34,850 nucleotides of DNA from positions 1 through 34,850 of the forward strand of contig NZ_LMUT01000016.1 of NCBI RefSeq assembly GCF_009765785.1, given 5' to 3'. The position numbers and the translations under genes were made by a program. The number at the start of each line of letters is the position of its first letter. Position 1 is the stretch's first letter. Positions 1-34,850 of the stretch are shown piece after piece. The stretch comes from Granulicella sp. L46 (GTDB taxonomy: Bacteria; Acidobacteriota; Terriglobia; Terriglobales; Acidobacteriaceae). Under the pieces are notes generated by a model. It was not told the DNA's origin, made no database searches, and worked only from the letters and a program-made list of their open reading frames with translations.

Positions 1-854
1 AGGAGTATGCGAAGTCGCCAGAGAATACGCTGGCCGTTTCGCCGGACAACCGCTCACGCACTGAACTTAATCAGGCGATTCGCGCGGAATTGCGAGAAGG
101 AGGAGTCGTCAGCAAAGAGGAGTATAGGGTTCGAGTGCTTGTGCCGCGTCAGGACCTGACGGGCGCGGACCGTATGTGGGCGGCACGCTACGAGGTCGGT
201 GATGTCCTGCGTTATAGCCGGGCTTCGAAAGAGACGGGGATAGGTAAAGGCGAATACGCACGAGTATCTGCCGTCGATGCTTCGAGCAATCGGCTGACCG
301 TTGAACGAACCGATGGCTCGGAGCGCATCTACGATCCGCGCCGCCAACAAGGAGTGTCTGTCTACCGTGAAGAAGAGCGAGCCTTCTCTGTCGGGGACCG
401 GGTGCAGCTCACCGCACCTGCACATGAACTGCACGTCGCCAATCGCGAGTTAGGGACAGTCATGTCGGTTGGAGTCGAGAAGCAAATCGGCTTGAAGATG
501 GATGACGGCCGTCAGATAAAAATTGATGCGAACAAGCATCCGCATCTCGATCATGGCTATGCGGTGACCAGCCATTCCATCCAGGGCCAAACTGCCGAGC
601 GGGTTCTGGTGCATGTGGACACGGAGTTGGGAGCGAAAGACTTACTCAACAATCGCATGGCTTATGTCGCCCTCTCGCGCGGAGCTCACGACGCGCAGCT
701 CTTCACCAATGACCGCGAGAAACTTCCTTCTGCTCTCGGCCACGATGTATCCCACCAGAGCGCCCATGCGCGGGAGATTGCCTCCTCAAAGGCGGCTCAG
801 CAGGAGATCGCACCGAAGCAGGAGCATAGCTACGGGCATGGAATCGGTCTGTAA
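1..854 (+). CDS. Conjugative relaxase/helicase (MobF, TraI/TrwC type), C-terminal part; 5' end outside window
   Basis: The frame is open from the window edge, so this is the 3' part of a longer gene and any start codon inside the window (for example TTG at 90) is probably not real. Helicase-domain signatures are visible: SPDNRSRTELNQAIRAELR just inside the edge, a beta-rich stretch with YDPRRQQGVSVYREEERAF, and the late helicase motif GYAVTSHSIQGQTAERVLVHVD-type segment followed by NNRMAYVALSRG, as in RecD-like/UvrD_C_2 domains of TraI-family proteins. Such proteins nick the transfer origin and unwind the transferred strand in conjugation. The stop is followed by a long non-coding stretch and an ArdC-like gene. 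A related but damaged copy lies at about 2401 to 3389. Whether the relaxase domain exists upstream cannot be seen. Confidence 0.85.
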   Translation, partial: EYAKSPENTLAVSPDNRSRTELNQAIRAELREGGVVSKEEYRVRVLVPRQDLTGADRMWAARYEVGDVLRYSRASKETGIGKGEYARVSAVDASSNRLTVERTDGSERIYDPRRQQGVSVYREEERAFSVGDRVQLTAPAHELHVANRELGTVMSVGVEKQIGLKMDDGRQIKIDANKHPHLDHGYAVTSHSIQGQTAERVLVHVDTELGAKDLLNNRMAYVALSRGAHDAQLFTNDREKLPSALGHDVSHQSAHAREIASSKAAQQEIAPKQEHSYGHGIGL

Positions 855-1293
855 CTACTGCGTACCTTGGGTGGATATGGCGTTCGCTCAAGGATTCGCC
901 GCCCTAACGATAGATTGAGTCGAGCAATCCAGCACTTCGCTAAGAGTGCATATGCTGTGCGGAGGAGGTCTCCTTCGCGCTGCGACCGCATTCGCGTTCT
1001 GCGCTGCCACCTCTGCGGGAGTTTCCCTCCCGCAACGCCCTTCCTATCAATCCTATGCGCTGACGCGCACTCGATAAGGAAACCAAGCCTTCCTAGTGGG
1101 CGCTGCCCCCCGCGCTCTGCAAGGCCATTCGCCCTTCGGGTTTTGGCTCCCCCACGCTACTCGCGGTTCCCCCAAAAAGCTCCGCTCGAAGACCCTTCCG
1201 TTTGCTACCCCCGCCTTCGCCAGGTGGCGTTCGGCATGTACATGCCGCGTTTCAACGCGGACGTGCAAAAGCCAAACCCAAGGAGCCAACGCC
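855..1293. other. Intergenic region upstream of the ArdC-like gene
   Basis: About 440 bases without a convincing gene. Reading frames here are GC-rich shadows without domain signatures. The last 60 bases hold two abutting palindromes and a ribosome binding site, annotated separately. Confidence 0.5.
1233..1260. promoter_or_regulatory. Two abutting palindromes upstream of the ArdC-like gene
   Basis: GGCATGTACATGCC at 1233 to 1246 is a perfect 14-base palindrome. It overlaps by two bases an inverted repeat at 1245 to 1260 with arms CCGCGTT and AACGCGG around a 2-base centre. They end 33 bases before the ATG at 1294. A repressor site or mRNA structure controlling the antirestriction gene is an inference. 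Confidence 0.45.
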
Positions 1294-2178
1294 ATGAATA
1301 CCATCGTCACCACCGACAGCAACAAGCCCAACACCAAACAGGAACTCATCACCGCCAACATCAAACTGCTGATTGAGCAGTTGGAAGCCGGACACTCCGA
1401 AGCCCTTACCAACTATCTCACCGCCATGAGCCGCTTTCACCAATACAGTTTTGGGAACGTGCTGGAGATTGCGCGGCAGATGCCGACGGCTACTCGCGTT
1501 GCTGGATTTTGGACTTGGAAGAACCTTGGACGCAGCGTCAATGCCGGAGCCAAGGGCATTCGCATCCTTGCTCCCATCGTTGGCGTTCGGCGTAAGAGAG
1601 ATATTAAAGCGGAGAAAGACATCACTAAACAGAATGAGCTGATGCTGTTGGGCTTCCGCAGTGCCTACGTCTTCGATATCTCCCAGACCAACGGTGTCGA
1701 GTTGCCGGAGATGGAGCGCGTGGCAGGCGATCCCGGCGAGAACATCGAGCGCCTGACCGCGTTCCTCAACAGCAAAGGAATTGCAGTGAGCTACAGCGAG
1801 AAAATTGCGCCAGCACTTGGCATGAGCTACGGCGGCCGCATCGCGCTGCTACCCGGACAGTCAAGGGCTGAAACTTTCAGCACACTTGTCCATGAGGCAG
1901 GACACGAACTCCTGCATAAGGCCGAGCGTCGGACGGCAACGACGAAGACCGCGCGCGAGACCGAGGCCGAGGCTGTGGCGTTTGTTGTCGGGAAGGCTGT
2001 AGGGCTGGTGAATGGTTCGGCCTCCGCGGACTACATCCAGCTCTACAAAGGCAATGCTTCACTGTTGGCCGAGAGCTTGGAGGTCATTCAGCAGACGGCC
2101 AGTGTCATCTTGGCGGCACTGGAGCCGCCCATCGCCGACGAGGTGACCGACGAGGAACTTGCTGAGGTCGCAGCATGA
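1294..2178 (+). CDS. ArdC-like antirestriction protein (ssDNA-binding domain plus HExxH metallopeptidase)
   Basis: 294 residues. The ATG at 1294 is chosen because AAGGAG lies 8 bases upstream; the open frame extends further 5' but that part has no protein-like character. The N-terminal half (about 15 to 120) has the ArdC N-terminal pattern, with YLTAMSRFHQYSFGNVLEI and GFWTWKNLGRSVNAGAKGI. The C-terminal half has the zinc-peptidase motif HEAGH (H200, E201, H204) and a following ETEAEAVAFVVG helix that would supply the third ligand, as in ImmA/IrrE-like peptidases. ArdC-family proteins enter with conjugated DNA and protect it from restriction, which fits the relaxase fragments on both sides. 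A hairpin terminator follows at 2229. Catalytic activity is inferred. Confidence 0.85.
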   Translation: MNTIVTTDSNKPNTKQELITANIKLLIEQLEAGHSEALTNYLTAMSRFHQYSFGNVLEIARQMPTATRVAGFWTWKNLGRSVNAGAKGIRILAPIVGVRRKRDIKAEKDITKQNELMLLGFRSAYVFDISQTNGVELPEMERVAGDPGENIERLTAFLNSKGIAVSYSEKIAPALGMSYGGRIALLPGQSRAETFSTLVHEAGHELLHKAERRTATTKTARETEAEAVAFVVGKAVGLVNGSASADYIQLYKGNASLLAESLEVIQQTASVILAALEPPIADEVTDEELAEVAA

Positions 2179-2228
2179 ACACCATGCCCGCGATCATGTA
2201 ACAATTCCCTCGACACACAAAAGCCGGA

Positions 2229-2262
2229 CAGACGGGACGAAGGTGCTCCCGTCTGCCTTTTC
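2229..2262 (+). terminator. Rho-independent terminator of the ArdC-like gene
   Basis: Perfect 9-base arms CAGACGGGA (2229 to 2237) and TCCCGTCTG (2247 to 2255) around a 9-base loop, followed by CCTTTTC. It starts 50 bases after the ArdC-like stop codon. Confidence 0.75.
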
Positions 2263-2400
2263 ACCGGCGCGGGAGACACTCCGCGGGTTTCTCCCGGACC
2301 CTCTTCCGGCGGTTTTTACTGCAATTCTGCACAATCGCTCTCCACAGTTCCTACACCGCCAATTTCATGCTCTTTAATAGCAATCTAATCAGCAATCTAG

Positions 2401-3389
2401 AAAATCTCTCTCACTCGCTCAGTGGCGCAACTCGCGCGTGGCGAGGTACGCGCAGCCATCAATAATCTGAACCAGCAGGGCCGCGCGTTCTGGAGATCAA
2501 GGACCGTGAACGGCGCATCGATGAAATTGCTCACGAATACGTACGCTCTCCGCAGCGCACTTTAGTGGTCTCTCCTGATAATGAATCTCGCCGTGAGATG
2601 AACCAGCATATCCATCGTGTGATGCAGGCGGAGAACAAGGTTAGTGGCGACGAGCATCGCCTGCGCGTGCTATTTGCACGGCAAGAGTTTACAGGCGCAG
2701 ATCGTCAGCATGCGCAGAACTATGAGAAAGGTGATGTCCTCCGATACTCGAAAGGAAGCAAGATTCTCGGAATACAGGCAGGCGAATATGCCCGCGTCAC
2801 TGCTGCAGATCGAGGGACAAACACCGTGACCGTGAAACGTCGTGGGGATGAAGAAGTCAGTTACGATCCGCGGCGTCTGCAGGGTGTGACGGTGTATCGC
2901 GACCACGAACGCAGCTTCGCCCAGGGCGACCGTATTCAGATGACTGCGCCTTTCTGCGGACAGAAACTGGCAAACCGCGAATTGGGCACTGTGGAGCAGA
3001 TTGACAAAGACGGCAATCTAAAACTGAAGATGGATTCTGGAAGGGAAGTCGCTTTCAATGCGAGGCAGCATCCGGATCTCGATTACGGCTATGCGGTGAC
3101 GAGCCATAGCAGCCAGGGGCAGACCGCCGACCGCGTATTGATTCATGTCGATTCTTCACAGGCACATGGTGGGCTGCTAAACAGCCGCATGGCCTACGTC
3201 TCCGTCTCGCGTGCGCAGTTCGACGTTAGGATTTACACGAATGATGCGAAGACGCTGGGACAGGAGCTGAGCCGTAATGTGACGAAAACCACGGCGCTCC
3301 AAGAAGGCCCAGCGCCTCAAGACACTGGGCAACGCGTCGGACCGCAGTCTGTAGCTCTAGAAATATCTCACGGGCTGAGCATCAGCTAA
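2401..3389 (+). pseudogene. Second conjugative relaxase/helicase remnant, 5'-truncated and frameshifted
   Basis: The last 274 codons (from GTG 2565) parallel the fragment at the window start closely: SPDN, ARQEFTGADR, YDPRRLQGVTVYRD, GYAVTSHSSQGQTADRV and NSRMAYVSVSRA are all recognisable. Reading back from 2565 the frame stays open to 2466 and gives IKDRERRIDEIAHEYVRSP, typical of TraI-family helicases. The preceding helicase segment, VAQLARGEVRAAINNLNQQG, is present but in another frame (from 2422), so there is a frameshift near 2480 to 2490. Nothing of the N-terminal relaxase domain is found between this and the ArdC-like gene. The short open frame could still be translated, but no intact relaxase can come from it. 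Confidence 0.8.
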
Positions 3390-3591
3390 AGCGAATCTGT
3401 GCCGCTACCGCTTCAAATCCCAAAGTCTGCATGCATTTGAAAGCGTGTTCCCGGCGAATGTCGGCTCACATCTGGCCGCTCCTTAGATTGACAAGGTGAC
3501 TAACCCTGCATGAAGAGGCCTATGAAAGGGGATTGTTCGGCAACGATGCATGGAACAGCTTAGCAACGTCTCAACTATCGATACTGCCGCG

Positions 3592-3783
3592 TCAATCCAG
3601 TTTCTTCTTTGACGGAGAGGTCTTTTCAGAAGACTGTTGCCTTTTAGCACGGGCATTGTCCCATCTCTTATTCGCAGCTTTACGTGCTAGTTCTTTGCGC
3701 TCTTCCGGCGTAAGGGCGCTCATACGCGCTTTCCCACCTTTTGGGCCGCCTTTCTTTCCGCCCCGTTTCCCCATTTCGCGCAT
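3592..3783 (-). CDS. Small basic GGK-rich protein of unknown function
   Basis: 63 residues from ATG 3783 (72 if GTG at 3810 is used). The N-terminus is rich in Gly and Lys (KRGGKKGGPKGGKARM). It is followed by ALTPEERKELARKAANKRW, a helix seen in many small bacterial proteins that end in a KAAxxRW motif, and a Lys/Ser-rich tail. Nucleic-acid binding is plausible from charge, but no specific role is known to me. It is transcribed divergently from the HTH gene at 3936, and the shared intergenic region holds the tandem operator at 3861 to 3910. Confidence 0.6.
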   Translation of the reverse strand: MREMGKRGGKKGGPKGGKARMSALTPEERKELARKAANKRWDNARAKRQQSSEKTSPSKKKLD

Positions 3784-3860
3784 GATGCGAGATACGACAT
3801 CTTCTTTCACATCAATAGTTTACAGAGATTTGTGCGCTGAGGGCTTCGCATCTCCTTGCA

Positions 3861-3910
3861 TGCTAGAAGCGCTTGTAGTAAAAGAGGTTATGCTAGAAGC
3901 GCTTCTAGCA
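3861..3910. promoter_or_regulatory. Tandem palindromic operator between divergent genes
   Basis: A perfect 20-base palindrome, TGCTAGAAGCGCTTCTAGCA, occupies 3891 to 3910. A near copy with two changes in its right arm lies at 3861 to 3880. Centres are 30 bases apart, about three helical turns, which suits cooperative binding of dimers on one DNA face. The right copy ends 25 bases before the ATG at 3936. Autoregulation by the HTH protein encoded at 3936 is the simplest inference. The core AGAAGCGCTTCT resembles the LacI-type sites of the right part of the window, but the arms differ. Confidence 0.7.
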
Positions 3911-3935
3911 AAGCATTACGCCAATTCATTTGGAT

Positions 3936-4685
3936 ATGAACATTATGAGATGGGACTTTCGTCATCACCTACTTCTGCAAATTGAAATGCTGCGCGGCGA
4001 CCTCTCGCATGAGGAGTTCAGCCATAGGCTCGGAGACGTGACCGAGCGTTGTCTGGCTCGTTACATTGGTGGCAAAACCCATCTACAAGAATGCGAATTT
4101 AGACTGATCGCGAAGGCCCTCAGCATCGACGCACAAACACTCGCGCAAGCCTGGGGGTCTTCTCTGGGTCTGCATCTGTCAGGTCCCGATGTCGTCGATC
4201 GGATGGTTAGTCGAGCCCGCCGTCGCTGGCGTCAACATTCGCGCATCTCTGGCGTCCCATCCAGCCCTTCTCCGATGGCCATCATTCGAGCTAAGTACGC
4301 CCACCGGCTTCCCATGAAGACGCCCCCTCTCTGGTTCGGTGCCCATTTTGATACCCGCAGGAGAAAGGACACCCCTGAAAATCGAGCCCGATTCGCCCGC
4401 GCCTACGAAATGCTGGTGGAATCCGTGCATGGTGGCAGATCTCATCGGGACATTGGAGCGACACGCGGCATCAGCGGCGAGCGGGCGAGACAACTCATGG
4501 TTTACGCCGCTTACACCTGGGCCGGGAAGGAACGGATTGATCTATCGGAAAGATCTGTCCCTTTCAAGAATGAGGCCAAATTGGTGAAAAATCTCTATGC
4601 CGGGCTGCGATTCTTTGCCCAACGGCAGTTCAATGACCTTGCCACTCAAGCTATGACGACGGTACGTACTGCCAGAGGAGACTAG
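3936..4685 (+). CDS. HTH transcriptional regulator with two helix-turn-helix segments
   Basis: 249 residues from ATG 3936; ATG 3945 is an alternative, and neither has a strong ribosome binding site. Residues about 23 to 66 resemble an XRE-like HTH (LSHEEFSHRLG followed by RYIGGKTHLQECEFRLIAKAL). Residues about 147 to 190 form a second HTH-like unit, RSHRDIGATRGISGERARQL, which looks like the region-4 HTH of sigma factors. The stretch between is rich in Arg. The gene lies directly downstream of the tandem palindrome and 5 bases upstream of another HTH gene, suggesting a small regulatory operon (3936 to 5264) in the mobile-element region. No named family is claimed. Confidence 0.65.
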   Translation: MNIMRWDFRHHLLLQIEMLRGDLSHEEFSHRLGDVTERCLARYIGGKTHLQECEFRLIAKALSIDAQTLAQAWGSSLGLHLSGPDVVDRMVSRARRRWRQHSRISGVPSSPSPMAIIRAKYAHRLPMKTPPLWFGAHFDTRRRKDTPENRARFARAYEMLVESVHGGRSHRDIGATRGISGERARQLMVYAAYTWAGKERIDLSERSVPFKNEAKLVKNLYAGLRFFAQRQFNDLATQAMTTVRTARGD

Positions 4686-4690
4686 TTTCC

Positions 4691-5005
4691 ATGAAGAAGC
4701 CTATGGATAGAGTTTCGTTGGAACGCTACAGACAGGAACATGACCGCTGTCTCGCCATAGTTGTATGCGAGTTGCGTGCGGACAGGGGTTTGGCTCAAAG
4801 CGAGGTTGCAAAGCGGGCAAAGGTCTCGGTTCGGTGGCTCCAAAAACTTGAAACAAATCAACTCCACACAAATTACACGTTGCGCAGGCTTGACCAGCTC
4901 GCCGGCGCTCTAGATGTGGATCTATACCATCTGTATAAACGTGTGAGCGAGATGACGGGCCACCACTCTGGCAGGAAAGGGGAAGGAGCACGAAACGATG
5001 AATGA
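4691..5005 (+). CDS. XRE-family HTH transcriptional regulator
   Basis: 104 residues. Residues about 22 to 82 form a Cro/C1-type HTH: LAQSEVAKRAKVSVRWLQKLE gives helices 2 and 3, and RRLDQLAGALDVD the closing helix. GAGGAGA lies 9 bases before the ATG. It begins 5 bases after the preceding HTH gene and its stop overlaps the start of the next gene by 8 bases, so the three are probably co-transcribed and translationally coupled. The target is unknown. Confidence 0.8.
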   Translation: MKKPMDRVSLERYRQEHDRCLAIVVCELRADRGLAQSEVAKRAKVSVRWLQKLETNQLHTNYTLRRLDQLAGALDVDLYHLYKRVSEMTGHHSGRKGEGARNDE

Positions 5006-5264
5006 GACCGAACGCGCGGCACTGACTTTGGACGGTGCCACCGGGAAACGAATACGACGCCTGCGTCTGGCAGAGCCCTATGCGAAGTCCCAGGGAGTTT
5101 ATCTGACGATCGAGTTTGATGATGCGACGGAAATCTTGATTGAGGTGAACTGTCGCCCGTGGTTTGCCATAAGGCATCTTGCTCTTGACGCAAACGGGGA
5201 ACTGGAGCAAGTGAAAAAACCGACGCAGGGGACGATCCGTTCGCTCGCCGAAGGCAGGCGCTGA
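4998..5264 (+). CDS. Small protein of unknown function coupled to the XRE regulator
   Basis: 88 residues. The ATG at 4998 lies inside the end of the XRE gene and has GGAAGGAG 8 bases upstream, so translation is well supported. The sequence alternates predicted beta strands (GVYLTIEFDD, EILIEVNC) and has no signal peptide or membrane segment. I do not recognise a family. The coupling suggests a partner or modulator of the XRE protein; that is inference. Confidence 0.6.
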   Translation: MNETERAALTLDGATGKRIRRLRLAEPYAKSQGVYLTIEFDDATEILIEVNCRPWFAIRHLALDANGELEQVKKPTQGTIRSLAEGRR

Positions 5265-5360
5265 ACCAGTCTGGTCCAATGGGTCGATTAGCTAGGCGTG
5301 TCCGCTCGGCCCGACCCGCCGTCGGCGCTTGTGCGGAATCAGTGCGCTTCGGATATCTGG

Positions 5361-5615
5361 TTAAATATCTTCTGCAGACTTCTTCGGAACTTGGGCACTC
5401 GACCGCGCCCAGGAAAGCGCCTCGTCGATATCCTGTTCATGTATTCCGAGTCGCGCTAGCCGCATCTGAATTTTGGCAGCGGGAACGTTGGGAATTGGTG
5501 TTAACACAATTGTTTCTCCTTCGGATCGGACGTCAAAATACGAAACTGCAGCAAATTGCGTGGCTACGGAATTCGGCAGCGTGATTTGGTTTTTGGTTGT
5601 TTTCTTTACCCGCAT
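5361..5615 (-). CDS. AbrB/SpoVT-like antitoxin-type DNA-binding protein, without adjacent toxin
   Basis: 84 residues from ATG 5615. The N-terminus VKKTTKNQITLPNSVATQF with the following YFDVRSEGETIVLTPI is the swapped-hairpin AbrB fold typical of type II antitoxins. The C-terminal half is helical and would normally bind a toxin, usually a PIN protein encoded just downstream. Downstream on this strand only 96 bases remain before the convergent end of the gene at 5264, so no toxin fits. It could be an orphan left after toxin loss or a stand-alone regulator. Confidence 0.7.
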   Translation of the reverse strand: MRVKKTTKNQITLPNSVATQFAAVSYFDVRSEGETIVLTPIPNVPAAKIQMRLARLGIHEQDIDEALSWARSSAQVPKKSAEDI

Positions 5616-5879
5616 AGCTTCACCAAATATGAACTAAGGCGATGTTATCGCAAACGCGTTTCCCTTTAGGTCCAAGGAGTTTGAACGCTGCTGATGAGTT
5701 GCAAATCGTTTCACGCTTCCGGAAGGTGCGTATTTTCGTCGCCACCTTGCTCTACTGGCGCACCGGCAAAGCGATCATCCATGGGGTTCTCAGCAAGGAA
5801 TGAGCGTCTACGGTTGCAGGGTTGTCGTATCGCTGATGCGACAATTGAGTAGACTCGGTGTCCAGTCTGCAGAAATTGT

Positions 5880-6080
5880 CTATTCCTGGTCCGTGTCAGC
5901 AATATCGTGGGCCCTTGGCAATACGTCTGGGACGCGTTGTTGGTGCTCATGGAATGTTTTGAGGCATGCGCCGCAATAGGCGAGGTGTACTTGTAGGAGC
6001 GCCCATTCTTCTTCTGATAACTCGTCCGTTGGAATCGCGCATAGCGCTGCGAATTCTTGGTGCCAGCGAGGATTTAGCAT
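5880..6080 (-). CDS. Small zf-HC2-type zinc-finger protein
   Basis: 66 residues from ATG 6080, which has GGGGGACAGG just upstream; the ATG at 6098 would add six residues. The core EEWALLQVHLAYCGACLKTFHEH carries the His...Cys-x-x-Cys pattern of the zf-HC2 (anti-sigma-like) finger. Small proteins opening with a WHQEFAALC segment are, in my recollection, common in Acidobacteriota. No sigma factor lies next to it and there is no membrane segment, so a classical transmembrane anti-sigma role is not supported. Such proteins are usually longer, so it may be truncated. Confidence 0.55.
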   Translation of the reverse strand: MLNPRWHQEFAALCAIPTDELSEEEWALLQVHLAYCGACLKTFHEHQQRVPDVLPRAHDIADTDQE

Positions 6081-6098
6081 CCTGTCCCCCAATTGCAT

Positions 6099-6507
6099 AG
6101 TAGTATTTTGGATTCCCTTTAGCGAAGAAATCTAAGCCGACGCTCTTTAGGATCGGATAATACCGCTTTGCGCATTCCCAAGGTCTAGCTGATTATATCG
6201 GCAGTCTCCTGCAGGCCGTAGCGCTTGCAGTGATTGACCCGCACCAAATGGCTTAGACGTTTCTTCTAACGGGTTTATCAACTTGAGAATGAAGACTGAT
6301 CAGAGCTTGCCTTGGTACGTTGGAAATGCATTTTGACTGTCTCCAGACACGCTCGGTGGAACTGGTAAACAGGTTTAGCGGCGGGTTAGGCAGGTCTTTG
6401 CTCGAATGCCCCTGCGAACCGACCGAAGCTTCAGCCCAAGATCGCTTCGAGCCCCGGACTCAAGTACATTACTCCCTTTGTGAGACAGCGAACTTCAAAG
6501 CAACTTC
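6099..6507. other. Intergenic region without recognisable gene
   Basis: About 400 bases between the zf-HC2 gene and the recombinase pair. I looked here for a third recombinase of a RIT-type trio and saw no tyrosine-recombinase motifs. Short frames present are not protein-like. Confidence 0.5.
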
Positions 6508-7470
6508 TCATAGTCCATCCAAGAATTGCATCAACTTGCGATTTTTCTTCCAATTGGGACGTTTTCTGTCGTCCGATATCTGCGCCAGCTGCTTCCGAAA
6601 CCTCTCTGGAGCCAATTTTAGGTAACGCTCAGTCGAGGAAAGTCCGACCTGTCCGATGTAAACCGATAGGGCCGGCATCAAGAGGTTAAGATCCTGGCCC
6701 TCGGTCAGCCACTCGATAACGCGGTGCACGGCAAACGTGTGCCTAAGGCAATGGAGCGTTGGTTGTATAAGTGCACCCCCCGGCTTAGTAACCATTGCTT
6801 TATCTCGCAAAATTTGGAAACGCCATTTAAGGGTGTTCCGAGATATGGCCAGCCCTTTTTTGTTCGAAAAGAAAGGAGAGGTCGAATTCCGGCGAAGGGT
6901 CTGCTGGAAATAGGCATGCAAGATCCTATTGAGGTCTTTACCAATTGGAATCGTGCGCAATCCATCAACTTGCGTAGAGAAAAGGGAAACCCGCATTTTC
7001 TGAAAATCGAAATCTCGGCGCCGCAAGCGCAACGCCTCGCTTACCTTCGCACCGGTGCAATAGAGAAATAATATTAGCGCGCTAAATGTTTCCGCTGCAA
7101 TGTTGTGACCATCCTGGGTGATGGAGACGGCTTTCAGCAAGCGCCGCACTTCATCTCGAGAATAGATATGCGGAACAAACGTTCCGACCGAGGCTGGTCG
7201 ATTTTCTGGCATTGGGATCAAAGCGATATAACGTCTCGCGTAGCAGTACTCAAAGAATCGATACAGAAGGAAATATCGATCGCGCCACGTGACAGATGAA
7301 ATCTGTGGCCCATCCAAAAACGTTCTTATTTGTAATTTATTAATATCTTTGAGGTCTACATTGCCAATGTGCTTCTCGAATGAGCGCAATCTGCCTGCGC
7401 CGGACTCGAACAAACCTCCTAGTTCTCGCTTCCACGAGATGTACTCAGTCAGTACTTCGCGAAGAATCAT
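6508..7470 (-). CDS. Tyrosine recombinase with substituted catalytic residues (second gene of pair, RitB-like)
   Basis: 320 residues. The family is clear from LHCLRHTFAVHRVIEW (box II HxxRH) and SSTERYLKL with the nucleophile Y283. Two positions of the active site deviate: the box I motif reads TGAKVSEAL, with K142 where the catalytic Arg is expected, and IGQVGLSSTERY has Q274 where the usual LGH His is expected. Both codons were checked on the DNA (AAG and CAG). It overlaps the upstream recombinase gene by 4 bases (ATGA). Adjacent overlapping recombinases are known from recombinase-in-trio (RIT) elements, in which the middle gene has this size and C-terminal style. Here the third gene is absent. 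It may be inactive or serve as a structural partner. Confidence 0.85.
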   Translation of the reverse strand: MILREVLTEYISWKRELGGLFESGAGRLRSFEKHIGNVDLKDINKLQIRTFLDGPQISSVTWRDRYFLLYRFFEYCYARRYIALIPMPENRPASVGTFVPHIYSRDEVRRLLKAVSITQDGHNIAAETFSALILFLYCTGAKVSEALRLRRRDFDFQKMRVSLFSTQVDGLRTIPIGKDLNRILHAYFQQTLRRNSTSPFFSNKKGLAISRNTLKWRFQILRDKAMVTKPGGALIQPTLHCLRHTFAVHRVIEWLTEGQDLNLLMPALSVYIGQVGLSSTERYLKLAPERFRKQLAQISDDRKRPNWKKNRKLMQFLDGL

Positions 7471-8741
7471 AGGAGATCTGATATCCCGAATGCCGCGACG
7501 CGGCGCAGCATTCGTATGTCAAGCTTCGCGTAAACGTCAGCTGATCTAACATGACGATGTCCCAAAAAATCGGCAATGTGCTTTATGGACGCTCCCTTTT
7601 GGAGGAGCCTAGTCGCGCAGGCGTGTCGGAGGCTGTGCGCACCCACATAATCAGTCCGGCTTCCAATTTCTCTTAGTAGCGGCCCTATCGCTTGCCAGAG
7701 TGAGCTTTGAGAAGTTTCTCTATAAGGAGGACGTAGTGACAGGAAGACGCGGCGAGAGCCGCCGGGCGGCCGATCGTACTCCAGGTATCGAAGAATTGCC
7801 TCTCCCACCGCGTACAAGAGCGGGTATTGCTGAACGCCTCCGCCTTTGGCCCTTCGTACGACGAACGTCGCGTTCCGCCAATCGATGTCGCCCAGTTCTA
7901 AACGAATCACCTCAACACTTCTTAGACCGTAGATCCCACATAGCATAAGCATCGCTTTGGAGCGGCACTCTAAAACCGTCCTCCCTTTGAACGATTTGAG
8001 AAGTCGAAGCACCTCATTCCAACTAGGCGCCTTAGGTTCGAGTTGTCGATTTTTCCTTCGAATTCTCCTGATACCTAAGTGAAATCCTTCCTCACACCAA
8101 CCTTGCGTCTCCGCGAACCTAAAGAATCTTCGCAGCCGCTGACAGATCGAACCCAGAAAATTCAGTTTCCAGCCCAGTTGGATTTTGGCAGTAATGAATG
8201 CATCTACATCTGAAAGGGTAATCCTCTTGACGTCGTAGCCATCCGGAAGGAATCTGAAGAAACAACCGATCTGCCACGAGTAACCGTCGATCGTTTTGGG
8301 AAGCAGATTTTCCGTGCTGAGTTTGCCGACGAAAATCTGAATCATATCTTCGAACCAGCGGCGCGGTGGTGACTCGAGGTTGCCAAGGAATGCAAACCAT
8401 CCAGCAGCGACTCGAATGAAGGAGCGGGCCGCGCTTGGTGGCACCCTCTTTAGCCTGCGAGACTGTCCTAATTTTGACCAAGTTGCGGCTGCATCCTCGA
8501 TTTCCGCAAAGGTGACAAGCCGAATCTCTTTTAGGGACATAAGCTGAACGACCCGAATCATGTACGCCGCCGTCGATCGGACATACGTTCTGCCTGTTCC
8601 CCTCCGTAGAAGATAATTGAGATAGCGCTCGCGCTCGGCCAGAAGAGGTACGCTGCGATGACGGCCCCTGCTGCGCGGTTGAGCGATGAGATCGTCGAGT
8701 ACACTTCCGTGCGCTTTTGAAGTCAGTTTTGGCAGTCTCAT
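7467..8741 (-). CDS. Tyrosine recombinase/integrase (first gene of pair, RitA-like)
   Basis: 424 residues from ATG 8741. The N-terminal half contains SAM-like core-binding helices (IDGYSWQIGCFFRFLPDGYDV). The C-terminal half has the full catalytic set: box I YGLRSVEVIRL with Arg, a beta-hairpin Lys in VRRAKGG, HSLRHACATRLL, FLGHRHVRSADVYAKLD with the His and the nucleophile Tyr. It should therefore be able to cut and rejoin DNA, in contrast to its overlapping partner. The pair resembles the first two genes of a RIT element and probably marks a mobile unit in this accessory region; the ends of that unit were not found. Confidence 0.88.
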   Translation of the reverse strand: MRLPKLTSKAHGSVLDDLIAQPRSRGRHRSVPLLAERERYLNYLLRRGTGRTYVRSTAAYMIRVVQLMSLKEIRLVTFAEIEDAAATWSKLGQSRRLKRVPPSAARSFIRVAAGWFAFLGNLESPPRRWFEDMIQIFVGKLSTENLLPKTIDGYSWQIGCFFRFLPDGYDVKRITLSDVDAFITAKIQLGWKLNFLGSICQRLRRFFRFAETQGWCEEGFHLGIRRIRRKNRQLEPKAPSWNEVLRLLKSFKGRTVLECRSKAMLMLCGIYGLRSVEVIRLELGDIDWRNATFVVRRAKGGGVQQYPLLYAVGEAILRYLEYDRPPGGSRRVFLSLRPPYRETSQSSLWQAIGPLLREIGSRTDYVGAHSLRHACATRLLQKGASIKHIADFLGHRHVRSADVYAKLDIRMLRRVAAFGISDLL

Positions 8742-10067
8742 TCCTCAGGTCGACCGTTGGATGCTGTGCCGAGAGCTAGGGTTGATTGCCTTCGACCAGC
8801 TAGGCGGCTGATTCGGCTTTCTGGTCTGATAATCGGATTGAACACTTACGCGGACCAAGGATAAAACTCTTAGACAGGGGCCCTGGACGGGTGGAGAATC
8901 TTTCCTGATAACTTCCGTTCGCGACGTCACGTTCAAAGAGGCACCTCGTTCTCGGGGTGAAGTAGAGACGAAGTTGTCTCTGCCACTTACTGTTGATTAC
9001 CACCACTACGCCTCAGGCAGGCGTCCAAATCTCCGTTCTCATCAAAACGACACCAGGCCCGGCGTTCGAATGCCCAATGGAGATTGTGAGCGTGAGTTAA
9101 GGATTACGGAACCTTGTAGTAATGCTTGTCCACCGTGCGACCATCAAAAGATCGACCGACGACAAGTTGACCAGCCTGTAATGCATTCGGACGGATTCTC
9201 GAAAGGGGCTCATTGCACTCTACCCGTGGAAGCTGGCCGCCACCGTATACGAGTCCACATGACCAAGATTCGGGTGGGTTGTCCCAATGCATCACGTCAT
9301 CAGGCTTCACAGCATCGCGATCTTTGATAGGAACCAAGATCGAGTCAATCAAGAGACTGCCGTGGTTGAAGCTAGAGCCGAATAGAATGTTCGATCGGCC
9401 CGTGCGCTGCTCGGCCAGGAGACAATTTCACGATGTGCGCACGACCGCCATTCGGACGCAGGTCAAACTCTCGGATGCAGTCGAGTTCGAAGCCGAAGAG
9501 GCGGTAGGCTCCGTCGGTTGTCAGGGAGCAGGCTTCCTCCATGTCGCGCACCATGTTGGCCATCGGACGAGCGTTGGTACGCCGTAGGTGTGAGATGAAG
9601 TCTTTATCTTCCGCTCCCGTCGCTGGTGCCCGATTCGTTCGCGATCGTTCGACAGACGAATCTGCCGATGCAGCTCCCGTATATGCTCAACGCGATCAAT
9701 GATTTCACTGAACCCGACGGGTGTATACATGGCGAAGGCTTCTCCTCTAAGTACTCGACATTGGAGCTGCAAAATCGCAGAAGGTCAGAAGCGAAAAGTT
9801 TAACCGTGGAAAGCTCGATTGTAGGCGCCGCGATGGGGAACGAAGAGACCAATCGCCCTCATGCGCTGATAGTTGTAGGTGAGGTCGCCGGGGGTGCGGC
9901 CTTCTGATGATGGGCGGAGAACTGCCTTCAGCGGGCTTGCTTTGGGGGGCAGGCACGAAGGCGGCAAGGCGGCGATTGATCTGAACTTCAATTGATGAGA
10001 TCTGCGAAGAGAGCTGAAAGATGGGACTTGTGGTAATGATCACTGATCACTACAGTCGTCAAGAGGC
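8742..10067. other. 1.3 kb region without an intact gene, possibly holding decayed coding sequence
   Basis: No open frame with convincing protein character spans this region. Minus-strand stretches between about 9990 and 9104 look protein-like but jump between frames: TYNYQRMRAIGLFVPHRG (about 9880 to 9830), then MYTPVGFSEIIDRVEHIREL (about 9730), then MANMVRDMEEACSLTTDGAY (about 9563), then DDVMHWDNPPESWSCGLVYG (about 9290). This is what an old pseudogene with several frameshifts would give, but I cannot name the family. The last part runs into the promoter of the glycosidase operon. Confidence 0.4.
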
Positions 10068-10097
10068 TTGACAAGATTTGAAGTTTAAGGGTATACA
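10068..10097 (+). promoter_or_regulatory. Sigma-70-type promoter of the GH39-like operon
   Basis: TTGACA at 10068 to 10073 and TATACA at 10092 to 10097 with an 18-base spacer. Transcription would begin near 10104, placing the LacI-type site at 10119 just downstream of the start point. Confidence 0.65.
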
Positions 10098-10118
10098 CAT
10101 GGCGCTCGCGAAAATGGT

Positions 10119-10130
10119 GGAAGCGCTTAC
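10119..10130. promoter_or_regulatory. LacI/cre-like operator of the GH39-like operon
   Basis: GGAAGCGCTTAC, nearly palindromic, directly abutting the ATG at 10131. It matches the site shared by the other transcription units of this locus and lies about 15 bases after the predicted transcription start, so bound repressor would block RNA polymerase. Confidence 0.75.
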
Positions 10131-12509
10131 ATGAAGTTTAGGAGAACCTTCGTGATTCGAATTGATTCGATCTTATCTTCAATCTGCCAACTTGGTGTGG
10201 CCTGTCTTCTGTTCGCGGGTGGGATGAATCTTTCGGCGCAGACAGTTACCGTTGATTTCTCGCAAATGGCGCCCAGCCCCCTGATGAAGGACAGATTCGG
10301 GGTCTATCAGACTCCCTTGAAAACGCAGCAGACGATCGAACGAGCATCTCGATTGCTGAGTGAAGCAGAGGTGCAGGACATTCGATATGAGGTGGGAATC
10401 GGCAAGCCCGGGGCTCTAGCGTTTGATCAGGTGAGCGGAACGATCGGAGATCTGCATTATGATTATTCTTCGATCGATGGTCTGGTGAGAAGCTGGAAGC
10501 GCGCGGGATCTCGCCCGCTTTTTGCGTTCACTTATGATCCGGTTCCGCTGCAACCCGACCAAGTTGCGAACGCATGGGAGGATGTGCCGGATGATTTGCC
10601 TTCGTGGAGCGATGTGAATGCGGCGTATGCTTCTCATTTTCTCAAGTCTCAGCATCTGCCTGGATTCTCCTTCGAGCAGTGGAACGAGCCGGACCTTCCG
10701 GACGGAAATGGAGGCAAGGTTTTCTTCAATGGAGATCAGGCGGATTATGGAAACGTCTTTCAGTATGGCTTGGCCGGTGTGAGACAGGGTGATACAGATG
10801 CATTGGTCGGAGGTCCGGCCGCAGCTTACGATCTTTCCTATCTCGATGCGATCTGGCCGCAACATCCCGACTTCGCCTCTATCCACGCTTATGGAAATTA
10901 CCTGGGCCAACTGGATAATTTGCGCGGGCACAACGGCGATGTGGTCTTTACACCGTCGGTGCCTATGTTTCTGACCGAATATAACTCGTATACGACATTT
11001 GGTCTGAACCAGCCGAATAGCCTACACCAGGCGTCTGCTGCCTTCTTCAACGACGTCAATGGAATTCTTAACATCTCGGACGCGGTGAAGGTTTATTGGG
11101 CGCAGTGGGTCGATGACTCGGTGGGTATGGTGACAGACGATCTGCACAAGAAGGCGCTTTATAACGCGTACAACATGTATCAGACGATGCTGCCAGTTGA
11201 CCGTTCTCCGGTGACTCCGGCTTCGGTCGGCGACGTGGGGACGATGGCCGGATCAGATGCGCATAATGCGGCTATAGTGCTCTATAACAATGGAACAACT
11301 GATGCGACGATTACAGTTCAACTAAACAATCTTCCCTTTGCGGGGGGTGCCGGTGAGATCTATTTTATCGATCAGTACCATGCCAGTTATCTCGACGGCG
11401 CACCAGAAGATCTGACTGCGAGTAAGGTCTGGCACTTCAACGGCGACAGGACTTCTCAGTCGGTGGCGGTGAAGGCGCAGAGCGTCGCACTGGTGAAACT
11501 GCACGACCGAAGCGGACTGTCCCTTCTGGGCGAGGACAGGCTTGGACGGTATGTACGCGGAGAATATTATTTTTTCAATCGAATCTTTTCGTTTGAAGAC
11601 GATTCTTTCGACGATCTTGATCCTCGCACATCAATCGTGCGGATTGGGATGGCGACAAAGACAAGCACAAGCCCTTTCGGAGTGGTCTTTGCCGGGAGTG
11701 TCTATGACAATCCGGTTCATCGGTTTACGGTGACAGTGGCGAAACAGGGACCTTTTTCGAAGAACGACAACAACAGCATCTTCGGGCTTCGCATCGATTA
11801 TCAATCAACCGCCGGAAGCTATACCCGCAGCGTACTATTCCACAACGGACTCTACGATCCGACACGAACCTCAGGACTGCCGTGGGGAGAGGGAACCGCG
11901 GTGCCAGATCAGGCGGTGCTTGAAAATGGCATGAATACGGGGCAGCCCTTCTCCGTGGACCTTGCGCAGTATGCTCCGCAGGACTGGAATCATAGGCGCG
12001 TGATTATTTCGCCCATTATGCAGAACGCAGGATATGGGTCGTACGCTCGAATCATTCTACGGCCGGTCGCGCTGCGGTGTTTCGGTTTCGAGAATGGTCA
12101 GATGATCGAAAGGCATCTCGAAAATCGCGATGGATTTCAGCGAGGACAGAATGAGAATTCGCTGGATTTGTCGCGAGTGGGCGATCCGTTGCCGCAGTCG
12201 TTTTATCTCCATGGAAACGAAGGAGAGCTGGACCGCCTTATCTCGGGCCTTGTGCCGAATGAGACGTATAATCTGCGCCTACATTTTATAGAGCGCCAAA
12301 TTGCGAATACCAGTGAGCGCCGCTTCAATGTGCTACTGAATGGGGAACAGGTGCTACAAGATCTGGACATCGCAGGAGAAACCGGCGCCGAAAATCGGGC
12401 CATGGTGAAACAGGTGACGGCTACAGCTGATGAGAGCGGCAACATACGAATACAGCTCCAACATGGTGGGGCTGGATCTCCGTCGATTAATGGTGTCGAG
12501 GTTTACTAA
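10131..12509 (+). CDS. Secreted GH39-like glycoside hydrolase with C-terminal malectin-like domain
   Basis: 792 residues from ATG 10131. GTG 10152 is a serious alternative, because AGGAGA stands just before it and the ATG abuts the operator. A signal peptide ends near LFAGGMNLSAQ. The clan GH-A catalytic region has acid/base E186 in EQWNEPDL and nucleophile E283 in FLTEYNSY, the arrangement of GH39 (beta-xylosidase and relatives). A beta-sandwich region follows (about 350 to 650), shared with the next gene. Residues about 690 to 792 look like a malectin carbohydrate-binding domain (YNLRLHFIE, RRFNVLLNGEQVL, SPSINGVEVY). It probably acts outside the cytoplasm on xylose- or arabinose-rich glycans. 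The exact substrate is not readable. It heads an operon with the paralogue at 12601. Confidence 0.82.
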   Translation: MKFRRTFVIRIDSILSSICQLGVACLLFAGGMNLSAQTVTVDFSQMAPSPLMKDRFGVYQTPLKTQQTIERASRLLSEAEVQDIRYEVGIGKPGALAFDQVSGTIGDLHYDYSSIDGLVRSWKRAGSRPLFAFTYDPVPLQPDQVANAWEDVPDDLPSWSDVNAAYASHFLKSQHLPGFSFEQWNEPDLPDGNGGKVFFNGDQADYGNVFQYGLAGVRQGDTDALVGGPAAAYDLSYLDAIWPQHPDFASIHAYGNYLGQLDNLRGHNGDVVFTPSVPMFLTEYNSYTTFGLNQPNSLHQASAAFFNDVNGILNISDAVKVYWAQWVDDSVGMVTDDLHKKALYNAYNMYQTMLPVDRSPVTPASVGDVGTMAGSDAHNAAIVLYNNGTTDATITVQLNNLPFAGGAGEIYFIDQYHASYLDGAPEDLTASKVWHFNGDRTSQSVAVKAQSVALVKLHDRSGLSLLGEDRLGRYVRGEYYFFNRIFSFEDDSFDDLDPRTSIVRIGMATKTSTSPFGVVFAGSVYDNPVHRFTVTVAKQGPFSKNDNNSIFGLRIDYQSTAGSYTRSVLFHNGLYDPTRTSGLPWGEGTAVPDQAVLENGMNTGQPFSVDLAQYAPQDWNHRRVIISPIMQNAGYGSYARIILRPVALRCFGFENGQMIERHLENRDGFQRGQNENSLDLSRVGDPLPQSFYLHGNEGELDRLISGLVPNETYNLRLHFIERQIANTSERRFNVLLNGEQVLQDLDIAGETGAENRAMVKQVTATADESGNIRIQLQHGGAGSPSINGVEVY

Positions 12510-12600
12510 GCAAGGTCGCAGAAACAACACTTCCGCACAAGATCGAATAAAGGGCGGAGCATGCAGTCATAGGAAGTCTAAAGCATTGAAGGAGATTGAA

Positions 12601-15600
12601 ATGGGCTCACTACCGATCCGAGACAACTCTGTTTTCAGTCTAAAAATTCCCTTTGCAGTCGTCGCACTCATTTTCGCGCTGTTTGGAGTAGTTTCAACGG
12701 CGCCCGCGCAAACGTTCAACGCGAGTTTCTCAACACCCGTTGATCCTGCGTTGGTAAAAGACAAGTTTGGCGTATACCAGACGCCGCTTGGTACCCAGAC
12801 TAATATTCAGAATGCGTCGCCGCTCCTTTCGGAGGCAGGAGTACGGGATCTTCGTTATGAATTGGGGGTGGGGAAAAGTGGCGATTTAGCCTACGACCAA
12901 GTCGGGGGAAGTTCCACATCCCCTACTTATAATTTTGCGAGCATCGATGGCTTGCTTAATTCTTGGTCCGTGGCCAATGTCTTTCCACTTATCGCATTTA
13001 CTTATGACCCTCTCCCTCTCCAGACAGATGGTAATTTTCAGGACGTGCCGTCAAACTTAGGTACATGGGGCAATGTCAATTCCGCATATGCTAGTCACTT
13101 TCGTAATTCTGACGGTCGCCCAGGCGTATGGTTTGAAGAGTGGAACGAGCCCGATTTGTCGAACGGAAGCGGCAAAGTCTTCTTTAATGGAAATCAAACA
13201 GATTACGGGCATGTGTATTCCAATGGAGCAAGTGGCGTCCGCAGCGGAGATTCAGACGCGCGGGTTGGAGGGCCAGCGGTTGCGTATGACACTACTTATC
13301 TAACTCAGTCGGGTATTTTGAATGATCCGATCGATTTTGTGTCAATCCATTCGTATGCAAACTATTCTTCTCAACTCTCGAACCTGCGTAGCACTGTGAC
13401 GGGACATCCAAATTTGCCACTACTGATTACTGAGTACAACTCATATACATCGTTTGGCGATAACGCTGCCTGTAGTCTGCACCAAGCTGCCGCGGCTTTT
13501 TTCAATGATGTGAGCGGTCTAATTACGAATACAGACACACCGAAGGTATATTGGGCACAGTGGATCGACGATAGTGCGGGGGGAGGCCTTGGGATGCTTA
13601 CGAGCACTCTTCATCGCAAAGCCATCTTTAACGCACTTAAGCTTTATCAGACACTCTTACCGGTGGACCAGGTGAGCGTGAGCCCTGCCACGTCAGGTGG
13701 CGTAGGCAGCATGGCGGGTGTAGATCCAGACAATGCGGGTATGGTGGTCTGGAACAACAACACCAGTCCGGTTACCGTTACGGCGAATTTAAATAGCTTG
13801 CCCTTCAATACCGGAACAGCGCAGCTTTACTATATCGACCAGAACAATGCCAGCTATGAAGATGGGGCTCCTGAAAATCTTGCCGTGAACCAGCAATGGT
13901 CGATTAGCGGGGGAAGCACAACCTGGACGGGGACCATTCAGCCGCAGAGCATAGCGTATATTCAGGTGTCGGATGGTACGGGAAAATCGCTGCTCCAGCC
14001 GACCAGCATCGGCAACTTCGTCCGCAGTTATTACTGGTACTACAATCGTCCTGGGAGCGGCACCAGCTATTCCGATTTCGATCCGTTGACTTCCATTGCT
14101 CGCGTGGGAATGGGCACAAACACCTACGACGTGGCGCAGATCGGGAATGTCTACAACAATCCCACGAATGATCTCACCATCACGGTGGCCAAGAGCGGTC
14201 CCTTCTCTTCGAATGATGCTAACTCTATGTTTGGGTTGCGCTTCGATTTCCAGAATACGAGTGGGGTCTACGATCACTCTGTGTTGTACACCAATGGCCT
14301 CTACAATGGCGCACGCAACTCTACGCTGCCCTGGGGGGAGGGTACTGCGGTACCGGATCAGGTCATTACGCAGAGTGCCATGAATACAGGGCAACCCTTC
14401 CAGATCACACTGTCTTCGATTGCACCATCGGATTGGAATGGAACGCGGGTGATTATCACACCGATCATCCAGAACGCCGGTGCCGGTTCAAGGGCACGCA
14501 TCGTAATTGCACCGACGAGCAGCTCGTCGAGCGGGCTTCCGTACCATGATGCATTTGCCAGCGGCTCTGCGCCGGGATGGACCACTTATAACGGAACATG
14601 GTCGGTTTCGAACAGCTCGTATGGGAACAGTGCCATCGATACTACGGGCGATAAGGCCGTTACCGGCTCGACCTCGTGGTCGGATTATACAATGCAGGGC
14701 GATGTTGAGCTGACCTCTGGAAGCGGCGATGCCGGGCTCCTGATGAATGTCACCAATCCATCGGCAGGGACGGACTCACTCGACGGGTACTATATCGGTA
14801 TCAATAGCACGGGAAGTCTGGTGCTGGGCCGCGAGAGTTACGGCTGGACGCAGCTGCAAACGGCGAATATTCCCGGTGGAGTTACGGCGAATACCTGGTA
14901 TCACCTTACGGCGCAGACTGTGGGTTGTACGCTTACAGTTTCGGCGCAACCCGTAGGGTCTATCACGGTCACCGGCTTCAGTTATACGGACACGGGTTGC
15001 ACCTACACTGCGGGACAGATCGGCATTCGCAGTTTCAATGCGGCGGCGAACTGGAGAGATATCAGTGTCTCCCTCGGGTCAACCACGTCCACGCTCCCTT
15101 ACTATGCTCCTTTTGCGAGCAGCGCCTCCGGCTGGACGACGTACGCCGGAAGCTGGAGCCTGGCAAGCGAGGTTTACAGCAACTCTTCGACCGATACGCA
15201 AGGAGACAAGTCAATCGGAGGGCCGACGGGTGGGAACTTCACCATGACCGGAGATATGCAACTGACAACAAGCAGCGGCAATGCAGGATTTTTGTTGCGC
15301 GCGACCAATCCGGCGGTCGGGACCGATTCGGTGGAAGGGTATTATCTCGGCATCAACGCATCCGGGTCTATCGTCATCGGCAAGGAAAATTATGGATGGA
15401 CACAATTGAGCACAGCACCCATTTCGTTTGCCGCTAATAGCTGGTATCACCTCACAGCAGAGGTTGTCGGTTGCCAGATCACGTTGACCGCGCAGCCTGC
15501 TGCTTCAACGACGACGACCAGTACTACCATCAACGACTGTAGCTTCTCCTCTGGACAGGTAGGTTTGCGAACCTTTGCGACTTCAGCTGCTTGGAGGTAC

Positions 15601-15621
15601 ATCAGCGTAACTCCTCGGTGA
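12601..15621 (+). CDS. Secreted GH39-like glycoside hydrolase with two C-terminal LamG-like modules
   Basis: 1006 residues. ATG 12601 follows GGAG by 6 bases; the longer open frame from 12430 overlaps the previous gene and is rejected. A signal peptide ends near VVSTAPAQ. The catalytic half parallels the upstream gene throughout, with acid/base E183 (EEWNEPDL) and nucleophile E278 (LITEYNSY). After a Ser-rich linker (SSSSSG) come two concanavalin/LamG-like modules, residues about 646 to 830 and 832 to 1006, each with GWTTY, DAGLL or NAGFL, GYY.GIN, YGWTQL and WYHLTA. These are likely carbohydrate-binding modules. The sensor kinase at 28519 carries the same module in its ectodomain. It is 91 bases downstream of its paralogue with no promoter seen between, so probably co-transcribed. 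Confidence 0.85.
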   Translation: MGSLPIRDNSVFSLKIPFAVVALIFALFGVVSTAPAQTFNASFSTPVDPALVKDKFGVYQTPLGTQTNIQNASPLLSEAGVRDLRYELGVGKSGDLAYDQVGGSSTSPTYNFASIDGLLNSWSVANVFPLIAFTYDPLPLQTDGNFQDVPSNLGTWGNVNSAYASHFRNSDGRPGVWFEEWNEPDLSNGSGKVFFNGNQTDYGHVYSNGASGVRSGDSDARVGGPAVAYDTTYLTQSGILNDPIDFVSIHSYANYSSQLSNLRSTVTGHPNLPLLITEYNSYTSFGDNAACSLHQAAAAFFNDVSGLITNTDTPKVYWAQWIDDSAGGGLGMLTSTLHRKAIFNALKLYQTLLPVDQVSVSPATSGGVGSMAGVDPDNAGMVVWNNNTSPVTVTANLNSLPFNTGTAQLYYIDQNNASYEDGAPENLAVNQQWSISGGSTTWTGTIQPQSIAYIQVSDGTGKSLLQPTSIGNFVRSYYWYYNRPGSGTSYSDFDPLTSIARVGMGTNTYDVAQIGNVYNNPTNDLTITVAKSGPFSSNDANSMFGLRFDFQNTSGVYDHSVLYTNGLYNGARNSTLPWGEGTAVPDQVITQSAMNTGQPFQITLSSIAPSDWNGTRVIITPIIQNAGAGSRARIVIAPTSSSSSGLPYHDAFASGSAPGWTTYNGTWSVSNSSYGNSAIDTTGDKAVTGSTSWSDYTMQGDVELTSGSGDAGLLMNVTNPSAGTDSLDGYYIGINSTGSLVLGRESYGWTQLQTANIPGGVTANTWYHLTAQTVGCTLTVSAQPVGSITVTGFSYTDTGCTYTAGQIGIRSFNAAANWRDISVSLGSTTSTLPYYAPFASSASGWTTYAGSWSLASEVYSNSSTDTQGDKSIGGPTGGNFTMTGDMQLTTSSGNAGFLLRATNPAVGTDSVEGYYLGINASGSIVIGKENYGWTQLSTAPISFAANSWYHLTAEVVGCQITLTAQPAASTTTTSTTINDCSFSSGQVGLRTFATSAAWRYISVTPR
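14536..15618 (+). repeat. Tandem duplication of the LamG-like module within the GH39-like gene
   Basis: Two coding repeats, about 14536 to 15090 and 15094 to 15618, encode modules opening with LPYHDAF and LPYYAPF and sharing GWTTY, YGWTQL and NTWYHLTA/NSWYHLTA. They have diverged clearly, so the duplication is not recent. Confidence 0.8.
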
Positions 15622-15761
15622 GGGATTTTTCAATCGGAAGAAACGCTTTTTCCCGTCTGTAGCTGAGTCGATAGAAGAGAAGGGGATCGGAGGCACATTA
15701 TCTCTGTTCGATTGAAAAAGCGAACGTCATAAGCCAAGACGACTGGGCGATAGTATAGAAT
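15622..15761. other. Intergenic segment with long-range inverted repeat
   Basis: TTTTTCAATCG (15626 to 15636) and CGATTGAAAAA (15709 to 15719) are exact inverted 11-base arms 72 bases apart. No U-tract hairpin typical of a terminator is seen. TATAGA at 15754 to 15759 may be a -10 element of the GH5-like gene, but no matching -35 was found. Confidence 0.35.
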
Positions 15762-15773
15762 GAAAGCGCTTCC
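15762..15773. promoter_or_regulatory. LacI/cre-like operator 1 of the GH5-like gene
   Basis: GAAAGCGCTTCC, the exact reverse complement of the site at 15798. It directly follows a TATAGA box (15754 to 15759) and would cover the transcription start. Confidence 0.7.
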
Positions 15774-15797
15774 ATTATAGGTGTGAGATCTGCGATT

Positions 15798-15809
15798 GGA
15801 AGCGCTTTC
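15798..15809. promoter_or_regulatory. LacI/cre-like operator 2 of the GH5-like gene
   Basis: GGAAGCGCTTTC, 34 bases before ATG 15844. Centre-to-centre distance to operator 1 is 36 bases. This is the only unit in the locus with two visible sites. Confidence 0.7.
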
Positions 15810-15843
15810 TTTATACAAATTTGTGCCGGAGTGCCATCGAATC

Positions 15844-17016
15844 ATGGCGAAAGTAAGTAGAGCTTGTTCAATAAAGGTTTTCTGCTCATTCCTGTTATCG
15901 GCTTTGAGCATGGTGGCATTGACGTGCCAAGCGCAGGAGCAGCGGTGGTCGCAGAAGCAAGCCAATGCATGGTATGCACAGCAACCATGGCCGGTGGGTT
16001 CAAATTACGTTCCCAGCGATGCGATCAATCAGCTCGAAATGTGGCAGGCGGCGACTTTTGATCCGCAGCGGATCGATGTTGAATTAGGGTGGGCCCAGAA
16101 TATCGGCATGAATACGATGCGCGTCTTTCTGCACGATCTCCTGTGGCAAGAAGATCCGCAGGGATTTCAACAGCGCATTGATATTTTTCTGACGATCGCG
16201 GCGCGGCATCACATTAAACCAATGTTTGTACTGTTTGATTCATGCTGGGACCCTTATCCGAAGCTTGGTCCGCAGCATCCCCCTGTTCCCGGCGTTCACA
16301 ACTCCGGATGGGTCCAAAGCCCTGGTGCCGAAGCCCTTACCGATCCATCACAGTATCCGCGATTGAAGGCCTACGTGCAGGGAGTCGTGGGGGCTTTTGC
16401 CAATGATCCTCGCATTCTCGCCTGGGATGTGTGGAATGAACCGAATAACACGGATGCCAGTTCCTATGGCGGTAGGGAGCCGAAGGACAAAGTTGCGCGG
16501 GTGACGGAGCTTCTGCCGCAGGTATTTTCGTGGGCACGTGAAGAGCATCCCAGCCAGCCGCTCACTAGCGGCATCTGGGAAGGGAATTGGTCAGGGCCTG
16601 AGACACTGTCCCCGTTGATGCGTACTCAGGTCAACGATTCCGACATCATCACGTTTCACAATTATGGCTGGCCTGAGGATTTCGAGGCGCGAATTCAGCA
16701 GTTGAAGCAGTATCATCGCCCCATCATCTGCACGGAATACATGGCTCGCGGGGCGGGGAGTTTGTTCGATACCACACTGCCTATCGCGAAACGATATCGC
16801 GTCGGCGCGATTAACTGGGGCTTTGTGGCAGGCAAAACTCAAACCTGGCTTCCCTGGGATTCCTGGCAGCGACCCTATGTGCTGGAGACGCCTCCGGTCT
16901 GGTTTCATGATGTATTTAGGATGGATGGGACGCCTTACCGTGAGCGAGAGGTGGAGCTTATCAAGAGCCTGACCTCGTCAGCTGCTTCGACAGAGGCCGG
17001 TGTTTCATCCAGGTAG
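15844..17016 (+). CDS. Secreted GH5-like glycoside hydrolase (clan GH-A)
   Basis: 390 residues from ATG 15844; a TTG at 15796 in the same frame would put the start upstream of an operator and is rejected. A signal peptide ends near MVALTCQAQ. The TIM-barrel glycosidase pattern is clear: MNTMRVFLHD, IKPMFVLFDSCWD, acid/base E199 in WDVWNEPN, FHNYGWPEDF, and nucleophile E298 in IICTEYMAR. The arrangement resembles cellulase/mannanase-type GH5 and related families, but the exact family and substrate cannot be set from the sequence alone. It has its own double operator and is followed after 116 bases by a CRTAC-like gene on the same strand. Confidence 0.8.
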   Translation: MAKVSRACSIKVFCSFLLSALSMVALTCQAQEQRWSQKQANAWYAQQPWPVGSNYVPSDAINQLEMWQAATFDPQRIDVELGWAQNIGMNTMRVFLHDLLWQEDPQGFQQRIDIFLTIAARHHIKPMFVLFDSCWDPYPKLGPQHPPVPGVHNSGWVQSPGAEALTDPSQYPRLKAYVQGVVGAFANDPRILAWDVWNEPNNTDASSYGGREPKDKVARVTELLPQVFSWAREEHPSQPLTSGIWEGNWSGPETLSPLMRTQVNDSDIITFHNYGWPEDFEARIQQLKQYHRPIICTEYMARGAGSLFDTTLPIAKRYRVGAINWGFVAGKTQTWLPWDSWQRPYVLETPPVWFHDVFRMDGTPYREREVELIKSLTSSAASTEAGVSSR

Positions 17017-17132
17017 GAGTGGGGCACTGCCGTTCATCCCGAGCTCTTTGCCATCGCAGTCGCATGGATGGGCCTTTCGGTAACCTGCCGCGGGCTTATA
17101 GACTGACTTAAGTTAAGTGCGGGGTATTTATC

Positions 17133-18887
17133 TTGCAAATCCTGACGGCGAAGATTGCCGTTATCCGGTTGGTTGCATTTGTTTTTGTCGGGGTCGGTAT
17201 CGCCACGCTTGCCCAGTCGCCCGTCGGCGAAACGAGCCCGACGCCGACGGCATCGACAAATATGGTGCAGCCCGGCAGCTTCATCGATGTGACGCAGGCG
17301 AGCAACGTTCATTTTGCAGGACAGGCTTACCATACCTCCAGAAAATATCTGATAGAAACCATGGGGTCCGGAGTGGCGCTGTTCGATGCAGATAACGACG
17401 GTCGTCTGGACATCTTTTTTGCCAACGGAGCGGCCCTGTCCGACGCCACGCCAATGGATGGGATCCCGAAAAAGTCCGGACCGAAAGACTGGAACCGCTT
17501 CTATCATCAGAAGCCCGACGGTACGTTCGAAGATGTGACGGAGAAAGCAGGTCTTGCCGGCAGCGGCTATGACATGGGCGTCGCCGTTGCAGATTACGAC
17601 AATGACGGTTATGAAGACTTATATGTAACGGGCTATGGGGGTAACCACCTTTACCACAACAACGGGAATGGAACATTTACCGATGTGACTGCGGCCTCCG
17701 GTACTGGAGGAGATGGCTGGTCGACATCGGCTGCATGGATCGATCTGGATAATGACGGATTGCTCGATCTCGTGGTGCTGCGTTACATGGATTGGAAGTT
17801 CACGGAGATATGGTGCGGCGAGCATCGTGACGGCTATCGCGCGTACTGCCATCCCGATCTTTTCAAATCTGTATCTGCCCTGGTATTTCATAATGACGGG
17901 AACGGTCATTTTACTGAAGAGGCTGCCAAGGTGGGGTTGGCGAATCCGGGGAAAGGCCTGGGTATAGCGATCGCGGACTATGACCATGACGGCCACATGG
18001 ATATCTTTGTAGCAAATGACTCGATGATGGAGTTTCTCTATCACAACAAGGGCAACGGAACTTTTGAGGAGGAAGGCCTGACTGCGGGCATCGCCGTTGA
18101 TGGCGACGGACGAACCTATGCGGGGATGGGCGTGGTGTTCTCGGATTTCACCAATAACAGTCACCCGGGTCTGTTCGTAACGGACCTGGCAAATCAGAAG
18201 TACGCGTTTTACGAAAATAACAACGATGGCTCCTTTTCTTATTCGAGCGATCTGAGCGGGGTTAGTCGAGCGACACTGATGCATTCCGGTTGGGGTATTA
18301 GCGCGTTGGACTATGACAATGATGGGTGGAAAGACCTCATCATTGCACAAGGGCACGACATCGATAACATCGAGTTGACGTTCCCTACGCTTCACTACAA
18401 AGAACCCATGCTGCTACTGCGCAACGATGGCGGCAAGTCCTTTACGGACGTCTCTGCGCAGTCAGGCGGACCCTTTCATCAGGCATGGGTTGGCCGGGGC
18501 CTGGCGACGGGTGATATCTGGAACGATGGTCATGTGGATGTCGTGGTGACGACCAATGATGGACCAGCCTACATCCTGCGCAATGTGACCTCGACCCCGA
18601 ACCACTGGCTCGGCGTCAAACTGGTGGGTCACAGAAGCGATCGTGACGGGATCGGAGCCGAGATAAAAATCAGCACTTCGGCGGGTATGCAGATGGAGAC
18701 AGTTTCGACGGCAGGCGGCTATCTTTCGGCGAACGATCGGCGCGTTCATTTCGGGCTTGGTCTGGATAAAGAAGCAAAGACCGTGGAAGTGCGGTGGCCA
18801 AGCGGGACCTTACAAACGTTGAAGAACGTTGCCGGAGATCGATTCATCGAAATAGATGAGCCTACAGCCCGTGTGGCCACAAAATAA
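17133..18887 (+). CDS. Secreted FG-GAP/VCBS beta-propeller protein with ASPIC-UnbV domain (CRTAC-like), copy 1
   Basis: 584 residues. The start is TTG 17133, the only candidate before the signal peptide (LVAFVFVGVGIATLAQ). Calcium-binding-type loops repeat along the protein: DADNDGRLDI, DYDNDGYEDL, DLDNDGLLDL, DYDHDGHMDI, DYDNDGWKDL. These are blades of an FG-GAP propeller. The C-terminal 70 residues (GIGAEIKI, GGYLSANDRRVHFGLG, VEVRWPSG) are the ASPIC/UnbV domain. The function of such proteins is not established; extracellular glycan or protein binding is inferred. No LacI-type site precedes it, so it probably shares the GH5-like promoter. A short inverted repeat (ACTTAA/TTAAGT, 17106 to 17118) lies upstream. 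It is related to the gene at 20060. Confidence 0.85.
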   Translation: MQILTAKIAVIRLVAFVFVGVGIATLAQSPVGETSPTPTASTNMVQPGSFIDVTQASNVHFAGQAYHTSRKYLIETMGSGVALFDADNDGRLDIFFANGAALSDATPMDGIPKKSGPKDWNRFYHQKPDGTFEDVTEKAGLAGSGYDMGVAVADYDNDGYEDLYVTGYGGNHLYHNNGNGTFTDVTAASGTGGDGWSTSAAWIDLDNDGLLDLVVLRYMDWKFTEIWCGEHRDGYRAYCHPDLFKSVSALVFHNDGNGHFTEEAAKVGLANPGKGLGIAIADYDHDGHMDIFVANDSMMEFLYHNKGNGTFEEEGLTAGIAVDGDGRTYAGMGVVFSDFTNNSHPGLFVTDLANQKYAFYENNNDGSFSYSSDLSGVSRATLMHSGWGISALDYDNDGWKDLIIAQGHDIDNIELTFPTLHYKEPMLLLRNDGGKSFTDVSAQSGGPFHQAWVGRGLATGDIWNDGHVDVVVTTNDGPAYILRNVTSTPNHWLGVKLVGHRSDRDGIGAEIKISTSAGMQMETVSTAGGYLSANDRRVHFGLGLDKEAKTVEVRWPSGTLQTLKNVAGDRFIEIDEPTARVATK

Positions 18888-18891
18888 CAAC

Positions 18892-19863
18892 TTAGTGAGC
18901 GGAAACAGTATTCGATTGCCAGGCGAGTGCTTTGGCCTGCGCGAATTCCTCGTGAGCCTTGGTCGCATCGCCGAGCCTCTGACAGGCCCGCCCCAGCAGA
19001 AAATGCAGGGATGCATTCTCAGGATCGGCGGCTACCGCCTGCTCGAACTCGGTCTGCGACTGCTTCCAATCATTCTGGCGGGAATAGAGGATTCCCAGCT
19101 CTCGATGTGCACTGGAGTTTTTAGGAGCGATGATTAACGCCTGGTGAAGCAAACTTACCGCTTCGTCGAGTTGATCGCGATCGGCAAGTAGCGAAGCCAG
19201 ATTGAGCAACGGCTGTTCGCTGGAATGTTCCGCACCCGCCTGCCAAGCGATGGCCTGCCGAAAAGCTGCAATGGCTTCGTCTGGTTGGTGAAGCTCTTGA
19301 TAGGCGAGCCCGAGATTGTCCTCGGCCTTGACGCTTCGCGGCAAAAGACTGAGCGATCGCAGAAAGCTGTCGCGCGCACTCTCATACTGACCCTCGGTAT
19401 AGCGCACGCGACCAAGGTCATACCATGCCTCTGCATTTGCATTGTTCGCGGTAAGGGAGTAGGTCAGCCAGTGGTCTGCGTCGGCATAATCGCCTAACAA
19501 CACATAGTCGAGAGCGACGCAGCGCAGGTCTTCTGGAGAAGGTGCTCCAAGATGGGACGCGAGAGTGTACTCCGAAAGGGAATCCTCGGCTTTATGTTCC
19601 GCGAACAGAGCATATCCAAGAAGGAAATGCCACTCGGCGGAATATGCATTTTGAGCAAGACCGGCGCGAAGCAATGCTTCAGCTTGGGCATCGTTGTCAT
19701 GTGCAAGCAACGCACGTATGGCCTCCGTAGATGGCTTTTCTGCTTGCGAGGTTTGCGCTGCGGCTCGCCCGATCAGCATAGAAGACAAGAGGTAGCAGGT
19801 GAAAGCTGCCGTCCGGGCGAGCGTATGGAGTCGCTTCGCGCACTGCAAAGATAGACGTGCCAT
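18892..19863 (-). CDS. Exported TPR-repeat protein, copy 1
   Basis: 323 residues from ATG 19863. A hydrophobic N-terminus (FTCYLLSSMLIGRAAAQ) looks like a signal peptide. The rest is tetratricopeptide repeats, for example AEWHFLLGYALFAEHKAEDSL, AEAWYDLGRVRYTEGQYESA, VKAEDNLGLAYQELHQPDEAI, and SAHRELGILYSRQNDWKQS. TPR solenoids mediate protein contacts. It is divergent from the CRTAC-like gene at 20060 and shares an operator with it, and it converges with the CRTAC-like gene ending at 18887, leaving 4 bases between stops. A periplasmic or surface scaffold for the CRTAC/TonB system is inferred. Confidence 0.8.
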   Translation of the reverse strand: MARLSLQCAKRLHTLARTAAFTCYLLSSMLIGRAAAQTSQAEKPSTEAIRALLAHDNDAQAEALLRAGLAQNAYSAEWHFLLGYALFAEHKAEDSLSEYTLASHLGAPSPEDLRCVALDYVLLGDYADADHWLTYSLTANNANAEAWYDLGRVRYTEGQYESARDSFLRSLSLLPRSVKAEDNLGLAYQELHQPDEAIAAFRQAIAWQAGAEHSSEQPLLNLASLLADRDQLDEAVSLLHQALIIAPKNSSAHRELGILYSRQNDWKQSQTEFEQAVAADPENASLHFLLGRACQRLGDATKAHEEFAQAKALAWQSNTVSAH

Positions 19864-19894
19864 GTTGAGTGAAGATAGTATATGGCATAATCGT

Positions 19895-19906
19895 GGAATC
19901 GCTTAC
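19895..19906. promoter_or_regulatory. LacI/cre-like operator between divergent TPR and CRTAC genes
   Basis: GGAATCGCTTAC, one central mismatch from the shared site. It lies 31 bases before the minus-strand ATG at 19863 and 153 bases before the plus-strand ATG at 20060, directly after a CATAAT box (19886 to 19891). It may serve either or both genes. Confidence 0.6.
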
Positions 19907-20059
19907 AGTTGGTAAATTCGCAGGCTTATGCTCTAAAAAGAGATTTCCATCAGGCATGGGACCCACTCTCCGCAAGCTGCCCTGGCTCGTCGACGAGCAC
20001 GGTAGTGATCGAATGGACGCGAGGTAGTCATTGAATCGAACTGTTACGCTGGCGGCGAT

Positions 20060-21910
20060 ATGAAACCTCAAAAAACGCTATCGAATCCGTCGAGTGGACT
20101 CTGTGCCAAGGCGTGTGTAGCGGTGCTCCTCGTGGTCAATATGTGTTGCCTCAGCCAGAATGCGGCTGTTCCCGCTGACCAGAAGGAAGCTGGGGGAGGG
20201 ATGAGCACCGCAGGCGCCCATGCATCGGTGCTTGATGATGAACATCGGCCCATTACGGCGGGAGGTTTCGTCAAAAGCGGGCCTGTTGTTTTTGAAGATG
20301 TGACCAAACAAGCGGGACTAGCTTGGTGGAAGCACACTATGGGAACGCCGGAGAAGAAATTCATAATTGAGACGAACGGCTCCGGTGTCGCACTGCTCGA
20401 TTACGACAATGACGGGTGGCTGGACATCTACCTTGTTAACGGATCGACCTATGATGCGATTGCGGGGAAGGCTACGCCGCCGCACGCCGCGCTTTTTCAT
20501 AACAATCATGATGGGACCTTTACCGACGTTGCGGCGCAGGCGGGCGTGACCAACGATCGATGGGGCTTTGGTGCCGTCGTTGGCGACTTCGATAACGACG
20601 GCTGGCCGGATCTCTATGTTTCCAACTTTGGTAAGAACCGTCTATATCACAACAATCACAATGGCACCTTCACAGATGTAGCTGAGAAGGCAGGAGTTCA
20701 ACTGGGTGGATGGTCAACCGGAGCGACTTTCGGCGATTACGATGGAGACGGTAAGCTTGATCTCTTTGTTCCCGGATATGCGCAGTACGATTTTGACCGT
20801 CCGCCTGCACCGGGCTCAAAGGAGGTCGCTTATCAATCCTGCCAGTTCCGCGGCCTGAATGTGATGTGCGGTCCTCGCGGTCTTAAGGGGGAACACGATC
20901 ACCTTTTTCATAACAATGGAGATGGCACCTTTACTGATGTAAGCGAGAAGGCCGGAGTGAGCGACGCGAAGGGATATTATGGCCTGGCAAGCGTGTTTCT
21001 CGATGTGAATGGCGATGGCAAGGTGGACCTCGTGGTAGACAATGATTCGACTCCGAATTATCTCTACATCAACAAGGGCAATGGAACCTTTGAAGATGAC
21101 AGCTATCTCTCGGGGTATGCGCTGAATGAGGATGGACGCGAAACCGCATCGATGGGCATTGGGGTGGGAGACTTTCGTAATAACGGACACGTAGACCTAT
21201 CAGACAGCACTTTTTCTGACGACTACAAAGTGCTCTACGAAAATGATGGCACCGGCAATTTCACCGATGTCAGCCATCTTGTGGGAATCGCAGATGTCAG
21301 CATTCCATTTCTTAGCTGGGGAGACGCGATTTTCGATTATGACAATGACGGCTGGAAGGATCTTTTTTTCGCGAACGGGCACGTCTATCCGGCCGTAGAC
21401 AAGAGCGATTGGGGAACTACTTTCGCCCAGCGCCCCTTGCTGTTCCGTAACATTCAAGGGCAAAAGTTCGAGGTCGTTCCAGCCGTGGTAGGTACAGGAC
21501 TGGCCGTGGTGGTACCCGCGCGTGGAGCCGCGATTGGCGATCTGTTCAATGACGGCAAAATCGACGTAGTGATGAACGTTATTGACCACGCGCCGGTTTT
21601 GCTGCGGAATGTCGATTCGAATAAGCACCACTGGGTCGAGTTGAAGCTTGTTGGTGGCCCCAAAAGTCCTCGTGACGCCGTTGGTGCGACAGTCTATCTG
21701 ACTGCCGGCGGTACGCGACAGCGTGAGGACGTGCTGAGCGGCGGCAGTTATGCCTCGTCCAACGATCAACGCGTTCATTTTGGGTTAGGAGACGCCACCG
21801 TAATCGATCAGGTCGAAATCCACTGGCCGAGTGGGGCGAAGGAAAAGGTCTCTGTACCTGCGGTTGATCGGATTTTTACTGTGTCCGAGGGGAAGGGGAT
21901 TGTTCTTTGA
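20060..21910 (+). CDS. Secreted FG-GAP/VCBS beta-propeller protein with ASPIC-UnbV domain (CRTAC-like), copy 2
   Basis: 616 residues from ATG 20060. The N-terminus (VAVLLVVNMCCLSQNAAV) is a signal peptide. Repeated Asp-rich loops DYDNDGWLDI, DFDNDGWPDL, DYDGDGKLDL, DVNGDGKVDL, DYDNDGWKDL mark propeller blades, and paired FHNN.DGTFTDV segments precede them. The C-terminus (DAVGATVYLTAGG, GGSYASSNDQRVHFGLG, QVEIHWPSG) is the ASPIC/UnbV domain. It is a paralogue of the gene at 17133 but not a recent copy. It is followed closely by a TPR gene that has its own promoter and operator. Extracellular binding role inferred. Confidence 0.85.
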   Translation: MKPQKTLSNPSSGLCAKACVAVLLVVNMCCLSQNAAVPADQKEAGGGMSTAGAHASVLDDEHRPITAGGFVKSGPVVFEDVTKQAGLAWWKHTMGTPEKKFIIETNGSGVALLDYDNDGWLDIYLVNGSTYDAIAGKATPPHAALFHNNHDGTFTDVAAQAGVTNDRWGFGAVVGDFDNDGWPDLYVSNFGKNRLYHNNHNGTFTDVAEKAGVQLGGWSTGATFGDYDGDGKLDLFVPGYAQYDFDRPPAPGSKEVAYQSCQFRGLNVMCGPRGLKGEHDHLFHNNGDGTFTDVSEKAGVSDAKGYYGLASVFLDVNGDGKVDLVVDNDSTPNYLYINKGNGTFEDDSYLSGYALNEDGRETASMGIGVGDFRNNGHVDLSDSTFSDDYKVLYENDGTGNFTDVSHLVGIADVSIPFLSWGDAIFDYDNDGWKDLFFANGHVYPAVDKSDWGTTFAQRPLLFRNIQGQKFEVVPAVVGTGLAVVVPARGAAIGDLFNDGKIDVVMNVIDHAPVLLRNVDSNKHHWVELKLVGGPKSPRDAVGATVYLTAGGTRQREDVLSGGSYASSNDQRVHFGLGDATVIDQVEIHWPSGAKEKVSVPAVDRIFTVSEGKGIVL

Positions 21911-21957
21911 CTCATTTTGCTGGGTTTACTGGGTTTGGAAGGGTGTCCAGAATTCGC

Positions 21958-21987
21958 TTGACAAAGCAAATCGTAGCTCAGTATGCT
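21958..21987 (+). promoter_or_regulatory. Sigma-70-type promoter of TPR gene 2
   Basis: TTGACA at 21958 to 21963 and TATGCT at 21982 to 21987, spacer 18 bases. Same layout as the promoter at 10068, with the LacI-type site again starting about 20 bases after the predicted transcription start. Confidence 0.65.
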
Positions 21988-22014
21988 GCGTTGTCAATGT
22001 CACTCGGGGTAAAT

Positions 22015-22026
22015 GGAAGCGGTTAC
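22015..22026. promoter_or_regulatory. LacI/cre-like operator of TPR gene 2
   Basis: GGAAGCGGTTAC, flanked by T and A (TGGAAGCGGTTACA). It is 12 bases upstream of the ATG at 22039 and downstream of the promoter at 21958. Confidence 0.7.
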
Positions 22027-22038
22027 ACGACATGGCTG

Positions 22039-23256
22039 ATGGTTTGGATGGCGTTATTCTTAGTTCTCGCTATTCCCGGCTACAGTCAGGGATCGGTAGC
22101 GCTTCAGAATGAACAGTTTGAAACAAGATTTACGGATGGCGTTAATGCATTTCGCGCGGGTGCGCTGGACAAGGCTGAGCAGGATTTTATTGAAGCGCTA
22201 AAGCTTCATCCACGGTTTGCGGAAGGATATATGAATCTCGCGCTAGTGCAGGAGCGGATGGGAAGGAGTACCGATGAGATCGGTTCACTTCAGTCTGCTC
22301 TCAGGTTGAAGCCCACATTGAAGGGTGCGAATCTTTTTCTAGGCATTGCCTATTATCGCGAAGATAAATTCAGTGAAGCGAAGATCGCCTTGAATCGCGA
22401 AGTTGCTCTCTCTCCCTTAAACTCCAAAGCTCTCATGTGGCTGGGCATTGTGGATGAGGCTACGAACGACCCTCAAGCTGCGGTGGAGGTACTGGATAAG
22501 GCAGCAAAGATCGCACCGAAAGATTCCGATATTCTTTATAATCGCGGCCGAGCAGCGCTGCTTCTCTCGCAAAAGAGTTACGAAGAGATGTATCACCTCG
22601 ATCCAAATTCCTGGCGGGTCCATCAGGTGCTGGCGCAGGCATTTGCGGAGTCAGATCGACACGTTCAAGCGATTGCGGAGTACCAGCTTGCTATCCAGCA
22701 AGCTCCCGATGAAGCGGAGTTATACGAGAATCTCGGCACAGAGTATTGGAAAGGTTCGCAACTAGATCTGGCTGAAGCGCAGTTCGCTAAGGAAGTGGAA
22801 CTCAATCCGGATAATCCGATGGCCCTCTATTATTTGGGCAGTTTGTATGTAGATCGCGACAAACCCGGACAAGGAGTTCCACTTCTGCGAAAGGCACTCA
22901 CGATAGATCCTGCGATTGCAGATGCAAATTATTATCTCGGTCGCGGTGAAATGGCTTTGGGTAATGCAGCCGATGCTGTACCGCGCTTTCAGCAGGCAAT
23001 TCAGTTAGCGAATGAGGCTGGTGCGAGCGGAACGGATCTGGCGCAACGATCGTGGTACCAATTGGCGATCGGATATCGTCATCTGCAGAAGAATGACGAA
23101 GCACGAGCGGCGTTGGCAGAATTTCAGAAGCTGAAGCAGCAGTCGGATGCAGCTACTGCGCAGAACTTCGAAGAGTTGAAGAAGCAGCATGAGAAAGCGG
23201 AGCAAGATTCATCAGGAAAATCCGCTCCTCCGGGGGATGCGAACAGTACCCCCTGA
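22039..23256 (+). CDS. Exported TPR-repeat protein, copy 2
   Basis: 405 residues from ATG 22039. The open frame extends back to TTG 21907, but that would place promoter and operator inside the coding sequence, whereas ATG 22039 opens directly into a signal peptide (MVWMALFLVLAIPGYSQ). TPR units follow, such as AEGYMNLALVQERMGRSTDEI, KGANLFLGIAYYREDKFSEA, AELYENLGTEYWKGSQLDLA and PMALYYLGSLYVDRDKPGQG. The C-terminus is charged and Lys/Gln-rich. It stands between the CRTAC-like gene and the TonB receptor, each with its own operator, and is probably a periplasmic scaffold of the uptake system; partners are unknown. Confidence 0.8.
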   Translation: MVWMALFLVLAIPGYSQGSVALQNEQFETRFTDGVNAFRAGALDKAEQDFIEALKLHPRFAEGYMNLALVQERMGRSTDEIGSLQSALRLKPTLKGANLFLGIAYYREDKFSEAKIALNREVALSPLNSKALMWLGIVDEATNDPQAAVEVLDKAAKIAPKDSDILYNRGRAALLLSQKSYEEMYHLDPNSWRVHQVLAQAFAESDRHVQAIAEYQLAIQQAPDEAELYENLGTEYWKGSQLDLAEAQFAKEVELNPDNPMALYYLGSLYVDRDKPGQGVPLLRKALTIDPAIADANYYLGRGEMALGNAADAVPRFQQAIQLANEAGASGTDLAQRSWYQLAIGYRHLQKNDEARAALAEFQKLKQQSDAATAQNFEELKKQHEKAEQDSSGKSAPPGDANSTP

Positions 23257-23340
23257 AAGACCGGCAAGTTTGTTGAGTTCAGGTGACGCCAAAAGTGGCC
23301 TCAGGCTGAGTTTGTTCATGGGATTTCTATGGTAGCTTTT

Positions 23341-23352
23341 GTAAGCGCTTCC
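23341..23352. promoter_or_regulatory. LacI/cre-like operator of the TonB receptor gene
   Basis: GTAAGCGCTTCC within TGTAAGCGCTTCCAT, 59 bases before ATG 23412. Closest match in the window to a symmetric cre-type site. No clear -35/-10 pair was identified. Confidence 0.72.
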
Positions 23353-23411
23353 ATCTTCGTTCAAGTAGCGCCGGAAAAACGTGGCTGAAGAATTTTTGGG
23401 AGAGGTCAAAT

Positions 23412-26400
23412 ATGAAATTAGAGCGATTCGTTAGAGTTGGGTTTACCGGTCTGTTCTTGTGTTTTGCTATTTTAGTACTCGGTAAAACAGTTTGGGCTCA
23501 AACGAATAGTGGCGTTCTAGCCGGCACCGTTTACGATCCTTCGGGCGCTGTTGTTCCGAACGCAAAGATCATCGCGATAGGTGATTCCACTGGAACAACC
23601 TATAGCACTTCATCGGACGGGGCCGGGCTTTATCGCTTTTCGGGGATGGCCGTTGGCAGCTATACCGTTCGAGCCTCAGGGCACGGATTTAAGGAGACGA
23701 GCTACCATCAGGTCGTGATCAACATCGCTAACCTGACTCCACTCGATGTGCATCTGACAGTTGGAGGGACCAACGAAACGGTGAGCGTCGATGCGAATGC
23801 TGTTGTCGTTCAGACCGACAGCTCGGTTATTTCAGGCGTCATCAACGCCACGCAGATTGAGAATTTGCCGCTTGTTCTGGGCGGCATGAAAGGTACTCGC
23901 GCGCCGGAAGCGTTTACCTATCTATTACCGGGAACGGTGGCGTTCGGTACGGGTGGCAATGGAGTCGGCGGCGGCACTGCAACTCCGGGATACAACTCAA
24001 AAATCTCCGGAAGTCAGGGCTTCGGCAGCGAAGTTCTGCTAGACGGAGCGGATACCTTTCGCTCAGAAAATGGGTCGACCTTCGATGAGACTTCTCCCTC
24101 CGTCGACGCCATTCAAGAGTTCAATGTCGTCCTTTCCAGCCCATCGGCGGAGTACGGCCGCACGACGGGCGGTATAGAGCTCTTTACTACCAAAAGTGGA
24201 ACAAATAAATTTCACGGCGGCTTGTACGATTTCTTGCAGAACACTGATTTAAATGCGAATACCTGGTTTAACAATCTAAATTTGGCGACTCAGCCGGATA
24301 CTCCAGCGAATCGCGCTTTGTTTGCTACACCGCTCGACAAGAAAAATGATTTCGGAGGTTATATCGGCGGGCCTGTTTGGATTCCAAAGTTATATAACGG
24401 TCATAATCGAACATTCTTTTTCGTGTCGTGGGAGCGGTTCGACCAGCATCAAAGTGCGACCAATCAATCCTTTGTTCCGGACCCTGCATGGCTCACTGGG
24501 GACTTCTCAGATCGTCTAGGATCTCCCACCGGCACTATCAATCCTTGTACGGGGCAGCCGATCGTTACTGGTCAAATATTCGATCCCTCTACACAACAAA
24601 CGGTGTTGACGGGTAGTGGCCCTGTTACATGCCGTTCGCCATTTCTTAACAATAAGATTACTCAAGGGTTCAGCGCCGTAACGAATAATGTCATCGCCCT
24701 TCTGCCCGCACCCAATCTTACCCAGGCGACTCCTTCATCGCCGAACTATGCTCTCACTACAACCGGCCTGAATTTGAATAAACTTTTGACGGTTCGAATT
24801 GATCAGAACGTGGGAGCAGATCATAAATTGTTTTTCAGCTACAGCAGTCGAGAAAACGACCCTCCCGTCAATCTCGTCTTTCCTCTGCCTTTGGATACAA
24901 ATAGTCCGCAGGTTTTCACCACCCATTTCATTCGCTTCGGGTGGACCTGGACCCTCAACTCTTCCTTGTTCAATAACTTGTCACTGGGATACAACCGCAC
25001 CAACAGTCATAACGCGGCACAAGAAGCCCTGGTAGGGAATACGGACTGGAATGCAAAGCTTGGAATTAGCGGAACCCCAGCTGCGCCAACCTTCCCACAG
25101 CTTGCATTTAACGGCAATGACAACATTAGCAATTTCGGCCAGAACACCAATAATGATGTTATTGACAATGGATATCGCGTGAATGAGAGTTTCGATTGGC
25201 TCCATGGAAAGCACAGCTTCAAGTTTGGCGGCCAGTGGTATCTCCAACTTTTTGATCCTCTTACCAAGAGCGGAGAAAGCGGAACCTTCAATTTCTCAAG
25301 AAACGAGACGTCAGCTTTTCCGAATAATGGAACAGTTACCGGTAATTCATTCGCCAGTTTTCTTTTAGGACAGGTGGATAACGGCAGTCTTTCCGACCAC
25401 AGAATCCAGTTCAAGGAAATTTCGCATTATTACAATATTTTTGTTGAGGACGATTGGAAAGCTACTCCACAATTAACTCTTAATCTTGGGTTGAGCTATA
25501 GCATCGATACACCGTATCGCTATGCAAATGGTAATACATCCAATATTGATCTGAATGCTCCCAACCCGGGTGCCAATGGGTTTCCTGGAGCTTTGGTGTT
25601 CGCCGGTAAGGGCACGGGTAGGAACGGAGACGTCAACGAAACCTGGGCGCAACGCTGGGACAAGGACATTGCTCCCCGCGTGGGCTTTTCGTATGCGCCC
25701 TACTCCGATGGGAAGACGGTTCTTCGCGGATATTACGGAATCTTCTACGCGCCAATGGAGCATGGAGATTTCAATGTTCAAAACGTAGATGGCTTTACTG
25801 CGAATCCATCCTTTTCCGGCAACGGTTTTGACCAAGCGTTTAATTGGGATCAAGGTTTTCCTTCTTATGTAGCGCCTCCTAACCTTGATGGAGGTCAGGA
25901 CAATTTCACCTCTCCGGCCCTAATCCTTCCCTCCTTTGGACGACCTGGGATGGTACAGAATTGGAGTCTACAAGTACAGCAGCAATTTGGCCCGGCCCTG
26001 GTTTTTACAGTAGGATATGTTGGTTCTCGTTCCGAGCATTTGAAGTCGGGATTCAACTTTCTGAATTCAAATTCTCCATCTGTCTTCGGTCTCGGAGCGC
26101 AATTAGGACAACCAGTTTCAAGCATTCCTGGTTTCACGCCTCCTTATGCCGATTTTCCGACCAGCCAGAACCTCGGACAATCGCTTCGCCCTCACCCTCA
26201 GTTTTATAGTTTCAATTCAGGCGAGACGCTGGAAAACAAAGGTGCGGGCAGCTTCGATGCACTGGAAGCCACTCTGCAAGGAAGATTCCATCATGGCCTG
26301 ACTCTTCTGGCGTCTTATACGTATTCGAAAACTTTGACCGATTCAGAGGCGGCTGTACCGTTCTTTGCATCGTTTGTTCAATCGGGATCGGGTGCGCAGG

Positions 26401-27095
26401 ACCCAAATCACCTAAAATATGAGAAGAGTATTAGTAGCCAAAGCTTGCCCAACAACTTTGTCCTGAGTTATCTATACGACTTGCCGGTTGGTAGAGGCAA
26501 GAAGTTCCTATCCAACAGCAATCGAGTTGTAGATGCCGTACTAGGTGGTTGGCAGATCGGAGGAGTCCAGCGGTATGAGAGTGGACAGCCGATCAACTGG
26601 GGAGCCGCTACTGGCGTCCCTGGTTACGATGGCTCAATACATTTTCTCCACAATCTAACGGTTCCAATTTATAGCACGGCTTGGAAGAACGGCCATTTCA
26701 ATCCGCTACTGGATCGTATGTTCAACAGCCATGCATTTCTGGACCCTAACGCGCAACACGATAACCTTCCCGATCCCGTTGCGGCTCGCGGCGGTGCCTA
26801 TGCATTCGGTAACTTCGAGCGCGTCAGCGGCAACATTCGCATGCACTCTTATCTGTCGGAGGACTTCAGCGTCAATAAACGCTTCCCTCTGCCGAAACAA
26901 TCCGATCTGCTATTTCAAGCCAGTTTCCTCGATGCATTCAACCGACACGATTGGGCGCCGCCAGATCCAAATCCCTATGGTGGTTCTGAGTGCCAGCCGG
27001 GGCAGGGTTGCAATACTCCATACACTTTTGGTCAGATCGGAGGCACTATCCTGGGCCCCCGACTCATCCAGCTCGAATTGCGTCTGGAGTTTTGA
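23412..27095 (+). CDS. Oar-like TonB-dependent outer-membrane receptor with carboxypeptidase-regulatory-like domain
   Basis: 1227 residues. ATG 23412 follows GGGAGAGG. After a signal peptide (LFLCFAILVLGKTVWAQ) comes an N-terminal CarboxypepD_reg-like beta-sandwich (about 35 to 115; GTVYDPSGAVVPNAKI, SDGAGLYRFSGMAVGSYTVR). The plug follows (about 130 to 270; SEVLLDGADTFRSEN, PSVDAIQEFNVVLSSPSAEYG, GGIELFTTKSGTNKFHG), then a long beta-barrel ending in LIQLELRLEF with a terminal Phe, as outer-membrane proteins do. Such Oar-type receptors are the usual large-substrate importers of Acidobacteriota and are not paired with SusD. Its place beside the glycosidases and its operator point to uptake of oligosaccharides released by them. 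Substrate is inferred. Confidence 0.9.
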   Translation: MKLERFVRVGFTGLFLCFAILVLGKTVWAQTNSGVLAGTVYDPSGAVVPNAKIIAIGDSTGTTYSTSSDGAGLYRFSGMAVGSYTVRASGHGFKETSYHQVVINIANLTPLDVHLTVGGTNETVSVDANAVVVQTDSSVISGVINATQIENLPLVLGGMKGTRAPEAFTYLLPGTVAFGTGGNGVGGGTATPGYNSKISGSQGFGSEVLLDGADTFRSENGSTFDETSPSVDAIQEFNVVLSSPSAEYGRTTGGIELFTTKSGTNKFHGGLYDFLQNTDLNANTWFNNLNLATQPDTPANRALFATPLDKKNDFGGYIGGPVWIPKLYNGHNRTFFFVSWERFDQHQSATNQSFVPDPAWLTGDFSDRLGSPTGTINPCTGQPIVTGQIFDPSTQQTVLTGSGPVTCRSPFLNNKITQGFSAVTNNVIALLPAPNLTQATPSSPNYALTTTGLNLNKLLTVRIDQNVGADHKLFFSYSSRENDPPVNLVFPLPLDTNSPQVFTTHFIRFGWTWTLNSSLFNNLSLGYNRTNSHNAAQEALVGNTDWNAKLGISGTPAAPTFPQLAFNGNDNISNFGQNTNNDVIDNGYRVNESFDWLHGKHSFKFGGQWYLQLFDPLTKSGESGTFNFSRNETSAFPNNGTVTGNSFASFLLGQVDNGSLSDHRIQFKEISHYYNIFVEDDWKATPQLTLNLGLSYSIDTPYRYANGNTSNIDLNAPNPGANGFPGALVFAGKGTGRNGDVNETWAQRWDKDIAPRVGFSYAPYSDGKTVLRGYYGIFYAPMEHGDFNVQNVDGFTANPSFSGNGFDQAFNWDQGFPSYVAPPNLDGGQDNFTSPALILPSFGRPGMVQNWSLQVQQQFGPALVFTVGYVGSRSEHLKSGFNFLNSNSPSVFGLGAQLGQPVSSIPGFTPPYADFPTSQNLGQSLRPHPQFYSFNSGETLENKGAGSFDALEATLQGRFHHGLTLLASYTYSKTLTDSEAAVPFFASFVQSGSGAQDPNHLKYEKSISSQSLPNNFVLSYLYDLPVGRGKKFLSNSNRVVDAVLGGWQIGGVQRYESGQPINWGAATGVPGYDGSIHFLHNLTVPIYSTAWKNGHFNPLLDRMFNSHAFLDPNAQHDNLPDPVAARGGAYAFGNFERVSGNIRMHSYLSEDFSVNKRFPLPKQSDLLFQASFLDAFNRHDWAPPDPNPYGGSECQPGQGCNTPYTFGQIGGTILGPRLIQLELRLEF

Positions 27096-27096
27096 G

Positions 27097-27120
27097 GGCG
27101 CAGGGACGTGCCCCTTTTTC
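27097..27120 (+). terminator. Likely terminator after the TonB receptor gene
   Basis: A short GC-rich inverted repeat (GGGC...GCCC, or AGGG...CCCT) followed by CTTTTTC immediately after the stop at 27095. The stem is short, so confidence is moderate. Confidence 0.5.
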
Positions 27121-27224
27121 TGATCCATTCATAACTGGAGTTCCTGTTGTATTAACGGTTGAGATTGGCGCAGGGAGAGGGGCCATGGTCCCTCTTCCTG
27201 GGAGGAGTGTGCGGAAGCCGTTTG

Positions 27225-27650
27225 GGATGCGGTAATCCAGCGAGCTATGGGGGCGCTCGTGGTTGTACCCTTCACGCCAGGCAGATAGAGTAACCGTTCA
27301 TCGTTCAGTGCTCTGAACTAGCTTGTGTTGAGGCACTCGTCTCGCAGTCGGCCGTGGAAGCTCTCGACATGTCCGTTCTGGATCGATTCGCCCGGTACGA
27401 TGTTGACCAGGCCGACGTTCCAGTCCTGGGCAAAGTCGATCACGCGCCACGAAGTGAACTCCGGCCCATTGTCCGACCGCACCCTTCAGACGCCGCGCCT
27501 CGCTCACGTCCAGCCCGCCGAGCCTCTGCTTCCAGCCGTGGAACATCGCCGCGCTGATCCCGTGTTCACGGCACATCCGCCGTTTTCACCCGGCCTAGCC
27601 TTGCTTCAATATCCCGATGATCTGCTCTTCGCTGAAGTGGTATTGTTTTT
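27225..27650 (-). pseudogene. IS3-family transposase remnant (OrfA start fused to OrfB end)
   Basis: Reading the minus strand, FSEEQIIGILKQG (near 27650 to 27604), two in-frame stops, a 2-base deletion, then CREHGISAAMFHGWKQRLGG and LDVSEARRLK form the HTH start of an IS3 OrfA. The sequence then jumps to the end of OrfB: an NGPEFTSWRVIDFAQDW-type segment, IQNGHVESFHGRLRDECLN with the last acidic residue of the DDE triad, a TAG replacing the Trp codon of the expected NTSW, and a degraded HERPHSSLDYR tail. Several hundred residues of OrfB are missing. It lies between the converging TonB receptor and sensory operon, so it is a dead insertion at the operon end. An AGAGGG/CCCTCT inverted repeat at 27176 to 27195 might be near its end. 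Confidence 0.8.
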
Positions 27651-27719
27651 CGGCGACGTCAATAGCTTTGCAGAGATGATCGAAAAAAGAGATATCGTTG
27701 GTAATGAAAAAAGTCGACG
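27651..27719. other. Short spacer between IS3 remnant and response-regulator stop
   Basis: On the minus strand this reads VDFFITNDISFFDHLCKAIDV in one frame, leading into the transposase remnant. It faintly recalls the end of a PIN domain but is too short to call. No trace of a LacI sugar-binding core is seen here. Confidence 0.25.
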
Positions 27720-28526
27720 TCAATCCCGCGGTGTATTGCTTCGCATCAAGGCGAGCGATGCTGCCGTTCCGTTGAGTTGAAAGTCATACTCCTTCACAAC
27801 TTTCATTACGGCACGCCTTGTCTCTTCGGTATGTTTGCCCGAGTTGTTGAGGACCCGTGACACGGTTGCCATGGAAACGCCGGCTTTACGCGCAACCTCT
27901 GCAATCGTAATTTGTTTGCGAGGCGTGGGTGCAGCGTCTTCCTCATCGAGCGAACCCAATACCCCGATAATTGCATTCAGTTCCGTCCAAAAAGTGCGGG
28001 CGGCGATGTGAAGTTGACTGGAAACCTGCTCATCAGTCATGCCGCGAGAGACCAGATCCAGAATCTCTACTTGACGAGCATGAAGCCTTGCACGTGGCAT
28101 GCGCTCAGCGAAGCGAGATGCAATATCGGTGGGCAGGTAGCGCTCGCCCGCATGGACGGTGCGGATGGCTTCAATCATGTCTTCCTCGGGTGACGCCTTG
28201 AGAAGATATCCTTGAGCTCCGGCTCTGACCGACTGGTAGATGTCTTCATCGCTTTCATAGCTGGTCAACACGATGACTCGAACACCTATGCCAAGTTTTC
28301 GAAATTCCAGTAACGTTTCGATACCGTTCTTATGAGGCATGCGAAGATCAAGCAGAACGATATCAACCTCGAATTCGGAAACCATCGTAATTGCCTGGTT
28401 GCCATCGGCAGCACTACCTACTACGTGAAGATCAGGATAAGTAGAAAGCCACCTTGCAAGACCAGCACGCACCACTGGATGGTCGTCGACGACGAGGATT
28501 CTGATCGGAGTGGATGTCTTAAGCAT
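27720..28526 (-). CDS. Response regulator: REC, degenerate LuxR-type HTH, and C-terminal LacI headpiece with hinge
   Basis: 268 residues from ATG 28526 (ATG 28550 is possible). Residues 8 to 125 are a receiver domain with acidic pair D14/D15, phospho-acceptor D60 in LLDLRMP, T88 and K110, NarL/FixJ style. Residues about 146 to 191 match a GerE/LuxR HTH (LHARQVEILDLVSRGMTDEQV), but its recognition helix reads ARTFWTELNAI, without the usual VKxH pattern. Residues 206 to 265 are a complete LacI-family headpiece, ITIAEVARKAGVS then MATVSRVLNNSG, followed by the hinge-helix region NGTAASLALMRSNT. The protein stops three residues later, where a LacI core would begin. The start overlaps the kinase gene by 8 bases. 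It is the likely binder of the LacI-type sites in this window; the sense of regulation is unknown. Confidence 0.88.
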   Translation of the reverse strand: MLKTSTPIRILVVDDHPVVRAGLARWLSTYPDLHVVGSAADGNQAITMVSEFEVDIVLLDLRMPHKNGIETLLEFRKLGIGVRVIVLTSYESDEDIYQSVRAGAQGYLLKASPEEDMIEAIRTVHAGERYLPTDIASRFAERMPRARLHARQVEILDLVSRGMTDEQVSSQLHIAARTFWTELNAIIGVLGSLDEEDAAPTPRKQITIAEVARKAGVSMATVSRVLNNSGKHTEETRRAVMKVVKEYDFQLNGTAASLALMRSNTPRD

Positions 28527-30663
28527 TCCTGCTAAATTCCCGCTTTCCATATCTACTATAGGCCAGACGCCTAAGCAGTGAAATATGTGGCGTGGGCAGA
28601 TGAACGATGATGCGACATCCATTGCCGGGCGAGCTGTGAATTTCAAGGATGGCGTCTATTGATTCTGCGCGTCTCTGCATGCCGGCAAGACCGAAGCCGC
28701 TTCGCTCCGGCTGGTGAATAAATCCTTTGCCATCATCTTCGATCATCAGGACTACAGAAGATCGTTCATATTCCATGCAAATTTTGATGCTTTTCGGATG
28801 CCCATGATGAATCGCGTTTGCAATGGCCTCCTGGGCGATCCGAAAGAGTGCATCCAGCACCCCGAGCGGAAGAGGTCTGGGTTCACCGAGGTTTAAGGCA
28901 TGCACTGTAACCGAGCCGCGCGCCACAGCACGGCGAGCCGACTGTTCAAGCGCGGAGACGAGCCCATTCACCTCCAAAACTTCAGGCCGAAGGCAGGCGA
29001 TGCTGCGCCTCGCTTCGTCATGGCTATGACGAACCAGTTCGGATGTTGTATTCAGTTCATCCAGCAGGTGAGGGTCTACTTGGGAGCTACTTTGCAAAAG
29101 ACGGTTGCGAATGCCTCGAATTTGAAAACCGATTCCGGCAAAACTCTGAGAAAGGGTGTCGTGCATCTCGTGCGCCATTCGCTCACGTTCATTAAGCACA
29201 GCTCGCCAACGCCATTCCTCTGCTCTGCTGTAAAACAGGTGACCGAGAAATCCCATACCCAGCATCGCAAGAGCGAGGAAAATGAGGTGTTCGACGCTCC
29301 ACCATGGAGGTCCTACCAAAAGTTTCACGTTTTCAGGCGAGTCGACGATCAGGACGAATGGGACCGTGTTACCCGTATATTCCGGTCTTACCAAGCAGGC
29401 TCCCCGCAGGCGCACAATACTTTCCGTTTCAAGTCTGTCGAATTCTGAGCGGGTGACTTCAGAATTAGTGAGCGCTCGATATGTCTGCGTCCCATTGCGA
29501 AATTCGAGGACACTGCGGCCCACTGAGTCCATTCGGCCGATGAGTCGTCCCTCGACTTCGACGAACATGGAGTCATAAGCGCCGCTTGCAGCCTGATCCG
29601 CTGTTACTGAAAGCGGAGGTATCGGCGCAAGGCCGCCCACGACCCTTGCGGTGGAGTTACGGATGGTTGCACTCAAGCCCTCCGGATATGCGTCCCCCTC
29701 TACCTCAACTTCATCACCCACTCGCAACTGGCCGGGATGAGTGGTTTCGACCTTTACGCCGCCGCTGGAATCCTGAACATATAGGGAAGGGTCCGTGAGG
29801 ATCACGGCGCCTCGAACAACGACATGAGCTGGCTTGGAGATCGATAACAAGCGGAGTGAGCGAATGGTTTGAACGGATTCAGCAGAAGATCGGTACGATT
29901 TGTTCTGAACGGGACTCGTCGCAATAGTCAGCGGGGCGCTCCCCTGGCTGGTTGGATAGAGGGCGAGATGGCTCACCGGGGGCAAGATCGCCGTTGTATC
30001 TGCGATCGCCGGTAATGAACTGATTCGAACATTTCGCCATAGCCCGCCAGCGCCCATGGAACGCAATCCGGCACTTCCCGCCTTCAAACACTGAGGATCC
30101 AGGGTCTTGATTTGTGCCGTATTCTTCGTTCCAATCTCAGTGGCTGAAGCACTCAAAACACATCCTTGCGCAGCGAGTCGGAGGTGATACCACTTCCCGG
30201 GAATTACTCCCCCAGGCATACGACTGAAAGGGAATTCATACCATCCATGCTGCGCTCGTCCAAGAACGAGCGATTGATCGTTCGTGCGAAGACCTGCATA
30301 GTAGCCATCGTATGCATCGACGCCCTCTTCAACGTGGGTGGCCCGAATCAGAATGCCGGCGTCACCCCCTCCAAGCATCTGGAGATCCGCCTCCATTGCA
30401 TACGATGTCCAGTGATCGGAACCGGTCATTAGCTTTGCACCGCGCTCGTCGGAGTCATTCCGAACGGCATTTCCAATGACCGTCCAGTTACCGGCGTATG
30501 CGGTCCATCCCGACGTCTGGCCGGAAGAGAAATCATCTCTAAAAGGAAGGCCGAACCACGGGCTACGTCTCCATGTAATTATGCAGCTGGAGACCAGCAA
30601 AGCGAGACAAAAAATAATCTTGAGCGAGCGGCCACTTATCCGGTTTCGCCACCGCTGCTTCAT
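28519..30663 (-). CDS. Membrane sensor histidine kinase (HisKA_3) with LamG-like and OB-like ectodomain
   Basis: 714 residues. ATG 30663 has GGAG 6 bases upstream and overlaps the preceding stop as ATGA; an in-frame TTG at 30675 is rejected. TM1 is about 14 to 31 and TM2 about 457 to 477, leaving a 425-residue periplasmic part. That part starts with a LamG-like module (about 39 to 222; FSSGQTSGWTAYAGNW, GDAGILIRAT, YDGYYAGLR, WYHLRLAAQGC) matching those of the GH39-like enzyme at 12601. An OB-like region follows (LYVQDSSGGVKVETTHPG, VGDEVEVEGDAYP). The cytoplasmic part has the HisKA_3 box with H501 (ERERMAHEMHDTLSQSFAG) and a HATPase_c domain (N box near 610, DDGKGF near 643, GFGLAGM near 656). 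It is NarX-like and pairs with the regulator encoded just downstream. Confidence 0.9.
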   Translation of the reverse strand: MKQRWRNRISGRSLKIIFCLALLVSSCIITWRRSPWFGLPFRDDFSSGQTSGWTAYAGNWTVIGNAVRNDSDERGAKLMTGSDHWTSYAMEADLQMLGGGDAGILIRATHVEEGVDAYDGYYAGLRTNDQSLVLGRAQHGWYEFPFSRMPGGVIPGKWYHLRLAAQGCVLSASATEIGTKNTAQIKTLDPQCLKAGSAGLRSMGAGGLWRNVRISSLPAIADTTAILPPVSHLALYPTSQGSAPLTIATSPVQNKSYRSSAESVQTIRSLRLLSISKPAHVVVRGAVILTDPSLYVQDSSGGVKVETTHPGQLRVGDEVEVEGDAYPEGLSATIRNSTARVVGGLAPIPPLSVTADQAASGAYDSMFVEVEGRLIGRMDSVGRSVLEFRNGTQTYRALTNSEVTRSEFDRLETESIVRLRGACLVRPEYTGNTVPFVLIVDSPENVKLLVGPPWWSVEHLIFLALAMLGMGFLGHLFYSRAEEWRWRAVLNERERMAHEMHDTLSQSFAGIGFQIRGIRNRLLQSSSQVDPHLLDELNTTSELVRHSHDEARRSIACLRPEVLEVNGLVSALEQSARRAVARGSVTVHALNLGEPRPLPLGVLDALFRIAQEAIANAIHHGHPKSIKICMEYERSSVVLMIEDDGKGFIHQPERSGFGLAGMQRRAESIDAILEIHSSPGNGCRIIVHLPTPHISLLRRLAYSRYGKREFSRNA

Positions 30664-31667
30664 CGGCGGCTCCAATCAGTGCTAATCAACGGTCGCGTTT
30701 GGGGCGAGTCAATATTTTTTCGGGTAAGCAATGTAGGCTGGAGCCTTATATATTGCGGAGATGAAGTGGAGGGTTCAGTCAGCAATCGGATAGCGCGATA
30801 GCCCATCTCGTAGGTGTTTTCGGCGATTACGGAATCGATAAATCCAAGCCGAATCAGATTGGCCAGTTCGGCGCTTTGCTCGAAGCCGATAAGCTTTACA
30901 CGTGATGTAAGACCGCGGGCCTTCAATGCAGCAAAGGCTCCGTCACACGAAGCACTCGACAGTGCAAATATTGCATTCAATGCGTGATCCGAAGCCAGCA
31001 TTTCATCGGCAGACTGTTGTGCTTCGGTTCCATTGTGAGTCCCGAAGCGCCGCTCTGAAATGATGATGGATGGGTAATTATTTTCTAGTGTTGTCTCAAA
31101 TGAATGCAGGATGGCGAGTGAACTGAGTGATTCCGGAGTAACTCCAAATACTGCAACACGACCGCTGCCATGCAAAATGTTGCCGATTCGCATAGCGGCC
31201 ATGTAACCACTTGCTTGGTCATCATTGACAATGTAGGACAGATTTCTGCTAGCCGGCAAGGTCAACGGAGAAGCAATTACGACGACCCGAAGCCCATGTT
31301 TTAAAGCCTTCTGCACAGGCGCCATCAGCGGCAGCGTTTGATCCGGCGCCAGGATCAATGCAGAATAGTGCTCATCGATAACTTTTTCAATCAGAGTTGC
31401 CTGTTGTTGGACGTCGTCTTCACTTGTCGGAGCATTCCAATACAACTGAATATTAGGCTCCTTCGATTTTTCTATTGCGAAATGTGTCCCAGCATGCTCT
31501 GCTTCCCAAATAGTGACGGCCGTAGTCTGCGGAATAATTGCTATTTTCTTTGTTGGTTTGAAGCATCCACTTAAGGAAAATAGGTAAATACAAACAAGAG
31601 CTTTCGCAGCTCTGCGGGAGGCGCACGGAGCGATGGAACCCGTCTGAAACATCATTGAAATCCGCAT
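30660..31667 (-). CDS. Lipoprotein with LacI/RbsB-type periplasmic sugar-binding domain (sensor component)
   Basis: 335 residues from ATG 31667; GTG 31679 is an alternative. The N-terminus has a lipoprotein signal, hydrophobic ALVCIYLFSLSGC with lipobox LSGC and acylated C35. The mature part is a type I periplasmic-binding fold: IAIIPQTTAVTIWEAEHAGTHFA, YSALILAPDQTLPLMAPVQKAL, VIASPLTLP, SYIVNDDQASGYMAAMRIG, RVAVFGVTP, ALNAIFALSSASCDGAFAAL, KLIGFEQSAELANLIRLGFID, and AENTYEMGYRAIRLL. There is no DNA-binding headpiece, and no ABC permease or ATPase gene is nearby. The stop overlaps the kinase start by 4 bases. The natural reading is a membrane-anchored sugar sensor that signals through the kinase ectodomain; direct contact is inferred. 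A LacI-type operator lies 65 bases upstream. Confidence 0.87.
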   Translation of the reverse strand: MRISMMFQTGSIAPCASRRAAKALVCIYLFSLSGCFKPTKKIAIIPQTTAVTIWEAEHAGTHFAIEKSKEPNIQLYWNAPTSEDDVQQQATLIEKVIDEHYSALILAPDQTLPLMAPVQKALKHGLRVVVIASPLTLPASRNLSYIVNDDQASGYMAAMRIGNILHGSGRVAVFGVTPESLSSLAILHSFETTLENNYPSIIISERRFGTHNGTEAQQSADEMLASDHALNAIFALSSASCDGAFAALKARGLTSRVKLIGFEQSAELANLIRLGFIDSVIAENTYEMGYRAIRLLTEPSTSSPQYIRLQPTLLTRKNIDSPQTRPLISTDWSRR

Positions 31668-31732
31668 CTCAATATTCACGCGTCAGAAGAGTTAAGGCAC
31701 GTTCTGGCAGCTATTGTATTTACATCAACACT

Positions 31733-31744
31733 GTAAGCGTTTTC
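31733..31744. promoter_or_regulatory. LacI/cre-like operator upstream of the sensory operon
   Basis: GTAAGCGTTTTC within TGTAAGCGTTTTCCAT. It deviates from the shared site at one central and one outer position. It lies 65 bases before ATG 31667 on the minus strand and would allow autoregulation of the lipoprotein-kinase-regulator operon. Confidence 0.6.
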
Positions 31745-31828
31745 CATGAAAAAGAGGACTTCATATCCGAGGGATCCCCTGGCCTGCCCGAGCTCTTGAA
31801 CCCAAGTTGCAAGTTAGTGTAGCGCAAT

Positions 31829-32299
31829 ATGCAGATGTCACCCGTGCTTGAGGCCGCTGGATGTTCGAACGGAATGGCATTCGGTCTGGGCGGCAGAATC
31901 TTCTATCATACGGATTCATTCGCCCAAACGATCACTCGGTACCTCTACGATGAAGCAACTGGCGAGTTCGATGGAGCAGCCCTCTTCGTCGGTACCACCG
32001 AGTCGATGCCCTTCCTGATGGCCTCACGATGGACAGCCAAGGGTGCCTATGGTCGGCGCATTGGGATGGAGGATTCATCGTTCGTTACGATCCTTCAGGA
32101 CAAGCGGTCTCGCGCATCTCGATTCCGACACACCCTCCGGCGAGTCTCACCTTCGGAAGCCGATCTAAACGGACTCTTCGTAAAAAGCGCGGCGGACGAA
32201 GAAGATACGGGACCGGTATTCCGCCAGACCGTTGATGGGGAGGAAGCAACCGGTGAATATTCCTTCGCGAGCGCGCTATTCCGCCTGAACGTTCTCTAA
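31829..32299 (+). pseudogene. SMP-30/gluconolactonase-like gene remnant, truncated and frameshifted
   Basis: Three fragments in different frames line up with one SMP-30/LRE-type protein. The first (31829 to about 32010) has GCSNGMAFGLGGRIFYHTDS and YDEATGEFDGAALFVG. The second (about 32010 to 32155) has DSQGCLWSAHWDGGFIVRYD and ASLTFGS. The third (about 32155 to 32299) has DLNGLFVKSAAD and a C-terminal tail ending in ASALFRLNV. At least two frameshifts separate them, and the N-terminal third of the usual roughly 290 residues is missing. Intact relatives hydrolyse sugar lactones, for example in pentose oxidation, which would fit this locus. Confidence 0.78.
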
Positions 32300-32808
32300 A
32301 CGAGGAATACGAAAATGCCCACCTGCCACCGCCCTCTTCGATGTCACGTCTCAGTTGCTGTTTGGTGACGCCGGGGTGCCGACCTAAATGTGTGTATCGC
32401 ATCCGCCCTTTGGACGCGGTCAAAAAGAAATAGGCTTTCTCCTTACCACTCGTGTTCGGAGCGAGGTGCTGCGGGAACTTGCGCACGTCTTCATCACGAG
32501 CGTGGAAGTAGAACACAATTGGATCGCATGCATCGAACACCTCGCTCAACAGGTGGAAATGTGGCGCATTGCGAGTTGCAAGTTGTGAACTCAGAATGTG
32601 TTCGCCATGTAAGGAAAAGGCCTTTTTGAACAAGATCCTCGTCTTCGCAATATCAAGCAGACTCAACCCTTCTCTCAACTGGATCCATATTGCAAGCGGG
32701 ACGATCGAGGCGATCCATCGCTCGGGCGTGCAGCTATAGATTCGGCGAGATGGACCAACACGTCTGCCGTTCCGGATCATGCAAGCGGCTCTATTCACAT
32801 TGACTAAT
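32300..32808. other. Intergenic region without recognisable intact gene
   Basis: About 500 bases. A minus-strand frame is open from 32798 to 32085, but half of it is the shadow of the SMP-30 remnant and the rest has no domain I recognise. A short MRYTHLGR segment near 32400 on the minus strand faintly recalls the start of aldo/keto reductases, too short to call. TATTCA at 32792 with TTCCGG at 32770 (spacer 16) may be a weak promoter for the GH51 gene. Confidence 0.4.
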
Positions 32809-32820
32809 GGAAGCGTTTAC
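32809..32820. promoter_or_regulatory. LacI/cre-like operator of the GH51 gene
   Basis: GGAAGCGTTTAC within ATGGAAGCGTTTACA, one central mismatch from the consensus, 29 bases before ATG 32850. Confidence 0.7.
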
Positions 32821-32849
32821 AATTGAGCAATTGAGGAGAGAGGCTCACC

Positions 32850-34850
32850 ATGCGCTCTGTGTACTTCCGGTTCAACTGGGTGTTCGCAATCAGCCTTGCA
32901 GCACTGATGCCAGCATCGCAGTATTGTTCGGCTCGTGGGCAGATGACAGATTCTGCTGATGGAGACGGTCACGTGATCCATCTGCGAATCGCCAGTCGCG
33001 AGTCGCCACAGGTGCTGCCGTCGACGCTTTTCGGCAGCTTCCTGGAGCCAATCGGACACTCGATTTATGGTGGCTTGTGGGCCAATGTCGCGGAGAATCC
33101 GTCGTTTGAAAATGGCCTGTGGTCCGCGTCCAATTTGGAGACAATGGTGCGTGATCGCCCCGGTTTGAAGCGGGCCTCGGATCTCGGGATTCCGGTTCCA
33201 TGGGAGCCGTTGGACGCGCGTCAGGGGAACCGCTATCTGCCTGTGCGCGACGATGCGGGGAACTCCAACCAATCCCTGTTGATCATGGCATTGCCTGACG
33301 CCGAGGTTGGTGTACGTGAGCAGGTGTATCTTCCCGTGCATCGGGAGCTCAGGTATTCCGGCAGTATTATGATCAAGCATGTGCGCGGCTCTGGAGAGGT
33401 GCGCATGAGCCTGCGGCGGCGCGACCATCCGGAGGATGTCCTGGCGTCGGCTAACGTCATAGCGGATGCCGTGACATGGTCGAAGTATTCGTTCAGCTTC
33501 GTGCTATCCAAGGGTGCAGTCGCCCCGCTGACGCCTGTCGATCTTGTAGTTTCGGTTACGAATGATGCACGCGCACAGATCGATAATGTCTCGCTGGAGC
33601 CGGCCGACGCTGTGCACGGGATGGATCCGGATGAGCTGCAGATGGCACGCGATCTGCAATCACACTTGGTACGTTTCGGGGGAAACTTCACCTCTGCCTA
33701 CAATTGGAAAGATGGAATCGGGCCCGAGGATCGTCGGATTTCTGTGCGCAATGTTTCCTGGGGTATTCCCGAGTACGACACCTTTGGGACGAACGAATTC
33801 CTGGAGTTCTGCCGCCTCATAGGGGCACAGCCGCAAGTAGCGCTCAATCTCGGAACCGGCACCCCGCAGGATTCGGCGGACTGGGTAAGCTATATCGATC
33901 AGCACTGGAACCATGGCAAAGGCGGATTGCTATGGGAGATGGGCAATGAACTTTGGGGCGATTTCCAGATTGGGTACCCGTCGCAGCAACGTGTAGCGGC
34001 TGTGACACTGGCGACTAGCAGGGCTGTCAAGGCAGTCGATCCTACTGCGCGACTGATCGCAACCGGAGGGGACGAAGACTTCTTCAAGGACTGGAATGCC
34101 CAGCAGCTTTCCAACCCTCGCGACACGTTCGATCTGATCTCTACCCACTTCGTCGTGAACGATAACGTGCAACTGAAAGGTGCTTCCTCTGAATTCCGGG
34201 ATATGGCTGCACTGGCGTTGCCGTGGGGCCTCGGACCGCGGATGCAGGCCATTGTCCAGCAGGCAAAGGAGTCCGGCCACCCCAACGCTCGGGTCGCGTT
34301 TACGGAGTGGCTGATGGTTTCCGAACCTCGCACCGGACCTCGATTTACGAATCTTGGCGGGGCTCTGTTTGCTGCAGGCTTCTTGAACATGGTGATGCGC
34401 AATTCGAATGCGGTTTCGGTCTCGGACATGACCGGAATTATGGAATTTGGCGGCATCTGGAAGAAGCGCGGCCAGGTTTATGGAGCGCCTGCATACTGGG
34501 TTTTGCGCGAGTATGCCAGCCGCCATCCGTACTGGCTGCTGGATGTTACTTCCGATGGCCCTACGTACAGCATCTCGCACGGAGTCTCGCGGTTGCCGGA
34601 GATCAAGGATGTGCCTTACCTTGATTGTGTGGGGTCAGAGCCTGAAGACAGGCGCTCGCTGATCTTGACCTGTCTCAACCGAAGGATGGACCGGACGGAG
34701 TCTGCGGCAATTGACCTGAGCGCGCTTGGAGCGACGGCCGGGACGGCTTCAGTAACGACGATTACCGGGGATGATCTGCTGGTGGAAAATGACGAGACAG
34801 ACCCGAGGCATGTGGCTCCCGTCACCTCCACGGAGGCGATCGAGGCGGGG
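32850..34850 (+). CDS. Secreted GH51 alpha-L-arabinofuranosidase, 3' end outside window
   Basis: 667 codons are visible and the frame is still open at the window edge. ATG 32850 follows GAGGAGAGAGG. A signal peptide (WVFAISLAALMPAS) is followed by the GH51 start LFGSFLEPIGHSIYGGLWANVAENPSFENG, a carbohydrate-binding-like insert (about 110 to 250), and then GGNFTSAYNWKDGIGP of the TIM barrel. Acid/base E367 lies in WEMGNELWG and nucleophile E486 in VAFTEWLM. The family releases terminal arabinofuranose from arabinoxylan and arabinan. Its own LacI-type operator ties it to the locus. The C-terminal beta-sandwich begins near residue 580 and is cut by the window end. Confidence 0.92.
   Translation, partial: MRSVYFRFNWVFAISLAALMPASQYCSARGQMTDSADGDGHVIHLRIASRESPQVLPSTLFGSFLEPIGHSIYGGLWANVAENPSFENGLWSASNLETMVRDRPGLKRASDLGIPVPWEPLDARQGNRYLPVRDDAGNSNQSLLIMALPDAEVGVREQVYLPVHRELRYSGSIMIKHVRGSGEVRMSLRRRDHPEDVLASANVIADAVTWSKYSFSFVLSKGAVAPLTPVDLVVSVTNDARAQIDNVSLEPADAVHGMDPDELQMARDLQSHLVRFGGNFTSAYNWKDGIGPEDRRISVRNVSWGIPEYDTFGTNEFLEFCRLIGAQPQVALNLGTGTPQDSADWVSYIDQHWNHGKGGLLWEMGNELWGDFQIGYPSQQRVAAVTLATSRAVKAVDPTARLIATGGDEDFFKDWNAQQLSNPRDTFDLISTHFVVNDNVQLKGASSEFRDMAALALPWGLGPRMQAIVQQAKESGHPNARVAFTEWLMVSEPRTGPRFTNLGGALFAAGFLNMVMRNSNAVSVSDMTGIMEFGGIWKKRGQVYGAPAYWVLREYASRHPYWLLDVTSDGPTYSISHGVSRLPEIKDVPYLDCVGSEPEDRRSLILTCLNRRMDRTESAAIDLSALGATAGTASVTTITGDDLLVENDETDPRHVAPVTSTEAIEAG

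Follow-up and report, generated by a model that had tools for sequence, protein, structure and literature searches.

A response regulator with a LacI-type headpiece in a three-gene sensor operon of Granulicella sp. L46, and its candidate operators beside polysaccharide-use genes

Introduction

Textbooks treat LacI-family repression and two-component signalling as alternatives. Several described systems encode a sugar-binding protein, a membrane kinase and a response regulator together, including XylFII-LytS, which serves xylose, and AraPST and GanPST of Geobacillus; to our knowledge, none of their regulators is of the LacI type. The hybrid two-component systems of Bacteroides sense extracytoplasmic glycans and are encoded beside outer-membrane receptor and glycosidase genes.

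Here we examine a sensor operon in a window of 34,850 nucleotides (the whole stretch of DNA analysed) from Granulicella sp. L46, together with related operons from other genomes. As in XylFII-LytS, AraPST and GanPST, a binding lipoprotein, a kinase and a regulator share an operon in all 20 loci read, but the kinase ectodomain differs from those systems in having a 3keto-disac_hyd module that it shares with a neighbouring GH39-like enzyme. The operon lies near outer-membrane receptor and glycosidase genes, as do the Bacteroides hybrid systems, and the sensor domain of one such hybrid (2x7x) matches distantly; unlike the hybrids, it consists of three separate proteins with a LacI output. The regulator resembles CcpA and LacI in its headpiece and hinge sequence, including the stretch VSMATVSRV, in a CG-centred candidate site close to cre, and in the placement of that candidate site just downstream of the transcription start. 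Unlike LacI/GalR proteins and CcpA, it has no sugar-binding core, carries the headpiece at its C-terminus and would be controlled through its receiver. With the NarL/FixJ family it shares a REC domain with its acceptor Asp and a remnant of GerE, and its fold matches LiaR, DesR and NarL, whereas the basic GerE recognition residue has been lost and a LacI headpiece added. No description of a REC-LacI regulator was found in the open-licence literature, judged by titles and the openings of abstracts.

Operon layout and gene products

All three genes lie on the reverse strand. The first (30660..31679) encodes a sensor lipoprotein of the Peripla_BP_4 type (RbsB/AraP-like) with the lipobox LSGC and its Cys39; Pfam assigns it Peripla_BP_4 (1.2e-34) and Peripla_BP_3, neither of which occurs on the kinase or the regulator. 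The second (28519..30663) encodes a HisKA_3 sensor kinase (HisKA_3 6.7e-11, HATPase_c 9.5e-11, ectodomain 3keto-disac_hyd 9.4e-7), whose ATG at 30663 creates a 4-base ATGA overlap with the lipoprotein gene; its hydrophobic spans are at residues ~15-36 and ~463-483, numbered from a TTG at 30675. The third (27720..28526) encodes the response regulator, which begins with an ATG at 28526, overlaps the end of the kinase gene (28519) by 8 bases and stops at 27720. It is built of REC (residues 10-122), a degenerate GerE (~148-197), a linker, a LacI headpiece (207-250) and a hinge (251-263), with Pfam matches to Response_reg (7.9e-27) and LacI (PF00356, 2.3e-16) and a half match to GerE over residues 148-178, scoring 23.4 bits where the cut-off is 23.5. 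The gene boundaries and overlaps of the original prediction, made from the letters alone, are thus correct, and Pfam bears out its reading of the products as an RbsB-type lipoprotein, a HisKA_3 kinase and a regulator that ends after headpiece and hinge. Its phosphotransfer residues also hold: counting from the ATG, the acceptor His of the kinase is residue 501 (His501), and Asp60 of the regulator is kept in 115/115 fused sequences.

The AlphaFold model of the regulator (mean pLDDT 85.9) comprises REC, three GerE helices and three headpiece helices; the linker (197-204) is disordered, and the hinge helix (251-263) is modelled at low confidence. The chain lacks a C-terminal core of the periplasmic-binding type. 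Several sugar-binding proteins closely resemble the lipoprotein model (pLDDT 89.8), including AraP, GanP and XylFII; AraP, the arabinose-binding protein of Geobacillus (6sw4), ranks fourth by E-value with TM scores of 0.84/0.87 and an rmsd of 2.6. The lipobox Cys is invariant in all 20 lipoproteins of the related loci, fused and plain. The second GH39-like enzyme of the window contains a module homologous to the kinase ectodomain (36% identity over 237 residues), so the kinase may itself touch glycan. A motif scan of the open reading frames in seven 20-kb loci with the fused regulator revealed no ABC importer, in agreement with the prediction that no ABC transporter lies nearby; the sole ABC protein detected, in L153, is of the exporter type.

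A family of fused regulators

A search of 5.8 billion proteins showed that the architecture recurs. LacI family stands in the Pfam column of 113 of the 120 listed relatives, which are mostly 262-298 residues long and end ~10 residues past the hinge. Silvibacterium, Alloacidobacterium, Acidobacterium sp. S8 and Tunturibacter are among their source names, from which the host family is taken to be Acidobacteriaceae. Within 398 genomes of the bacterial family, the fusion was found in seven (E <= 1e-12); only ten first-look candidates were scored in most of these genomes, and the seven fused loci are all that reached the threshold. A phylum-wide draw yielded the fusion in 3/396 genomes, all three of them Acidobacteriaceae, and two genus scans yielded it in 2/2 and 1/9 genomes. 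Another scan, which may omit near relatives, gave 80 loci with no REC+LacI frame by a motif test. The REC/half-GerE/LacI regulator is a real family, and its arrangement is more than chance. The predicted joining of a receiver domain to a LacI-style DNA grip recurs in a constant operon: when fused regulators were tabulated across genomes, lipoprotein and kinase were adjacent in every case (7/7). A decayed transposase remnant starts within ~100 bases of the regulator stop in the window.

To compare fused and plain regulators, 115 fused sequences were aligned (108 of the 114 fused or broken-fused listed proteins, the window and six loci; P0046, P0052, P0055, P0104, P0109 and P0110 were set aside) with 18 plain ones (13 loci and five proteins; P0118 was left out). 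The GerE recognition residue at column 180 is K or R in 18/18 plain sequences and W in 108/115 fused ones. Asn165-Lys166 is likewise present in 18/18 plain sequences, while fused regulators have Asp165 in 103/115 and a variable residue at 166; His182, kept in 18/18 plain sequences, is Gln, His, Arg or Glu in the fused form, and the last GerE stretch has no conservation among fused regulators. Within the headpiece, T207, A212, A215, G216, V217, T221, V222, S223 and R224 are invariant (115/115), as are V225, H232, V240, V244, A255, L258, A259 and R262 across headpiece and hinge. The alignment thus indicates that the old GerE DNA-binding domain is decayed in fused regulators. The last helix of NarL makes the dimer. 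A conserved stretch at residues 184-190 was considered as the GerE dimerisation helix and dropped: the model has a single helix from 176 to 197, so these residues belong to the old recognition helix.

Plain sister operons and origin of the fusion

We read 20 loci of ~20 kb, seven with the fused regulator and 13 with a plain NarL regulator; the plain loci comprise 12 of the 25 non-fused rows of the 398-genome search, plus L171 from another search. Non-fused rows outnumber fused ones in that search by 25 to 7. The gene order lipoprotein, kinase, regulator is the same in all loci of both kinds (7/7 and 13/13), and both kinds are present in two genomes (L153/L168 and L155/L169). In an unrooted tree of the three proteins, a branch with a support of 100/100 separates the seven fused loci from the rest. 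As a GerE remnant persists in the fused form, we infer that the change ran from plain to fused.

These sister operons alter the account of how the regulator arose. According to the original prediction, the sugar-binding core of a LacI protein had moved to the periplasm. This part did not stand: the 13 plain-NarL operons encode the same kind of lipoprotein, Peripla_BP_4/RbsB, so no LacI protein was split; instead, a three-component sensor that already existed acquired a headpiece. Regulators of the plain NarL type, which the prediction had named as evidence against itself, do exist in such operons, yet the LacI part, carried by a clade of several genera, is more than a one-off fusion at this locus.

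Candidate LacI-type and NarL-like sites

Among solved structures, the CcpA headpiece is the closest, and its recognition helix, VSMATVSRV, is identical. The strong consensus sites of CcpA are TGAAAGCGCTTTCA (PMC3463425), and the fused headpiece can accordingly be matched, as a proposal from the helix identity and these sites, with LacI-type sites, which we infer that it binds. Camas et al. report that, in the TVSR group, two recognition-helix residues determine two operator bases (PMC2978694). In this pair of positions, a headpiece-only LacI reading frame in L158 (6036-6410) has T-A and not M-A, and it was rejected as a donor of the fusion.

Fused loci carry CG-centred, CcpA-like candidate sites of the TGKAAGCGNTTMCA type, which the original prediction did not mention. 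The exact TGKAANCGNTTMCA occurs somewhere in the 20-kb locus in 6/7 fused and 0/13 plain loci (Fisher 1.8e-4), and upstream of the lipoprotein gene in 4/7 versus 0/13 (Fisher 0.007). A looser pattern with one mismatch is found upstream of the lipoprotein gene in 4/7 fused versus 4/13 plain loci (Fisher 0.36), and with two mismatches in 5/7 versus 5/13; near-matches do not separate the two kinds of locus, and only the exact match does. Plain loci have a different candidate at this position, a NarL-like palindrome near TAGTYCATNTGRACTA (at most three mismatches; plain-type sequence TAGTTCATTTGAACTA), present upstream of the lipoprotein gene in 9/13 plain and 0/7 fused loci (Fisher 0.005).

The count of 6/7 is not fully independent, since the motif was first spotted by eye in fused loci; a ranking of near-palindromes and the sites remote from the operon are more so. 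When all CG-centred near-palindromes were ranked, with the whole window used as L152, the half-site GGAAG came first (5/7 versus 0/13) and GTAAG second (4/7 versus 0/13). A coarse tally of palindromes upstream of the lipoprotein gene had made nothing visible. Across the window's genome (5.48 Mb), TGKAANCGNTTMCA occurs exactly at six places, five of them inside the 34.85-kb window (P = 6e-11). At least five hits of TGKAAGCGNTTMCA, both strands added, were present in 5/7 fused genomes versus 1/391 others (Fisher 1.5e-9), in a table of 398 genomes read by eye. The fused locus L153 is without the exact site in its 20 kb, and its genome has one TGKAAGCG-type site. Ten plain genomes have six such sites, the surroundings of two of which were looked at (L204, L205).

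Predicted target genes

The window has several candidate sites. A degenerate site with two mismatches is located upstream of the lipoprotein gene (31732..31745), and an exact one, TGTAAGCGCTTCCA (23340..23353), upstream of a TonB-receptor-like gene, where the predicted target is an outer-membrane receptor with CarboxypepD_reg and OMP_b-brl_4 (23412..27095, forward strand); a relative of this receptor gene is divergent from the lipoprotein gene in L154-L157. The exact site TGGAAGCGGTTACA (22014..22027) is 11 nt before the likely start of a TPR protein (22039), behind TTGACA-18-TATGCT, and TGGAATCGCTTACA (19894..19907) lies between divergent TPR and ASPIC/FG-GAP genes. A GH5-like protein (15796..17016, forward strand) is a predicted target with a one-mismatch site upstream (15761..15774) and a second, two-mismatch copy at 15797. 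Behind TTGACA-18-TATACA, the exact TGGAAGCGCTTACA (10118..10131) precedes the first GH39-like gene, encoding a predicted target with GH39 and malectin (10131..12509, forward strand); a further predicted target is the second GH39-like protein (12430..15621, forward strand), two C-terminal modules of which are homologous to the kinase ectodomain. The last exact site, TGGAAGCGTTTACA (32808..32821), stands before a 907-aa alpha-L-arabinofuranosidase-like gene, which starts at 32850 and extends beyond the window.

The seven fused genomes contain 27 TGKAAGCG-type sites in all, 22 of which were placed at the 5' ends of genes for glycosidases, GtaA-like proteins, receptors, lipoproteins or ASPIC/TPR proteins; one of the rest precedes an ordinary LacI gene and four are within coding sequence. 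In the other fused genomes, a site is found at the 5' end of arabinofuranosidase-like (L154, L192, L199, L201), GH43 (L193, L196), GH5-like (L191, L200) and GtaA-like (L195) genes, and in L158 the GH5-like gene starts 575 bases beyond its site. Where the longest reading frame that can be drawn already takes in the site near its 5' end (L154, L192, L193, L196, L199, L201), the true start must be downstream if the site is regulatory. The arabinofuranosidase, GH43 and GH5-like genes that carry the site, together with the AraP-like fold of the lipoprotein model, make an arabinose-type sugar our best guess for the ligand.

Spacings between paired sites come near whole helical turns in L154, L155 and L157 (2.0, 6.1, 8.1, 8.0 and 6.0). 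They are 7.4, 9.3 and 1.9 in L156 and 3.4 at the GH5 pair, so DNA looping is only a suggestion.

Promoter geometry

A TTGACA promoter followed by the site was seen at five receptor genes (L154-L158) and, in L158, also upstream of a GH5-like gene, with the centre of the site at +13 to +16 from the estimated start. The scores of these promoters were equalled by shuffled sequences in 0 to 37 of 300 trials. Sites other than these six take positions from -38 to +34, and several promoters of the window itself are no better than shuffles, which were as good in 226 of 300 trials for the receptor, 255 for the GH5 gene and 268 for the lipoprotein. Among the plain loci, 7/13 have the NarL-like site centred at -56 to -60 relative to the promoter predicted for the lipoprotein gene, a count made without a shuffle control; a script detected no such spacing in the other six.

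A site at +13 to +16 occupies a repressor position, and -56 to -60 is usual for an activator. CcpA sites downstream of the start block elongation (PMC3463425). With a repressor-placed site in fused loci and an activator-placed one in plain loci, control seems to have switched sign with the graft.

Proposed mechanism and alternatives

We judge it somewhat probable that the operon encodes a three-component sensor in which the LacI-headpiece regulator represses polysaccharide-use genes until a sugar signal arrives in the periplasm. In the absence of sugar, regulator dimers would sit on the LacI-type sites just downstream of promoters and block the receptor and glycosidase genes; once the lipoprotein had bound sugar, the kinase would be altered and the regulator would come off the DNA. 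The least certain step is the sense of the signal. The sensor pair probably phosphorylates the regulator on ligand, a proposal drawn from the sister systems, whose site near -58 gives them the appearance of activators. If this polarity has been kept from the sisters, phosphorylation should make the headpieces release DNA, and sugar should induce the genes; we lean slightly towards release on phosphorylation over promotion of binding. The most specific version of this scheme, a single graft in Acidobacteriaceae that turned a NarL activator acting from -58 into a phospho-gated LacI-type repressor acting from +14 on an arabinose-polysaccharide regulon, with cre-like operators that are released when the regulator is phosphorylated, is offered tentatively, as one possible course of events.

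It is quite possible that the same repressor works with the opposite polarity, the kinase phosphorylating the regulator in the absence of ligand and phosphorylated dimers holding the operators until the lipoprotein, once loaded with ligand, switches the kinase to phosphatase activity, as in LuxPQ. Phosphorylation generally improves the DNA binding of regulators with NarL-type receivers, and sugar induction would here be achieved without inverting the coupling between receiver and DNA-binding domain. Such a scheme needs the sensor to have flipped relative to the sisters, whose NarL-like site is activator-placed in 7/13.

Another reading assigns the operators to an ordinary full-length LacI protein, with the fused regulator binding elsewhere or competing for them. 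Of the eight genomes compared, at least five do have LacI genes with the pair T17-A18 (L213, L217, L219, L222 and L223), among 60 LacI matches read of 101 (88 + 13), and an ordinary LacI gene of one fused genome (L194/L217) has TGGAAGCGCTTACA upstream of itself; near-matches also occur in plain loci, and the plain genome G119 has a LacI-type site before a GtaA-like gene. Yet M-A or T-A is absent from all 12 further LacI headpieces encoded in the window's genome, although 5/6 of its exact sites surround the fused operon, and exact sites track the fusion over the 398 genomes and are absent from 13/13 plain loci. We regard this reading as unlikely, if still deserving of some weight.

That the fused regulator is an activator appears improbable. 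Its NarL ancestry would suit such a role, NarL proteins being mostly activators, and some weakly predicted promoters put the site at -20 to -38, but in the six clearest promoters it is at +13 to +16, where LacI-family proteins block transcription. CcpA, for its part, also activates from sites upstream of -35 (PMC3463425). The notion that the headpiece is debris of a full LacI protein, cut short by a frameshift or by the decayed insertion sequence whose transposase remnant lies within ~100 bases of the stop, can be dismissed, since the relatives stop at the same point and the frame past the stop has no LacI-core match, only a sub-threshold one to MtlR (0.14) and an unrelated PDB match (0.88).

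Implications

A natural graft between a LacI protein and a two-component system, with plain and grafted operons of one family that differ in their DNA sites, is a ready-made test of how targets and the sign of control change. The operon may represent a testable plant-polysaccharide sensor in Acidobacteria, and the fused regulator could be a natural template for phospho-controlled LacI switches.

Genomic surroundings of the operon

Directly behind the regulator gene, a decayed transposase remnant was detected at positions 27100–27660 of the window (HTH_Tnp_1, 2.9e-4; IS3 type by eye). This remnant may mark a rearrangement, since the outer-membrane receptor gene (23412–27095, plus strand) is convergent at the remnant in the window, whereas it is divergent from the lipoprotein gene in the fused loci L154–L157.

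Domains of the kinase and regulator

A GH39-like enzyme encoded at 12430–15621 carries at its C-terminus two modules in tandem to which the ectodomain of the kinase (28519–30675), comprising residues 42–274 counted from the TTG start, is homologous (36% identity, 2e-40). On this sequence comparison, one module is common to the sensor kinase and a GH39-like enzyme of the same cluster. The polysaccharide cluster adjoins a mobile-element region (positions 1–9000), which encodes helicase C-terminal pieces, an ArdC-like protein and two phage integrases.

In the regulator, Trp180 (27985–27987) stands where the DNA-contacting Lys/Arg of the GerE domain was. As this replacing tryptophan is itself kept in 108 of the 115 fused proteins, its conservation suggests that the GerE remnant has a new role, such as contact with the REC domain or the headpiece.

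Further LacI-like sites and a headpiece-only LacI protein

The sequence TGGAATCGTTTCCA, or its complement, recurs in genomes with fused and with plain operons, and in four genomes (G017, G070, G088 and the plain genome G119) it also has an ordinary LacI gene no more than about 1 kb away; judging from these positions, it is probably the own site of another LacI protein. Only one genome, G023, has many LacI-type sites (six matches, on both strands) yet no detected fusion; it also has a relative of the lipoprotein, within an open frame of 1398 residues. Directly upstream of the lipoprotein gene, the fused locus L158 encodes a LacI protein of 125 residues consisting of the headpiece only (6036–6410). 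In five loci with a plain NarL regulator (L159, L160, L163, L166 and L170), LacI-like sites that differ from the looser pattern at one or two positions (for example TGTAATCGATTTCA) are situated 164–238 bases upstream of the lipoprotein gene. Given these near-matches in plain loci, a separate LacI protein may already have been active in this upstream region before the headpiece was grafted onto the regulator.
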